Origin: Henriciella algicola
Lineage (GTDB): Bacteria > Pseudomonadota > Alphaproteobacteria > Caulobacterales > Hyphomonadaceae
Reading direction: 5' to 3'
Length of the DNA: 64,000 nt
Assembly (NCBI RefSeq): GCF_003576245.1
Contig: NZ_QWGA01000008.1
Span: forward strand, 451,184 to 515,183
Shown here piece by piece: positions 1 to 64,000 of this stretch (position 1 is its first letter; each line of letters starts with the position of its first letter). Under the pieces are notes generated by a model that had not been told where the DNA came from, made no database searches, and was given only the letters and a program-made list of their open reading frames with translations. The position numbers and the translations under genes were made by a program.

Positions 1-141
1 GTCTTTAAGAGCCGCCCTTCTCTTGGAGACGACCTGCCAGACGGAAGGGACCTTAAGGGGTTCTGGACGGACGGTAAGCGCTTATGTTTCTGCGGTTTTC
101 TGGCTTTGTGCTACGAACTGCAGAGGGTGCGAAAAAGGGTG

Positions 142-170
142 TTGACGGAGTTCGGACGGCCTCATATATG
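142..170 (+). promoter_or_regulatory. rRNA promoter P1 (sigma-70 type)
   Basis: TTGACG (142-147), a 17-base spacer and TATATG (165-170). The surrounding 45 bases closely resemble those of the second site at 302-330, which points to a duplicated rRNA promoter. Activity is inferred from the motif and from its place upstream of 16S. Confidence 0.7.
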
Positions 171-301
171 CCGCCCTCTCCTGAGACGCTCAACTGGTTG
201 AGACGGTGCCGAAGGGCACGGATCGAAAGCCGGGTTTCGCGCTTCAAATTGCAGGTTTCGCGGGTCACTGCGAAGTTCTGCAGAAAGCGCAAAAAAGGGT
301 G

Positions 302-330
302 TTGACGGGGAATTCGGTGGCTCATATAAG
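302..330 (+). promoter_or_regulatory. rRNA promoter P2 (sigma-70 type)
   Basis: TTGACG (302-307), a 17-base spacer and TATAAG (325-330), about 290 bases before the mature 16S. Context and spacing repeat those of P1 160 bases upstream, including the preceding AAAAAGGGTG and the following CCGCC. Confidence 0.75.
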
Positions 331-619
331 CCGCCACTTCCGAAGCGGGGCAGACTGCTCCAGCCGAGGAAACGGGCTCCGGCCCGGGTTGTTTGACATC
401 GTAGGATTATGGAAGAGAAACGCAGGCGGCATGAATGGCTTGCGGAGCCCTCAGGGGCTCCAATGCGATCATGACGATGCGTTTCAAGGAAATACCTTTC
501 ACTATTATTGGTTTCGGCCAGTGATTTTGTGAAAAGGGTTTCCCGTCAAAACGCAAAATTGCAATCAGCAATTTCCGGCCTCTATTCCAAGAGGTCGAGT
601 ACGTCAGAGATCGAGCACT

Positions 620-2081
<1,462 letters not shown>

Positions 2082-2256
2082 GCTTTCTGATTGTCTGCTC
2101 ACGCAGACTTCGAAAGCTCTGATAGACATAGCTGCAGAGCCTGCTCTGACAGCAAAACATATGCGGCTGTTTGTGCCGTCTTCGTTTCTCTTCCTTCATT
2201 CGCCGTGCCGGCCAGCTGGACGGCATAGTTCAGCGAGCCCCCGGGTCCTGGTATAA

Positions 2257-2333
<77 letters not shown>

Positions 2334-2386
2334 CGACCCAAGGGAGTGCGCCGGGCCCTATGCTACAGCTTGATACTGGTACTTTT

Positions 2387-2462
2387 GGGGCCTTAGCTCA
2401 GCTGGGAGAGCGCCTGATTTGCATTCAGGAGGTCAGCGGTTCGATCCCGCTAGGCTCCACCA
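2387..2462 (+). tRNA. tRNA-Ala (TGC)
   Basis: A 76-base cloverleaf with acceptor GGGGCCT, anticodon loop TTTGCAT (anticodon TGC), T-loop GGTTCGATCCC and encoded CCA. It is the second spacer tRNA, the usual Ile-Ala order in this class. Confidence 0.97.
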
Positions 2463-2748
2463 TTCCTTGAATGGTGTGCGTAAGTTGCGAATGAAAGAAG
2501 TCATAAGTTTCCGGACTGCGGTCCGGGATGTTTGTAAATCGTAAGGGAAAGACTGATCCGGCCGACATGCCGATCCTCGTGATCGTTGTGTCTGCTTATA
2601 GCCGATAACGCAAGTGCCATAGGAGTATGGCAACACAGCTTGCGCCAAAGGGTCAGTCTGCAAGAAACCAACATGTCTGATCTGAAATTGTGAGCGGATT
2701 AATAATGTACTGCAAAGTGCATTCACCTCCGCACACGAGTTTCGAATG

Positions 2749-5527
<2,779 letters not shown>

Positions 5528-5667
5528 TGCGAAGCTTCGTGTGCGGTGGTGAATGCACCACCGCTTGAAGTTTCAGATCAAAAACACCTCTGATAAAATA
5601 TAAGTGGTACATGCTCGAGAGTGAGCATGAGTGACATGTTGGAATTTGCGCCATTGCCCGTTTCCGC

Positions 5668-5787
5668 CGACCCGGTGGTTATGGCAGGGGTTCCCCACCC
5701 GATCCCATTCCGAACTCGGTCGTTAAGTCCCCTCGCGCTGATGGTACTGCGTCTTAAGACGTGGGAGAGTAAGTCGCTGCCGGGTCC
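5668..5787 (+). rRNA. rrf: 5S ribosomal RNA
   Basis: Terminal helix GACCCGG/CCGGGTC closes a 120-base molecule containing the usual CCCGATCCCATTCCGAACTCGG core. It follows 23S by about 140 bases in the same operon. Confidence 0.95.
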
Positions 5788-5964
5788 GCCGAAACGGGCG
5801 ATGCGCAAAACGAGGCACTTGCAGACAAGTCTTTTCCTTACAATTTACCGCCTTTCGGGCGGAGCGTGGCCGGCCGCATAAAGCCGGACCGCGATGCAGT
5901 CCGGCCCCAGTGGCCGGATTTCATGTTTCAGGGCTGGAGAAATCCGGTTCTGACAAAAAGCTGA

Positions 5965-6044
<80 letters not shown>

Positions 6045-6054
<10 letters not shown>

Positions 6055-6086
6055 ATTCCTTACGGATTTCGGGGGCTTTTTCTTTT
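6045..6086 (+). terminator. Terminator after tRNA-fMet, 3' arm supplied by the element
   Basis: AAGCCCCTGAATTCC pairs with GGATTTCGGGGGCTT around a TTAC loop, with one mismatch and one T-G pair, followed by a T-rich tract. The left arm starts inside the 58-bp att repeat. The right arm lies beyond it and so belongs to the integrated element. Confidence 0.8.
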
Positions 6087-6108
6087 GTAGCTTACCGCGC
6101 CGAAAAAT

Positions 6109-6130
6109 TTGGAAGCATATTGGAAGCAGC
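6109..6130 (+). repeat. Integrase arm-type repeats, left end (2 x 11 bp)
   Basis: Two head-to-tail copies of TTGGAAGCA plus two variable bases at 6109-6119 and 6120-6130. Three copies in the same orientation occur at the other end (13698-13730). Repeats at both ends of a tyrosine-integrase element are typical integrase arm-binding sites; binding here is inferred. Confidence 0.75.
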
Positions 6131-6140
6131 CGGATACGTT

Positions 6141-7094
6141 TCAAAATTCGTAGAGCTCGCGATGAAACGCGAGGTACTTTTTTTGTCCCTCTGAGAAACT
6201 ACCGACATTACGGCTTCTAAGACCCGGAAAGCCAAGCTGATCTAGTATCTCATCGGAGACCTCAGCTTTAACAAGCACTGTGCCATCGTCTTTGAAAGAT
6301 ATAAGCCCGCGGTCGAAAAGCCGATCGGCATTCGGACAAAGCAGAAGTCCATTGTTGCCGTCTAGGCGCTCAGTAGCAGTCCTGCAGGCGCGCCATGGCA
6401 AGATGTGACTACCAATCAGATACCTAACGTCTTCAACGCCTGACAGCCGGCAACGTCCTTCAATGTCAATTACGCTCTGTTTGAACTGTCCTTGACCGCG
6501 CCTGGCCTTCACCAAGCTGTCTTTCTCCGAAGCGCTTAAATCGTCATCATCATTGATAGATTTTTCGATTACGTCCTCAGTCGTGCCGATTGGGTCGGAT
6601 GGATAAGTGTCTTGGCGTAGGGTCTGCAGGGCTGTTCTGTCTTCATCCGAGCAATGCCTTAGGACGACGTCTAACAGGGCTTCTGAAACGCTAGCTAGAT
6701 ATGCAGTTTGATTACCGTAGCCGTTCACCGCTCGTATGGGTGAGTACTTTTCAGGGAGTTCTGGTGCTAATTCAGCGATAATGCTTTGCGGACGTACAGG
6801 CGCATCCAGTGAGTGCCATCGTACTGGCAGCATCCAGCCAATATTATTCCAGGCGTTGCCGTCGTCGTCATACTCCACTGGCTTTGCTGCGGTCGTCGCC
6901 TCAGACCGGACAACACCAATATCGTTGATTTCCGTATTTGCGAAAGAGATTACGAAATCGCCGGGCCTGGCAAGCGTCATGTTCGAGTAAAACCGATTGG
7001 CTTTGCCATTCGTTTTTCGTTTTGGTGACCAGAGATAGCCGCCTCTGCGTTCGAATTTGTATTTTGATTTATGATTTACCCACCAGACGCTCAC
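6141..7094 (-). CDS. EVE-like/HNH endonuclease, probable modification-dependent restriction enzyme
   Basis: A 317-residue protein, probably starting at GTG. The first ~110 residues look like an EVE/PUA-like base-flipping reader (WWVNHK at 4-9, RPGDFVISFA at 43-52, then IGVV). The last ~110 residues form an HNH_2-type nuclease: a CRLSGV motif at 215-220, SHILPW from 229, NNGLLLCPNADRLFD at 247-261. EVE-HNH fusions such as VcaM4I cut DNA carrying modified cytosine, so a type IV restriction role against phages with modified DNA is likely. There is no partner methyltransferase nearby, as expected for that type. It is the leftmost gene of the element. The domain reading is by motif; the modification recognised is unknown. 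Confidence 0.75.
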   Translation of the reverse strand: MSVWWVNHKSKYKFERRGGYLWSPKRKTNGKANRFYSNMTLARPGDFVISFANTEINDIGVVRSEATTAAKPVEYDDDGNAWNNIGWMLPVRWHSLDAPVRPQSIIAELAPELPEKYSPIRAVNGYGNQTAYLASVSEALLDVVLRHCSDEDRTALQTLRQDTYPSDPIGTTEDVIEKSINDDDDLSASEKDSLVKARRGQGQFKQSVIDIEGRCRLSGVEDVRYLIGSHILPWRACRTATERLDGNNGLLLCPNADRLFDRGLISFKDDGTVLVKAEVSDEILDQLGFPGLRSRNVGSFSEGQKKYLAFHRELYEF

Positions 7095-7236
7095 AATATC
7101 ATTCTCTACGTTGTTGTTAGTGCTCCAGGCTCATTGTGTTGGCCAAATGTGGCCTTCTAGCCTGCTTGAAATTCAAGTCGTCCAGCTTTGGCTGGCAAGT
7201 TCGACAGCCGCCCACTGGGATTGGCTTGATCTAAGT

Positions 7237-8208
7237 TCAAGTTTTAGTCTGCTGGTTCACTCGGCTAATCATGAAGCTATCACCGCTACAAGGAACAGCG
7301 CGTGCTGCCCCGATTTCTTTGGTACCGTCTCCGATGTCAAAAGCGAAGAAAGACCGAATGTGTTGGCCGAAGACGTCAGTGAATTGGATGTAGCCTTTAA
7401 ATATCATCGCGGGCCTTTCATCTAAAGCTTTATCCTCGCGATGATCGGAGAGGTATTCTTTCATGCGCTCGAATGCTTCTCTGTAACGAGGCCTTTCGGC
7501 TGTGACCTCTGGTGTTGGTACCGCAGCGGTTTCACTTAGTCCTGGAGGGATACTAGGCAAAGAAACGTAAAGGTCGGACGGCCGGGTTAGTGTGCTCGGA
7601 ACAAGGTCTTTTCGACGTCCGGCGAACACCATTCCATTTACGGAAACGTTGGTCGCGGGAGTACTGCCAGAGTTGAAAACTGTTACCTCCACGCTGGAAA
7701 GTACGCCGAGACGATTCGAGTTAGGGGCGTCGGGCGAGTTGCGGTCTTTGGGAACAAACCGGCAAGCGCTTGCTACAAGATAGGCTCGGGTTTGCTGTTC
7801 GCCGATCAACCGGGTCTCGACAGCAAGCCAATTTGTTTCTGCTAACGTCCAAACAAGAGCGCCTAAGCCCAGCGCTGTGAATACACCTATCCAGACAGTC
7901 CAGTGGGCCACCTGCTGTTGAGCAAGCAAATCCGCTTCAGCCGCTCTTTGCATCTGACCACTATGCGTCTCCCCATTTAAAGGGATGCCACTCAGGTCGC
8001 TAATAGATCTACTTTGACAGGAGAAAGTGAATACCGGCTGGCTATTCCAATTTATACTCCAATGATAATCGCCATCAGGGCAATGATCTTGAGCGATGTG
8101 GTTACTTTCGCCGTTGATCGGGGTTCTTGGAGTCGTTCCCCAGGCGAACATCAAAAGCACTAAGAGTAGCGCAAGGCCCGCTAAGACATTCCAATAACGC
8201 TTAGGCAT
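7237..8208 (-). CDS. Hypothetical membrane protein of the mobile element
   Basis: A 323-residue protein. A hydrophobic segment near the N terminus (about 8-25) is followed by a ~75-residue, probably periplasmic stretch with two cysteines. A second hydrophobic segment (about 105-125) leads to a ~200-residue soluble tail. The second segment and its lead-in (LLAQQQVAHWTVWIGVFTA) resemble a two-helix protein type common in prophages and islands, often annotated only as hypothetical. No catalytic motif is seen. It stands alone in 140-base and 80-base gaps on the minus strand. Function is unknown; a role in superinfection exclusion is possible but has no direct support. Confidence 0.7.
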   Translation of the reverse strand: MPKRYWNVLAGLALLLVLLMFAWGTTPRTPINGESNHIAQDHCPDGDYHWSINWNSQPVFTFSCQSRSISDLSGIPLNGETHSGQMQRAAEADLLAQQQVAHWTVWIGVFTALGLGALVWTLAETNWLAVETRLIGEQQTRAYLVASACRFVPKDRNSPDAPNSNRLGVLSSVEVTVFNSGSTPATNVSVNGMVFAGRRKDLVPSTLTRPSDLYVSLPSIPPGLSETAAVPTPEVTAERPRYREAFERMKEYLSDHREDKALDERPAMIFKGYIQFTDVFGQHIRSFFAFDIGDGTKEIGAARAVPCSGDSFMISRVNQQTKT

Positions 8209-8286
8209 TACTACGTGGAAGGTGCTTAGAACGCTGTAGGACTGTTCTAGGTCGAAGGCGCTTGATCATAATCTCCAACATAGCGG

Positions 8287-8715
8287 TCAGTGATCGCACC
8301 AGCTAGGCTTTTCTAAAAGCGCTTGGCTCCCGTCGTGTGGCCAAGGCGCAAGGTAACCGGCGTCCAAGCCCGACCTGGCAACGTCTTCCTCATCGGCAGA
8401 TAGAGACAGCACCACTCGGCCGAAACGATCCGGGGCCTCGCGACTGGTGATTACGAGCTCTGCATCTTTTGTGAGTTCGACCATGAACGCTTTGGCCTCA
8501 AACCCAAGCTCTCGTTCTCTCTCGCACTCTGCCCCGCCTATGGCGGCTCCAACGCCGCCTGTCTCGGGGGCGTCGACGTCAGCCAATCTAAACTCTAACC
8601 CATCGATGCGGCCGCTATCACCATCAGACCAATAAATCGTATGGGCCAACTTCGGTTCATAAGTTTGAGCGGAGCAAGCTCCGAGCGCTATGATGGCAAT
8701 GGTAATGCACTGCAT
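8287..8715 (-). CDS. SNase-like (thermonuclease family) lipoprotein
   Basis: A 142-residue protein when started at the internal ATG at 8715. This gives a short hydrophobic signal ending in LGAC, a plausible lipobox; a longer start at 8760 adds 15 residues. The body matches the staphylococcal nuclease fold pattern: DGDSGRIDG, then RLADVDAPE (calcium and base site in the family), then DRFGRVV, which contains the usual catalytic arginine. A DNA- or RNA-degrading role at the cell envelope is inferred. It is divergent from the NYN gene at 8946. Similar small SNase proteins are often carried by plasmids and islands. Confidence 0.65.
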   Translation of the reverse strand: MQCITIAIIALGACSAQTYEPKLAHTIYWSDGDSGRIDGLEFRLADVDAPETGGVGAAIGGAECERERELGFEAKAFMVELTKDAELVITSREAPDRFGRVVLSLSADEEDVARSGLDAGYLAPWPHDGSQALLEKPSWCDH

Positions 8716-8857
8716 TCGACGATCATGCCTGAGATATGGAATTCTGGCAGATGGCCCCATAATCGCGTTCCCACTGACTTAATTTTGGGTTCTTTTCTCA
8801 GCCGGTGTCGCCACTAAAGCGCGAAAAATAGCTGGCGAATCAGGGCAGGAAATAAAT

Positions 8858-8890
8858 AAGGGGGCTGACTCGAAAGCCTTGCCCCCTTTT
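8858..8890 (+). terminator. Hairpin with T-run between divergent genes
   Basis: AAGGGGG (8858-8864) pairs with CCCCCTT (8882-8888), followed by TT. The 17-base loop can pair further through GGCTT-like bases. It lies upstream of the NYN gene and could be a leader attenuator; there is no plus-strand gene before it. Confidence 0.4.
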
Positions 8891-8945
8891 CCAAGTGGCC
8901 GAAGCCCTTGGGTGGATGCACTTTAAATAGGTCTGATTAATTGTG

Positions 8946-9587
8946 ATGTCAATTTCTGAAGCTCCAAAAAGGGTTAATGTTTATATAGACGGCTTTAATC
9001 TGTATCACGCGATGAACGATCTAAACATTAGCCAAATCAAATGGCTAAACCTGTGGCACTTATCCACTACGTTCTTGCGTCCAAATGAAGAGCTTCAAAA
9101 AGTCGAATATTTTACTGCTGAGGTGCATTGGGATAGCGCCAAGGTAGGTAGGCATCGCCAGTATACCCGCGCTCTTCAAGCAAAAGGCGTAAAAGTAACC
9201 CAAGGCAATTTTAAAAAGGCTCCACGCTTCTGCCCGCGCGGCAGCACCAATTGCGATTTCAACGAAGAAAAGAAAACCGACGTAGCTATTGGCGTTACAA
9301 TGGTATCGGAAGCTATGGCCGGGGCATTCGATCGAGCAATCTTAATCACAGCAGATTCCGACCAAGTACCGACGATTAACGTCATCAGACAGTATGCCTC
9401 GCACCTTGACCTGACTCTTGCTGCGCCGCCCGGAAGGTTGCAGGCCGCGCGTGAACTTGGAGCATTATTTAATGGGAAAGACAGGTTGGAAATCGGGGAA
9501 AGCCGCCTTCGCGCTTGTGTGCTTCCGCGTGAGGTAAAAGACCAAGGCGGCAGCCTGGTAGCGATTAGGCCCGTCGATTATGACTAG
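8946..9587 (+). CDS. NYN-domain (PIN-like) ribonuclease
   Basis: A 213-residue protein with the NYN/LabA-like acidic site. Counting from the GTG at 8943 these are residues VYIDGFNLYHA (Asp16), KKTDVAIGV (Asp113) and ILITADSDQVP (Asp138, Asp140). A CPRGSTNC pair of cysteines sits between the first and second acidic residues. The family are metal-dependent RNases of the PIN fold, often on mobile elements and in defence neighbourhoods. The ATG at 8946 is preferred over the GTG at 8943; the ribosome site is weak. It is the only clear plus-strand gene in the element, convergent with the replication-like gene 45 bases downstream. The target RNA is unknown. Confidence 0.75.
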   Translation: MSISEAPKRVNVYIDGFNLYHAMNDLNISQIKWLNLWHLSTTFLRPNEELQKVEYFTAEVHWDSAKVGRHRQYTRALQAKGVKVTQGNFKKAPRFCPRGSTNCDFNEEKKTDVAIGVTMVSEAMAGAFDRAILITADSDQVPTINVIRQYASHLDLTLAAPPGRLQAARELGALFNGKDRLEIGESRLRACVLPREVKDQGGSLVAIRPVDYD

Positions 9588-9632
9588 CTTATATGGCTGC
9601 TAAATACGCAAGCCGACAACGCTCAGGCATCT

Positions 9633-10769
9633 TTAATCTCGGTACAGTCCTGTTCGCAAACGTCGCTTCGAGCTTTCTGCCTCCCAGTTGAAACTAGAAC
9701 TGATTTCCAAAGCTGCTTTTGTTGAAGCTTTTTGAGCAAAGGCCACTAGAGCGTGATCTGAAACCTCATCTATTGCGGCCATCGTTGCGAGTACGCCGCG
9801 GAATTGTGAGCTCAATCCTGATGAATGCTCCGTACGCAACCGACTAAGTGCGGTGTCACTCAACACAGCGTACGCTGGACCCCTTTCCGGGCTTGAAAAA
9901 TTGTTGGATAGCGCCGTCCAAATAGACCGATACGGCCAACGAGAACGGTTGGAGTCAGCGGTCTGCTGGCGCCAGGAAATTGCGCGTGAAATATCTTGAA
10001 AAATTTCAGCGCTATTACTCTCGAAAACATCCCATCGTCGCGGTTTGACGTATTTTTCGATTTGATTTTTTCCGGCTCGTAATTCGATACGCCAAATACC
10101 TTTGGGAAGCTCTTTGTCGATGGCCAGAATTCCTAATTCGGAAAACTTTGCTTTGAAGATTTCTTCCCAAATAATATCGCGCTTGTCGGTTATCGCTTTG
10201 GATTTATCGTAAATGCACACCTGCTTTCCGGGCAATTTCCCAATACGCAGATAGGAAATTCGATCGCCATGAATTTCGCGGTCAATTTGGTCGGCTTTTG
10301 TAGTTCTCGCGTGGCTTACAAATTCATTCGAATTAAGCTCCAAATTGGGAGCCAAAAAATCAAAAGCAAAATCAGCCCGGCCGACCCGCGCATTCATTGG
10401 GTCAAAGGCCACGCCAATACTTTTAAGGAATTCATCGCATTCTGATTTCGCGGCCTGAAGGCCCTTTGTCGCCAATGCGTATGCGCGAATTTTGACGTGA
10501 ATATCCCACTGATTATTGGACGGCCGATCGCGAAATTTCCAGATGGCGCCAAACGGGCCTGTGTTCACGCGGTACGCATACCCGCCTTGGCCGCCGCTCC
10601 CTTCGACAATCACAGTAAGGCCGTTGAAGGTAATCGGCTCTGCTTGGCGAGTCTCAGCAGCACGCTTTTTCGCGTCCGCGAGCTCGTCCAGGAAAGTTGG
10701 TGGCACCTTACCTTGATACGCAAGTTCGAGCGTATCGAAGCCGCTTCGAAGAAACATGAAATCGGTCAT
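9633..10769 (-). CDS. Replication-initiator-like protein (Rep_trans/RstA-like)
   Basis: A 378-residue protein. Its middle part has a pattern seen in rolling-circle initiators of the replication initiation factor family: RADFAFDF near 150, then ISYLRIGK...CIYDKSKA near 195-210, then GIWRIELRAGKNQ near 245. The C-terminal ~130 residues have no recognised motif. Family members nick a replication origin through a tyrosine. In an integrated element this suggests an excised, replicating circular form. DUF736 lies just upstream in the same direction, 60 bases away across a perfect hairpin. The family call is tentative; a relaxase-like or phage DNA protein is the alternative. Confidence 0.45.
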   Translation of the reverse strand: MTDFMFLRSGFDTLELAYQGKVPPTFLDELADAKKRAAETRQAEPITFNGLTVIVEGSGGQGGYAYRVNTGPFGAIWKFRDRPSNNQWDIHVKIRAYALATKGLQAAKSECDEFLKSIGVAFDPMNARVGRADFAFDFLAPNLELNSNEFVSHARTTKADQIDREIHGDRISYLRIGKLPGKQVCIYDKSKAITDKRDIIWEEIFKAKFSELGILAIDKELPKGIWRIELRAGKNQIEKYVKPRRWDVFESNSAEIFQDISRAISWRQQTADSNRSRWPYRSIWTALSNNFSSPERGPAYAVLSDTALSRLRTEHSSGLSSQFRGVLATMAAIDEVSDHALVAFAQKASTKAALEISSSFNWEAESSKRRLRTGLYRD

Positions 10770-10789
10770 TGATTAGTCGATGTAGATGT

Positions 10790-10818
10790 AGGGGGGCGTG
10801 GTACAGAGACGCCCCCCT
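10790..10818. promoter_or_regulatory. Perfect 10-bp hairpin between DUF736 and Rep-like genes
   Basis: AGGGGGGCGT (10790-10799) pairs perfectly with ACGCCCCCCT (10809-10818) around a nine-base loop. No T-run follows on either strand, so it is more likely an mRNA processing site, attenuator or nicking-site hairpin than a simple terminator. Confidence 0.5.
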
Positions 10819-10829
10819 AGGATTACAAT

Positions 10830-11180
10830 TCATGCCGCTTGGCGACGGCGCCATGTGGCAACCCATGAGTTTTCGTCGTCTTCAAAGACCGCGAAACTGA
10901 GGGCGGAGTCGAATGAAGGGTCATCGATCGTGACGGATAGAAACGTCTGCCCCTGTCGCAGACCGCGTTTGATCTCTCGGGCCCACGCGGCGCCGACTTC
11001 AACGGGCGCGGTGTCGTCTGAACCAACGTAGACGCGATGCGATGGAGCATCGGGATTGGTCGAATTGTAATCGCGTTCGATCGTGATTTTCGTACTGAGT
11101 TTGAGGGTGTGAATATGCCCGATCAGCTTAGAAAGCGGGTCGGCCGAATTCACGGGTCGTAGTTTTCCTATTTCGCTCAT
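10830..11180 (-). CDS. DUF736 family protein
   Basis: A 116-residue protein. The pattern KLIGHIHTLKLSTKITIERD, RVYVG, EVGAAWAREIKRG, FLSVTIDDPSF, then FEDDENSWVATWRR follows the DUF736 family, a small beta-rich protein common on alphaproteobacterial plasmids and conjugative islands. Its function is unknown. The reverse-strand start at 11180 is preceded by an AAGGAAA ribosome site. It is probably co-transcribed with the Rep-like gene downstream, which fits a plasmid-maintenance type module. Confidence 0.8.
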   Translation of the reverse strand: MSEIGKLRPVNSADPLSKLIGHIHTLKLSTKITIERDYNSTNPDAPSHRVYVGSDDTAPVEVGAAWAREIKRGLRQGQTFLSVTIDDPSFDSALSFAVFEDDENSWVATWRRRQAA

Positions 11181-11241
11181 CGAATTTCCTTTCTTGAAGA
11201 GGCGATGGTTGGAGAGGCGCTTCGCGCAGAAACCGCATTGG

Positions 11242-11335
11242 TTTTTAGAGAGCAGGCAAGCCGCGCCTGGCGGGCTGAGCTTGAAGCTCAGCCCTTTTCA
11301 GGAGCTATGCTCTCCAAAAATCCCGCGAGGCGCGG
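11242..11335. other. Structured non-coding region with interleaved inverted repeats
   Basis: Three paired elements occupy 94 bases in the 182-base gap between the HTH and DUF736 genes. Arms 11242-11254 and 11308-11320 match at 12 of 13. Arms 11261-11274 and 11322-11335 match at 13 of 14. A perfect 9-bp hairpin (11272-11294, loop TTGAA) is followed by TTTT. The two long pairings cross each other, so they cannot both form as simple stems. A replication origin, a small RNA or a leader switch are all possible. Confidence 0.55.
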
Positions 11336-11362
11336 TTAACTCCGTCGCGGGCAAAACTGGGA

Positions 11363-11590
11363 TTATCGGAAAAAGCCCATGTCCGACGTGGATCGACGGG
11401 TCCGCTTGTCTGTCCAATCAACAAGGTCTTTAAGCCGATAGCGGATGCACCGTGCGGACACTTTCACGAACTTGGGCCCACCGCCGCGCGTGCGCCAATT
11501 CCGTAGCGTGCGTGGCGAAACCGCGAGGTAATTGGCGGCCTGGGACTCGCCCAGAAGCTGGTTGGGATCGGTTGGCAATTTCGAACTCAT
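11363..11590 (-). CDS. AlpA/excisionase-like helix-turn-helix protein
   Basis: A 75-residue protein from the ATG at 11590, which has an AGGAG ribosome site eight bases upstream; longer starts have none. The sequence LLGESQAANYLAVSPRTLRNWRTRGGGPKFVKV, then IRYRLKDLVDWTD, is the winged HTH_17/MerR-like fold of AlpA and excisionase proteins. In P4-like elements such proteins control integrase expression and direct excision. Its place just upstream of the hypothetical and integrase genes fits a recombination directionality or regulator role, which is inferred. Confidence 0.8.
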   Translation of the reverse strand: MSSKLPTDPNQLLGESQAANYLAVSPRTLRNWRTRGGGPKFVKVSARCIRYRLKDLVDWTDKRTRRSTSDMGFFR

Positions 11591-11721
11591 TGCGAGTCTC
11601 CTAAGACAATTGAAACGCACCTTTTGCGCCTCTATTGAGGTCACAATCGCGCCTATTGGCTCAGCCGTCACAGGGCAGAAAAAATCCCGATCCGGGAGTT
11701 TTGTTGCCCAGTGGTTCGAGG

Positions 11722-12483
11722 CTACGAGTCGAAATGTTGGCTGTGTTCTTTCATCGCACGTTCGATCTTATGTGCGGAAAGGTCTGGGTCGATAAGACCC
11801 GCAAGCTTGACGGTGAACTTCGTGGCATCGTTCTTAGGGATCGCTGCTGGTTCGTCGGTCTCATCGTCATAATCATCGAAGTATCGCGAGTAAGTCCGTC
11901 CATTCTGCTCCCAAAAACGTTTGATATTGCCGATCAGCCCGATGAGTGCCCAGGCTGAGTTGAACGGCTTGGCTTCGCGTTGTCCAGTTTGCTCTATGAT
12001 TGACTCAAGACGGCTTGCAGTTCGTTGGGCTTGGTCCTGCAAGACGCGGACGCCTGCGGCGATAACCTCCAAAACCAAGTGGCGCTGGTCGATATCTACT
12101 ATCTCCACTGCGGCGCGATGAGCTATAAGTTTCGCGAAATCCTCATAGAGGTATGCCGGCGTGGTGTCGTCAAACTTTACCGAAGCCACGGCAGAGGCCG
12201 TTCTCCCATCCAATCCATTGAGCTCATCGGCAAGAGCGGCCGCGCGTTTCGCAATCTCTCGTGCAGTGTCTCTCACCGTCGCAGTGGATGGCGCCTCATC
12301 ATACATGGCGCGGTCGTTGCGATAAGAACGGGACCACTGCGCGAATTCGTCTTTGAGGGTCTGGGAGCTTGGCAGAGCGTAACTGTCGGTAAGCCGTTTA
12401 GCATCTTCGTCCGAAAGCGTTTGAGCCACGCTCATATCTAGCAGATTAGCGGAGTATCCCTTGGCTCGCTTTTTCGAAGGCAT
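11722..12483 (-). CDS. Hypothetical protein of the mobile element
   Basis: A 253-residue, charged, mostly helical protein without signal peptide or membrane segments. The N terminus is basic (MPSKKRAKGYS). The middle (about 65-170) has alanine-rich helices that could form a coiled coil. The C-terminal part has an acidic tract (YFDDYDDETDEP). It ends three bases before the integrase start region on the same strand, so the two are likely co-transcribed in the order integrase then this gene. I do not recognise a family. Confidence 0.6.
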   Translation of the reverse strand: MPSKKRAKGYSANLLDMSVAQTLSDEDAKRLTDSYALPSSQTLKDEFAQWSRSYRNDRAMYDEAPSTATVRDTAREIAKRAAALADELNGLDGRTASAVASVKFDDTTPAYLYEDFAKLIAHRAAVEIVDIDQRHLVLEVIAAGVRVLQDQAQRTASRLESIIEQTGQREAKPFNSAWALIGLIGNIKRFWEQNGRTYSRYFDDYDDETDEPAAIPKNDATKFTVKLAGLIDPDLSAHKIERAMKEHSQHFDS

Positions 12484-12486
12484 GGG

Positions 12487-13683
12487 CTATCCGTCCCTGC
12501 TGATCGGTATGACATTATTGGGGCCAGCCGGCGCATGACCTGTAAAGCCGGAAATGAGCCCGTCGACATCATCGGCCGCGTTGCGGGTCACTGTATCTGC
12601 CAAGTGCGCGTAACGGGCCGTCGTTTGGGCCTGTGTATGGCCCAGAAGTTTTCCGATCACAGGAAGAGAGTGTCCGGCCGCAGCCGCCAGGGACGCATAA
12701 GTGTGCCGCAAATCGTGGATGCGAACGTCTTCTAACTTTGCAGTCTTTCGGATGCGCCGCCATGGCTTTTGAAGATCAGTTGCGAACTGTCCCTCAACTT
12801 TGCCTGCAATGATATGAGGATTGTCTGGCAAGCGGGGCAGGGCACTCAGAACCTCTAAAGCCGACTTTGAGAGCATCACGCGTCGCGGGCCCGTCTTTGC
12901 ATCCGGTAGAAGCAGAATGTTGCCGCGGACCCAGGACCATTTTGCTTTCTGAATTTCTGACAGGCGGCAGCCGGTCAAAAGCAAGAGTTTGAAGGCGCCG
13001 GCCACGTGAACGGTTTCAGTCCCAGCCGCGACGCTGCTGTCGAGAACACGCCAAAGCCGGTCAATCTCGTCGGGGTCAAGATAGCGCTCACGCTTTTGCT
13101 CTTTGTATTTCTGCACGTGGCGGGTTGGGTTCGACCCGTCCGGTCTAAGACCCCAAACTTCGGCTAGATTGAATATCTTGGATAGGACGCCTAGCACGCG
13201 ATTAGCTTGATAGGGCTTGTCTCGGAGCTCGTGATGGAGTGCCGCGATATCCGGCCTGGCAATATCTTGGACGCGCATCGCGCCAATTTTTGGCCGGATA
13301 AAGAGGTCGCAGCAGCGCTTATATTCCTTCTCTGTCGACGGCTTGCAGCGCACCGGCACATACTCATCTAGAAAGCGATCACACAAAGCGGATACGGTTG
13401 GGGCGCGGCGTTCGATACGCTTTTGACCGGACGGATCGGCGCCGCGCGAAACATCGCCCAAAGTGCGCCTTGCAAGGTCGCGTGCTTCGTCCGGCGTGAT
13501 TGCGCCGTGGACGCCAAGGCTGACCCGCTTGGTCCGGCCACCTAGGCGATATTGAACCGTGTACGTCTTGCGTCCCTTTGGAGAAACCCGGACCCCGAAG
13601 CCTGGGATTTGCGCGTCCCATAGAAAGTAGTCGCGGTCCTTCGCAGCGAGTGCGTCGACAGAACGTTTCGTGATCTTTCCCAT
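12487..13683 (-). CDS. int: Tyrosine-type integrase (P4-like, DUF4102 N terminus)
   Basis: A 398-residue protein when started at the ATG at 13683, the usual length of this family; an open extension to 13839 is probably untranslated. The N terminus (KITKRSVDALAAKDRDYFLWD...PGFGVRV) is the DUF4102 arm-binding domain, followed by a SAM-like core-binding domain. The catalytic domain shows LTGCRLSEI (first Arg), HDLRHTYAS (His and second Arg), LGHTQ (His) and the nucleophile in TTARYAHL. It recombines attP with the tRNA-fMet site. Three 11-bp arm repeats lie 15-47 bases upstream of the start, so integrase binding could repress its own promoter. Confidence 0.95.
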   Translation of the reverse strand: MGKITKRSVDALAAKDRDYFLWDAQIPGFGVRVSPKGRKTYTVQYRLGGRTKRVSLGVHGAITPDEARDLARRTLGDVSRGADPSGQKRIERRAPTVSALCDRFLDEYVPVRCKPSTEKEYKRCCDLFIRPKIGAMRVQDIARPDIAALHHELRDKPYQANRVLGVLSKIFNLAEVWGLRPDGSNPTRHVQKYKEQKRERYLDPDEIDRLWRVLDSSVAAGTETVHVAGAFKLLLLTGCRLSEIQKAKWSWVRGNILLLPDAKTGPRRVMLSKSALEVLSALPRLPDNPHIIAGKVEGQFATDLQKPWRRIRKTAKLEDVRIHDLRHTYASLAAAAGHSLPVIGKLLGHTQAQTTARYAHLADTVTRNAADDVDGLISGFTGHAPAGPNNVIPISRDG

Positions 13684-13697
13684 GGCGCCAATTCCAT

Positions 13698-13730
13698 TTG
13701 GAAGCATATTGGAAGCATATTGGAAGCAGG
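13698..13730 (+). repeat. Integrase arm-type repeats, right end (3 x 11 bp)
   Basis: Three tandem copies of TTGGAAGCA plus two bases at 13698-13708, 13709-13719 and 13720-13730, same orientation as the two copies at 6109-6130. They sit directly upstream of the integrase start. The remainder of the gap to 14036 holds only the right att copy and its terminator. Confidence 0.75.
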
Positions 13731-13859
13731 ATGCAGCGCTTTCGCGTGTTGGCTTGGTGACGCATAGAGTCGGGCGCGTCAATGCAGTGCTTTGTATTTT
13801 TGTTATTTTTGTCGCCATGGCGTCAACGCGGGACAACAAGAGATATGGCCGGACTCTAT

Positions 13860-13917
13860 CTCATAACCTGAAGGTCGTAGGTTCAAATCCTACTCCCGCA
13901 CCCAAATAAGCCCCTGA
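13860..13917 (+). repeat. att site, right copy (58-bp direct repeat)
   Basis: Identical to 5997-6054 but preceded by unrelated sequence, so it is only a tRNA fragment and not a gene. It is followed by a strong terminator, probably the original chromosomal terminator of tRNA-fMet. Confidence 0.97.
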
Positions 13918-13941
13918 TCTTCGGATCGGGGGCTTTTTTTG
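13908..13941 (+). terminator. Strong terminator at the right att, original tRNA-fMet terminator
   Basis: A 12-bp stem (AAGCCCCTGATC with its complement, one T-G pair) closed by a TTCG tetraloop and followed by seven T. The first ten bases belong to the att repeat. Confidence 0.9.
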
Positions 13942-14036
13942 TTTGTGCTCGGGCTTTGGTCGCAGCCGCAGCGCTCGCTGCCGTTTTCCGGCTCTCCGGA
14001 ATGCTCTAAGTCACGGGCTATGGCGGCGCACTCTTC

Positions 14037-15278
14037 ATGATACGGATCTCGGAAGACGGTGCGCTCCGCTCCTTCCGGAGCTTCAATTACCGCGTCTGGG
14101 CAAGCGGCTCGGTCGTTTCGAACTTCGGGACTTGGATCCAGCGCACGGCGCAGGACTGGCTCGTCCTGACCCAGTTGACCGATCACAACGCCACCGCGCT
14201 CGGTTTCGTTGTCGCCTGCCAGTTCGCCCCGCAGCTTCTCCTGCTGCCATGGAGCGGCTTTGCCGCAGACTATTTCGACCGGCGCAAGCTGCTGGTCTTC
14301 ACACAAGTCTCCATGGGCGTTCTTGCGCTACTGCTAGGCCTGCTGACCGTGACCGGGCTTGTAGAGCTATGGCACGTCTATGTTTTTTCTTTTCTGTTCG
14401 GCTGCGCAGCCGCAATCGATGCGCCCGTCAGGCAGACATTTGTCAGCGACCTTGTCGGCGACACGGACCTGCCCAATGCCGTCGCGCTGAACTCAGCATC
14501 CTTTAACAGCGCCCGTCTTGCCGGCCCGGCGGTTGCTGGCTTCCTCATCGCCGCCTTCGGTACAGGCTGGGCCTTCCTGATCAATGGCGCTTCCTATTTT
14601 GCCGTTCTGCTTTCGCTCTTCTTTCTGAGGGTGCGAGAGCTGCACAAGGCGAAGCGAGCCGAGCGGCAGCGTGGCAATTTCACCGCGGGCTTCATCTATG
14701 TGTGGCGGAGGCCAGATCTTCGCGTCACGCTCATCATGCTCTTCCTGATCGGGACGTTCGGTTTCAAGTTTTCGATCTTTGTTGCGACGATGGCTGCGAA
14801 AGTCTTCCAGACCGATGCGCAAGGCTTCGGCGTCCTATCATCCTTTATTGCAGTCGGTACGGTTGCCGGTGCGTTTCTTGCCGCACGGCGCCGCACCCAT
14901 ACGATGGGGCTGATGGTGACGGGGGCAGCCTTCTTCGGCGTTGGCTGTCTCGGCGCGGCGCTCGCGCCTGGTTACTGGACGTTTGCGGCTGCACTTGTAG
15001 TCACCGGGATGGCGGCCCTCACCTTCATGACTACCACGAACAGCATGATGCAGCTGACTACCGCGCCAGAAATGCGTGGCCGTGTGATGGCGCTGCGCAT
15101 CGCTGTTGCCTTGGGCGGTGCGCCTCTTGGCGCGCCGATCATTGGCTGGATTGCCGACGTGCTTGGCCCCCGTTGGGGATTGGGCGCTGGCGCAGCTGCG
15201 GGCTTCTCGGCCGCCATCATCGGTGCGCTCTATCTTAGAACGCACGACCAGAGCGAAGAAACCATCAGCGAGACTTGA
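14037..15278 (+). CDS. MFS transporter (EntS/MFS_3-like exporter)
   Basis: A 413-residue inner-membrane protein with about 12 hydrophobic segments. The start FRSFNYRVWASGSVVSNFGTWIQRTAQDWLVL and the loop ADYFDRRKLLVFTQ are typical of the MFS_3 group that includes the enterobactin exporter EntS. A repeated motif A occurs in the first half. Substrates in this group vary (siderophores, drugs), so none is assigned. It is the first chromosomal gene right of the integrated element and is followed 84 bases later by a flavoprotein gene in the same direction. The ribosome site before the ATG is weak. Confidence 0.85.
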   Translation: MIRISEDGALRSFRSFNYRVWASGSVVSNFGTWIQRTAQDWLVLTQLTDHNATALGFVVACQFAPQLLLLPWSGFAADYFDRRKLLVFTQVSMGVLALLLGLLTVTGLVELWHVYVFSFLFGCAAAIDAPVRQTFVSDLVGDTDLPNAVALNSASFNSARLAGPAVAGFLIAAFGTGWAFLINGASYFAVLLSLFFLRVRELHKAKRAERQRGNFTAGFIYVWRRPDLRVTLIMLFLIGTFGFKFSIFVATMAAKVFQTDAQGFGVLSSFIAVGTVAGAFLAARRRTHTMGLMVTGAAFFGVGCLGAALAPGYWTFAAALVVTGMAALTFMTTTNSMMQLTTAPEMRGRVMALRIAVALGGAPLGAPIIGWIADVLGPRWGLGAGAAAGFSAAIIGALYLRTHDQSEETISET

Positions 15279-15362
15279 GCGATCGGCGACAACGCCGCCG
15301 CTCCTGTGCTACCCTTCCGGCAAAGCAGGCTCTGACACTGCAGAAAGAATGGGAGGCGCGCC

Positions 15363-16556
15363 ATGCCGGCAGATACGATCAACTCGCTTGATATGAAAGC
15401 AGACCTTTTTGAGCGGGCCGAGACGTGGCGTCCCATCCTCGCTGCGCGCGCTGAAGAAGCCGAAGCGGGCCGGAAACTCCCGCAGGACATCGCCGATGGT
15501 CTCGCGCGCGATGGCCTCTATGGCCTTTGCCATCCTGAAAGCGATGGCGGCTCCGGCACGACGCCTATTGAATATGCCGAACTGATTGAAACACTGGCGC
15601 GCGGCGACGCCGCGCCTGCTTGGTGCGCTTTCATTGCCTCGACGGCTGCCTTCGGCATGGCCTTCGCCGACAATTCTTCCGTGCGCGAGCTGCTTTGCCG
15701 GTCTGGCGTCAAGACGGCTGGCGTTTTCGCGCCGATGGGCCGCGCCGTGGAGGCTGAGCAAGATGGCCAGAAGGGCTATCGCGTCACAGGGCGGTGGGCC
15801 TGGGGGTCTGGCAGCCAGAATGCCGACTGGGTCAGCGGCGGCTGCTTCCTCGCCGATGAGGCGGGGCAGCTCATCATGTCGCCTAAGGGCGGACCTATCC
15901 AGCTTGCCCCCATCTTCGCGGCCGATCAGATCAGCTTCGTCGACACCTGGCACGTCACCGGCCTGAAAGGTACGGGCTCAACCGATTTTCAAGTGAAAGA
16001 CGTGTTCGTCCCGGCTGACCGGGTGACCACCGGCTTTGGCCGAACGCGACAGGATGAGGCCGCTTTCCGCTTCCCAGCATTCGGCCTGCTCGCCATCGGC
16101 ATTGCTGCTGTCGCGCTCGGCGCCGCGCGGGGCGCGATGGATGATTTCTATGAACTTGCAGGCGCGAAAAAGCCGTCAGGAAGCAGCAAGACCCTGTCTG
16201 AAAAGGCGCTCACACATCGCGATGTGGCGATGAGCGAAGCAGATATCCGGCAGGGTCGCGCCTTCTTCTTCGAAGCGATCGAGGCTGCCTGGCAGGCCGC
16301 GCAGGACGGACCGGTGCCGCTGGAGCTTCGCCGCGACCTGCGCCTCGCCACGACAAGCGCCGTTCAGTCAGCCAAGCGCGCGGTGGACCGGGTCTACGAG
16401 TTAGCTGGTGGCACTGCGGTCTATAGCCAGTCGCCCGTCCAGCGCCGCTTTCGCGATATTCACGTCGCGACCCAGCATATCATGGTTGGCGCGTCTACCT
16501 GGGAAACAACGGGCCGCCTCTATCTCGGCCAGCCTGCTGACACGGCAATGCTGTAG
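15363..16556 (+). CDS. Acyl-CoA dehydrogenase-like flavoprotein (possible group D monooxygenase)
   Basis: A 397-residue protein with a GGGAGG ribosome site. The fold is that of acyl-CoA dehydrogenases, but the details (RLARGDAAPAWCAFIAST near 80, GRWAWGSGSQNADWVSGG near 142-159, and a C-terminal histidine-rich HVATQHIMVGASTWE) resemble the HsaA/DszC flavin monooxygenases and related proteins. The usual catalytic glutamate motif of true acyl-CoA dehydrogenases is absent. It may therefore hydroxylate a substrate using reduced flavin, or oxidise an unusual acyl-CoA. It is convergent with the LysR gene, six bases apart. Confidence 0.7.
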   Translation: MPADTINSLDMKADLFERAETWRPILAARAEEAEAGRKLPQDIADGLARDGLYGLCHPESDGGSGTTPIEYAELIETLARGDAAPAWCAFIASTAAFGMAFADNSSVRELLCRSGVKTAGVFAPMGRAVEAEQDGQKGYRVTGRWAWGSGSQNADWVSGGCFLADEAGQLIMSPKGGPIQLAPIFAADQISFVDTWHVTGLKGTGSTDFQVKDVFVPADRVTTGFGRTRQDEAAFRFPAFGLLAIGIAAVALGAARGAMDDFYELAGAKKPSGSSKTLSEKALTHRDVAMSEADIRQGRAFFFEAIEAAWQAAQDGPVPLELRRDLRLATTSAVQSAKRAVDRVYELAGGTAVYSQSPVQRRFRDIHVATQHIMVGASTWETTGRLYLGQPADTAML

Positions 16557-16561
16557 GGGCG

Positions 16562-17458
16562 TCAGCCGCCCTCTGGCAGCACAATGTCCCGGTGCGTATC
16601 GAAGAGCTCGGCGAGAAAGTCGCTCAACGCGCGGATTCTGGCGAGGGGCGCCAGATCCTCATGCGTCGTCAGCCAGAAGCTTCGCTCAACGCGAACCTCA
16701 TCCTTCAGGACAGGTTGAAGCGACTCGTCGCGCGCCGCCATGAAGTTCGGCAGGACGGCGATGCCAAGCCCCGCCCGCGCCATCTGCAATTGCGCAATGA
16801 TGGACGGGCTGCAGAATTGCAGCGTCAGATTTGGCGCAATTTCAGCGTGATAGCGAAGCTGCGGGGAGTAGATGAGATCGTCTACATAACCGATCAGCGT
16901 GTGGCGGGAGAGATCAGCGGGTGATTGCGGCGCGCCCCAGCGCGACAGGTAATCCCGGCTCGCGAACAGATGCAGCGCATAGTCTGACAGCTTGCGGACT
17001 TTCAGCCGGCCCGATGTCGGCCGCGCCAGCATGACGGCCATATCGGCCTCGCGCTTCGGCACGCTCGCAAAGCCGGACATGGCGATAAGGTCCAGCGCGA
17101 TGGATGGATAGCGGTCGCGAAAGCCCGCAAGGGCAGGGGCGATCAGCGCATTTCCTAGCCCTTCAGTGACACCCAGCCTGACCCGGCCGCTCGCTTCCGT
17201 CCCGCCTATGTCGGCCTGCGCAGAGATTTCGAGCGCCGATTGCTCGATCGCCTCGGCCTTGGCGACAATCGCTTCGCCTGCCGATGTCAGGATGTGGCCG
17301 CGCCGTGTCCGTTCAAACAGGGACAGGCCAAGATCGGCCTCCAGCCGCCTCAGCCGCCGCCCAACCGTCGTAGCGTCGAGCCCTGTGCGCGCTGCCGCAT
17401 CAGACAGTTTCGCATGACGGCTGATCTCGAGGAGGAGTTTGAGGTCGTCCCAGTTCAC
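16562..17458 (-). CDS. LysR family transcriptional regulator
   Basis: A 298-residue protein using the GTG at 17458, which has an AGGA site nine bases upstream; the frame is open to a TTG at 17479. The N-terminal winged HTH (NWDDLKLLLEISRHAKLSDAAARTGLDATTVGRRLRRLE) is followed by a LysR substrate-binding domain. It is divergent from mmsA with a 109-bp shared control region that contains a perfect 19-bp palindrome. The usual logic of the family suggests that it controls mmsA and itself, perhaps in response to a valine-pathway intermediate. It could instead act on the adjacent flavoprotein gene. Confidence 0.9.
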   Translation of the reverse strand: MNWDDLKLLLEISRHAKLSDAAARTGLDATTVGRRLRRLEADLGLSLFERTRRGHILTSAGEAIVAKAEAIEQSALEISAQADIGGTEASGRVRLGVTEGLGNALIAPALAGFRDRYPSIALDLIAMSGFASVPKREADMAVMLARPTSGRLKVRKLSDYALHLFASRDYLSRWGAPQSPADLSRHTLIGYVDDLIYSPQLRYHAEIAPNLTLQFCSPSIIAQLQMARAGLGIAVLPNFMAARDESLQPVLKDEVRVERSFWLTTHEDLAPLARIRALSDFLAELFDTHRDIVLPEGG

Positions 17459-17481
17459 GGGGCTTGTCCTTGGCTGCAATC

Positions 17482-17500
17482 ATGCAGGTTAAACCTGCAT
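17482..17500. promoter_or_regulatory. Perfect palindromic operator between lysR and mmsA
   Basis: ATGCAGGTT-A-AACCTGCAT, nine-base arms around one A. It lies 24 bases before the LysR start and 67 before mmsA. A half-like site (TTTAACTGC) follows at 17510-17518. LysR boxes are interrupted palindromes, so this is the likely regulator site. Confidence 0.7.
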
Positions 17501-17567
17501 ATGTGCGTGTTTAACTGCGTGTGCGCCAAAGATAAACTGCCGCCAGATAGATATGGGAGAAAGCCGT

Positions 17568-19064
17568 ATGCGCAGCGTTCATCATTTCATTTCGGGTAAA
17601 TCCGTCGAAACCGCCTCTGGCCGTTTCGGTGACATCTACAATCCGAACACCGGTGAAGTTCAGGCTCAGGTCGGCCTCGCGCTTGATGCTGAAGTGGACA
17701 TGGCTGTTGAGTCCGCCAAAGCCGCACTGCCGGGCTGGATGGCGACCAACCCGCAGCGCCGCGCCCGCATCCTGTTCAAGTTCAAGGACCTGCTCGAGCA
17801 GAATATCGATGAGCTTGCAGAGCTTCTCTCTTCCGAGCACGGCAAGGTTGTTGCCGACTCCAAGGGTGACGTACAGCGCGGCATCGACGTGGTCGAATTT
17901 GCCTGCGGCATCCCGCACCTTCAGAAGGGCGAGTATACAGAAGGTGCAGGCCCCGGCATCGACGTTTATTCGATGCGCCAGCCGCTCGGCGTTTGCGCAG
18001 GTATCACGCCATTCAACTTCCCGGCCATGATCCCGTGCTGGATGTTCGCGGTCGCCGTCGCTTGCGGCAACACTTTCGTGCTGAAACCATCCGAGAAAGA
18101 CCCATCCGTTCCGGTCCGCCTGGCAGAGCTTTTCCTCGAAGCTGGCGCTCCGGAAGGCGTGCTCAACGTGGTGCACGGGGACAAGACCTCGGTCGATGCG
18201 ATCCTGAAGCACCCGGACGTGAAGGCCGTCAGCTTTGTCGGCTCGTCCGACATTGCCCAGTATGTCTACGCCACCGGCACGGCGCACGGGAAACGCGTTC
18301 AGGCGATGGGCGGGGCCAAGAACCACGGCATCATCATGCCGGACTGCAATATGGAGCAGGCGGTAAAGGACATTGTCGGCGCGGCCTATGGCTCAGCTGG
18401 CGAGCGCTGCATGGCGCTGCCTGTGGCTGTCACCGTTGGCAAGAAGACCGGCGACGAGTTCGTTGAGCGCATGCTGGAAGCGGCCCAGAACCTGAAAGTT
18501 GGTATCTCCACCGACGCCGACGCCCATTACGGCCCGGTTGTCTCCGCCGCCCACAAGGCGAAGGTCGAGGACTATATCCGCATGGGTGTCGAAGAAGGCG
18601 CAGACCTTCGCCTCGATGGCCGCGGTCACACGCTGCAGGGCCATGAGAACGGCTTCTTTGTCGGCCCGTCCCTGTTCGACCATGTGAAGCCGAATATGCG
18701 CTCCTATAAGGAAGAGATCTTCGGTCCCGTCCTTCAGGTCGTGCGCGCTGAAACGCTGGAAGAAGCGGCCGCCCTGCCGTCCAACCACCAGTATGGCAAT
18801 GGCGTTGCGATCTTCACCTCCGACGGCCGCGCCGCCCGTGAGTTCGCCTCACAGGTCAATGTCGGCATGGTCGGTATCAATGTGCCGATCCCGGTGCCGG
18901 TGAGCTACCACACTTTCGGCGGCTGGAAGCGGTCTGCCTTTGGCGACACGAACCAGCACGGCCCGGAAGGCGTCCGCTTCTGGACCAAGATCAAGACCGT
19001 CACCCAGCGTTGGCCGGAAGGCGATGTTGGCGATCAGGCTTTCATCATCCCGACGATGCAATAG
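17568..19064 (+). CDS. mmsA: CoA-acylating methylmalonate-semialdehyde dehydrogenase
   Basis: A 498-residue aldehyde dehydrogenase from the ATG at 17568, chosen because GGGAGAAAG sits just upstream; an ATG at 17553 would overlap that site. The MMSDH signature is clear: GVCAGITPFNFPAMIPCWMF, the NAD site FVGSSDIAQYVY, and the catalytic cysteine in GSAGERCMALPVAV. It converts methylmalonate semialdehyde (and malonate semialdehyde) with CoA and NAD to propionyl-CoA (or acetyl-CoA), the last valine-specific step. The four other valine enzymes or accessory genes follow in the same direction to 22499, so an operon is likely. Divergent LysR probably regulates it. Confidence 0.95.
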   Translation: MRSVHHFISGKSVETASGRFGDIYNPNTGEVQAQVGLALDAEVDMAVESAKAALPGWMATNPQRRARILFKFKDLLEQNIDELAELLSSEHGKVVADSKGDVQRGIDVVEFACGIPHLQKGEYTEGAGPGIDVYSMRQPLGVCAGITPFNFPAMIPCWMFAVAVACGNTFVLKPSEKDPSVPVRLAELFLEAGAPEGVLNVVHGDKTSVDAILKHPDVKAVSFVGSSDIAQYVYATGTAHGKRVQAMGGAKNHGIIMPDCNMEQAVKDIVGAAYGSAGERCMALPVAVTVGKKTGDEFVERMLEAAQNLKVGISTDADAHYGPVVSAAHKAKVEDYIRMGVEEGADLRLDGRGHTLQGHENGFFVGPSLFDHVKPNMRSYKEEIFGPVLQVVRAETLEEAAALPSNHQYGNGVAIFTSDGRAAREFASQVNVGMVGINVPIPVPVSYHTFGGWKRSAFGDTNQHGPEGVRFWTKIKTVTQRWPEGDVGDQAFIIPTMQ

Positions 19065-19072
19065 GGCGCAGC

Positions 19073-19378
19073 GTGAAGGCGTTCGCCGCATCGATGCTCC
19101 TCGCCTCGCCGTTGCTCGTCGCTTGTGCGGATGGTGAGGCGTCGAGCTGGCAGGCGCAATGCCGTCCGGCCATGGCCCAATCTGTCGATGCCAAGGTCAA
19201 AGAGTTGAAGGCACAGGTGCCGTCTGACTACCGGGGAGACTGGACAGTTCGTTCTGAATTTTCTGCCGGTGAGGCAACCGTCAGCATTGTGCCTGATCAG
19301 TCAATCCGGGGCGGGGGAGGCGTGTATCGCTTTTCCTGCGCGGACCAAACTCTGGAACTTGTCGAAGGCTACAGGTAG
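19073..19378 (+). CDS. Small hypothetical lipoprotein
   Basis: A 101-residue protein starting at the GTG at 19073, nine bases after mmsA. The N terminus KAFAASMLLASPLLVAC is a lipoprotein signal with the lipid cysteine at about residue 18. The mature part (about 83 residues) has two further cysteines (QCRPAM and FSCADQ) that could form a disulfide. No family is recognised. It sits inside the valine gene run and is probably co-transcribed, but its sequence gives no metabolic clue. Confidence 0.65.
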   Translation: MKAFAASMLLASPLLVACADGEASSWQAQCRPAMAQSVDAKVKELKAQVPSDYRGDWTVRSEFSAGEATVSIVPDQSIRGGGGVYRFSCADQTLELVEGYR

Positions 19379-19431
19379 CTAATTCGCGCACTATGTCCGT
19401 TTCGAACCTTATATAACTAGCAGGACGCAAG

Positions 19432-20571
19432 ATGATCCTCACTGAAGAACAGACGATGATTTCCGACATGGCGAAGAATTTCGCCGTGAATGAGCTGCGG
19501 CCAAACGCGGCCAAGTGGGATAAGGAAGGCTTTCTTGATCGCTCCAAACTGGAAGCGCTGGGCGAGCTCGGCTTTGGTGGCATCTACACGACTGAGGAGC
19601 ATGGCGGTTCGGGCCTCACGCGCCTCGATGCGGCCTTGATCTTCGAGCAGCTCTCTCGCGGTGACATCAGCCACGCGGCCTTCCTGTCGATCCACAATAT
19701 GGCAACATGGATGATCGATAGCTTCGCGCATGATCAGCTGCGCGCGAAATATGTCCCGCGCCTGACGGCCACCGAACTCATCGCATCCTACTGCCTGACA
19801 GAACCGGGCGCAGGCTCCGATGCGGCGAGCCTCAAGACGACAGCAAAGCTCGACGGGGACGAATATGTCCTCAACGGTGCGAAGGTCTTCATTTCGGGCG
19901 CGGGCTTTTCTGATGTCTATGTCGTCATGGCCCGCACCGATGATGGCGGAGCGAAGGGCGTATCGACCTTTATCGTCGACAAGGACGCGCCGGGTCTTTC
20001 CTTTGGCAAGCACGAAGACAAGATGGGCTGGCGCGCCCAGCCGACCGCCATGGTCAATTTTGACGATTGCCGTATTCCCGCGACGAACCGCGTTGGCGAC
20101 GAAGGCAATGGCTTCAAATTCGCCATGGCTGGCCTCGATGGCGGACGCCTCAACATTGCGGCCTGTGCCCTTGGCGGCGCGCAGGACGCGCTGGACCGCG
20201 CCTTCGCCTATGTGCAGGAACGCCAGCAGTTCGGCCGCGCCATCATCGATTTCCAGGCGACACAGTTCAAGCTGGCCGACATGGAAACCGAGCTCGCGGC
20301 TGCCCGCGCGCTTCTCTATGAGGCTGCTTCCAAGCTCGACAAGAAGACGCCTGACGCGACCAAATTCTGCGCCATGGCAAAGCGCTTCGTGACAGACACA
20401 TCCTCCAAGGTCGCCAATGACGCCCTGCAACTGCACGGCGGTTATGGCTATCTCGGCGACTATGAAGTCGAGCGCATCGTCCGCGACCTTCGCGTCCACC
20501 AGATCCTTGAAGGTACGAATGAAATCATGCGCGTCATCGTCGCGCGTGAAATGATGAAAGGCCAGGTATGA
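19432..20571 (+). CDS. Isobutyryl-CoA dehydrogenase (acyl-CoA dehydrogenase)
   Basis: A 379-residue acyl-CoA dehydrogenase with the family blocks YCLTEPGAGSDAASLKTTA (FAD/substrate loop near 121-139), RQQFGRAI near 265, LHGGYGYLGDYEVERIVRD and EGTNEIMRVIVARE. The catalytic glutamate expected for the short branched-chain class is in the last third. The gene order with a 3-hydroxyisobutyryl-CoA hydrolase, mmsB and mmsA makes isobutyryl-CoA the likely substrate (valine pathway: isobutyryl-CoA to methacrylyl-CoA). The stop overlaps the next start by four bases (ATGA). No dedicated methacrylyl-CoA hydratase is seen in this run. Confidence 0.88.
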   Translation: MILTEEQTMISDMAKNFAVNELRPNAAKWDKEGFLDRSKLEALGELGFGGIYTTEEHGGSGLTRLDAALIFEQLSRGDISHAAFLSIHNMATWMIDSFAHDQLRAKYVPRLTATELIASYCLTEPGAGSDAASLKTTAKLDGDEYVLNGAKVFISGAGFSDVYVVMARTDDGGAKGVSTFIVDKDAPGLSFGKHEDKMGWRAQPTAMVNFDDCRIPATNRVGDEGNGFKFAMAGLDGGRLNIAACALGGAQDALDRAFAYVQERQQFGRAIIDFQATQFKLADMETELAAARALLYEAASKLDKKTPDATKFCAMAKRFVTDTSSKVANDALQLHGGYGYLGDYEVERIVRDLRVHQILEGTNEIMRVIVAREMMKGQV

Positions 20572-21593
20572 CCGATCTACCCGTTATCGCCCGCAAGGAA
20601 GGCCGCGCTGGCCGGATCACGCTGAACCGCCCGAAAGCGCTCCACTCCCTCAATCAGGAAATGTGCGACCTGATGATTGAGGCGCTGCTGGCGTGGCGGG
20701 ACGATGATGCGGTTGAGCTGGTCATTGTCGATCATCTCGAAGATACGCGCGGCTTTTGCGCAGGCGGTGACATCCGCATGCTGCAGGATTCCGGCAAGGC
20801 CGACGGCAAGGAGGCGCAGGCTTTCTTCGCGGCTGAATACCGTCTCAACACGCTGATCGAAGAATATCCGAAGCCCTACGTCGCTATCATTGATGGCGTC
20901 ACCATGGGCGGCGGCGTCGGCATCTCCGTGCACGGCGATGTGCGCGTGGCGACCGCGAACACGACCTTTGCCATGCCCGAGAGCGGCATCGGCCTTTTCC
21001 CCGATGTCGGCGGCGGCTGGTTCCTGCCGCGTCTGGACGGTGAACTCGGCCAATGGCTGGCCCTCACGGGCGCGCGCCTGAAGGGCAAGGATGTGCTGGC
21101 GGCAGGCGTCGCGACGCACTTTAGCGAAGATGCTACCGGCCTTGCTGCGAAGCTCGCAGATGAGGGGCTTTCCGCTCTCGATGGGCTGGAACAGTCGGCA
21201 GAAGGCAGCTTCGCCGAACACCAGTCCGAGATCGATAACTGCTTCGGCAAGGACACGGTCGAGGAGATCATCTCCTGCCTCGAAGGGGGCAGCGATTGGG
21301 CCCAGAAGCAAGCCGAGACGCTGAAGACCAAGTCACCGCTTACGCTGAAAGTCGCTCATCGCCAGCTTCGCGAAGGCGGCGAACTGAACGATTTCCGCGA
21401 GAACATGAAGATGGAGTACCGGATCGGGTCCCGCATGGTCTGTACCGAGAACTTCATCGAAGGCGTGCGCGCCGTCCTCGTGGACCGTGACAATGACCCG
21501 AAATGGGTCCCGGCCGATCTGGCCTCAGTGGATGAGAAGCTGGTCGACAGCTTCTTCGCGCCGCTAGGGGCGGACGAGCTTACATTTCTCTAG
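20568..21593 (+). CDS. 3-hydroxyisobutyryl-CoA hydrolase
   Basis: A 341-residue crotonase-fold protein, longer than ordinary enoyl-CoA hydratases. It carries the HIBCH signatures GRITLNRPKALHSLNQEMCDLM, RGFCAGGDIRML, VAIIDGVTMGGGVGISVHGDVRVAT and PESGIGLFPDVGG. The C-terminal ECH_2 extension includes FRENMKMEYRIGSRM and the end DNDPKW. It removes CoA from 3-hydroxyisobutyryl-CoA, giving free 3-hydroxyisobutyrate for MmsB. Translationally coupled to the dehydrogenase gene by ATGA and followed 15 bases later by mmsB. Confidence 0.93.
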   Translation: MTDLPVIARKEGRAGRITLNRPKALHSLNQEMCDLMIEALLAWRDDDAVELVIVDHLEDTRGFCAGGDIRMLQDSGKADGKEAQAFFAAEYRLNTLIEEYPKPYVAIIDGVTMGGGVGISVHGDVRVATANTTFAMPESGIGLFPDVGGGWFLPRLDGELGQWLALTGARLKGKDVLAAGVATHFSEDATGLAAKLADEGLSALDGLEQSAEGSFAEHQSEIDNCFGKDTVEEIISCLEGGSDWAQKQAETLKTKSPLTLKVAHRQLREGGELNDFRENMKMEYRIGSRMVCTENFIEGVRAVLVDRDNDPKWVPADLASVDEKLVDSFFAPLGADELTFL

Positions 21594-21608
21594 GGAGGAG
21601 ACCTCACC

Positions 21609-22499
21609 ATGACGAAGATTGCATTCATTGGCCTTGGCAATATGGGCTCCGGCATGTGCGCGAACCTCGCCAAGGCGGGACATGATGTACACGCCTTTGA
21701 CCTCAACGCCGACGCGGTGAAGGCCGCTGTCGCGGCAGGGGCGAAAGCGGCCGCCACTGTCGGCGAGGCGGTTGGCGATGTCGACGTCGTGGTGTCCATG
21801 CTGCCAGCTGGCAGGCATGTCCATCAGGTCTATTTCGGTGAGGATGGTGTCACAGCCCACGCGAAGCCGGGCACGCTTTTTCTCGACTGTTCGACCATCG
21901 CCGTTGAAGAGGCCCGCGATGCTGCCGGAAAAGCCGCGGACGCAGGCTTTTCCTATATGGATGCGCCGGTCTCAGGCGGTGTGGCCGCTGCCGAGGCAGG
22001 CACGCTGACCTTCATGGTGGGTGGCCCAAAGGATGGGTTCGAGAAGGCAAAGCCTATCCTCGATATTATGGGCAAGAACGTCTTCCATGCGGGCGACCCG
22101 GGCAACGGGCAGGTCGCAAAGATCGCCAACAATATGCTGCTCGGCATTTCCATGATCGGCACTTGCGAGGCGTTCAACCTTGCTGAGAAGCTCGGTCTCG
22201 ATGCGCAGACTTTTTACGACATCTCGTCCACCGCGTCTGGCCAGTGCTGGTCCATGACCAGCTATTGCCCGGCGCCGGGGCCAGTGCCGACTGCGCCGTC
22301 CAACCGCGAGTACAAGCCGGGCTTTGCCGTCGCGATGATGCTGAAGGACCTTCGTCTTGCCATGGGTGCGGGCGATGATGTCGGCGCGGATACGCCGCTC
22401 GGCAATCACGCCCAGCAGATCTATGCAAAGCTGGACGAGGACGGCTTCGGCGACATCGACTTTTCCGGTGTTATGCGGCGTCTCAAGGGCGAGCTTTAG
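21609..22499 (+). CDS. mmsB: 3-hydroxyisobutyrate dehydrogenase
   Basis: A 296-residue protein with a GGGAGGAG ribosome site. The N-terminal Rossmann motif IAFIGLGNMGSGMCANLAKAGH, the block DAPVSGGVAAAEAGTLTFMVGG and the catalytic lysine in GNGQVAKIANNMLLG define the beta-hydroxyacid dehydrogenase family. The C-terminal YKPGFAVAMMLKDLRLA is typical of MmsB. It oxidises 3-hydroxyisobutyrate to methylmalonate semialdehyde, the substrate of MmsA upstream. Its end overlaps the tamB end (opposite strand) by four bases. Confidence 0.95.
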   Translation: MTKIAFIGLGNMGSGMCANLAKAGHDVHAFDLNADAVKAAVAAGAKAAATVGEAVGDVDVVVSMLPAGRHVHQVYFGEDGVTAHAKPGTLFLDCSTIAVEEARDAAGKAADAGFSYMDAPVSGGVAAAEAGTLTFMVGGPKDGFEKAKPILDIMGKNVFHAGDPGNGQVAKIANNMLLGISMIGTCEAFNLAEKLGLDAQTFYDISSTASGQCWSMTSYCPAPGPVPTAPSNREYKPGFAVAMMLKDLRLAMGAGDDVGADTPLGNHAQQIYAKLDEDGFGDIDFSGVMRRLKGEL

Positions 22500-25400
22500 T
22501 CTTCGTCACCGCTGCCGGGGTCATCGAAGTCGCGCGTCCACTGGATCGAGAGTTCCTGACCCTGGTCCTCGCCCGTATTCGTGGCGGCCTCGACCTCGAT
22601 ATTCTCAATCGGCTCCCACTCAATAGCGATACCCGGCGCGCCGGTCGCGCCTGAGCGCACCTCAAGATAGACATTGTCGGTAAGGTACTTGCCGCTCGTC
22701 ACCTCGACGCCGCCGCTCGCGCCGCTGCCGACATCGAATGTGTCCAGGCCGAGCGCGGTCTCGATGCCGCCAAGAAGGTCAAAACCGCCGCCGCCGGATA
22801 GCTGGGCGAGCGCCGCTGCCAGACGCGCGGTTTCCAGCGCCGTCAGCTGCGTTGGTGAGCGCCCGAACAGCACCCGCGAGAGAACTTCGTCTTCCGGCAG
22901 GACAGGCTCAGAGGTGAGCTCGATCTCGGGCCGCGACACCGTGCCGACCACGTTCAGGATGGCGGTGATGTCGTCGCGCGTCTCATGCTCGGCGCGCACA
23001 GCCAGCCGGCTTTCGCCAAGGTCAGGCGACAGGCGCACAGTGCTCTCCCCGAACTCGAAACGCTTGCCGATAAGGTCGAACCGGCCCCGCACGATTTCTG
23101 CCTCGCCTGTGATGACCGGGCTGCCAATCGGGCCTTCGATGTCGGCGTCGAGGGCAAGCTCTGCATTGACGCCGCGCCCGCTAATGTCGATGCGACCAGG
23201 TGCGTTGAGGCTGATGTCGAGCCGCGTCGCGGCTTCTTCGGCTTCTTCTTCGTCTTCATCCTCATCGGGCTCGCGGAAAGTGACGTCCAGCGTCGGCGGG
23301 CCGCCCTGCGGCAGGTTGGCGAGATTGATGGAGCCTTCGTCGACCGTGAGGTCGCCTGTGATCTCAAACAGGTCGGGCTGCTGGTTCAGCGACAGTGTCC
23401 CGCTCACCGTGGCGGAGCCCTCACGGCGTTCCGTCACGACGAGGCGATTGGCGCGGATTTCGACATCGCTGCGACCTGACCCATCCACCGCCATCGAGCC
23501 GCTGCCCTCAAGCGTGCCGCCAGACCGGCCACGCGCCGCAAAGCTCTCCAGCGTGACGGTGCCGCCTCCAAGACGCGCATCGGCGGAAATCCGGTTGAGG
23601 ACCATGCCAAGGTCGCCATGCTCGAAGACGCCTTCGGAGAATTGCACCGTGCCGGAGAAGCTCTCATTCAGGGATGGCAGCTCACCCGAAAGGTCGGCGT
23701 TCACCACGCCCTGCAGCACCATTTGCGGCGGAATGAATAGCGCAGCAATCGCCTCGATCTGACCGCTGGCATTCGCCGAGAAGGGCATGCTCGCGCCCGC
23801 AACCGGCTGTATAAAAGGCGCGCTTTCATACGTGTTCACTGGCACTTCAATTGCCGCACGCGCTTCCAGCGTCTCATTGTCCAGCGCGCGGAGCGCCAGA
23901 TCGAGAAGGTCAGGCTGCAGCGTGCCGCTGACAAACAAATCCACCGGTGGAAGGTCTGAGCCCGGGCGCGCGACACCGCGCATCTCTGCTTCGATGGGGC
24001 CGCTAAGCCCGCCTTCTGCCGTCTCGTCAAAGGCCAGCGACAGGTCCAGCGCGCCATCAAGCGCCGGGCGTCCCAGAAGGACAAGGAGCGGGGCTACTTC
24101 AAGCCCGCCTGCTGATGCGCGCAGCTCTGTGTCGCCGCGCGTCGTCAGGTTGGCCGACAGCGAACCACCAAGTGCAGCAAGCTCTGTCGACACTTCCATC
24201 CCGTCTTCGAACGAGGCGTAGCGAAGCGGTTCCTGCGTCACCAGTGTGAGGTCGCCGAGGCTTGCATCGAGGCCTGCGGTCAGCTCCATCGCGCCACTAG
24301 TCAACCCGCTGACATTGCCGTCGACATTCAAGAGCGTGCGATAGGAGAGGCCATCGACTTCGGTGCTGCCATCCATCTCGACGATGAAGTCGGCATTGTC
24401 CGGCGTGCCCGTCGCGCGAATGACCAGCGCATCTGCGCGGGTCGGCCCGGCGGCGACCTCTTCCAGCGTTGCATCAATGGTCAGCGCTTCGCCTTCGATA
24501 AAGGCACTGGCGTCAACGCGGCGGGCAGGCAGGCCTTCGGGCAGGTCGCCGCGAACATTCGCTTCGCCGCGGATCGTGCCGAGCTCACCGCCAGAGCCGC
24601 TGACGGTCGCGTTCGCAGCCAGCGGGCCCCAGCTCGCCTCGAGCCCCTCAACCTGCCAGTCCGACCCGTTAAGGGCGACACCGGTCTGGACATCTAGCGG
24701 ACCATTCGTTGTCCCTGCGTTCAGCGAGACAGAGGCATTCAGCGCCCCGCCGCCATAGGTGCCGTCCGCGCCAAGGCCGATATCTGTGAAGGTCAAGCTC
24801 TCGCTCGCCAGCTGCGGCGCATTGAAGTTCACGACAAAGTCCATCGCGTCGAGCGTACCGGAGATATCCGCGCGCCCGCTCACGCTCTCCAGCGCATAGC
24901 CTGCAACATTCGCTTCGCCCGCCTGTAGCTGCAGCGATGCCGATATGGCCTGCTCATTGCTAAGCCGGCCAGACCCATTGAGCGACAGCGTCCCGCTCTC
25001 CAGCGAAATCTGGTTAAGGTCTACGGCATTATCTGGCTGCAGCACGCCGTTCACATTGAGCAGGGCTGCGTCCGATGCCCAGTCGCTAAGGGGGGCAGGC
25101 AGGGCGCCAAGCTCGCTCGCATTGATCTGCGTATTGAACCGGGTCGTGCCTGCGCCAGCGCGACTGGCTTCGAAATTACCCTGAAGGTTTACCGGTCGGG
25201 CGAGGTTGGCGGTGCCGCCATCAAGCTGGAAGCTGCCAGAGACATTGGCGCTTAACGATGGCGACAGGGCGACGTCGCCCTGGACGGCGATACGGCCAGC
25301 GCGTCCGCGCACGACGGTCTCTCGCAGCTCAATGGTCCGGTCTGCGATATTGTAGTCGCCGTTCAGCACGAGCACCGGCGCGCGCCCGGCAATTTGTCCG

Positions 25401-26698
25401 CTCATGCCTGGCAGGTTCGCTCCTGCGGCCTTGAGCGTGGTGCGAACACTCGCGCGGCTATCGCCATAAATGGCCGTCATCGGGCCGGACACTGTGTCAG
25501 CTGCGAAGGACGGTACATCAACACGGGAGGCCCGCACATCACCGTCAAAGCGCGCCGTGCCATCGGCATAGACGAGCACGCCGTCAAGCATGGCTTCGCC
25601 GATGTTTACATTCTCGACATTGGCATAGCGGGTCGGATTGTCCGCAGTCAGCCGCAGGTCAGCACGGTAGCCGCCATCTTCAGCCTGCTGCGCAATCGCG
25701 CTCAGCTCAAGACCTTCGGCGATGGCCGTGACGTCCAGCGTCGGGCCTCCATCGCCGCGCGACAGGTCACCCTCGATGGACAGCGTATCACCCAACGTGT
25801 CTGAGATCTGCCGGGTCAGCGGGTGCAGCGCTGGCTGGATGTCTGACTGGAAGCTGATGATCTCATCGCGTGCTTCTGCATCAAGCGTGATGAGCGGCGA
25901 GCCGCCAATCTCGATATCTGCATCGGCCTGCCACTCATTCAGCGCGCCCTGTGTATCCAGCGTCGCAGAGATAGACTGGTCCGGGTCGAGGCGGGCAAGG
26001 CTCGCAAACAGGCCACCTGCGGGGCCTTCGAGCTCCAGATTGCCCTGAACCCGGAAATCGTCCGACCAGGTGAGGTCTGCGAGCAGTTCATCGCCATTAC
26101 CATCCAGCGGGACGACCGCCATTTCGGTCCGCCCGCCATCGCGGCCAATGGCGCCCTGTGCTTCGATATTCAGCGACAGTGCGCGCGGAATGACGCCTTC
26201 ATCGGTTCGCAGCTCTTCGATCCGCAGGCGCCCAAGCTCACCTGCGCGCAGCGGCATGGAGCCACCGGACGAAGGTTCGCGCTCGGACGGCTGCAGGATA
26301 GGGCGGCGCAGGACGTGAATGAGGTCTGCTTCCAGCGCCTCGATCGTCAGCGCGCGCCTGCGCAGGTCAAACGGCTTCCAGTCAGCGAGGAGGTTTTCCG
26401 CGATCAGCCAGACACCGTCTTCATCGGCGACGGTGAGCCGCTCGATCCGGAATGTGCCGAGAAGGTCACCGGACAGGCCTTCGACCTCGATTTCCTGACC
26501 GGACGGGTCAGCCGCTTCGATCCGCGTCTCGACGAATTCGCGGCCAAAGCCGGACTGCGCCACATATCTCGCGGCCAGTATCAGGATAATGATCAGGGCC
26601 AGCAGCACGCCGAGGATTATCGCCGTCCATTTCAGAAGGCGGCGTGTCAGGCTCCGCTTCTGGGCGGGCTGGCTCGGGGTCGGGTCAGTGGTGCTCAT
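22496..26698 (-). CDS. tamB: Translocation and assembly module protein TamB
   Basis: A 1400-residue protein with one N-terminal membrane anchor (LLKWTAIILGVLLALIIILILAARYVA, about 22-49) and a very long periplasmic body of beta-rich repeats typical of the AsmA/TamB type, thought to form a hydrophobic groove for lipid transport between membranes. The C-terminal DUF490 domain is recognisable (RGRFDLIGKRFEFGESTVRLS, VLSRVLFGRSPTQLTALETARLAAALAQL). It works with TamA, whose gene lies immediately upstream with a one-base stop/start overlap (TAATG). An acidic EDEDEEEAEEA tract near 1150 is noticeable. Confidence 0.93.
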   Translation of the reverse strand: MSTTDPTPSQPAQKRSLTRRLLKWTAIILGVLLALIIILILAARYVAQSGFGREFVETRIEAADPSGQEIEVEGLSGDLLGTFRIERLTVADEDGVWLIAENLLADWKPFDLRRRALTIEALEADLIHVLRRPILQPSEREPSSGGSMPLRAGELGRLRIEELRTDEGVIPRALSLNIEAQGAIGRDGGRTEMAVVPLDGNGDELLADLTWSDDFRVQGNLELEGPAGGLFASLARLDPDQSISATLDTQGALNEWQADADIEIGGSPLITLDAEARDEIISFQSDIQPALHPLTRQISDTLGDTLSIEGDLSRGDGGPTLDVTAIAEGLELSAIAQQAEDGGYRADLRLTADNPTRYANVENVNIGEAMLDGVLVYADGTARFDGDVRASRVDVPSFAADTVSGPMTAIYGDSRASVRTTLKAAGANLPGMSGQIAGRAPVLVLNGDYNIADRTIELRETVVRGRAGRIAVQGDVALSPSLSANVSGSFQLDGGTANLARPVNLQGNFEASRAGAGTTRFNTQINASELGALPAPLSDWASDAALLNVNGVLQPDNAVDLNQISLESGTLSLNGSGRLSNEQAISASLQLQAGEANVAGYALESVSGRADISGTLDAMDFVVNFNAPQLASESLTFTDIGLGADGTYGGGALNASVSLNAGTTNGPLDVQTGVALNGSDWQVEGLEASWGPLAANATVSGSGGELGTIRGEANVRGDLPEGLPARRVDASAFIEGEALTIDATLEEVAAGPTRADALVIRATGTPDNADFIVEMDGSTEVDGLSYRTLLNVDGNVSGLTSGAMELTAGLDASLGDLTLVTQEPLRYASFEDGMEVSTELAALGGSLSANLTTRGDTELRASAGGLEVAPLLVLLGRPALDGALDLSLAFDETAEGGLSGPIEAEMRGVARPGSDLPPVDLFVSGTLQPDLLDLALRALDNETLEARAAIEVPVNTYESAPFIQPVAGASMPFSANASGQIEAIAALFIPPQMVLQGVVNADLSGELPSLNESFSGTVQFSEGVFEHGDLGMVLNRISADARLGGGTVTLESFAARGRSGGTLEGSGSMAVDGSGRSDVEIRANRLVVTERREGSATVSGTLSLNQQPDLFEITGDLTVDEGSINLANLPQGGPPTLDVTFREPDEDEDEEEAEEAATRLDISLNAPGRIDISGRGVNAELALDADIEGPIGSPVITGEAEIVRGRFDLIGKRFEFGESTVRLSPDLGESRLAVRAEHETRDDITAILNVVGTVSRPEIELTSEPVLPEDEVLSRVLFGRSPTQLTALETARLAAALAQLSGGGGFDLLGGIETALGLDTFDVGSGASGGVEVTSGKYLTDNVYLEVRSGATGAPGIAIEWEPIENIEVEAATNTGEDQGQELSIQWTRDFDDPGSGDED

Positions 26699-28464
26699 TA
26701 AAAGGCCTGACCGATCGAGATGTAGATCTGGACCGGGTCGTCAAAATCTGTGGGGTTCAGCGGTGTCGCCACATCAAGGCGGATCGGGCCTGCCGGCGTG
26801 GTGTAGCGCACGCCAACCCCTGCGCCATAGCGCGCATCGCTGAAGTCGGAGAACTGGCTGGTGGAAACCGCCCCCGCATCAAGGAAGGCGACCACGCCAA
26901 TATTCGGTCGCACGGCATAGCGGCCCTCAATCGAGGTTTCGATGACCGAAGAACCGCCCAGCGGCGTGCCGTCATCTGCCTGCGGTCCGATGGCCTGATA
27001 GGCATAGCCGCGCACGCTGCCCCCGCCACCGGAATAGAAACGCGTATCGACGGGCAGATTCTCGACGTCGGCCCCGACAACGGCGCCTGCCTTAAAACGC
27101 CCGGCGAGGACGAACTTCCTGTCTTCGTCAAAAGGCACATAGGCGCTGATCTGGCCGACCGAGCGCACATAGGGACTCACCTCGTCGCCAAAGGCGTAAC
27201 TTGGTTCGACCCGGGCGTTGGCCCGCCAGCCTGAGCGCGGGTCAAGCAGGCTGTCAGTCTTGTCGAGGCGGGCGTCGGCATAGACGGAGACGACCTGCAG
27301 GTCGCGTTCGCCATACTCGTCTTCTTCCTTCGCGATTTCGCCCTGCACACCATAGGAATAGGTGAACTCTGGGCTTCGGACGACTTCAAAGCCGACGCCT
27401 GCGAACACAGCCTGACGGTCATAGGCGTCGGTCGTCTCATTCTTGACGCCCGCCGACAGGACCAGCCCGCGGCCATAGCCAAACTCATTCGGGCGGCGCC
27501 AGATGACTTCAAGCGATTGCTCAAGCTCAGCCACGGTAAGATCTGCGCTCAGCACGTCGCCGCGCCGGGTCAGGTTTCGGCGGGTCAGTTCCGCATTGAG
27601 ACCGAAGCCTTCGCTGGTCGAGTATTTGCCACCAAGCCCGATCGAATTCTGCGGGCGCTCGGTAAGCGTGACGACCACATCGCGGATTTGCTGACCGTCT
27701 TCAGTTTCGCCGGAGGGCTCAGTCGCGAGATCGGCGCGCGCAACCTTGAACATGCGCGTTTCGGCAAGACGGGTGTTGAACTGGGAAAGCGCAGCAGGGT
27801 CGTAAACCTCGCCCGCTTCATAAGGGACAAGGCGGTCGAGATAGCTCGCCTTGGTTTTCATCTTCTCGTTCGGAAAGCGGGTCTCGCCAAACACGACGCG
27901 TGGTCCGGTGCGGGTTTCATAGGTAACGCTTAGCGTTTCGGCGTCGCGGTCTCCAATGACGCGGCGCTCGTCGACTTTTGCATAGGGATAGCCGGCATTG
28001 CGCAGCTCATTCGTGATCCAGCGCTCTGCATCGATCACATCTGCCGGAATGGCGGGCCGCCCCGCGCGAACAGGCAGTCCAGCGCGGATCACTTCCTGAT
28101 CGGCTTCGGTTGGCACCGATCCGACGAATGACACCTTCACCCGGCCCAAAGCAAAACGCGGTCCCGTATCGACACGCAGCCGCGCTTCTGGCGCATCGGT
28201 GCCCAGCACGGCGAGGTCAATCTGCGGATCGTAATAGCCTTCGCTGTTCAGCGCGCTCCGGACAGCTTCGGCCGCGCGCCTTCCTTGCCGCCGCGCCTCC
28301 AGCGCAGTCTGCGGCGTGCTTTCATCGGCGAGGGCGTCCTGAAGTGTCGATCTCAGCTCGTCGCCGGGGCGGTCACCAGCGAATTCGATGTCAACTTTCT
28401 CCGCAGCGGCAGACGCTGTCATCGCCAGTGCGACGATCAGGAAAAAGAAAACTCGATTTAACAT
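26698..28464 (-). CDS. tamA: Outer-membrane assembly protein TamA (Omp85 family)
   Basis: A 588-residue protein with a signal peptide (FFFLIVALAMTASAAA), POTRA-like domains to about residue 270 and a C-terminal 16-strand Omp85 beta barrel. The barrel signature GGGGSVRGYAYQAIGP near 480 (the RGY motif of barrel loop 6) and the C-terminal YISIGQAF with terminal Phe are clear. It partners TamB in the outer membrane. A GGGGAT site precedes the ATG. A candidate EcfG-type promoter lies about 100 bases upstream on the same strand, so stress control is possible. Confidence 0.93.
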   Translation of the reverse strand: MLNRVFFFLIVALAMTASAAAEKVDIEFAGDRPGDELRSTLQDALADESTPQTALEARRQGRRAAEAVRSALNSEGYYDPQIDLAVLGTDAPEARLRVDTGPRFALGRVKVSFVGSVPTEADQEVIRAGLPVRAGRPAIPADVIDAERWITNELRNAGYPYAKVDERRVIGDRDAETLSVTYETRTGPRVVFGETRFPNEKMKTKASYLDRLVPYEAGEVYDPAALSQFNTRLAETRMFKVARADLATEPSGETEDGQQIRDVVVTLTERPQNSIGLGGKYSTSEGFGLNAELTRRNLTRRGDVLSADLTVAELEQSLEVIWRRPNEFGYGRGLVLSAGVKNETTDAYDRQAVFAGVGFEVVRSPEFTYSYGVQGEIAKEEDEYGERDLQVVSVYADARLDKTDSLLDPRSGWRANARVEPSYAFGDEVSPYVRSVGQISAYVPFDEDRKFVLAGRFKAGAVVGADVENLPVDTRFYSGGGGSVRGYAYQAIGPQADDGTPLGGSSVIETSIEGRYAVRPNIGVVAFLDAGAVSTSQFSDFSDARYGAGVGVRYTTPAGPIRLDVATPLNPTDFDDPVQIYISIGQAF

Positions 28465-28806
28465 GTATCCCCAACTCTTCAGACGCTGCTCAATACCGCT
28501 ATCGACGCGGGTTTGCCCTAAGCATCGATCACACCCTTAAGCGGTATGCTGCACGCGCAATAATTCAACGCCGTTCACGTTGTTATGTTTCCGCTTTCGC
28601 TGCGCAATTTACAGTTCGGACAGGTGACGCGGGATCCGCACGCTAAACCGATTGGGCATGGCTGCTTTGGGGCAAAGGCAGAAAGTTTCACTGGAATTTA
28701 GAAAGAGATTAGGAAATTGCGCGTTAGATGGCATCAGGCATAGTTGCGGCATTGGAGGGTGTGTGGCACCAGAGCGGACCTGATTTATTATCGCCGGGAC
28801 GAAACC
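28465..28806. other. Intergenic region between tamA and nepR
   Basis: These 342 bases separate divergent genes and are clearly more AT-rich than the surroundings. They contain the candidate EcfG-type promoter on the minus strand (28567-28592). No small gene is supported. In many alphaproteobacteria phyR occupies the divergent position next to nepR; here it is tamA, and no phyR is seen. Confidence 0.6.
28567..28592 (-). promoter_or_regulatory. Candidate EcfG-type promoter for tamA
   Basis: On the minus strand, GGAAAC (28592-28587), then 16 bases, then CGTT (28570-28567). The EcfG consensus is GGAAC with 16-17 bases to CGTT, so this differs by one inserted A. It points toward tamA with an expected leader of about 95 bases. 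Confidence 0.35.
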
Positions 28807-28986
28807 TTGAATAAGAAAAAGTCGTCTGCAGAGCGAGGCCGCAAATCGCCATCACCCTGGATGAACGAACCGCCTGTCGGTGAAGCCCTGCGAAAGGCTT
28901 ATCGGGACGTGGCTGAAGAGCCAGTCCCGGAGCGTCTGCAGGACCTGATCCGGCGCCTGCGAGAGCAGGAAAACAAGAAAGATTGA
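28807..28986 (+). CDS. nepR: NepR anti-sigma factor
   Basis: A 59-residue protein if started at the TTG at 28807 (GGGACG just upstream); no ATG fits and the start is uncertain. The core PPVGEALRKAYRDVAEEPVPERLQDLIRRL is the NepR domain, which holds EcfG inactive until phosphorylated PhyR binds it. It lies 24 bases upstream of the sigma factor gene, the standard nepR-ecfG order. The basic N-terminal tail (NKKKSSAERGRKS) and short charged C-terminal tail are usual for the family. PhyR and a partner kinase are not in the window. Confidence 0.88.
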   Translation: MNKKKSSAERGRKSPSPWMNEPPVGEALRKAYRDVAEEPVPERLQDLIRRLREQENKKD

Positions 28987-29010
28987 AGCACGGCAATAGT
29001 CGGCTGGTGG

Positions 29011-29622
29011 GTGTTGGAGTTGGGTCGTTTGGTTGAAAATCTAGAAGCGTCGTTCGTCGCGCGCCTCGAAGCGCTCATGCCCGAGCTGAGGGCATTTGCC
29101 AGAGGTCTCTGCCGCGACGCAGCACTCGCCGACGACCTTGTTCAGGACGCTTGTCTGAAAGCCTGGACATCTCAAGAGATGTTTGACCCCTCGCAACCAA
29201 TGCGACCATGGCTATTCCGCATCCTGCGCAACGAATTCTACATGCAGAAGCGCCGCTCATGGCGTTCGGTCAATCTTGAGCCGGATGTGATTGCCGCCGC
29301 GCTTGTCGCTGAGGCCCAGCAAGAAACCGCCAAGGATTTCGCGCGTATGGAGCACCTTATCAGCCAGCTGCCAGACGACCAGCGCGACGCGCTTATCCTG
29401 ATCCTGGCGGCAGGCATGACCTATGATGAGGCAGGCGAGGTCTGCGGTTGCTCTGCGGGCACGATCAAGAGCCGCGTCAGTCGCGCGCGCGAAACGGTGA
29501 GACGGCGTTTCGTGTCGAGTGAGCGCTCTTCCTACACCGTCAAACGCCCTGAAGGGCAGGGACTTCCAGCGCTTCTCAACCGGATTGACGAATTAGCAGG
29601 GCCTGCCCGGCACCCGCTTTGA
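29011..29622 (+). CDS. ecfG: EcfG-type general stress sigma factor
   Basis: A 203-residue ECF sigma factor. Region 2 shows LRAFARGLCRDAALADDLVQDACLKAWTS and RPWLFRILRNEFY. Region 4 shows LPDDQRDALILILAAGMTYDEAGEVCGCSAGTIKSRVSRARE. The pairing with nepR identifies it as the general stress response sigma factor. Start codon choice (GTG at 29011 or nearby TTG) is uncertain. The PPTase gene starts three bases after its stop, so both may be read from one stress-controlled message. Confidence 0.9.
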   Translation: MLELGRLVENLEASFVARLEALMPELRAFARGLCRDAALADDLVQDACLKAWTSQEMFDPSQPMRPWLFRILRNEFYMQKRRSWRSVNLEPDVIAAALVAEAQQETAKDFARMEHLISQLPDDQRDALILILAAGMTYDEAGEVCGCSAGTIKSRVSRARETVRRRFVSSERSSYTVKRPEGQGLPALLNRIDELAGPARHPL

Positions 29623-29624
29623 CA

Positions 29625-30284
29625 ATGCGCGGCGGCTCTATAGCTGCTGGCCCGGTCTGGGCGATCTCCGACAGGCGGAACATCCAGCACGGCCTTGAGC
29701 CTGCTAACGAGGCCGAAAAAACACGTGCATCCAGGCTTCGACAAAGCGAAGACGCGGCCGACTTCCTGCATGGCAGATGGCTCATGCGGCAGCTTATCCA
29801 GAAGCAGCGGCCACAGGCTGGAACGCCGGTTCTTCAAAGCTATGACGATGCCCGCCCGGAGCTAGTTGGCGCGTCTGACCTAGCTATCAGCTGGTCGAAG
29901 TCAGGGCCCGTCGCGGCGGCGGCGCTGATAGAAAACGCCGTGGTTGGTATCGATATCGAGCGGCTGGTCCCGCGTGAAACGGACGTGATCCTCTCCATGA
30001 CCGCAAGCGATAGCGAGGCTGAGGCGGTTAGCTCGGCAGGCGACGAAGCTGCCCGTCTCGTCGCCTTCTATCGTCTATGGACGGCCAAGGAAGCGGTCCT
30101 GAAATGCCGGGGAGAGGGGCTGCGCGGCGGTGCGAAGAGCGTTGAAATACTGTCGGATTTCATTCTCGGGCGCGTGGATGAAACCGTCATCGAAGATCGC
30201 GGCGTGTCGCTAAAGCTGTCAGTGATCGACGCTGGCCCTGACGCGGTCTGCACGGCCGCGTTCAGCGCGCAAAAATCGATTTGA
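29625..30284 (+). CDS. 4'-phosphopantetheinyl transferase (Sfp-type, PfaE role)
   Basis: A 219-residue Sfp-type PPTase from the ATG at 29625. The magnesium-site motif NAVVGIDIERLVPRE and the later FYRLWTAKEAVLKCRGEGL are diagnostic. It transfers phosphopantetheine from CoA to the serine of carrier domains. The Pfa synthase operon ends on the opposite strand with a 23-base overlap of the two gene ends, so its two ACP domains are the likely substrates, matching the role called PfaE elsewhere. It follows ecfG by two bases, so its level may rise with the stress response (inference). Confidence 0.88.
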   Translation: MRGGSIAAGPVWAISDRRNIQHGLEPANEAEKTRASRLRQSEDAADFLHGRWLMRQLIQKQRPQAGTPVLQSYDDARPELVGASDLAISWSKSGPVAAAALIENAVVGIDIERLVPRETDVILSMTASDSEAEAVSSAGDEAARLVAFYRLWTAKEAVLKCRGEGLRGGAKSVEILSDFILGRVDETVIEDRGVSLKLSVIDAGPDAVCTAAFSAQKSI

Positions 30285-30843
30285 ACATCCAGCCGGCGAG
30301 GGATTTGCCGCTCGTGTGACGATCATCCTGCATGTCAAAAACCATAAGGGAAACAGTGCCGAAGGGCGGCGCGTCGATGCCTTCCTTGCGGATGTCAAAG
30401 CCCATGGAGCCATAGAACTCACGCATCTGCGCTTCGGCCAGAATGGCGATATAGCGGTGCTTGTTGCGGGCCACATAGTCGAGCACGGCGCGCATCACCG
30501 GGCCGAGCGTCTTGGAGCCTCGCCTCTCTGGTGCGGTGACAAGTTTCGACACAACGACGCAGCTTTCCCCTTCAGCGAGGACTGATCCGAGGTCGAAAAC
30601 CCGAAATCTTTCAGATGCTTCGCTTGCATGCACAGGGATGACCTGCGCGCTGGAAACAAGGTCGGCCCCATCAAATAGCGCGAAAGTCTCGCCAAGCAGA
30701 TCAGCCTCATCGCGAAGCAGCCGGCTTTCATGGTCGGCGCCTTTCATGGCGAACTGTTTCTCGGCGCAATAGACCCGGTAGCGCAGGTGCTGGACCAAGG
30801 GGAGGGTGGCATCGGTGACGGGGATGATCTCAAAATTATCCAT
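30262..30843 (-). CDS. GNAT acyltransferase, N-acyl amino acid synthase / autoinducer-synthase-like
   Basis: A 193-residue protein from the ATG at 30843 (GGAG nine bases upstream). Its start overlaps the stop of the giant synthase gene by eight bases (ATGGATAA), so it is the last operon gene. The pattern LRYRVYCAEKQF near 20-31, VVVSKLVTAPERRGSKTLGPVMRAVLDYV near 95-120 and ILAEAQMREFYGSMGFD resembles FeeM-type N-acyl amino acid synthases and the exosortase-associated acyltransferases, relatives of LuxI. Such enzymes take an acyl chain from an acyl carrier and join it to an amine. Role here: possible release of the Pfa product as an N-acyl compound (inference). The overlap at its 3' end is with the PPTase gene. 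Confidence 0.72.
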   Translation of the reverse strand: MDNFEIIPVTDATLPLVQHLRYRVYCAEKQFAMKGADHESRLLRDEADLLGETFALFDGADLVSSAQVIPVHASEASERFRVFDLGSVLAEGESCVVVSKLVTAPERRGSKTLGPVMRAVLDYVARNKHRYIAILAEAQMREFYGSMGFDIRKEGIDAPPFGTVSLMVFDMQDDRHTSGKSLAGWMFKSIFAR

Positions 30844-33800
30844 GGGGATCATCTCCGACAGACCAGGCGCGCGCGGCAGTATCGAAGCGCAGATCGTAAC
30901 GGCTGCGGGCGTTCGGGCCGATGACGAAGGGTGGGTCTAGGGTCAGCTTCTGCGGATGGATGCCCCATTTGCGGGCGAAGAATTCCTTCACCGCGACGCG
31001 CTTGATGAGGTCAGCACCTGTCAGCCCGTCCAGTCCCCAGGCGGCGGCGACCGTGCCGGGCAGCCAGTCGCACGCCATGACATCGGCGGGCGCCACAAGG
31101 CTGCGATCGCCTTCCTGCCAGCTGAGCGGTGCGACCACCTCGTCACTTGTGCCGGTCAGAAAAACCTTTCTGGCCAATGGGTTGAGTGCGCCGAGCTTGC
31201 CTTTCGGATAAGCCTTTTCGATGAGGTCCAGCCTCGCCCAGAGCGTGCCGTTTTCTAGATAGGCCTCGACGAGGACGGGCAGGTCATCAGAGCCTTCAAG
31301 GCGAGCTTGCGGGCGGCCCCTTACGGTGAGTTTCCCGCTTTCCGGAAGCGGGCCGAGCACGCTCAGGCGGTCAATCCGGACAGGGTAGATGGCGGTGTTT
31401 TCCGCATCCTCGAACCATTCTTCAGGCGTTTCGTGCGGTGGGCCATGGACGAGGCCGTCCAGTATCACCGGGTCGAATGGGTCCCCGGGATTGATGCCCG
31501 CGGCAAGGTCCAGAACCGCTTCGAAACCCTTTGCGTCACGGCGCATCGAGACCACCGGCTGCATGGCAGGCCCATGGAAAAGGTCGCCGGAGGCATAAGG
31601 AGTAGCACGCTTCTTTCCATGCTTTTCGGCCCCAAGTTTTGGCTTCGGCCCACGCACCGGCTGACTGATCTTTCCGGCGGAAATTTCGTACCATGGCGCG
31701 TCGCCGGAGAGGGCATCGCGGCCGCGCAATCTCGCGTCGCCGTCTGGTGCCACCCTTGTCTCTACGCTGAGGCCATCACCGCTGAGGCTTCCCCAGCGCT
31801 TAGGAGAAAACGCTTTCAGTTCAATCGGGTAGCCTTCGAAGCCTGCCGCTCTTGCCTGCTGCAGGGCCATTCCGGCCTGGGCGAGAAGGGGGAGCGAGGG
31901 GAGGGTATGGGTTGGACGATGCGACTGTAGCCAGCCCTCGTTTCCAGCAGAAAACATGGTGCAGTGGCGGTGCAGTGACGGTGTACGGGCGGTGCATATA
32001 CGGACACTCAATTCGCGCATCTCATAGATCTTCAGCCCATCGACCCAGAGCACGCCGCGCCCCTTCACGATGGTCGCGTGATCGCTTTCTTCGACGGCCA
32101 GAATCTCGACCATCGGGGTCGCCTGTTTCGCCGTTGGCATGACCTGACCGCGATAGGTCCAGTTCACGTCATTGGCCTCGGCAATCGGCTCCCAGACAGG
32201 ATGCTCGAACCGGTCCGCAAGACCTTTAAGGTCTGCCGCGCGGGCGAGAAGCTGCACCAGCATATCGAGGCCGAGTGAACCGGGCTGGACCGGGTCAGAG
32301 AAGAAGTGCGCCTTGAAGTACCAGGCATAAGGGTCGACGGCCTGCCGAGCGCGGATCTGGCCAAGACCGGCGCTGCCGCCTTCTGGCTCGAACCGGTCGA
32401 TGACGTCGAACAGGGCGAGACGGTTGCGGGAGGCCAGCAGGCGGGTGCCGTCCTCGCTCGGTGGGTCGGCTGGCGCGTTGACGAAGTCGCGGTCCGCGTC
32501 GGTTGGCTTAAGGCCAGCCTGCGCGGCGAGCGAGGCTTTGGTGAAGAAACCGAAGCTCGTCTCGAGCGAGATGATGGGGGTGCCATCGGCGAGCGTGGCT
32601 TCGAGCGCGAAGAAGACGATCGTCATCGGCCCCACGCGCGAGCAGCGGGTCAGCGTCGTTGCCGTGCGGACCATACCGTCGCCGGGGCGGACCTGACGAT
32701 GCAGCTTGCCGCTGCCATCGAGATTGCGGAAGCGCGTCTCACCAGAGAGGGCAAAGCCTGAATAGGAAGCGAGCCAGCCGCAGGGTTGAAGGATGACTTC
32801 TGTCAGCACGCTGAAAGGCATGGTGCCCGTGCCGCCATCCTCGAAGTACCAGGCGTCTATCGGGACATCGTATTCGGCGACAGCTTTGAGGCCTGCAGAC
32901 TGCTGGCCAGCAGGGCCGGAGACTGAGAGGACACGGCTGACCATGTGATAGGGCGGCTGTGGTAGGCGCGGGACAGCGCCTTTCGTGTCGAAGGGCGCAT
33001 ACATGCTGCCAAAGGCATTGCTCGGCGCCCCAGAGCCGCACTCCATGAGGGCCGCTTCGTCACCGCGCACGTCGCAATCAGCGTTCACATAGTGAGGTGG
33101 GGTGGCGGCTTTTGGCTGGTCTGGCCACTGGCGGCGAAGGCGGATGCCAAAGCGCGGACAGTAGAACACCTTCCGGCCATCAGAGCGGGCAAGAAGGCTG
33201 GCGAAGACCATCGGCTCCTCGCCGTCGATCACCTCGTCGACGAAGACCTCATAAGTGACGTCGTGGTCCGCATCGGGCGTGACCTGACCCCGGCAGTAGA
33301 AGGTCGCAGGCGCGCCCGGTGCCGGTTCAAAGACATGGCTGTCACGCTCAATGGTGAGACCAAGTCCTGCGGCAGTGAATTCCAGCGCCTGAACAGCCGC
33401 TTCGGCCATGAGCGTGCCGGGCATGCACGGGTCTTCGTGGAAATGGCCATCATAGAACCAGGCGTCCTTCGCCACCTTGTGGCGGGCCTTGAGATAACCG
33501 CGCCCCCATGGCCCGCCTGTGGGGTCAAACTCAGCCACATCATCAAAGAGCGAGAGCTTGCCAGCTGGCAGGCGGGCAGGTCGTGTGTGCGGGGCCGCGC
33601 GCTCAAACCCTTCGCCAAAACAGCGATAGGTGTCGCCAGCGCGGAAGGCGGCGACGTCGGCGGCGCTGAAGCTACGCTTGCCTGTCGGTGATTTCTTGTC
33701 GAGGCGCGGCTCTGCCGTTGGCGCGCCTTCGCTGGCGTCCCAGAGTACACCCTTGGAGTTGGCGAGTTCATCATCAGTGAAGAAGCCTGCCTGACCATTG

Positions 33801-36800
33801 CGGACAGACAGGAGCAGGCGCTCATCGGCGTAGCAGTCATATTCGAAGAAGAACATGCGGACGCCGGACAGCTCTGCATGGCCCTTGATCGAGATCTGGA
33901 AGCGCAACGTCTCTCCCACGCGCGGCAAGCCGCCTTCGTGGAAGGTAAGCTCGCAGCCGAGCAGGCGGTAGACGCGGTCCGAGCAGTTCAGCATGTCCGC
34001 GCCCATCCATGAGATGAGTGCAAGGTCTGCCTGCCCCGCCTCGATCAGGGGACCGGGGCGCAGCATGCCGTCACTTACCGCCCAGAGGTCTGCCGTCACA
34101 TCGGTTTCGGTCCAGATGGTGCCTTTGCCCTGAACGAGGGCTTCGGCATCAATGCCGGTGATGCGGTCACAGAGCAGCATGGGCGGGCGCGGCATACGCA
34201 CCTGACGGCGGTATTTGTCCTGCGCGGCGAAGGCCTCGCCGAAGACATCGGAAATGTTGCCGACGGCAGCCTGCTCGATCTGAGCGCGGGTGAAGGAGGG
34301 GCCTATGGGCGTCCGACGCTGCAGCGGCGTGACGGATTTGAATGCCTGAGCAGGAGCAGGCGAAATGCGCTTGGCCGGGGCGAGCTTTGGTGCGGGCGTC
34401 GGCGCGGTTGGGGGCGTCGCGGCCGGTGCAGGACGCCTCCGCTCAAGAACAGCGGTGCCGACTGTCTTCACCACGGGCGGAACCCAGCTTGTGCCGGGCG
34501 GCAATGGAAGTGTGCGCGCGTGCGCTGGTTTTGCGGGCGGGAGCGGGCCGGGCTTGAAGGATGGCCGTTTGGGCAGGGCGAGGCGGCGGCGCGCCGTCTG
34601 GCGCGAGCCAGATGGAAGCTGTGGCAGGCGCGGCGGCGCGGCATGCGCATCGAACGTGATGGCGCCCTTGTCTTTCACCCGCAAGGGCAAGGTGTTGGCG
34701 GAGGCCTCATCTAGCTGTGACTTCAGCCAGTCCACATTGAGCGCGCGCCCTTCAGCAAAGAGGCGCGCGGTGAGGGCGGCGATACTGTCAAGCGCGGGCG
34801 TGCCGAACCGGTCTGTTGGCAGCGCCGTGGCAGAAGCCCCCAGCGTTTCCTGAACGGCCCCGGTGAGCGTGTCGCGGGGCCCGATCTCGATAAAGGTCTG
34901 CACGCCGTCGGCATGCGCGGCGCGGAGCGTCGCCGGGAAATTGATTGGCGCGATGGCCTGCCCTGTCAGCATATTGGCGGCGCTGTCGGCCGAGACGTCA
35001 TATGCGCCGTTGATGGCGTTGGCGTAGAAGCGCACGCCGCCCGGCGCCTTCGTCTTTCTGAAGTGAAGCTGATGCCAGGTCTTCTCATAAGGCAGCATGG
35101 CCGGGGTGTGCACGGTAAGGTCATGCGGCACGCGGATCGCTGCCGCGCCGAGCCGCTTTATGACGCGCTGGCAGGCGATCGCCTCACCAGAAATGACCAC
35201 ATCGCTAGCGCTATAGATGATGGTGATGTCGCAGCGCGGCTCTGGCTTGATGGCGTCGCGGACAGCCGCCTCGCTGGTGCGCAGGCGCCATGTTGCCCAT
35301 TCAATCTGGGCCTTCTCGCCCCATGCCTTGCGGGCGGTTTCGAACGCGCCTGCGAGGTAGCGATCATACATGCCGCTTTCGCCAATCGTGCCCATCAGTC
35401 CGTCAGCATCGACCCATGCGCCAAAGGCGATGAGCGAATTAGTCTCGCCGGAAGAAAGCCCCATGGCGACTGTCGGGTTGAGACCAAGTTTCTTCGTCAG
35501 GAGGAGATGCTGGGCCTGCGAGACGAGCGTGGTGGCGCGCAGCTGGCTGAAGGCGCTTTCAAGGCCAGTGGCGAGCGTGTCGGCCACAGATTGAGCTGCC
35601 GGGAAACGCTGGGTGACAAGCTTGCCGAGAGATGGGAAGGCGGAGAAGAGATCGCGCCCCATGCCGGGATAAGCTGCAGCCGCGCCGGTGAAGACAAAGG
35701 CGAGATCACCCTTTGGCGCGCCCGCACCGAAATGGATGCCGTCGCCGCTCTCAAGCCTGCCTGAACGAAGGCGCGAGGCAGCTTCGAGGCGAAGCGCCGT
35801 CATCTCTTCAGGGCGTGAGGCGAGCAGGGCGACCCGGTGGTTGCCCTCGCTGGCTTGTTTCTGGCTTTCAAGGCAGGCGATGAGCGCGTCGCGGCTGTCG
35901 GCGCCATAGGTTTCAAGCTGCGGCGGCGGGCGCAGCAGGTCTGGCGAGGGTTGTGGGCGCGTCTTCAGTTTGATGGCGGCCCCCGCGACAGCTGGGCGCG
36001 TGGCTGAGTTGTCGAGCCGCGGGATGAGACCCGTATCGGCAAGTTCGAGGCCGCGCGCGGCGGCTTCGGCCTGCAGGCCAAGTTCGACGAGGCTGCCCGC
36101 CGCATGGGCATGGCCATAGATGCGGGAGATGAGGGCGTTTGGCGCCTGGCCCGCTTCAATGCGGAGCGTGCGGATCTCAGTTGCTGACGGCGCGTCCGCG
36201 CTGCGCTGCAGGATGAGGGCTGCGGCGGCGTCGCCTGTGCGCGCACTGCCCGTGGCGGCGTGAACCTCATCGCTGGACAGGTCGGCGGCGGCGACGATGG
36301 CGGCGTCGATCTCGCCCGCCTGAAGCGCGCGGATGGCAAGCTCTGCAACGCGAAGGCCGGACGCTTCCTCCTCCATCACGGCAAATCCCAGCGCGCGCCA
36401 GTCGCCGCGCACATTCAGCCGGTTTGCAGAAACGTTCGGCATCGCGCCAAGGACGTCGCCAGCTTTCAGTGGCGCGGCAATGGCGTTGCGGGCAGCGTCC
36501 GCCTCTGGCGATGATGCGCTAAGGCCCAAGCGCTCCGAAATCCGTGCACGGAGCATCCAGCGGGCCGCTTCGGGGGCACAGCTGAAACCGGTGTAGACGC
36601 CGACGCGCGCGCCGTCTGGCAGGGCTGTGCGCGAAAGCGCTTCGTCGACCGCGTCCCAGAGCGCGACCTGCTGGCCCTGTGCTGAAGAAAGATCTGAAGG
36701 CGGTGCGCGAAGCGCTTTCGGATCGGCATGGGTTTCTGTCATCGAGCCGCGCGCATCCTTTGGCGGGCGCATCAGGCGTTGAAGCACGCGCGCGACGCCG

Positions 36801-38155
36801 CGATCCGGGCCAAGGGAAAGGCCGGTGGCGGTGACGGCGATATGGGGCGGTTTCTGTTCGGGCTTTACGGCCTTTCGGCGCGCGCGATGACCGTCATCGG
36901 CGGCAAGGATCAGATGGGCATTGTTGCCGCCAAAACCGAAATTGGAGAGGGCCGCGACGCGCGGGCGGTCGTCCGGCCACTTGCCTTGCCGGGCGGGGGT
37001 CAGGCCGCCTGCGTCAAAGCCCGCGATGGCGTCGCCTTCAAGCCGCGTCGGCGGGATGATGCCCTCATTGACGGCATAAGTGAGCTTGATGAGGCTCGCC
37101 ATGCCAGCGGCCGTGATGAGGTGGCCGAGATTGCCTTTGAGCGACCCCATCGGGAGGTCGTCCATGCCCTCGAAATGGGCGGCGGTTGCGGCGAGTTCGA
37201 CAGCATCGCCCGTGCGTGTGCCGGTAGCGTGCGCTTCAACGAGACCAATGTCGCGTGACGGGTCGAGGCCTGCACCTGCCCAAGCGGCGGCCATGGCTTC
37301 GCGCTGGCCATCGCCATCTGGGGCGAGCAGGGATTTGCGGCGGCCATCATTGGAAAGACCAATGCCGCGAATAACGCCGAAGACGCGGTCGGCGAGGTCG
37401 CAGTCTGACAGGCGTTTGAGGACGATGGCGGCGGCGCCTTCTGCCGGGACAAGGCCATCTGCGCCGTCCACAAATGGCCGTGAACGGCCTGTCGGTGAGA
37501 GTGCGTTGAGGGCGGAAAAACCCTGATGAAGGATGAGATTGTCTGCGCCGTTTACAGCTGCGGCGACGACGATATCGAGGCTGTGATCCTGCAAGCGGTC
37601 GCAGGCGAGCTTGATGGCGTAGAGCGAAGACGCGCAGGCCGCATCGATGGCGAAGGCTGGGCCCGCCGCGCCGAGCGAGCGGGCAAGAAGCTGCGCGGGG
37701 CCGCCTGTGTTGAAGCGGTTTTGCGGGTCGATGTCGGACGTGCCATCGAGCCAGATGTCTGCGGCATAGTCAGAGAGCGCGCGGCTCGGATAGCCGAGAT
37801 TACCCGCGATGACGCCGATCCGGTTCTTTCGCGCCTTGGGTTGTCCGGCCTCACGCCAGGCTTCGCGGCCAGCATGCAGCAGCCACTGAAACACGGGGTC
37901 GAGGTCGCTTGCGTCGATGTCATCGAGGTCATGGGCGGCAGGGGCGAAGACCTTGTCGAAGCCGGTGACGAAGGCGCCCTTGTAGCCTAGTGCTTCGTGT
38001 TCGGCGTCGGTAACGCCCCATTTGCCGGGCGGGGCGTCGGTGATGAGACTTTTTTCATCCAGCACTGCGCGCCAGAGCTCAGCAGGCGACAACGCGCCGG
38101 GGAGGACGCAGCCGCGCCCGACAATGGCGATCGGGTCGAATTTCGCCTCAGACAT
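30836..38155 (-). CDS. PfaC-like multidomain lipid synthase: KS-CLF-AT-DH-DH-DH
   Basis: About 2439 residues from the ATG at 38155 (GGAGAT upstream, eight-base overlap with the KR stop). Domains in order: ketosynthase 5-423 (DAACASS Cys174, EAHATGT His309, NLGH His345); chain-length-factor-like 438-733 with Glu where the active Cys would be; acyltransferase 815-1150 (GLSSG, Ser901); four FabA-type hotdogs 1288-2053 forming two dehydratases (active His in YDGHFHEDPCMPG near 1571 and YFKAHFFSDPVQPG near 1950); then a polyketide-type double-hotdog dehydratase 2070-2330 (SHRPTHTLPSLP, HGPAMQ, PVILD). The last ~85 residues (VKEFFARKWG) are unassigned, faintly PPTase-like. A Pro/Ala linker runs 1175-1275. 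The KS-CLF-AT-DH-DH order is like Pfa3 of myxobacteria. It builds unsaturated chains with PfaA, KR and PfaD. Confidence 0.88.
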   Translation of the reverse strand: MSEAKFDPIAIVGRGCVLPGALSPAELWRAVLDEKSLITDAPPGKWGVTDAEHEALGYKGAFVTGFDKVFAPAAHDLDDIDASDLDPVFQWLLHAGREAWREAGQPKARKNRIGVIAGNLGYPSRALSDYAADIWLDGTSDIDPQNRFNTGGPAQLLARSLGAAGPAFAIDAACASSLYAIKLACDRLQDHSLDIVVAAAVNGADNLILHQGFSALNALSPTGRSRPFVDGADGLVPAEGAAAIVLKRLSDCDLADRVFGVIRGIGLSNDGRRKSLLAPDGDGQREAMAAAWAGAGLDPSRDIGLVEAHATGTRTGDAVELAATAAHFEGMDDLPMGSLKGNLGHLITAAGMASLIKLTYAVNEGIIPPTRLEGDAIAGFDAGGLTPARQGKWPDDRPRVAALSNFGFGGNNAHLILAADDGHRARRKAVKPEQKPPHIAVTATGLSLGPDRGVARVLQRLMRPPKDARGSMTETHADPKALRAPPSDLSSAQGQQVALWDAVDEALSRTALPDGARVGVYTGFSCAPEAARWMLRARISERLGLSASSPEADAARNAIAAPLKAGDVLGAMPNVSANRLNVRGDWRALGFAVMEEEASGLRVAELAIRALQAGEIDAAIVAAADLSSDEVHAATGSARTGDAAAALILQRSADAPSATEIRTLRIEAGQAPNALISRIYGHAHAAGSLVELGLQAEAAARGLELADTGLIPRLDNSATRPAVAGAAIKLKTRPQPSPDLLRPPPQLETYGADSRDALIACLESQKQASEGNHRVALLASRPEEMTALRLEAASRLRSGRLESGDGIHFGAGAPKGDLAFVFTGAAAAYPGMGRDLFSAFPSLGKLVTQRFPAAQSVADTLATGLESAFSQLRATTLVSQAQHLLLTKKLGLNPTVAMGLSSGETNSLIAFGAWVDADGLMGTIGESGMYDRYLAGAFETARKAWGEKAQIEWATWRLRTSEAAVRDAIKPEPRCDITIIYSASDVVISGEAIACQRVIKRLGAAAIRVPHDLTVHTPAMLPYEKTWHQLHFRKTKAPGGVRFYANAINGAYDVSADSAANMLTGQAIAPINFPATLRAAHADGVQTFIEIGPRDTLTGAVQETLGASATALPTDRFGTPALDSIAALTARLFAEGRALNVDWLKSQLDEASANTLPLRVKDKGAITFDAHAAPPRLPQLPSGSRQTARRRLALPKRPSFKPGPLPPAKPAHARTLPLPPGTSWVPPVVKTVGTAVLERRRPAPAATPPTAPTPAPKLAPAKRISPAPAQAFKSVTPLQRRTPIGPSFTRAQIEQAAVGNISDVFGEAFAAQDKYRRQVRMPRPPMLLCDRITGIDAEALVQGKGTIWTETDVTADLWAVSDGMLRPGPLIEAGQADLALISWMGADMLNCSDRVYRLLGCELTFHEGGLPRVGETLRFQISIKGHAELSGVRMFFFEYDCYADERLLLSVRNGQAGFFTDDELANSKGVLWDASEGAPTAEPRLDKKSPTGKRSFSAADVAAFRAGDTYRCFGEGFERAAPHTRPARLPAGKLSLFDDVAEFDPTGGPWGRGYLKARHKVAKDAWFYDGHFHEDPCMPGTLMAEAAVQALEFTAAGLGLTIERDSHVFEPAPGAPATFYCRGQVTPDADHDVTYEVFVDEVIDGEEPMVFASLLARSDGRKVFYCPRFGIRLRRQWPDQPKAATPPHYVNADCDVRGDEAALMECGSGAPSNAFGSMYAPFDTKGAVPRLPQPPYHMVSRVLSVSGPAGQQSAGLKAVAEYDVPIDAWYFEDGGTGTMPFSVLTEVILQPCGWLASYSGFALSGETRFRNLDGSGKLHRQVRPGDGMVRTATTLTRCSRVGPMTIVFFALEATLADGTPIISLETSFGFFTKASLAAQAGLKPTDADRDFVNAPADPPSEDGTRLLASRNRLALFDVIDRFEPEGGSAGLGQIRARQAVDPYAWYFKAHFFSDPVQPGSLGLDMLVQLLARAADLKGLADRFEHPVWEPIAEANDVNWTYRGQVMPTAKQATPMVEILAVEESDHATIVKGRGVLWVDGLKIYEMRELSVRICTARTPSLHRHCTMFSAGNEGWLQSHRPTHTLPSLPLLAQAGMALQQARAAGFEGYPIELKAFSPKRWGSLSGDGLSVETRVAPDGDARLRGRDALSGDAPWYEISAGKISQPVRGPKPKLGAEKHGKKRATPYASGDLFHGPAMQPVVSMRRDAKGFEAVLDLAAGINPGDPFDPVILDGLVHGPPHETPEEWFEDAENTAIYPVRIDRLSVLGPLPESGKLTVRGRPQARLEGSDDLPVLVEAYLENGTLWARLDLIEKAYPKGKLGALNPLARKVFLTGTSDEVVAPLSWQEGDRSLVAPADVMACDWLPGTVAAAWGLDGLTGADLIKRVAVKEFFARKWGIHPQKLTLDPPFVIGPNARSRYDLRFDTAARAWSVGDDPHG

Positions 38156-39557
38156 GCGCGATCTCCGCACCGGCAACGAGCTCGACCGGGCAGGCGGCGC
38201 CTGCGAGAACCGCGTCGGCGAAGGCGTTGGCCCCGGCGGCTTTCGATATCAGAGGGACGCCAAGCTCTGCGAATTTTGCGCGAAGGCCGTCATCCACCAT
38301 GCCGCCATCCCATGGGCCCCAATTGATGGAGGTGATGGCGGCGGTCGGATTAGCCGATTTCAGCCACCAGGCCATGCGGTTCAGGATTTCATTCGCCATG
38401 GCGTAGTCGGCCTGGCCCGCATTGCCATAGCGGGCGGCGACGGAAGAGAAGAAGACAACGGTTTTTAGCTGGCTCGTGTCGAGCTGCGAGATAAGGGCTT
38501 CGAGGCCGCCAATCTTGGGGCCGAAAACGCGGGCGATCTGTTCGGGCGTTTTCTCGCGGATCAGCTTGTCGGCAAGCACGCCTGCGCCATGGACGAGGCC
38601 CGTAATCTCACCCAGCTGGCTGCGAATATTGGCGAGGGCTGCGCCGAGGGCGGCAGGGTCGGAAACGTCTGCCGGGATGTAGTGCGCCTCACCGCCCGCG
38701 CGGGCGATAGCGTCCAGCGTTTCGCGGATTTCAGCGCCTGACAGAAGGGCGCGGGCACGGCGGTTTAGCGCGGCAGGCGTGATCTTCTCGCCAGCGTCCT
38801 TGGCCGCCTTGGCGAGGGCGCCTCGCAGCGCCTTTTCATCGGTGGTGACGGGAAGGCCTGCGGGCCATGGCGTGATCTCTGAGCGGCCGAGCAACGCAAA
38901 GCGCGCGCCTGTGCGCCGGGCGAGTTCGATCACGCAGTCTGCTGTCACGCCGCGCGCGCCGCCGGTGACGAGGATAACGTCCTGAGCGCCAAGCCTTCCG
39001 GGTTGGTTGCGGGGCAGGGTGAAGTCTGTGTCCTGCGGCAGGTAACGCCCAGCGGGGCTGAGGCCTGCGGTAGGTGCTGTGCCGCCCGTGAGCAACTCTT
39101 CGGCAAGGTGGCTGGCGGCGAGGGCCGTGCCGAATCCAGCCACGTCGATATCGATCAGGCGGATTGTGGCGGCGGTGAATTCACGCGCGGCGGTGCGGGC
39201 GAGGCCGGAAAGCCCGCCGCGCCAGGCCCGGTGGTCGTGCGGTTGGAATAGGCCGCCTGTATCCTGAAGCAGGATGACTGTGCCGCCTTGTGCCTCGAGT
39301 TGCTGGGCGTTGATCTTTAGCGCAGCGACGGCATCTGCGTGCAATGTCTCTCGCGGGCTGGCGAGGCCGTGGGCGAGGATCAGGGCGCTGGCTGTCCCGC
39401 TGGGGCTGGTGACGGCGTTGACCCTGAAGCCCGATGCGTTGAGGGCGGTGACAAAGGGCTGCGCTGCGCTGAGGTCCGGCGTCACCCATTCAATCAGCGA
39501 TGCTTCGCGCAGGCCCGGTGTCACCCGTCCGATGGCGGACTGGCTGACATAGGCCAC
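38148..39557 (-). CDS. Ketoreductase (KR) segment of the Pfa synthase
   Basis: A 469-residue two-part ketoreductase. It has a structural N-terminal half, then an NADPH site (VILVTGGARGVTADC near 194-208) and the catalytic set in FFSSVAARYGNAGQADYAMANEILN (Ser372, Tyr385, Asn389). It reduces the 3-keto group of each extension cycle. In other Pfa systems this domain is part of PfaA after the ACPs. The frame is open upstream of the GTG at 39557 back to the T-run at the pfaA end, giving an Ala/Pro-rich 33-codon linker, and the GTG has only a weak AAGG site. It may therefore be made mainly by a -1 frameshift as the C-terminal part of PfaA. Confidence 0.88.
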   Translation of the reverse strand: MAYVSQSAIGRVTPGLREASLIEWVTPDLSAAQPFVTALNASGFRVNAVTSPSGTASALILAHGLASPRETLHADAVAALKINAQQLEAQGGTVILLQDTGGLFQPHDHRAWRGGLSGLARTAAREFTAATIRLIDIDVAGFGTALAASHLAEELLTGGTAPTAGLSPAGRYLPQDTDFTLPRNQPGRLGAQDVILVTGGARGVTADCVIELARRTGARFALLGRSEITPWPAGLPVTTDEKALRGALAKAAKDAGEKITPAALNRRARALLSGAEIRETLDAIARAGGEAHYIPADVSDPAALGAALANIRSQLGEITGLVHGAGVLADKLIREKTPEQIARVFGPKIGGLEALISQLDTSQLKTVVFFSSVAARYGNAGQADYAMANEILNRMAWWLKSANPTAAITSINWGPWDGGMVDDGLRAKFAELGVPLISKAAGANAFADAVLAGAACPVELVAGAEIAHV

Positions 39558-39614
39558 AGCCTTGAGGGGCAGGGATGGAAGCGTTGCGGCCTCCTGCCCG
39601 GGAGCTGGCGAAGC

Positions 39615-39662
39615 GGGGCGGGCAGCGTCAGGCGACGCCGGCGCGCCCCCTAGCCAAAAAAA
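39615..39662 (-). promoter_or_regulatory. Candidate programmed -1 frameshift site joining pfaA and KR
   Basis: On the minus strand: an in-frame T TTT TTT heptamer (39662-39656), the zero-frame codons GGC TAG, a six-base spacer, then a stem-loop (39649-39615). The outer stem is GGGGCG/CGCCCC; the inner seven-pair stem is CGGCGTC/GACGCTG with a GCCT loop. The -1 frame has no stop from here into the KR. Slippage would give an 1798-residue KS-MAT-ACP-ACP-KR protein. Confidence 0.65.
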
Positions 39663-42600
39663 TCGGCGATCTTTCGGATGGAGCGCAGCTCTGCGATCTG
39701 TTCCGGCTCGACCTCTGGCAGGTTCGGCATCTGCTCACGCAGGGCAGAGAGGATCTCGACCTGCTTGATGGAGTCGACACCAAGCTCGCCCTCAAGGTCC
39801 ATATCGTCTTCGAGCATTTCAGGCGGATAGCCTGTCTTGTCGGCGATAAGATTGCGGACAAGTTCGGTCATGTTGATGCCGGACGGGGCTGCCGGTGTGG
39901 GCGCTGGCGCGGCGGTGTCTATGTGATGGCCGTAGCCATTGCCATTGGCGTGGACGGCTGGGGCCGCTGGTGCGAGCGCCGGGGTGGCGCTGGCCGATGG
40001 GCTGAGGAACGCCGCGATCTTCGCGATCGTGCGAAGCTCTGCGATCTGTTCAGGCTCGATTTCCGGCAGGCTCGGCATCTTTTCGCGCAGGGCCGAGAGG
40101 ATCTCGACCTGTTTGATGGAGTCGACGCCGAGCTCCCCCTCAAGGTCCATATCGGGTTCGAGCATGTCGGATGGGTAACCGGTCTTTTCAGCGACCAGGC
40201 TGGTCACCAGCGCGGTGAAGTCCTGCGCCGCTGGCGCGGCAGGGGCAGGGGCAGGCACTGGAGCGGGGACCGGTGCCGCCATGACCGGTGCAGGTGCCGG
40301 TGCTGCCGGGGCGGGGGCTGGCGCAGGTTGAGGTGCAGGCGCTGCTGCAACCGGCGGTGGCGCGGGTGGCGCCACAGGCTGAGGCGCTGGCGCGGCCTGC
40401 GGTTGCGGCGCTACGGCAGGGACGGCGCTGGCCGAGGCAAGCATTGCCTGCGTTGCCTGCATATACTGAGCGTGCGCCGCCTGCAGCGTCTGCATGTAGG
40501 CATTGTGCGCCTCCGTCATCTGCGCGTGGATCTGCGCGGCGGCGGAGGCGGGAGCGGTCTGGCGGGGCTCAGTCATGGGCGAAGGTCCTGGCTGGAGTGA
40601 CTTTACAGAAGAAGGTGTTGGCGGCGTCGGCTTCGAAGCAATCGGGTCTGGAGGGGCTGATAAGGTATCGACAGTCCTGGGCCGGACCTTCTCTGCATTC
40701 GGCGGCGGGAGGGCCGCTGCGCCGCCTTTGGGCGGATACGGTTTGTTGTAATTGGCGCCGGTAAGGTCGATCGCGTGTTTGGAGCGGGCTTTGCGTGGTT
40801 CGGGCGCTGGCATGTTGGCAAAGAGCGCTTCGAGGTCGACTTCATGGCCAAGGACAGCCAGCTTGCCGATGCCAGCGAGGAAGGCGGCAAGGCCGCTGCC
40901 TTTCTTGTCATCGAGCGCGACGGCCGTCGCCTTGCCCGGAAGGATCTGGCCGACAAGCGCGGTCAGCACCGTGCCCGGGCCAGCCTCTACGAAGGTGGTA
41001 ACGCCGGCCTCATGCATGGCCTCAATGATTTCACGGAAGCGGACGGGGCTTTCGATCTGTCCGGCGAGGAGGTCGCGCTGCTTGTCATAGGCAAGCGGGT
41101 AACGTTTGGCCGAAGCATTGGCGAAAACCGGGAAGTCAGCCTTGGCAAAGTCGGTCTTGCCGAGCGCCTTGCGGAACGGGGCAACGGCCCCTGCGACGAT
41201 GGGCGAGTGGAAGGCTGACGCGACCGGCAGGCGGCGCGCCTTGATGCCTGCCGCCTCAATCGCGAGACGGGCCGCTTCGATGGCTTCGACAGGGCCGGAA
41301 AGCACAGTCTGGGTCGGTGCATTGTCATTGGCGACGACGACGTCGGGATGATTTTTGAGGATCGGCGTGAGCTGCTCGCTTGAGGCCTGCGTCGCCAGCA
41401 TGGCGCCTTCATTGTCGGCGGCGGCCTGGCTCATCAGCTTGGCCCGTTTGACCGCCGTCGAGAGAGTATCCTTGTCAGAGAGAACACCGGCGGCATTGAG
41501 CGCCATGATCTCACCAAAGCTGTGGCCTGCGGCCATGTCGGCATTGAGGCCGGACTTCTCCAGCACGGCGAGTACGGCCAGCGACGCGGCAGCGAGGGCT
41601 GGCTGTGCATTCTCCATGGCGGTTAGCGTATCGGCCTGCGCCTTGGCGTCCTCATCATTGAAAGCAGATGGCGGAAAGGCGAGCCGGTGAAGGCCCAGCT
41701 TGCCCGCTTTCTTGTGGCTTGCCGCAAAGTCCCATGCCGCGCGCGCCTCAGGGAAGGCGAGCGCGAGTTCGCGGCCCATGCCGACATACTGGCTGCCCTG
41801 TCCAGGCATGAGATAGGCGAGCTTTCCGGGCGCGGCCTTGCTGAGGCTGACGCTGGCGCCTTTCGGCAGGGGCGCCGTTTCGGCCGTGCCAGCGCGAATG
41901 AGCGAGGCAAGCTTTGCAGCCTTGGTCGCGAAGTCCTTATTGTCACTCGCCGTGATAGCTGCGCGGCAGACCGCGTCAGCGGCAAATGAGGCGTGGCTTT
42001 CGCTGGCCGCGATGGCGAGGTCTTCCTCATGCACCAGCTTCGAAGCGATGGCCTCAATGGACTTGGCGAGGTTGTCCGGCGTGTCGGCCGAGACCATGAC
42101 CAGTTCGGCAGGCAAAATGCGGTCGGGGTGAGGGGCGAGCTGGCCGGTGTATTCTTCCAGCGTGACGTGGAAGTTCGAGCCGCCAAAACCGAATGAGCTG
42201 ACAGAGGCGCGGCGGGCATGCGACTTGTCCCTGATCCAGGGGCGTAGCTCACGGTTTACGTAGAAGGGTGACCCGGCGAGCGCAGGTGCGGGCTGGTCGA
42301 CTTTCAGCGTCGGGGGTAGCGCCTTGCGAGAGAGCGCCATGACGGTCTTGATCAGGCTGGCTGAGCCTGCAGCCGACTTGGTGTGGCCGATCTGCGATTT
42401 CACAGAGCCAATGGCGCACCATGGGTCTGAGACGCTTTCGCCTTCTTCGCAGAAGACTAGCTTGAGGCCGGAGATTTCGGCAGCGTCGCCGGCCTTTGTA
42501 CCGGTGCCGTGTGCTTCGACCAGTTCGACAGAGCGCGGGTTATAGCCCGCCTGCTCATAGGCGCGCGCCAGTGCGCGGGCCTGGCCATCAGGCAGCGGGG

Positions 42601-43543
42601 CATAGATGGCGGTGGCGCGGCCGTCAGAGCCTGCGCCGATGCCCTTGATGACCGCGTGAATACGGTTTCCGTCCCGCTCTGCATCGGCGAGGCGGCGGAG
42701 CGCGAGTATGCCGATGCCTTCGCCAAGCATGGTGCCGTCGGCCTTGTCCGAGAATGGACGGCAATCTCCTGTCGGCGACAGGGCCGGGGTCTTGGAAAAG
42801 CACATATACATGAGGATGTCGTTCAGCGCGTCGACACCGCCCGTCAGAACAAGGTCACTGTCGCCAGCACGAAGTTCATGTATGGCGCCGTGCAGGGCCG
42901 AGAGGGATGAGGCGCAGGCCGCATCGGTCACATAGTTCGAGCCACCAAGGTCCATCCGGTTGGCAATCCGCCCGGCGACCACATTCCCGAGAAGGCCGGG
43001 GAAGGTGCTTTCTTTCCACTCTGAGAAATTTTCCGAAATCCTGTCGGCGATTGCCTGCACCTGCGTTTCCGGCAGGCCAGCCTCACGCAGGCCTTTGACC
43101 CAGGACGGGCGTTGCAGGCGGCCAGACATATGCCCGACGAGTTCAGTGGCGGATGCAACGCCGAGAATGCAGGAGGTACGCTTGCGATCGATTGTGCCAT
43201 TGGTCGCCTTCTCAGCCTCATCCAGCGCGGTCTGCGCGACCATGAGGGCGAGCAGCTGGGCGCTGTCAGTCGCGTCGATCTGGTTAGGCGGGATGCCAAA
43301 GGAGAGCGGGTCGAAGCCCTGCGGCGAGAGAAAGCCGCCGCGCTCGCCATAGGTCTTGTCACGGGCGCGCGGGTTGGCGTCGTAATAGTCCTCGATCAGC
43401 CAATGGGTCGGCGGGACCGGTCCCAGCGTGTCGACGCCTTCTGCGATATCGCGCCAGAAGCCCGGCGTGTCCCCGCGGCCCGGGAACATGGCGCCGTAGC
43501 CCACGATTGCGATGTCTGCTGGTCCTGACGTTCTGTCTGCCAT
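39650..43543 (-). CDS. pfaA: PfaA-like synthase: KS-MAT-ACP-ACP
   Basis: 1297 residues. Ketosynthase 9-465 (VTDAACASS, Cys210; EAHGTGT His345; QIGH His387). Malonyl-CoA acyltransferase 575-890 (MPGQGSQY, AAGHSFGE Ser675, SAFHSP His779). A PfaA-type helical stretch QMTEAHNAYMQTLQAAHAQY (1008-1027) and a long Pro/Ala linker (1040-1105) lead to two near-identical carrier domains, each with LGVDSIKQVEIL (Ser1142 and Ser1258). Most marine pfaA genes have four to nine carriers and a KR at the C terminus; here there are two and the KR is in the -1 frame downstream. It starts each chain and carries it. PfaD ends 27 bases upstream, so the genes form one operon. Confidence 0.93.
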   Translation of the reverse strand: MADRTSGPADIAIVGYGAMFPGRGDTPGFWRDIAEGVDTLGPVPPTHWLIEDYYDANPRARDKTYGERGGFLSPQGFDPLSFGIPPNQIDATDSAQLLALMVAQTALDEAEKATNGTIDRKRTSCILGVASATELVGHMSGRLQRPSWVKGLREAGLPETQVQAIADRISENFSEWKESTFPGLLGNVVAGRIANRMDLGGSNYVTDAACASSLSALHGAIHELRAGDSDLVLTGGVDALNDILMYMCFSKTPALSPTGDCRPFSDKADGTMLGEGIGILALRRLADAERDGNRIHAVIKGIGAGSDGRATAIYAPLPDGQARALARAYEQAGYNPRSVELVEAHGTGTKAGDAAEISGLKLVFCEEGESVSDPWCAIGSVKSQIGHTKSAAGSASLIKTVMALSRKALPPTLKVDQPAPALAGSPFYVNRELRPWIRDKSHARRASVSSFGFGGSNFHVTLEEYTGQLAPHPDRILPAELVMVSADTPDNLAKSIEAIASKLVHEEDLAIAASESHASFAADAVCRAAITASDNKDFATKAAKLASLIRAGTAETAPLPKGASVSLSKAAPGKLAYLMPGQGSQYVGMGRELALAFPEARAAWDFAASHKKAGKLGLHRLAFPPSAFNDEDAKAQADTLTAMENAQPALAAASLAVLAVLEKSGLNADMAAGHSFGEIMALNAAGVLSDKDTLSTAVKRAKLMSQAAADNEGAMLATQASSEQLTPILKNHPDVVVANDNAPTQTVLSGPVEAIEAARLAIEAAGIKARRLPVASAFHSPIVAGAVAPFRKALGKTDFAKADFPVFANASAKRYPLAYDKQRDLLAGQIESPVRFREIIEAMHEAGVTTFVEAGPGTVLTALVGQILPGKATAVALDDKKGSGLAAFLAGIGKLAVLGHEVDLEALFANMPAPEPRKARSKHAIDLTGANYNKPYPPKGGAAALPPPNAEKVRPRTVDTLSAPPDPIASKPTPPTPSSVKSLQPGPSPMTEPRQTAPASAAAQIHAQMTEAHNAYMQTLQAAHAQYMQATQAMLASASAVPAVAPQPQAAPAPQPVAPPAPPPVAAAPAPQPAPAPAPAAPAPAPVMAAPVPAPVPAPAPAAPAAQDFTALVTSLVAEKTGYPSDMLEPDMDLEGELGVDSIKQVEILSALREKMPSLPEIEPEQIAELRTIAKIAAFLSPSASATPALAPAAPAVHANGNGYGHHIDTAAPAPTPAAPSGINMTELVRNLIADKTGYPPEMLEDDMDLEGELGVDSIKQVEILSALREQMPNLPEVEPEQIAELRSIRKIADFFG

Positions 43544-43570
43544 TATGTGTCTCAGCCCCTCAGCCAGAGA

Positions 43571-45076
43571 TTACTCGAAAAGCCCCGCCCTGTAGTCGAA
43601 AGCAGATTGTGGAATGTTCTCTCCGCACGCGCGCCGCGCCTGGAGCCTCGTGAGATGCGCGGCCCCGTCGAGCAGGTTGAGCGCAATCTGTTTGACGGTG
43701 CGGGTCTCGAGCGCTTCAAGCGGGCTTCCCTTTACCCACTCATTGAAGGCGCCCATCGCCGGGCCGCACCAGATCTGATAGTCGCGCAGGCGGCTCTCAT
43801 CGCCCTCGCGCGCCCACTGCGCCCCGAAGAACAGATAACGCCGGAAGACAAGCGCCAGCTGGTGGTGCGGGTCGGCTTCTGCTTTTGCGAGCTCTTTGGG
43901 ATTGGTGCCGCTCATATAGGCGCGGGTCTTCTCCCACGCGGCGGCGTAGGGCTCACCGAGCGCGGTTTCGATGAAGGCCTGTTCCTGCGCCGTGCAGTCG
44001 GCAAAGCTGGCGCGCGTCTTGTGGATCTCGCGCATGCGCTTGCCACGCATGGCGAACAGCGTGCCGCGCTTGAGAACCTGCACCTCTACGCCCTGTTCGA
44101 ACATGTCGGCGGCAGGGGCCATGGCGATATCTGCGGGGCCTGCTTCAGCGAGCAGTTTGCGCCCTGCGAGAGAGAGGCCGGATTCAACGGCGGCCTGATT
44201 GACCGAGCCGGTGATGATGTAGGCCGCGCCCATCTGGAAAGCGGCGGCGGCTGCCCATGGCGTGCCGATGCCGCCGCCAAGGCCGATGCGGATATCATCG
44301 GCATTGAGGCCGTGCTCTTCGCAGACCTGGCGGCGCGCCTGAACCAGCGAGGAGAAGAGGGGTCCGGCGGCGCGGTTGTCGGTATGCCCGCCGCTATCGG
44401 CTTCAGCGGTGATGTCGAGCGCGACCGGAACGCTGGCGGCGATCTCTGCCTGCTCGGGTGTGATGTCCCCCCGGGAGACAAGCTGTTTCAGAATGGCATC
44501 GGGGGCAGGGGCCATGAACTGGCGTGCAACTTCGGCGCGCGAGACCTTGGCGAAGACATGTGTGCTGCGCTTGATGCTGCCATCCGCGGCGCGTGACAGG
44601 CCTGCTGCGCTGTAGCGGACGATTTCGGGCGATAGCTGCATGAAGGCAGAGGCCGAGACACGGGCGACACCGCGCGACAGGAAGAGGTCCACGACGGCGC
44701 GCTCATAGCCCGGCTGCTGCGGCGTATGGATGAGGTTGGCGCCCCAGGCAGGGGCACCTTTGCCGAGAGCTGCCTCGATCTCATCGAGACCTGCGGCAAT
44801 CGTTTCCGGCTTGAAGCCTGCGCTGCCGTAAAAGCCGACAAGCCCGGCCTGCACAGCCGCGATGACCATGTGCGGGGTCGCAATACCGCGCGCCATTTCG
44901 CCGACGATATAGGCAAAGCGGCTACCATGGGTCTTGGTAAAGGCGTGATCGCCCAGCCAGTCTGCATAGACGGCGTTGTCTTGCGAGGTGGCGTTTTTGG
45001 TTAATGGGGGGTGCCGCGTCTCAACCTTCTTGGCCGCGCCGCTGTAACTGTTGGATTCCCAGTGCTGGATCCTCAT
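43571..45076 (-). CDS. pfaD: PfaD enoyl reductase
   Basis: A 501-residue flavoprotein of the PfaD/FabD-accessory type: an N-terminal ~55-residue extension, then a TIM-barrel resembling nitronate monooxygenases (GEMARGIATPHMVIAAVQAGLVGFYGSAG, WGANLIHTP, ALDITAEADSGGHTDNR, GGGIGTPWAAAAAFQMGAAYIITGSVNQ). The C-terminal part with SRLRDYQIWCGPAMGAFNEWVKGS is diagnostic for PfaD. It reduces the enoyl intermediate in trans in cycles where a double bond is not kept, using FMN and NADPH. It is the first gene of the operon; the control region is the 195 bases before it. Confidence 0.95.
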   Translation of the reverse strand: MRIQHWESNSYSGAAKKVETRHPPLTKNATSQDNAVYADWLGDHAFTKTHGSRFAYIVGEMARGIATPHMVIAAVQAGLVGFYGSAGFKPETIAAGLDEIEAALGKGAPAWGANLIHTPQQPGYERAVVDLFLSRGVARVSASAFMQLSPEIVRYSAAGLSRAADGSIKRSTHVFAKVSRAEVARQFMAPAPDAILKQLVSRGDITPEQAEIAASVPVALDITAEADSGGHTDNRAAGPLFSSLVQARRQVCEEHGLNADDIRIGLGGGIGTPWAAAAAFQMGAAYIITGSVNQAAVESGLSLAGRKLLAEAGPADIAMAPAADMFEQGVEVQVLKRGTLFAMRGKRMREIHKTRASFADCTAQEQAFIETALGEPYAAAWEKTRAYMSGTNPKELAKAEADPHHQLALVFRRYLFFGAQWAREGDESRLRDYQIWCGPAMGAFNEWVKGSPLEALETRTVKQIALNLLDGAAHLTRLQARRACGENIPQSAFDYRAGLFE

Positions 45077-45176
45077 GCCTCAGCTATTCCCCTACAGGCT
45101 AAGAAGTAGAGCGTGAATTCACCTGCGTTGCAATGTTTCGGCCAGTGTTTCTCGCATGCGCAGCAAGTCTGCATGC

Positions 45177-45200
45177 AATCGTGACGCATAAGTCACGATT
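45177..45200. promoter_or_regulatory. Perfect 9-bp inverted repeat upstream of pfaD
   Basis: AATCGTGAC (45177-45185) and GTCACGATT (45192-45200) around GCATAA, about 100 bases before the pfaD start. GTTGC-AACT-GCAAC follows at 45212-45225, and an AT-rich tract (atagatatatatgtat) at 45242-45257. The rest of the 45077-45271 gap has no gene. An operator for the lipid operon is likely; a terminator for the opposite end of the PEP carboxylase gene is the alternative. Confidence 0.5.
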
Positions 45201-45271
45201 TTGCCCAAACCGTTGCAACTGCAACAGATGAGCTCACTACATAGATATATATGTATGGCTTGTTCGAGCCT

Positions 45272-48091
45272 TCAGCCCCATGCGCCAAAAGCATGACTTG
45301 TTGCAATGGACAGCCGGGAGACAAGCGCGCCGCATTGGCGGAGCGGTGCGATCAGCTCTCGATGTAGCCTGTCATAGCCCGCCTGGCTTTGCGCGCCGCT
45401 TTCATGGCCGGGCTCATTGATGTGCTGGAACAGGTCCGCTTCGCCGCGTGACGGCGGATAGATTTCCTCAAGCAGGTCAGCGGCTTCATCGATCCGCATG
45501 GCAAGGACCAGCGAGATAATGTCACTGCGGCTGGTATCATGGCGGGCAGAGAGGTCACTGAGGCGGCCCGTGAGGCTCAGCGCGTAAAGCATCAGTGCCT
45601 GACGGATGGCGTGCAGGGCATGGAAATCCAGCCGGTTCTCATGGCGGCTCTCGACACTCGGCGCATCATCCAGCGATGCGATCAGAGTATCGAATTCGAT
45701 GAGGTCGACGCTCAGCCGGTTGGCGATCTTCTGCAGGCTGGCGGCAGTGTGGTTTTCGCCGAGCGTATCGGCGACACGGCGAAGGGCACTCGCTTGGGCT
45801 ATGTCGCCATGCCGGGACACAGCGAGCCACACATGCGGATCGAAAACGCTGGCATAGCCTCGCAGGACCGGCAGGCTGGTCAGCATCCGCGCGCGGGTCG
45901 CCAGCATGATCAGCGCATGAAGGCGCGGCGAGGCGTTGATGATGTCGCGCATCCGCTCTTTCTCACGCGGCATGGCAGAGCCGATCCCGCAGGCTGAGTT
46001 TAGCGGCACGCCGAGCTGCTGGAGCATGGCATTATGGGAGATCGCGCGTATGGCAGACGGCCCGCTTGGCCCGCCCGCGCGTTTAACGGGGCGCGAGCCT
46101 GCCTTGACCAGGAAGCCGGCGGTGAACCCGCCCAGCATCTCCTCATAGTCGCTGTCGACAAACAGTGTCTCATGCCAGTTTCGAAGCGCGCGATAGGCGT
46201 CCCAGACAAAATCGGTTTGTGTGTAGAAGGCGTCGTCATCGGTCGAGGCCGGCTCTGACAGGATGTGTTCGCAGAAAGCGGCATAGGTGGCGCGTGAAAG
46301 CTCTGGCGTTGCGAAATGCAGGAAGCCGTCGCCGCCCTGGAAGCTCACTTCGTGGATGGGCTGGATGTCGCGGGCGAGAAGTTCGCCGCGCGTCCATGGC
46401 GTCAGCAGATGATCGTGGCGCTGCTGGAAGCTGCCGGGATAAGCGCCGCGGCCGATCGACTCGCCGTGCGTGTTGAAGACCAGAAGGCCCGTGCCGGGCA
46501 GCACATCGCCCAGCGCGCGTCCGATCAGGCTGTGTATCCGCTCAATCGCCATATTGCCGGCGACCTGTCCGATGAAGCGGCCTGAGTCGGAAAAGCCAAG
46601 CTGGATAGAGAGATAGCCGCGGGTTCTGACATAGTCCCTGAAGGCGGCTTCCTCGAGCAGCCGCTCGACGAAACGACCACCGGTTTCCAGCGCTTCCGGT
46701 GTCTCGAACAGCGGCGAGATATCAAGCTCGTGGTCGACGCCATACTGGCGGGCAAGGTGTAGCGCGCCCATCACCGTGGCGGGGTTCTCGCTCTCTGCGA
46801 TGAGAAAGCGAATGGGTGAGCCCGCATCGATATGTTTCAGGATCTGCGCGCACATCATGAACTGGCGCCGCGCCGTGGACTGTTCGAGGAAGAGGTCGGC
46901 GAAGTTCACGGGGCGCACTTCGGTGTTGCCCGCCATCTCAGAAAGCTTGCTGAGGGCAAGGCGGCCAAGCTCACTGTCTTCGGTTTCGAGGTCGAGGTCG
47001 CGCTGAAGGACGGTGCGCACCTGCGCAGCATTCACGCGTAAATGGATGCGGGCCGTGCCAAGCTGGAGCGCGTCGATTTCGGCGCGCAGGATCATCAGGG
47101 CGGCGGCGGTCTCGTCAGGTGTGTCAGTGTCTTCGATGAGCGTTGTCAGCGGATCGGTCAGGGTGGCCGCGTCTGTGATCTTTGCGTCGGAGGCGGCGGT
47201 CAGGAAGTTGGCCGCGTCGCTGAGCACGTCCGGGTCGGAGAGGTCCTGGCCGAATTTCTCGGCGGCTGCTTCGGTATGGGCCTGCGCAGCGGCTAGTTGC
47301 TTCTCAAGCGCGGCCAGCGTCTCGAACTCTGCGAAATTAGAAAGGCGCCCGCGATAATAGGCGAGCTGGGCTGCCTTCTCGCGCAGGCGCAGCGTGATTG
47401 ATTGCGACCAGTGAATGTCCGTGCGCCCATCAAGATCATAGCCGACCCAGCTTGCGAGTGTGGGCAGAACCGGGCGGAGGGTACGCCAGTCGTCAAGGGA
47501 CTTCCTGGCCGTGTTGACGACGAGACTGGCATAGTGGCCGGCGGCGTCCTGCGCATTCGCGATCGCGTCCTGTGCTTCCTCATGCTCATGGGTCAGCGTG
47601 ATCTGGTCCGGCCAGTCCGGCTGTGGGTCGCTGGCGGCAGATTTGAGGGTGGCAAGTTCGCTTTTGCCGGGCTGGCTTGCATAGTCTGCGAAGGCACGCC
47701 GCAGGCGCTGGGAGAGCGCGAAGGTCGGGTGAGCTGTGAAGACGATGCCGCCCGCATGACGCGTTACGGTTTCACGAAACCGCTCTGGATCCGACTTGGC
47801 GAGAGCCGAGAGCTGCGCGCTCACCCCGGCGAACGCATCTTTCGGTTTGCCGATCTCGGTGTGATGGGCCCGGAACTGGTCGGCGCGCGCCTGCAGCAGG
47901 TCAAAGTGCAGCACATCCACCGTTTCTGCGACGCTGGAGAGGCTGGTGCGGCCGGCCTCAAGGTCCTGAAATAGCTGGAGGGCGAAGGAGAAAACCGAAT
48001 TGGTCAGCGGGTCGCGATCAATGCCCTCGGCGTGGTCGCGCAGGAATTTGCGGATGCGGGCCGGGTCGAGCGGCGTCTTTCTGGTCGGCAT
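45272..48091 (-). CDS. Divergent phosphoenolpyruvate carboxylase
   Basis: 939 residues, near the family length. Recognisable PEPC blocks in order: VFTAHPT (His121), GYDLDGRTDI near 218-226, FLIAESENPATVMGALHLARQYG near 429, PLFETPEALE near 460, LGFSDSGRF near 498, SIGRGAYPGS near 545, GSRPVKRAGG, and SRLSIATSHAFGAWG at the end. Several usual residues differ: TAHPTE is TAHPTF, the first Arg of the GRGGSIGRG loop is His (THGESIGRG), and the C-terminal NTG is absent. It may still supply oxaloacetate, with altered control or kinetics, or may have another function. GGGAGA precedes the start. It reads toward pfaD but a promoter gap separates them. Confidence 0.75.
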   Translation of the reverse strand: MPTRKTPLDPARIRKFLRDHAEGIDRDPLTNSVFSFALQLFQDLEAGRTSLSSVAETVDVLHFDLLQARADQFRAHHTEIGKPKDAFAGVSAQLSALAKSDPERFRETVTRHAGGIVFTAHPTFALSQRLRRAFADYASQPGKSELATLKSAASDPQPDWPDQITLTHEHEEAQDAIANAQDAAGHYASLVVNTARKSLDDWRTLRPVLPTLASWVGYDLDGRTDIHWSQSITLRLREKAAQLAYYRGRLSNFAEFETLAALEKQLAAAQAHTEAAAEKFGQDLSDPDVLSDAANFLTAASDAKITDAATLTDPLTTLIEDTDTPDETAAALMILRAEIDALQLGTARIHLRVNAAQVRTVLQRDLDLETEDSELGRLALSKLSEMAGNTEVRPVNFADLFLEQSTARRQFMMCAQILKHIDAGSPIRFLIAESENPATVMGALHLARQYGVDHELDISPLFETPEALETGGRFVERLLEEAAFRDYVRTRGYLSIQLGFSDSGRFIGQVAGNMAIERIHSLIGRALGDVLPGTGLLVFNTHGESIGRGAYPGSFQQRHDHLLTPWTRGELLARDIQPIHEVSFQGGDGFLHFATPELSRATYAAFCEHILSEPASTDDDAFYTQTDFVWDAYRALRNWHETLFVDSDYEEMLGGFTAGFLVKAGSRPVKRAGGPSGPSAIRAISHNAMLQQLGVPLNSACGIGSAMPREKERMRDIINASPRLHALIMLATRARMLTSLPVLRGYASVFDPHVWLAVSRHGDIAQASALRRVADTLGENHTAASLQKIANRLSVDLIEFDTLIASLDDAPSVESRHENRLDFHALHAIRQALMLYALSLTGRLSDLSARHDTSRSDIISLVLAMRIDEAADLLEEIYPPSRGEADLFQHINEPGHESGAQSQAGYDRLHRELIAPLRQCGALVSRLSIATSHAFGAWG

Positions 48092-48177
48092 ATGATCGGT
48101 CTCCCTGAAAGCAAGATAGCGTCTGAACGCTCATCTTGTTCAGCAGGCCGGTCTGACGAGTGCCGGTCAAGGCTGAG

Positions 48178-48215
48178 GGCAGGCAGTGGCGGGAGCGATC
48201 CCGCAACTGCCTGCC
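48178..48215. other. Long hairpin between ppc-like and DUF2855 genes
   Basis: GGCAGGCAGT pairs perfectly with ACTGCCTGCC, one G-A mismatch follows, then GCGGGA with TCCCGC and a GCGA loop. No T-run follows on either strand. It may be an mRNA end or stability element for the DUF2855 transcript. Confidence 0.5.
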
Positions 48216-48231
48216 GACAGCGCAGAGCTTA

Positions 48232-49314
48232 CTAGAGTGAGGCCATGATGCCGCGGCTCGGCGCCACCTTGTTGTCGAGGAAGTCGCGCCAGATCGCGGC
48301 GACGGCATCGGCGCCCTTCACCCGTTCGATCTCGATCTCTTTCGAGGCTTCGCGGGCAAGGCGTGCGCTTGCCTCGCTGGCTTTCAAATAGAGGACGCCG
48401 GGGCCCCAATCCTTGTTGCGCTTGGCGATCTGCGACGGCGCAAAGAAGAAGCGCGGCTCTGCGCCCGGCAGGCCGCTCGCCCGGCCTGCGCTCTCCCAAT
48501 GGGTCGCACCAACCATACAGCTCTCGACCATGTTTTCCTGAAGATGGTTGTGCAGGGTGACCGTGAGGTCGCGGTTGCCGGACATGTCGACATAGGCGGT
48601 CTTTACCGACGGATCGATCTTCTCTTCCTCGCCATAGAGGAGGACCTCATCACAGCAGCCGAGATTTTCCACGAACGACTTGTTGCCCGCAGAGGTGAGA
48701 CCGATGACGCGTTTGCCCGCCTTGCCATCCTCCTTGATGAACTGGGCAAGCCCGAAGCCCGTCTTCGATGAAACAGAGCCGATCACGACCTGCTCAGCCC
48801 CGAAATAATCATTGTCGGTCAGATAGTCGTAGAGAACAAAGGAAGTGATGAAGAGCGGGAAGTAGAGGCTGCGCTCATCTTCCATGGTGCGCAGGGCTTC
48901 CGGCTCCCCAGCGAGGCGCCGGTACTGGTTATAGACGGCTGCGAGGTCGGCCCGGTGCCGGGCGGCATCCATGAAATAGTCGTCCTTGATGCTGCCGACG
49001 GTAAGCACCGTCTCATTCGCCATTGGGAAAAAGCCATAGAGCCGTTCACCAACCGCAATGTCTGGACTGCGCGACTCAACGACATCGCCAAAACCCCAGA
49101 CAGTGACCTTGCCCCAGCCTTCCTCAGCCGGAAAGAACCGCCAATAGCCAATGGCGTCACCAGAGATCGCATAACTCACATTGTTCGAGGTGATCGCGAA
49201 CTTGTCGATAGCGACACGGACCTGTCCGTCCTCAAGCGTGGCTTGTGGCCGGGTGACGGGTTTCGTCTTCCGGTAGTCGCTGCGATTGATCCAGAGCTCG
49301 CTGACATCAGCCAT
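48232..49314 (-). CDS. DUF2855 family protein (MDR-like)
   Basis: A 360-residue protein. The pattern NNVSYAISGDAIGYWRFFPAEEGWGKVTVWGFGDVVES, the YGFFPM block, RSLYFPLFITSFVLYDYL and VVIGSVSSKTGFGLAQ fits DUF2855. The last block resembles the nucleotide-binding segment of medium-chain dehydrogenase/reductases (GSVSSKTG in place of GxGxxG). It may be an oxidoreductase, but the substrate is unknown. AAGGA precedes the ATG. It is divergent from the nitronate monooxygenase-like gene at 49472. Confidence 0.85.
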   Translation of the reverse strand: MADVSELWINRSDYRKTKPVTRPQATLEDGQVRVAIDKFAITSNNVSYAISGDAIGYWRFFPAEEGWGKVTVWGFGDVVESRSPDIAVGERLYGFFPMANETVLTVGSIKDDYFMDAARHRADLAAVYNQYRRLAGEPEALRTMEDERSLYFPLFITSFVLYDYLTDNDYFGAEQVVIGSVSSKTGFGLAQFIKEDGKAGKRVIGLTSAGNKSFVENLGCCDEVLLYGEEEKIDPSVKTAYVDMSGNRDLTVTLHNHLQENMVESCMVGATHWESAGRASGLPGAEPRFFFAPSQIAKRNKDWGPGVLYLKASEASARLAREASKEIEIERVKGADAVAAIWRDFLDNKVAPSRGIMASL

Positions 49315-49462
49315 CGGGTCGGTCCTTCCCTTGAATCTTTTATCCAGCGCAAGAATGAACCGTCTGGAGGCGAGTGCAAGGGGCGGGTGATTTGCTGCCG
49401 CGAGGGCAATCCTTCGCAGGGGCGAATGATTGTCCTATCAAGGGCGGGACAACATGATTTGA

Positions 49463-50452
<990 letters not shown>

Positions 50453-50475
50453 GCCAGAATAGACTGATTGCTGAA

Positions 50476-50509
50476 GGGCGCCGGATTGTTTCAACCCGGC
50501 GCCCTTTTT
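50476..50509. terminator. Bidirectional terminator
   Basis: GGGCGCCGG (50476-50484) pairs with CCGGCGCCC (50496-50504) and is followed by a run of T. It ends the plus-strand gene at 50452 and lies directly after the minus-strand gene ending at 50510. Confidence 0.85.
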
Positions 50510-51685
50510 CTATTCGCTGAGCAGGATGCCTTTTTCCGTTAGCTCAGACACGCGCGCCTCATCAGCGCCAATCCAGTCTTTCAGGGCATCGACATTGTGC
50601 TCGCCCCGGCGCGGTGGGCGCATGCCTGCGGCGATGCCGCTCTGCGACTGAGAGAACTTGTACGGCGACTGGACTGTGCGACGCGCATTGCCCCTGTCGT
50701 CTTCGACATCGACCAGAACGCCATTCGGCCCGACACTGGTCTGCGAAAAGGACTCCTCGCCAAACTTCCGTACCAGACCCCAGGCGAGGTTCATTCCGTC
50801 CAGCGCCTTGGTGAGCGCCTCAAAGTCTGGATAGGAGAGGATGTGTTCGGTGACCGCCTTGTGGCGCGCAGCAACTTTCTCTTCGAGGCTTGCGCCTTTC
50901 GGGGTCGGATCGACGAGGCCAGCCTTTTTCGACAGCACGATCCAGATCCATTTCATGTCAGAGGCAATCAGGATGCGCTTGCCCTCCGGCGCGTCCCAAA
51001 CCTGGTTCTCTTTTGGCTTTGGCCAGACACCGTCCAGCGCCCAATGGGCGTAGTCGTCGGTCGCATGGATCACATTGATCATCGCAATGTCGACATGTTG
51101 GCCCTCGCCCGTCTTTTCAGCGACACGCAGGGCAGCGAGCAGACCGACCAGGCCGTGCAGCGAGCTGTAGCTATCAGCGAGTGAGTATTGGAGGTCAGTC
51201 GGTTGTCCGCCGCTGATCTCTGCCTGACGGGCGATGAGTCCCGCTTCGGCGTGCACAACGGGGGCATAGGCGGCGCGCTTTGCCTCTGGCCCCGTCTGGC
51301 CGAATCCGGAGATGGACAGCATGACGAGTTTCGGATTGACCGCGTGCACGCTGTCCCAGTCGAGACCAAAGCGCTTCATCACGCCGGGGCGGAAATTCTC
51401 CACCAGCATGTCGGCTTTCTTGCAAAGCTCCAGCACCAGCTCACGGGCGCCTTCGGCCTTGAGGTCGATGCAGATGTTCCGCTTGCCGATGTTCTGCTGA
51501 AGGTAAAAACCAGCAACGCCCTCATCCGACTTGCCGAAATGGCGGGTGACATCGCCTTCGGGCGGCTCGATCTTCAGGACGTCAGCGCCGAGGTCAGAGA
51601 GCATCCGTGTCGCAAAAGGGCCGGCTAGAACACGTGAAAGATCAAGGACTTTCAGCCCTTCGAGTGGAAATCCCTTTATGTCCAT
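50510..51685 (-). CDS. CaiB/BaiF family CoA-transferase
   Basis: A 391-residue class III CoA-transferase. The N terminus PLEGLKVLDLSRVLAGPFATRMLSDLGADVLKIEPPEGD carries the family start and CoA contacts. The catalytic aspartate follows in the SLADSYSSLHGLVGLLAAL region. The FRPGVMKRFGLDWDSV block and the C-terminal PPRRGEHNVDAL are also standard. It exchanges CoA between two acids; frc-, caiB- and racemase-type members cannot be separated by eye. GGGAG precedes the start. Neighbouring acyl-CoA dehydrogenase genes suggest a catabolic role. Confidence 0.88.
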   Translation of the reverse strand: MDIKGFPLEGLKVLDLSRVLAGPFATRMLSDLGADVLKIEPPEGDVTRHFGKSDEGVAGFYLQQNIGKRNICIDLKAEGARELVLELCKKADMLVENFRPGVMKRFGLDWDSVHAVNPKLVMLSISGFGQTGPEAKRAAYAPVVHAEAGLIARQAEISGGQPTDLQYSLADSYSSLHGLVGLLAALRVAEKTGEGQHVDIAMINVIHATDDYAHWALDGVWPKPKENQVWDAPEGKRILIASDMKWIWIVLSKKAGLVDPTPKGASLEEKVAARHKAVTEHILSYPDFEALTKALDGMNLAWGLVRKFGEESFSQTSVGPNGVLVDVEDDRGNARRTVQSPYKFSQSQSGIAAGMRPPRRGEHNVDALKDWIGADEARVSELTEKGILLSE

Positions 51686-51768
51686 GACGCATGCTCCCTT
51701 TTGGTCTTATTTGCTGCAAGCGTTCTAGACCGGGAGTTCATTTCAGCACAGGCTGACCCCGCGTCCGC

Positions 51769-52653
51769 TCACTGCGCGCCTTGCTGACCGAGCAGGATGG
51801 CGCCGATGAGCCCGGCATTGTCGCCAAGGCCCGGCGTGGTGATCAGTTCGCTTGAGGGGGCGTGTTCGAGGTAACCGCCCATCTGCTGGTCGAAGGACTG
51901 ACGTATGCGGGAAATCAGGTGAGGCGCGAGCATCAGCCCGCCGCCGAGAATGATGCGCTCTGGCCGGAAGGTGAGGGTGAGAGCGCGGGCGGCCTGCGCG
52001 AGATAGTCGGCTGCGATATCCCAGACAGGGTGAGCGGCCGGGAGGTCTTCCGGCGCACCGGCTCGCGCACGGATAGCGCGCACGGATGCAAGGCCTTCGA
52101 GACAGTCGTCATGGAAACGGCAGACGCTCTTGAAGTCCCCGTCGCCGGTGTGGCGGCGCAGCGCGATATGGCCAAATTCAGGGTGCGATGGCCGCCCCAG
52201 AAAACCGCCATTGGCAGAGAGTCCGGCCCCAATGCCCGTCCCTACTGTGACATAGGCAGCTGAGGCGCAGCCCTGTGCGGCGCCTTGGCTCATCTCTGCG
52301 AAGAGGGCGCCGTTCACATCGGTGTCCAAGGTGACGGGTAGGCCAAGCGCATCTGCGAAATGCGCGCGGAGATTGGTGCCCGACCAGCCCGGCTTTGCCG
52401 ACCCGGTGATCGTGCCATAGCTCACCGAGTGCGGGTCGACATCGATCGGGCCGAAGCTCGCAATGCCGAAGGTCTTCAGACTGCCAGGCCCAGTCTGCTC
52501 GGTGAACCAGCCTGCGGCAGCCGCCAGCGTCTCTTCTGGCGTGGTCACGGGCACACGGTGTGTCGCGACCAGTGCACCTGACGCATCAGCAAGACCGCAC
52601 TTGAAGGTCGTGCCGCCTGCGTCAATGCCGCCATGAAGCGCGTTTTCCGACAT
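51769..52653 (-). CDS. ROK family sugar kinase (fructokinase/glucokinase-like)
   Basis: A 294-residue ROK protein. GGIDAGGTTFKCGLAD is the ATP phosphate motif; DTDVNGALFAE carries the catalytic Asp; YVTVGTGIGAGLSANG and HPEFGHIALRRH follow. The zinc-site cysteines in CRFHDDCLEG match the fructokinase/mannokinase group. It likely phosphorylates a hexose. Its stop lies about 84 bases before the CoA-transferase start region on the same strand, with no functional link evident. Confidence 0.85.
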   Translation of the reverse strand: MSENALHGGIDAGGTTFKCGLADASGALVATHRVPVTTPEETLAAAAGWFTEQTGPGSLKTFGIASFGPIDVDPHSVSYGTITGSAKPGWSGTNLRAHFADALGLPVTLDTDVNGALFAEMSQGAAQGCASAAYVTVGTGIGAGLSANGGFLGRPSHPEFGHIALRRHTGDGDFKSVCRFHDDCLEGLASVRAIRARAGAPEDLPAAHPVWDIAADYLAQAARALTLTFRPERIILGGGLMLAPHLISRIRQSFDQQMGGYLEHAPSSELITTPGLGDNAGLIGAILLGQQGAQ

Positions 52654-52747
52654 TTGCCTTGTGACCTTTTACCCTATCAGTCCTGCCAGACTATGCAGCC
52701 CGCGCTTCAATGGATAGGTCTTTGACCGCTTCAAGGAGACAGACCCC

Positions 52748-53926
52748 ATGACCTATCCCGACCAGAAACTTGCCGAACAAATTGGCGCGCGTGTGGAAGC
52801 CTTTGTGCGCGATGTCGTGGCGCCATATGAGCGCGACCCGCGCCTTGGCGAACATGGCCCATCGGAAGAGCTGGTCGTCGAGATGCGGGCGAAAGCCCGC
52901 GAGGCTGGCGTGATGACGCCGCATATCCTGAAAGATGGCAGCCACCTGTCGCAGCGCGGCACCGCCTCTGTGCTGCAGAAGACGGGCCTGTCGCCGCTTG
53001 GCCCTGTGGCGTGCAATACTGGCGCGCCGGATGAGGGGAACATGTTCCTGCTCGGCAAGGTCGCGACGCCAGAACAGCATGAGCGCTTCCTGAAGCCGCT
53101 CGTCTCCGGCGAGGCGCGCTCTGCCTTCTTCATGACCGAGCCAGCCGAGGATGGCGGCGCTGGGTCTGACCCATCCATGATGAAGACCACCGCAAAACAG
53201 GACGGCAATCACTGGGTCATCAATGGCCGCAAGACCTTCATTACGGGCGCTGAAGGAGCGAAGGTCGGCATCGTCATGGCGAAGTCTGACGAGGGCGCGT
53301 GCATGTTCCTTGTCGACCTGCCGAATGACGCGATCCGGATCGAGAGGGTGCTCGATACGATCGACAGCTCCATGCCGGGCGGCCATTCAGAAGTCATCAT
53401 CGACAACCTCCGCGTGCCGGCGACCGATATGCTGGGCAATCCGGGCGAGGGTTTCCGCTATGCGCAGATCCGTCTCGCGCCCGCCCGCCTGTCGCATTGC
53501 ATGCGCTGGCACGGCGTGGCCACACGAGCCCAGGAAATCGCGACCGAATATGCGTGCAAGCGCCAGGCGTTCGGCAAGCTGCTGGTCGACCATGAGGGCG
53601 TCGGCTTCATGCTGGCCGAAAACCAGATCGACCTGCAGCAATCCTCGCTGATGATTGACTGGTGCGCCGATGCGCTGGACCGCGGCGAGAACGGCAATGT
53701 CGAAAGCTCAATGGCAAAGGTTGCCGTATCAGAGGCGCTGTTCCGCGTGGCCGACCGCTGCGTCCAGGTCATGGGCGGTATGGGTGTCAGCCGGGACACG
53801 ATTGTCGAGCAGCTCTTCCGCGAAGTTCGCGCCTTCCGCATCTATGACGGCCCGACCGAAGTGCACAAATGGTCGCTGGCCAAGAAGATCAAGAAGGCTG
53901 AATTGGCCAGGACCGGCGCGAAATAA
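52748..53926 (+). CDS. Acyl-CoA dehydrogenase (ACAD10/11-like)
   Basis: A 392-residue acyl-CoA dehydrogenase with AAGGAG upstream. Typical blocks: AFFMTEPAEDGGAGSDPSMMKTTA near 126-149, HWVINGRKTFITGAEGAKVGIVMAKS, KRQAFGKLLVDHEGVGFMLAEN, VQVMGGMGVSRDTIVEQLFREVRAFRIYDGPTEVHKWSLAKKI. The GPTEVHK end resembles the ACAD10/11 subgroup, which acts on long or 4-hydroxy acyl-CoAs. The substrate is not settled by sequence. It is divergent from the ROK gene, about 95 bases apart. Confidence 0.85.
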   Translation: MTYPDQKLAEQIGARVEAFVRDVVAPYERDPRLGEHGPSEELVVEMRAKAREAGVMTPHILKDGSHLSQRGTASVLQKTGLSPLGPVACNTGAPDEGNMFLLGKVATPEQHERFLKPLVSGEARSAFFMTEPAEDGGAGSDPSMMKTTAKQDGNHWVINGRKTFITGAEGAKVGIVMAKSDEGACMFLVDLPNDAIRIERVLDTIDSSMPGGHSEVIIDNLRVPATDMLGNPGEGFRYAQIRLAPARLSHCMRWHGVATRAQEIATEYACKRQAFGKLLVDHEGVGFMLAENQIDLQQSSLMIDWCADALDRGENGNVESSMAKVAVSEALFRVADRCVQVMGGMGVSRDTIVEQLFREVRAFRIYDGPTEVHKWSLAKKIKKAELARTGAK

Positions 53927-54031
53927 AAGCCGCAAACTTACCCACTATAAAACAACGCGTTAGCGCTTTCTCTGACCTGCCTCGAAGGTGGGGCAGAGGA
54001 ACGCTGTGTTGTGGGCGCCCGTTTCCTCAAC

Positions 54032-54727
54032 ATGAAACTTTCGAAAACGGAGGCCAAAAATCAGAAACTCTTCGCCTCTCAGAGACAGAGAATGGTGCGA
54101 CGCCAGCTCAAGGCGCGCGGGATACGTGACAAGGCATTGCTGCAAGCAATGAAGGAGGTTCCGCGCGAGCTTTTCGTGCCCGAGAGCCTCAGGGAATTCT
54201 CATATGATGATGGACCGCTGCCAATTGGCGAAGCGCAGACCATCTCGCAGCCCTATGTGGTCGCGCTAATGATTGAAGCGGCAGGGCTGACGCCGCAGTC
54301 GCGCGTACTCGAGATCGGTGCTGGCTCTGGCTATTGCGTTGCGATCATGTCGCGCCTTGCCGAGAGCGTTTATGCGGTGGAGCGGAACGCGGCCTTGGCC
54401 GGTGAGCTTCCATCGAGACTTGCTGCTCTTGAGTGCAGGAACATCAAAATTCAGACGGGTGACGGGTCTGCGGGGTGGCCGGAACATGCGCCATATGATG
54501 CGATCATCGTGTCAGCAGTCGCGCCCCAGATTGCCGATTGCCTGTCGCAACAGCTGAAGGTCGGCGGTCGCTTGGTCATTCCTGTTTCCGGCGGTCCTGA
54601 TGACCAGCGACTGGTGCGCGTCACGCGCAAGGATGAGGGCGATTTTTCTGAGGAGGAGCTTGGTAGCGTCCAGTTCGTACCCCTGATCGGGGAAGAGGCG
54701 TTCCCGCCTTCGGCACAGCCGGGCTGA
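54032..54727 (+). CDS. pcm: Protein-L-isoaspartate O-methyltransferase
   Basis: A 231-residue protein from the ATG at 54032 (a GTG at 54011 is possible; no clear ribosome site for either). The SAM motif I VLEIGAGSGYCVAIMSRL, the upstream DDGPLPIGEAQTISQPYVVALM and the later YDAIIVSAVAPQIADCLSQQLKVGGRLVIPV are diagnostic for Pcm. It repairs isoaspartyl residues in ageing proteins using S-adenosylmethionine. It stands alone between an acyl-CoA dehydrogenase gene and dusA. The basic N-terminal ~20 residues are longer than usual. Confidence 0.9.
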   Translation: MKLSKTEAKNQKLFASQRQRMVRRQLKARGIRDKALLQAMKEVPRELFVPESLREFSYDDGPLPIGEAQTISQPYVVALMIEAAGLTPQSRVLEIGAGSGYCVAIMSRLAESVYAVERNAALAGELPSRLAALECRNIKIQTGDGSAGWPEHAPYDAIIVSAVAPQIADCLSQQLKVGGRLVIPVSGGPDDQRLVRVTRKDEGDFSEEELGSVQFVPLIGEEAFPPSAQPG

Positions 54728-54817
54728 TTGATCGAAGGGCCCTGCAGTAAGAGCGGGGTAGATTGTCAGCAGGCTGCAGCGCTATAGCTCGCCCGCAAGC
54801 AGCTTGAGCCGTCATTG

Positions 54818-55837
54818 ATGCCCGACACGTCAGCCTATCCCACCAAGTCGACTTACCGGTTCTCCGTCGCGCCGATGATGGACTGGACGGACCGGCACTG
54901 CCGGATGTTTCACCGTGCCTTGTCGAAAGATGCGCTGCTCTGGACCGAAATGGTGACTGCGGACGCCGTCATCCATGGCGACCGCGAGCGGTTGATCGGT
55001 TTCAGTGACGCCGAACACCCTGTCGTGCTGCAGCTTGGCGGGTCTGACCCTGCCAAGCTGGCCGAGGCGAGCCGCATTGCCGAAGAGTTTGGCTATGACG
55101 AGGTAAACATCAATTGCGGCTGCCCGTCAGACCGTGTCCAATCGGGCCGGTTCGGCGCCTGCCTGATGCAGGAGCCTGCGACGGTTGCAGCCTGTGTGGC
55201 GGCAATGCGTGCGGCAGTCTCGATCCCGGTGACGGTTAAATGCCGGGTCGCCGTCGATGATGACCCGCCGCGTGAGACGCTGTTCGGTTTTGTCGACCAG
55301 GTTGCAGATGCTGGCTGTGAAGTGTTCACCGTTCATGCGCGCAAGGCTTGGTTGTCTGGCCTCAGCCCGAAGGAAAACCGCGATATCCCGCCGCTCGACT
55401 ATGGCCTTGTCGCAGACCTCAAGTCAGAGCGGCCTGACCTGACGCTGATCCTCAATGGCGGGATCAAGACGATGGCGGACGCAGCCACCCATCTTGAGAC
55501 CTTTGATGGCGTGATGTTGGGGCGGGCGGCCTATCAGACGCCGGCTTGCCTGCTGGCGGCGGACAAGCTGATCGATGAAGGCATCGGCGATGACAGCTTC
55601 GACATGGATGGCGCGCTCGCAGCTCTTGAACGCTATCGGCCATACATGGCGGCGCGGCTGGACGAGGGCGTAAAGCTCTCATCCATGACGCGGCACATGC
55701 TGGGGCTTTTTGCTGGCCAGCCGGGCGCGCGTGCCTGGCGCCGGACGCTTTCTGGGAAGGCCGTCAAGGAAGGCGCCGGCCTCGACGTGCTGGACGAAGC
55801 CCTGTCGCATGTTGCCGGCGTGGAGGTTGATGCCTGA
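54818..55837 (+). CDS. dusA: tRNA-dihydrouridine(20/20a) synthase DusA
   Basis: A 339-residue flavoprotein from the ATG at 54818. RFSVAPMMDWTDRHCRMFHR, VLQLGGSDPAKLAEA, EVNINCGCPSDRVQSGRFGACLM (catalytic Cys in NCGCPS), VTVKCRVAVDD and FTVHARKAWLSGLSPKENR(D)IPPLDY place it in DusA. It reduces uridine 20/20a in tRNA D-loops using FMN and NADPH. Its stop overlaps the next start by one base (TGATG), so it is translationally coupled to the permease gene. Confidence 0.95.
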   Translation: MPDTSAYPTKSTYRFSVAPMMDWTDRHCRMFHRALSKDALLWTEMVTADAVIHGDRERLIGFSDAEHPVVLQLGGSDPAKLAEASRIAEEFGYDEVNINCGCPSDRVQSGRFGACLMQEPATVAACVAAMRAAVSIPVTVKCRVAVDDDPPRETLFGFVDQVADAGCEVFTVHARKAWLSGLSPKENRDIPPLDYGLVADLKSERPDLTLILNGGIKTMADAATHLETFDGVMLGRAAYQTPACLLAADKLIDEGIGDDSFDMDGALAALERYRPYMAARLDEGVKLSSMTRHMLGLFAGQPGARAWRRTLSGKAVKEGAGLDVLDEALSHVAGVEVDA

Positions 55838-56661
55838 TGGACGCGTTTCTCGCCGAGTATGGCGTGCTCACAATTTCGCTCATTGCTGCCGGGATCGTCG
55901 CAGGGCTCGCGGCAGGCCTTTTTGGCATTGGCGGCGGCGCGGTCATCGTGCCGGTTCTATATTTCCTGCTGACGGCGCTCGGCTATGGCGAGACGGCCAT
56001 GCATGTCGCCGTCGCGACCTCTCTTGCCACGATTATCCTGACCTCGATCCGCTCTGTCATGTCGCACAATCAGCGCGGCGCGGTGGACTGGGTTGTGCTG
56101 AAGTCCTGGTCGCCGTGGATCGTGATCGGGGCCTGCCTCGGTCAATTGGTGGCGGGTTTCGTGTCGAAAGAGGCAATGACGCTGACCTTCGGTTCGCTGC
56201 TCCTGATCCTCGCGCTGCAGCTTTATTTTGGCCGGCCGACCTGGAAGCTTGCAGATGACCTCCCTGGCGGTGCGCCACGTGCAGGACTAGGCACCGGGCT
56301 TGGTGCACTGTCAGCAATCATGGGCATTGGCGGCGGCACGTTCGGCGTCAGCCTGATGACGATCTGTGGCCGCCCGATCCATCAGGCCGTCGGCACAGCT
56401 GCAGGGTTCGGGGTCGCCATCGGCCTGCCGGGCGCAATCGTGGCGATCCTCAACGGGCTCGGCCGCGAGGGCCTGCCGCCATTTTCGCTCGGCCATGTGA
56501 ACCTGCCAGCCTTCGCGCTGATCTCCGTCTGTACGGTCACGATGGCACCGTTTGGCGCGGCGCTTGCCCACAAGCTTGATGCAGGCCTGTTGCGCAAGCT
56601 GTTCGGCGTGCTGCTCGTGCTCGTTTCGGCGCGGATGATCTGGAAGACTATTGCCGGATGA
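55837..56661 (+). CDS. TauE/SafE family sulfite-exporter-type permease
   Basis: A 274-residue membrane protein with about eight hydrophobic segments. The N-terminal GLAAGLFGIGGGAVIVPVLYFLL and the second-half repeat LGALSAIMGIGGGTFGVSLMTICG are the paired glycine-rich motifs of TauE/SafE (DUF81) permeases. They export sulfite or organosulfonates or similar anions; the substrate is unknown here. Coupled to dusA by a one-base overlap; it overlaps the end of the convergent protease gene by 14 bases. Confidence 0.9.
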   Translation: MDAFLAEYGVLTISLIAAGIVAGLAAGLFGIGGGAVIVPVLYFLLTALGYGETAMHVAVATSLATIILTSIRSVMSHNQRGAVDWVVLKSWSPWIVIGACLGQLVAGFVSKEAMTLTFGSLLLILALQLYFGRPTWKLADDLPGGAPRAGLGTGLGALSAIMGIGGGTFGVSLMTICGRPIHQAVGTAAGFGVAIGLPGAIVAILNGLGREGLPPFSLGHVNLPAFALISVCTVTMAPFGAALAHKLDAGLLRKLFGVLLVLVSARMIWKTIAG

Positions 56662-57178
56662 TCAGGCGGTCGCTGCGAAACTCATAGGAATAAAGTTCGC
56701 GCAGGAAGCTCATGCCGAGTAGCGATTGCGTAAGCACGTCCTGCATGACGACGCCGCGCACATCGCGGATTTCCACTTCGCCGATCCTGATCGAATCGAT
56801 CATCACATCAGCGCCATAGGTAATGCCGCCAGCGGTGCGGATCTCGATGTCATAGGCAAGGTCGCGTGGGCGCAGCCCCATCTTCTGGGCATCCTCCTGC
56901 GTCAGCGCGACGGTGCTCGCGCCGGTATCCACCATGAAGTCGACGCTGGCCTTGCGGTTGACGAGGGTGCGCGCCCAATAATGGCCGTCTGACTTGATGA
57001 GCATGACGGCAGTCCGGCGCATTTCGCCGGGGTCCTCAGTGTTGACGACATTCACAGTTTCGACGGCCTGGCTCTCAGACGCAGCTTCGGCTTTCTCGAT
57101 CTTTGGGATGAGGATGAGCACCAGCGCGGCCGCGATTGCGCCAGCGCTTGCCATCAGACTGAAGAATTTATGGTTCAT
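56648..57178 (-). CDS. Retropepsin-like aspartic protease (TIGR02281 type)
   Basis: A 176-residue protein from the ATG at 57178 (AGGGCG upstream); the frame is open further but has no site. A hydrophobic anchor (FFSLMASAGAIAAALVLILI) is followed by a clan AA protease domain with the active motif DFMVDTGASTVALT and the later VMIDSIRIGEVEIRDVRGVV and QSLLGMSFL (second glycine-rich turn). It works as a dimer in the family and is anchored facing the periplasm. The natural substrate is unknown. It lies 19 bases after the DUF1289 gene in one operon, a combination common in alphaproteobacteria. Confidence 0.88.
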   Translation of the reverse strand: MNHKFFSLMASAGAIAAALVLILIPKIEKAEAASESQAVETVNVVNTEDPGEMRRTAVMLIKSDGHYWARTLVNRKASVDFMVDTGASTVALTQEDAQKMGLRPRDLAYDIEIRTAGGITYGADVMIDSIRIGEVEIRDVRGVVMQDVLTQSLLGMSFLRELYSYEFRSDRLIIRQ

Positions 57179-57197
57179 TCGCCCTTGCGTCCTCGTC

Positions 57198-57404
57198 TCA
57201 GCCGAGTTTTCCGAGCGAATTGAGGCGCTCCATCCGCTCATCGAGCTCGTCCATCACCTGCTCGCGTTGATCGGGTGTGAAGCTCGACCAGCCACCGATT
57301 TCACGCAAGGTCCGTCCGCAGCCAAGGCAAAGTCCGGTCTGTCCGTCTACGGCGCAAACCTTCTTGCAGGGCGAGACAATCGGGGTGGGGCGGGGTGTGG
57401 TCAT
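57198..57404 (-). CDS. DUF1289 small zinc-finger-like protein
   Basis: A 68-residue protein with SPCKKVCAVDGQTGLCLGCGRTLREIGGWSSFTPDQREQVM. The four cysteines (CxxxC and CxxC) and the RTxxEIxxW block are DUF1289, often found with the retropepsin-like gene. Probably binds a metal; function unknown. Confidence 0.9.
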   Translation of the reverse strand: MTTPRPTPIVSPCKKVCAVDGQTGLCLGCGRTLREIGGWSSFTPDQREQVMDELDERMERLNSLGKLG

Positions 57405-57516
57405 CAGGGCCTGTTCTTCAGCAGCAAAAGGACTATGTCAAAAATTCACGAAAGTTTCGTTGACTTCGACGGCTGGATCATGCGGTTTCCCGTTAAATCC
57501 AGTGAGAGGGAATCGT

Positions 57517-58530
57517 GTGAGCAAGGCGCTTGAATCTTCTACACCTTTCAGTGACGTCCGCGAGCTCGCCATGCGCGATATCGCTCCGGATGCGTCCTGC
57601 AGTGAACAGGTGCACAATGCGCTGCTCGGCATGGGGCGTCAGGGCGACTTCGGCAAGCTTGGCAAGGCGGCTGAATGGCTGGCCGGCTGGCAGCGGCGCT
57701 ACCCGCCGCGCATCGAAAACGCGACACTGGCAGTCTTTGCTGGTTCTCACGGCGTAACCGCGATTGACGGCGCTGTATCACTGTCGTCGGATGAGAACAC
57801 AAAGACGCGGGTGGAGGACCTGCGCGCGGGCAGGGCGCCGCTGTCGGCTATCGCCGCCGCCAATCAGGCGAATATCCGCATCTTCGAACTCGCAATCGAG
57901 CAACCCACCGCGAACTTTACTGACGGTGCCGCCATGAGTGAGCGTGAATGCGCCGCGACGATCGCCTATGGCTTTGAAGCCCTCGAGGGTAAACCAGATC
58001 TTCTGGCCCTTGGTGTGGTCGGCGCTGGTATCGGAACGGCAGCCGCAGCTGTGGCCTGCGGCCTGTATGGTGGCACGCCTGAATACTGGGTGAGGCCCGG
58101 ACCGTCGACGCCAAAGGAAATCAGCGCGGCCCGCATAGAGACGGTCAATGCCGGCCTTGCGCGCCATCGCGGCCATCTGGACGATCCGCTCGAGGCGCTG
58201 CGCTGTCTTGGCGGACGTGAACTTGCCGCCTGTGTCGGTGCGATTCTGGCGGCGCGCATCCAGTCTGTGCCAGTCGTGCTCGACGGATTCGCGACAACGA
58301 TCGCTGCCGGTATCGTGCATGCGATGAACCCGAGCGCTGTTGAGCACGTGCTGGCGGGCCATGTCACGCGCCGCCCGGCCCATCAGGCCGCGCTGGACCG
58401 TCTCGATATGACACCGCTCCTGCCGATGGAATTCAATACAGGCGGCGGCATGGGATCGGTCGCTGCGATCGGCCTACTGCGGACAGCTTGCGCCCCATTT
58501 CTTGGAAAACCGGACCAGCCGGGCAGCTAA
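57517..58530 (+). CDS. CobT-like phosphoribosyltransferase (divergent)
   Basis: 337 residues from the GTG at 57517, which has GAGAGGG six bases upstream; an open extension to 57277 is probably not translated. The whole length matches the nicotinate-nucleotide:dimethylbenzimidazole phosphoribosyltransferase fold: VFAGSHGVTA near 72-81, LALGVVGAGIGTAAAAVACGL, VPVVLDGFATTIAAGIVHAMNPSAVEHVLAGHVTRRPAHQAALDRL, and a glycine-rich end. In standard CobT a Glu precedes MGIGNTT and another sits in the C-terminal LGEGTGA. Here these read GAGIGTAA and TGGGMGS, so both catalytic glutamates seem to be Gly. It may act on a different base or be a paralogue. Confidence 0.75.
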   Translation: MSKALESSTPFSDVRELAMRDIAPDASCSEQVHNALLGMGRQGDFGKLGKAAEWLAGWQRRYPPRIENATLAVFAGSHGVTAIDGAVSLSSDENTKTRVEDLRAGRAPLSAIAAANQANIRIFELAIEQPTANFTDGAAMSERECAATIAYGFEALEGKPDLLALGVVGAGIGTAAAAVACGLYGGTPEYWVRPGPSTPKEISAARIETVNAGLARHRGHLDDPLEALRCLGGRELAACVGAILAARIQSVPVVLDGFATTIAAGIVHAMNPSAVEHVLAGHVTRRPAHQAALDRLDMTPLLPMEFNTGGGMGSVAAIGLLRTACAPFLGKPDQPGS

Positions 58531-58645
58531 TCGCTGCGTTTTAGGTGCGACATGATTTACGTTGACGTTCGCGTCACCTTGCTTTCGTGGAAGGCGAGAG
58601 GCAGAAGACCTGCGTAAGACCAAAAAACACTAGAGGAGCGCGCAC

Positions 58646-59842
58646 ATGAATCTGGAATTCACGCCCGAAGAAGTGGCCTTCCGCAAGGAAGTCCGCGAAT
58701 TCATCGAGAACAATTATCCTGAGCATCTTCGCGGCGTTGGCGCGCGCGAGGACCTCAGCAAGGAAGACATGCTGGCCTGGCACCAGATCCTTGGCAAAAA
58801 AGGCTGGTCGGTTCCTGCCTGGCCAGAAAAGTACGGTGGCACCGGCTGGACCCCGACCCAGAAATACATCTGGTCGGAAGAGAACGCCCGCATGGACACG
58901 ATCATGCCGCTGCCTTTCGGCGTCTCCATGGTCGGCCCGGTGATCTACACTTTCGGCTCTGAGGAGATCAAAGCCAAGCACCTGCCGGGTATCCGCGACG
59001 GCTCTGTCTGGTGGTGTCAGGGCTATTCCGAGCCGGGCGCAGGTTCTGACCTTGCCTCGCTCAAGACGACGGCTGTCCGCGACGGCGACCACTATGTGAT
59101 CAACGGTCAGAAAACCTGGACCACGCTGGCCCAGCACGCTGACTGGGGCTTCTTCCTCTGCCGCACGGACCCGAACGCGTCCAAGCCGCAGGAGGGCATT
59201 TCCTTTATTCTGGCTGACATGCGCACCCCGGGCATCGAAGTGAAGCCGATCAAGACGATCGATGGCGGCCATGAGGTCAACGAGACCTGGCTGACCGACG
59301 TTCGTGTCCCGGTCGAGAACCTTGTCGGCAAGGAAAACGAAGGCTGGACCTACGCCAAGTTCCTGCTCGCTCACGAGCGTTCGGGCATCGCTGGCGTCGC
59401 CCGCTCCAAGCGCGGTGTCGAAAAGCTTCGCCAGATCGCCTCGACCGAGCTTCTCGAAGGCAAGCCGCTGATCAACGACGATGATTTCCTGCGCAAGATC
59501 TCGCAGCTGGAGATCGACCTGACGGCTCTGGAATTCACTGAGCTGCGTACGCTGGCCGGTGAAGCACAGGGCAAGGGCCCTGGTCCGGAAAGCTCCATCC
59601 TCAAGGTGAAGGGCACCGAGATCCAGCAGCGCCTGACCGAGCTCACGCTTGAAGCTGTCGGCCATTACGGCCACCCATATTTCCGCGGTTTCCCGGAAGA
59701 CGGCTCCAACGAGTTCCCGATTGGCCCGGACTATGCCCACCAGGCAGCACCGAGCTATTTCAACATGCGCAAGACGTCGATCTATGGCGGCTCGAACGAG
59801 ATCCAGCGCAACATCATCACTAAGATGATCCTGGGGCTCTAG
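58646..59842 (+). CDS. Acyl-CoA dehydrogenase, large-subunit type (PimC-like)
   Basis: A 398-residue acyl-CoA dehydrogenase: WWCQGYSEPGAGSDLASLKTTA near 130-151, YVINGQKTWTTLAQHADWGFFLCRTDP, and the end RKTSIYGGSNEIQRNIITKMILGL, which carries the ETF/FAD contacts. It resembles the large subunit of heteromeric enzymes such as pimeloyl-CoA dehydrogenase PimC. A small-subunit type follows at 60523. Together they likely oxidise a dicarboxyl-, branched- or ring-derived acyl-CoA, with an enoyl-CoA hydratase gene further along. Start has GAGGAG upstream. Confidence 0.85.
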   Translation: MNLEFTPEEVAFRKEVREFIENNYPEHLRGVGAREDLSKEDMLAWHQILGKKGWSVPAWPEKYGGTGWTPTQKYIWSEENARMDTIMPLPFGVSMVGPVIYTFGSEEIKAKHLPGIRDGSVWWCQGYSEPGAGSDLASLKTTAVRDGDHYVINGQKTWTTLAQHADWGFFLCRTDPNASKPQEGISFILADMRTPGIEVKPIKTIDGGHEVNETWLTDVRVPVENLVGKENEGWTYAKFLLAHERSGIAGVARSKRGVEKLRQIASTELLEGKPLINDDDFLRKISQLEIDLTALEFTELRTLAGEAQGKGPGPESSILKVKGTEIQQRLTELTLEAVGHYGHPYFRGFPEDGSNEFPIGPDYAHQAAPSYFNMRKTSIYGGSNEIQRNIITKMILGL

Positions 59843-59844
59843 TC

Positions 59845-60489
59845 ATGACGGCCCGGGCAGCAATCGCTTCACTCTGTATCGCAATTGCTGCCCCGGCTCT
59901 TCCCGCTGCAGGTCAGGGCGTTCCTGACGTTGAGGCAGGCGTATCCCTTTTCTGGGTCAGCCATTATGACGGCTACGATTCAAGCTATCGGGAACGCATT
60001 GTGGCAGCTGACGACGACTGGGCGATCTATCAGCTTTTTGTGGACGACGAATTGTCTGAGGGCGATGACGTCGGTCCAGATGACTTCTATGCACTTTTCT
60101 CCGGCATCGACTATCGCGACTGCGCCGAGGACGAAATGCCGGACGAAGCTGAACGTGGTCGACTGGCGGCGTTGTTCCCGCTGACAGAGGGCAGCGTCAT
60201 GGAAGATACGACTTTCACTGGCGGCCCGGTCATACGGGTTGGTGCCCAAGAGGACTTTTTCCTGATGGGAGAGACTGTAAGCGCCAACAAGGTCGTCTTC
60301 GATTATCCGGACGACCAGGAAGAGTATGTGGATGAGGCTGTCTACGTCCTTTCGGACAAGCCCTACACTGTTGCGATGGACTGGGATGAAGGCGGCAAGG
60401 ACCGCGTTATGCTCATCGCGCAATCAGACGAAACACAAGAGGCGCCGTCGCCCGACATGCTCGGGAATTGCGCGGCACTACTGAACTAG
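59845..60489 (+). CDS. Hypothetical secreted protein
   Basis: A 214-residue protein with an N-terminal signal sequence (TARAAIASLCIAIAAPALPAAG). It is highly acidic, with stretches such as DDELSEGDDVGPDDFY and DEDEMPDEAERGR-like runs, and has two cysteines. No family recognised. It starts two bases after the stop of the large acyl-CoA dehydrogenase gene and lies before its partner gene, so it is co-transcribed with both. Confidence 0.65.
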   Translation: MTARAAIASLCIAIAAPALPAAGQGVPDVEAGVSLFWVSHYDGYDSSYRERIVAADDDWAIYQLFVDDELSEGDDVGPDDFYALFSGIDYRDCAEDEMPDEAERGRLAALFPLTEGSVMEDTTFTGGPVIRVGAQEDFFLMGETVSANKVVFDYPDDQEEYVDEAVYVLSDKPYTVAMDWDEGGKDRVMLIAQSDETQEAPSPDMLGNCAALLN

Positions 60490-60522
60490 ACAAAACCTAA
60501 GAAATTCCCGGAGGAGACCGTA

Positions 60523-61680
60523 ATGGATTTCAATTTCTCAGAAGAACAGACGATGATCCGCGACAGCCTCGCAAGGCTGCTGCGCGACCAGTACGATTTC
60601 GACACGCGCCGCAAGGTTGTCGGCAGCGAAAGCGGCTGGCGCCCTGAAATGTGGCAGCAGTTTGCAGAGCTCGGCCTGCTCGCAGCGCCATTCTCTGAGG
60701 AAGATGGCGGCCTTGGCGGCGGTTCGATCGACTCCATGGTTATCATGGAAGAGTTCGGCAAGGCGCTCGTCGTCGAGCCTTACATCCCGACCATTGTCTG
60801 CGCAGGCGGCTTCCTGAAGCATGCCGGCACGCCAGAGCAGAAGTCCGAACACCTCGAAGCCATCATCGGCGGCGAGCGCGTCTTCGCTTTCGCCTATGCA
60901 GAGCCGCGCGGCCGCTACGACCTCAATGATCTTGAGACCACCGCCAAGAAGGACGGCGATGCCTACACGCTGAACGGCCACAAGGCTGTTGTCGTTGGCG
61001 CGCCATGGGCAAGCCACCTCATCGTAACGGCACGCACCTCCGGCGACCGCCGCGACAAGGACGGTATCTCTGTCTTCATCGTGGAAAAGGATGCCAAGGG
61101 CGTCACCACCCGCGACTACCCAACGGTCGATGGCCGCCGTGCTTCGGAAGTCTATTTCGAGAACGTGTCTGTCCCGGCTGGCAATCTGATCGGCGAAGAA
61201 GGCAAGGCCCTGCCGCTGATCGAACGTATCGTCGATGAAGCAACGGTCGCAGTCTGCGCCGAAGCCATGGGCGCCATGGGCGTCGCGCACAAGCAGACGG
61301 TCGAATACTCCAAGCAGCGCAAGCAGTTCGGCATCGCGATCGGCAAGTTCCAGGTGCTCCAGCACCGCATGGTCGACATGTTCATGGAGCATGAGCAGTC
61401 GATTTCCATGACCTATATGGCGACGCTGAAGCTCGACGAAGACGAAGTGACCCGCAAGAAGGCCGTCTCCGCAGCCAAGGTCCGCATCGGCCAGGGCGGC
61501 CGTTTTGTCGGCCAGGAAGCCATCCAGATCCATGGCGGCATGGGCATGACGGATGAGCTGGCCGTCGGCCACTATTTCAAGCGCCTCACCATGATCGACA
61601 GCGAGTTTGGCAATGTGGACTTCCACATGCGTCGCTACTCGAACCTCAGCGGTGAGGAGCAGGCGATGGCCGCCGAATAG
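60523..61680 (+). CDS. Acyl-CoA dehydrogenase, small-subunit type (PimD-like)
   Basis: A 385-residue protein that matches the small subunit of pimeloyl-CoA dehydrogenase-type enzymes: MDFNFSEEQTMIRDSLARLLRDQYDFDTRRKV, SIDSMVIMEEFGKALVVEPYIPT, AYAEPRGRYDLNDLETTAKKDGDAYTLNGHKAVVVGAPWA, RKQFGIAIGKFQVLQHRMVDM and IQIHGGMGMTDELAVGHYFKRLTMI. The TEPGAGSD block of single-subunit enzymes is replaced by AEPRGRYD. With the large subunit at 58646 it should form a heteromeric enzyme. GGAGGAG precedes the start, and a strong terminator follows. Confidence 0.85.
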   Translation: MDFNFSEEQTMIRDSLARLLRDQYDFDTRRKVVGSESGWRPEMWQQFAELGLLAAPFSEEDGGLGGGSIDSMVIMEEFGKALVVEPYIPTIVCAGGFLKHAGTPEQKSEHLEAIIGGERVFAFAYAEPRGRYDLNDLETTAKKDGDAYTLNGHKAVVVGAPWASHLIVTARTSGDRRDKDGISVFIVEKDAKGVTTRDYPTVDGRRASEVYFENVSVPAGNLIGEEGKALPLIERIVDEATVAVCAEAMGAMGVAHKQTVEYSKQRKQFGIAIGKFQVLQHRMVDMFMEHEQSISMTYMATLKLDEDEVTRKKAVSAAKVRIGQGGRFVGQEAIQIHGGMGMTDELAVGHYFKRLTMIDSEFGNVDFHMRRYSNLSGEEQAMAAE

Positions 61681-61707
61681 GCGCCTGTCGACACGCTTGA
61701 CGAAAAG

Positions 61708-61740
61708 ACCCGGCCTGCAACACTGCAGGCCGGGTTTTTC
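61708..61740 (+). terminator. Terminator after the PimD-like gene
   Basis: ACCCGGCCTGCA (61708-61719) pairs perfectly with TGCAGGCCGGGT (61724-61735) around ACAC, followed by TTTTC. Confidence 0.93.
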
Positions 61741-61756
61741 TTTTGGGGACGTGAAG

Positions 61757-62305
61757 ATGAAACAGGTATCTTTTGCCGTGGCCGCTCTGGTCGCAGGCTT
61801 GGCTTTCCAGTCCGTTGCGGACGCTCAGGAGGCGGGCGAAGCCGCGCCTCAGCCCGCGCCGCCGTCCTGCGAAGGCGACGTCTATGACGACTTCGATTTC
61901 TGGCTGGGCGAGTGGCAGGTCACCACACCGGACGGGCAGGTTGCCGGCACCAATTCAATCACGAAAGCCGAAGACGGATGCCTCCTGATTGAGCGGTGGA
62001 CGGGCGCGCAAGAGTCAACGGGGCAGAGCTATAATTTTTACGATACCGGCCTCGACAAGTGGCGCCAGGTCTGGGTCGCGCGCGGGGCCACCATCGACTA
62101 TGCAGGCAAGCTGACGGAGGACGGCGAGATGCGCCTTGAAGGCAAAATCGCTTATCGCAATGGCACCACCGCGCCTTTCCGCGGGAGCTGGACGTCAGAG
62201 GCCGATGGCAGCGTCACCCAGCACTTCCAGCAGTACAATTCAGAGACTGAAAGCTGGGACGACTGGTTCACCGGTATCTATCGCCGCACCCCTGCTGGCG
62301 AATAA
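61757..62305 (+). CDS. Hypothetical exported protein (DUF1579-like)
   Basis: 182 residues from the ATG at 61757 (GGGGAC upstream), or two more from a GTG at 61751. A signal sequence (KQVSFAVAALVAGLAFQSVADAQ) is followed by a lipocalin-like beta-rich body: FDFWLGEWQVTTPDGQVAGTNSITK, CLLIERWTGAQESTGQSYNFYDTGLDKWRQVW, GEMRLEGKI, and ending near DDWFTGIYRRTP. The FWLGEW start and the repeated strand pattern resemble DUF1579-type proteins of unknown role. It is alone between terminator and the hydratase gene. Confidence 0.65.
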   Translation: MKQVSFAVAALVAGLAFQSVADAQEAGEAAPQPAPPSCEGDVYDDFDFWLGEWQVTTPDGQVAGTNSITKAEDGCLLIERWTGAQESTGQSYNFYDTGLDKWRQVWVARGATIDYAGKLTEDGEMRLEGKIAYRNGTTAPFRGSWTSEADGSVTQHFQQYNSETESWDDWFTGIYRRTPAGE

Positions 62306-62394
62306 GAGGCGCGTGACCACTCGACATGGTCCCAAGGCTGCCATAGTCCCGATCAGGAAAATCAGACACTGCGCCAAATATTGAGGGAGACACC

Positions 62395-63192
62395 ATGTCC
62401 GTCATCAAGCTTGAGAAATCCGGATCCATCGCAACGCTGACGCTGACGCGTCCGGACATGATGAACGCCCTCGGCCAGGAAGGTGACGGCCCGGCTGTCG
62501 CGGCTGCCTGCGCAGAGATCGAGGCTGACCCGGACATCCGTGTGGCCATCCTGACCGGCGAAGGCCGTGCCTTCTCGGCCGGCGGCGACGTCAAAGCCAT
62601 GCGCGACAAGACCGGTGCCTTCGGCGGCAGCCCGAACCAGATCCGGAATGGCTATCGCCGCAATATCCATATGGTCGTCAAATCGCTCTACAATCTCGAA
62701 GTCCCGCTGATCTCTGCGGTGAATGGCGCGGCGATCGGCCTTGGCTGTGACGTCGCCTGTATGGCGGATGTGCGCATCGCGTCGGACAAGGCGAAGTTCG
62801 GTGTGACCTTCCTCAAGCTCGGCCTCATTCCGGGCGATGGTGGCGCATGGCTGCTGCCGCGTATCGTCGGCAACGCTCGCGCCGCCCAGCTTCTCTTCAC
62901 CGGTGACGTGATCGACGCACAGACCGCGCTCGACTGGGGCCTCATTTCTGAGGTCCACACGCCAGAAGCGCTGATGGACGCTGCCATGTCGCTGGCAGAG
63001 CGTATGGCTGTTCAGCCGCCGCAGGCCCTCCGCCTCGCAAAGACGCTGCTCCGCCACGGCCAGTCTGCCTCCTACGACACGATCATGGAGCTGTCCGCCG
63101 CCTCGCAGGCCCTGATGCACGAGACCGAGGACCATATGGAAGGCGTCCACGCCATCCTCGAAAAGCGCGCACCGAAGTTCGAAGGTAAATAG
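62395..63192 (+). CDS. Enoyl-CoA hydratase
   Basis: A 265-residue crotonase with GGGAG upstream. GSIATLTLTRPDMMNALGQE, AFSAGGDVKAMRD (oxyanion-hole segment), VPLISAVNGAAIGLGCDVACMADVRIAS, KFGVTFLKLGLIPGDGGAWLLPRIVG and the usual C-terminal helical region are present. It hydrates 2-enoyl-CoA and may follow the acyl-CoA dehydrogenases nearby. The family also contains isomerases, which cannot be excluded. The next gene, ridA, starts eight bases later and is likely co-transcribed. Confidence 0.88.
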   Translation: MSVIKLEKSGSIATLTLTRPDMMNALGQEGDGPAVAAACAEIEADPDIRVAILTGEGRAFSAGGDVKAMRDKTGAFGGSPNQIRNGYRRNIHMVVKSLYNLEVPLISAVNGAAIGLGCDVACMADVRIASDKAKFGVTFLKLGLIPGDGGAWLLPRIVGNARAAQLLFTGDVIDAQTALDWGLISEVHTPEALMDAAMSLAERMAVQPPQALRLAKTLLRHGQSASYDTIMELSAASQALMHETEDHMEGVHAILEKRAPKFEGK

Positions 63193-63199
63193 GCCTGTC

Positions 63200-63592
63200 A
63201 TGGCAAGCGGGCGCCGCCTGATCTCCACTGGCTCGCCATTCGAGAAGGCATTTGGCTATTCGCGTGCTGTCGTGCAGGGCGATTGGTGCTTTGTCGCCGG
63301 GGTCACGGGGTATGATTACGCCGCCATGACCATGCCGCAGGATGCTGCCGCTCAGGCAGACGCGTGTTTCGCCACGATTTCCCGCGTGCTGGAGGAGGCA
63401 GGCTTTGCCATAGCGGACATCGTCCGCGTGCAATACACGCTGACAGACCGGGCGCTGGTCGATGAGGTCGCGCCCGTCCTCGGCCGGCATATGGGCGACA
63501 TTCGTCCGGCCGCGACGATGGTGATTTCGGGGCTGATCTCGCCGGAAATGAAGATCGAGATCGAGGTGACGGCGCTAAGATCAGAGGCCTGA
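63200..63592 (+). CDS. RidA/YjgF family protein
   Basis: A 130-residue RidA-fold protein with FEKAFGYSRAVVQGDWCFVAGVTGYDY, a central ADACFATISRVLEEAGFAIADIVRVQYTLTD and the C-terminal IRPAATMVISGLISPEMKIEIEVTAL. The arginine of RPAAT and the Glu of IEIEVTA match the enamine/imine-binding site. It hydrolyses reactive enamine/imine intermediates in RidA proper; this subgroup is less well known. It follows the enoyl-CoA hydratase. Confidence 0.88.
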   Translation: MASGRRLISTGSPFEKAFGYSRAVVQGDWCFVAGVTGYDYAAMTMPQDAAAQADACFATISRVLEEAGFAIADIVRVQYTLTDRALVDEVAPVLGRHMGDIRPAATMVISGLISPEMKIEIEVTALRSEA

Positions 63593-63680
63593 CCCTCCGC
63601 CACGTCATGCCTTGTGCCCTTTCCGCTAGTCGATAAGCTATCTATCAATAGAGGCGAAAAACGCCCTAAGGGAGGACTGC

Positions 63681-63971
63681 ATGATTGGTATCGTTGCGAA
63701 GCTGCAAATAGCTGAAGGCAAGAATGATGAATTCGAACAGGTCGGCAAGGACCTGATGGCGAAGGTCAAGGCGAATGAGCCTGGCTGTCTGACCTACCAG
63801 CTTTACCGCTCACAGTCCGATCCGCAGTCCTACATCTTCATGGAGCAGTACTCCGATGACGAAGCGCTCAAGGCGCACGGCCAGACGGAGTATTTCAAGG
63901 CAGCAGGGCCGAAAATGGCAGGCTGCCTCGCCGGAAAGCCGGAAATCGAGCGCTACGATATCGTTGAATAA
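63681..63971 (+). CDS. Antibiotic biosynthesis monooxygenase (ABM) family protein
   Basis: A 96-residue ferredoxin-like dimeric alpha-beta barrel protein with GGGAGG upstream: GIVAKLQIAEGKNDEFEQVGKDLMAKVKANEPGCLTYQLYRSQ and FIMEQYSDDEALKAHGQTEYFK are typical of the ABM family, often acting as small quinol monooxygenases or heme-type proteins. No specific substrate is assigned. The 29 bases after it end in GAAGGAG, probably the ribosome site of a gene beyond the window. Confidence 0.85.
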   Translation: MIGIVAKLQIAEGKNDEFEQVGKDLMAKVKANEPGCLTYQLYRSQSDPQSYIFMEQYSDDEALKAHGQTEYFKAAGPKMAGCLAGKPEIERYDIVE

Positions 63972-64000
63972 AACCCTCTGACGCGTCGTCCCCGAAGGAG

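Follow-up and report, generated by a model that had tools for sequence, protein, structure and literature searches.

The DNA analysed here, called the window throughout, is a stretch of 64,000 nucleotides from the 3.2 Mb genome of Henriciella algicola. Its minus strand carries a pfa gene cluster transcribed in the order pfaD, pfaA, a ketoreductase (KR) read in the -1 frame, and a pfaC-like gene. The pfaD-family enoyl reductase gene (43571..45076, minus strand) lies directly 5' of pfaA and matches the model TIGR02814 (pfaD_fam) with 543 bits, above the cutoff of 449.25. The zero-frame open reading frame of pfaA (39650..43543, minus strand) is translated into 1297 amino acids with the order KS-MAT-ACP-ACP, as judged from Pfam matches to KS, AT and two PP-binding stretches, and ends in IADFFG (D-F-F-G-stop). 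Behind it the -1 frame (38148..39656, minus strand) encodes a linker and the KR in 502 codons (Pfam KR, 121.2 bits) and is closed by the TGA at 38150-38148. Both products match the same family model, TIGR02813: in its best stretch the product of the zero frame aligns with model positions 8-949 of 2582 (992.8 bits; cutoff 1010.1) and the KR product covers positions 1911-2267 (290.7 bits). The KR is thus of the same model as the pfaA product but lies in another frame. The domains KS-MAT-ACPn-KR are present across two frames, and they belong to a single polypeptide only if a frameshift occurs.

The pfaC-like gene (30836..38155, minus strand) contains two KS-type stretches, an AT-like stretch and three FabA-type stretches (Pfam matches, of which that to AT falls short of its cutoff). 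Its likely start is the ATG at 38155, which overlaps the end of the KR frame (ATGTCTGA). Directly 3' of pfaC, a 196-aa open reading frame (30262-30852) resembles acyltransferase models only weakly, with two matches that do not reach the cutoff; its product might act on the Pfa product. A phosphopantetheinyl transferase-like gene (29619..30284, plus strand), with four NCBIfam matches that are all below their cutoffs, is convergent with the operon, and a PfaE role is possible for it.

Slippery heptamer and stop codon at the pfaA-KR junction

The zero frame of pfaA ends GAT TTT TTT GGC TAG. As the sequence-only reading had proposed, the minus-strand sequence confirms that the heptamer T TTT TTT (39656..39662; zero frame GAT TTT TTT) is in register for tandem -1 slippage. 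One sense codon, GGC (39655-39653), separates it from the stop TAG (39650..39652). Translated from the heptamer, the -1 frame begins WLGGAPASP and stays open for 502 codons into the KR, so that the predicted fusion of 1296 + 502 = 1798 residues agrees with the length of about 1798 foreseen in that reading.

Two surveys of relatives, whose genomes overlap and whose counts cannot be added, were used to assess the conservation of this arrangement. The first scan gave 63 loci, of which 43 had both ACP and KR and 20 did not. Among these 43, the KR lay in the -1 frame behind the same site in 23, was fused in one frame in 18, was affected by a deletion in one (L017) and was in the +1 frame in one (L066). 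Twenty of the 23 were from Henriciella, Hyphomonas or Hyphomonadaceae, and the other three (L025, L032 and L062) were named only as Alphaproteobacteria. The family search covered 105 whole genomes, including that of the window; the KR was found in 57, and the junction was readable in 55 after exclusion of L124 and L125, in which it is cut by contig ends. The KR was in the -1 frame at 54 of the 55 readable junctions, and the extension after the slip amounted to 467-502 codons in loci not cut by a contig end. The exception, Hyphomonas sp. L-53-1-40 (L110 in the family search, L017 in the first scan), still has the heptamer, the stop and the 5' arm of the hairpin described below. Compared with its relative L113, it is missing the last part of the 3' arm and some of the linker, and this deletion places the KR in frame 0 behind a TAA. 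Either a mutation or a faulty assembly may account for L110.

At all 55 family junctions an X XXY YYZ heptamer is aligned with the zero-frame codons, as T TTT TTT in 38 (seven T) and as T TTT TTC in 17 (six T). At every junction a stop followed the heptamer after one sense codon (TGA in 21, TAG in 19, TAA in 15), and GGG stood directly after the stop, at the position of the hairpin. Neither of two outcomes that would have refuted the earlier proposal, an in-frame fused gene within the family or loss of the heptamer with the split retained, was found at any of the 55 junctions.

Synonymous variation was examined over the last 72 zero-frame codons, in 48 columns with at least 90% amino-acid conservation, Met and Trp excluded. 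The only columns without it were the Asp and Phe codons of the slip site, GAT in 53/53 rows and TTT in 55/55. The two rows without Asp have AAT and GGT and thus keep the T, whereas other conserved Asp codons are GAT in only 18/53, 22/55 and 19/55 rows. These rows are related, and the counts are not independent. The last codon of the heptamer varies (TTT in 38 rows, TTC in 17), which is compatible with X XXY YYZ slippage provided that a single Phe tRNA decodes the two codons. A pattern for the motif occurred once in 54 of the 105 family genomes, in 53 of them at the pfaA-KR locus, with no hit for the reversed control. Of 299 genomes of the order, 42 had the pattern, 41 of them in the family, against 3 for the reversed control.

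Upstream of the heptamer, the conserved Arg codon eight before the stop (39674-39676 in the window) is CGG, AGG, AGA or CGA in all 54 Arg rows and never CGC or CGT, unlike other conserved Arg codons. It is possibly a weak purine-rich stimulator. An SD-like stimulator upstream of the heptamer is an optional element of such sites in bacteria. The mean anti-SD energy of the upstream region was -3.0 (43 distinct segments), and that of random 17-mers was -2.4.

The downstream hairpin

A hairpin was identified at 39615..39649 (minus strand) by folding and by covariation in relatives. Its outer arms are 39649-39644 and 39620-39615, its inner arms 39642-39634 and 39629-39622, and its GCCT loop 39633-39630. 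The six-base spacer after the heptamer, the six outer pairs and the loop described in the earlier reading all held; its seven inner pairs did not, since there are eight around a bulge. The stimulatory structure of such sites is expected about 5-8 bases downstream of the heptamer, according to PMC4066793.

The fold of the window on its own is unexceptional, with a z score of -1.06 and 33 of 200 dinucleotide shuffles folding equally well, and it contains a few extra pairs nearer the heptamer, inside the spacer. The mean z score over 47 rows was -2.0 with simple shuffles. The first pair of the single-sequence folds came immediately after the heptamer in 30 of 47 and at six bases in 4 of 47. The search of Rfam with 39400-39900 gave no match up to E = 1.

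The 55 junctions represent 47 distinct sequences, which were aligned and grouped by the spacing of the arms into sets of 38 (A2) and nine (A3) rows. A third set (A4, 27 rows) consists of A2 without 11 Henriciella-type rows, in which the inner stem is one base out of register. All six outer pairs are complete in 52 of the 55 junctions, in 11 of these with the 3' arm three bases nearer; the remaining L082, L110 and L104 keep five, four and three. At least five outer pairs are therefore kept in 53/55. Together with the heptamer and stop at all 55, this is the conservation that the sequence-only reading had asked for as a check.

Over the 38 rows of A2, a seven-pair outer stem is 93.2% paired and has 18 double-sided changed cells against 1.6 in shuffles. 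The number of further pair types in these rows, 8 against 7.0, is not above the control (117 of 500 shuffles reach 8). The fourth outer pair alternates between A-U, G-U and G-C, and the change on its 5' side (GGC to GAY) replaces one amino acid by another. Constraint on the protein therefore does not account for the covariation. In the 27 rows that share the inner register, the full hairpin of 14 pairs is paired in 88.4% of cells, with 40 double-changed cells against 14.8 in shuffles and a covariation score of 0.413 against 0.232. Sliding the 3' arm drops the pairing to 54-59%; a slide by one column (+1) gave 9 double-changed pairs, the same as observed. The nine-row subgroup is 98% paired and has no covariation. 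RNAalifold predicted no pairs on all 47 rows, probably because the 3' arm of one subgroup is three bases nearer, and predicted 11 pairs on A4.

The spacing of the main stem and its covariation meet what is expected of a -1 frameshift stimulator, and the hairpin is likely to act as one. The signal exceeds chance through conservation, namely the heptamer, sense codon and stop in 55/55 and the covarying stem, and not through any single fold.

Origin of the ketoreductase product and rival explanations

The KR is under purifying selection. Its dN/dS was 0.08-0.21, and that of its first 100 codons 0.15-0.42, in 17 hand-picked pairs of relatives (Nei-Gojobori script; dS exceeded 1 in some). The motif GGxRGVT was present in 54/54 and YAxAN in 52/52 readable KRs. 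These values bear on the possibility that the split reflects a sequencing error or a decayed pseudogene. Homopolymers are error-prone, and the relative L110 does have a deletion. However, the identical arrangement recurs in 55 genomes from different projects, the window's included, with the same run of six or seven T, which makes an assembly indel very unlikely, and neither the dN/dS nor the intact motifs fit decay. We regard the chance that error or decay explains the split as negligible. The same run of T could instead allow transcriptional slippage, in which a base inserted in some of the mRNAs would produce the fusion. The run is homopolymeric, and long A/T runs are used in this way by some bacterial genes, as described in PMC1088944. 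The runs screened there were of nine bases, whereas the run here has seven T in 38 of 55 junctions and just six in 17. Tandem tRNA slippage is also the better fit to the constant distance of the hairpin and to the restriction of C to the last base of the heptamer, although there are no RNA data. This explanation appears highly improbable.

It may also be argued that the KR is a separate gene, translated from its own internal start after termination of pfaA. Split pfaA1/pfaA2 clusters of this kind are known in other lineages (PMC3098273). In all 55 loci, the -1 frame is free of ATG, GTG and TTG from the last stop that precedes the heptamer up to the heptamer itself. Behind the heptamer the first start falls anywhere from codon 1 to codon 107 in 54 loci, so that no position is common to all, and 12 of the 54 have none in the first 40 codons. 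Even near sisters differ (codon 27 in L097 and 51 in L099; 41 in L098 and 107 in L100). Anti-SD energies for the four candidate starts of the window were +1.4, -2.6, +0.4 and -3.0, against -6.8 for pfaA, -6.1 for pfaD and the mean of random 17-mers given above; the +1.4 kcal/mol belongs to the GTG at 39557, whose ribosome site had rightly been called weak. The point most favorable to a separate gene is a conserved Val near codon 27, at which GTG is over-used (it encodes this residue in 23 of 43 rows, compared with 459 of the 1684 Val codons across the KR). SD pairing at this Val is nevertheless weak, with a mean of -1.5 against -2.4 for the random sequences. The evidence expected of an own translation start is not met, and the GTG in part of the clade is its only trace, and a weak one. 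A separate gene would also leave the fixed heptamer, the position of the stop and the covarying hairpin unexplained, and we consider it very unlikely. What is observed is a selected downstream open reading frame in the -1 frame without a conserved start of its own, as the frameshift reading requires.

We therefore favor, with high confidence, the view that the pfaA-KR junction is a programmed -1 ribosomal frameshift site that yields two forms of PfaA. The frameshift interpretation of the earlier reading is supported on this comparative evidence; slippage in cells, its efficiency and the use of both forms are inferred, and there are no protein or reporter data. In the proposed mechanism, a ribosome with Phe-tRNAs on TTT TTT or TTT TTC would meet the stable hairpin just ahead. 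Some ribosomes would slip back by one base in tandem, bypass the stop one codon later and read 467-502 more codons through the linker and the KR. Termination would give KS-MAT-ACP-ACP, and frameshifting KS-MAT-ACP-ACP-KR. The efficiency may be low, since in E. coli U_UUU_UUU is less prone to frameshifting than A_AAA_AAG (PMC5009743).

Frameshifting ribosomes would also be delivered to pfaC through its overlapping start. In every one of the 53 family loci that are readable here, the start of pfaC either overlaps the KR stop or lies directly next to it (45 called by motif and 8 by eye; 2 of 55 loci are cut). The pfaA stop is about 1.5 kb upstream of this start, and terminating ribosomes end there. 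Often pfaC has an SD-like sequence of its own, with energies of -2.6 to -9.2. The location of the pfaC start at the KR stop means that its translation is possibly linked to frameshifting, and such coupling is plausible, although inferred. Only tentatively do we suggest a stoichiometry switch, which remains somewhat doubtful, in which one slip rate determines what fraction of the modules carries a KR and also the ratio of PfaA to PfaC. If this were true, the lipid could change in chain length or in its degree of reduction.

Relatives outside the family and known frameshifting systems

Outside the family the KR is fused to PfaA in one frame, as the sequence-only reading had stated for other Pfa systems, with two exceptions. 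The 18 fused loci of the first scan are from Gemmatimonadota, Myxococcota, Actinomycetota, Planctomycetota and one alphaproteobacterial MAG. An in-frame fusion is also present in all five genomes of other families of the order and in three of four plasmid records, and in four more genomes from the class the KR lies in open frames of 1512-2462 aa. The cause of the two exceptions, L066 and L135, is uncertain. In L066 (an Elusimicrobia MAG), near 9820-9846, the PfaA-like open reading frame ends shortly past nine A and the KR is in the +1 frame, which may reflect an assembly error or transcriptional slippage. In L135 (a plasmid of Persicobacter psychrovividus), near 12360-12395, the KR is in another frame; it was rejected as a second case, the frame change being a single-base gap relative to its fused sister L134.

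In a KR tree of 80 rows, the 53 family rows lay on one side of a branch with support of 100/97. The label in this tree is family membership, so L110 is included. The 12 long branches flagged and the midpoint root limit finer claims. The KR of L095 (genome G020), from the genus of the window, grouped with Hyphomonas-type rows, which suggests transfer or misplacement. To judge from the single branch of the KR and the fused relatives outside the family, a fused pfaA probably gained the site once.

The E. coli dnaX gene is likewise a cellular gene with a downstream hairpin, a nearby stop and two proteins from one gene. In dnaX the slip occurs on A AAA AAG and frameshifting gives the shorter of the two proteins, whereas pfaA would slip on U UUU UUY and gain a whole catalytic domain by frameshifting. 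Both heptamers are of the X XXY YYZ type (PMC5009743, for the dnaX A_AAA_AAG). In the OrfA-OrfB systems of the IS1 and IS3 families a -1 slip gives a longer fused product, as is proposed for pfaA, and U_UU.U_UU.C is among the heptamers of IS elements (PMC4066793). Those systems are mobile elements, whereas pfaA encodes a host biosynthetic megasynthase. When both frames are considered, the order KS-MAT-ACPn-KR is that of the PfaA of PUFA and secondary-lipid synthases (TIGR02813), although the fused relatives have the KR in the same frame, and the window has it in the -1 frame, past a stop. Shulse and Allen (2011) distinguish clusters of Types D and H, in which pfaA1 [KS-AT-ACP5] and pfaA2 [KR] are described as split genes, with the KR as a separate open reading frame and pfaBC fused. 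The word 'frameshift' is absent from the main text (PMC3098273).

Among the matches listed in a search of the open-licence PMC literature, no report was found of programmed frameshifting in a Pfa, PKS or FAS gene. Polyketide and fatty-acid terms led to nothing relevant in the accessible parts of PMC3711429 and PMC5009743. A paper on pks15/1 (PMC7205293), also among the matches, mentions frameshifts. The mechanism is of a known kind, and among the matches listed in the literature searched there was none in which it acts on a domain of a megasynthase. To our knowledge, few cases of conserved -1 frameshifting are known in bacterial host genes (dnaX, copA).

These results suggest that gene callers list pfaA as ending early and the KR as an odd open reading frame, and for this reason recoding may also underlie some of the 'split pfaA' clusters seen elsewhere. 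The junction also offers a directly testable system, in which variants of the heptamer and the stem can be placed in a lipid pathway with a measurable product. In 54 of the 55 readable species of one family, frameshifting would decide whether the megasynthase carries one of its catalytic domains.
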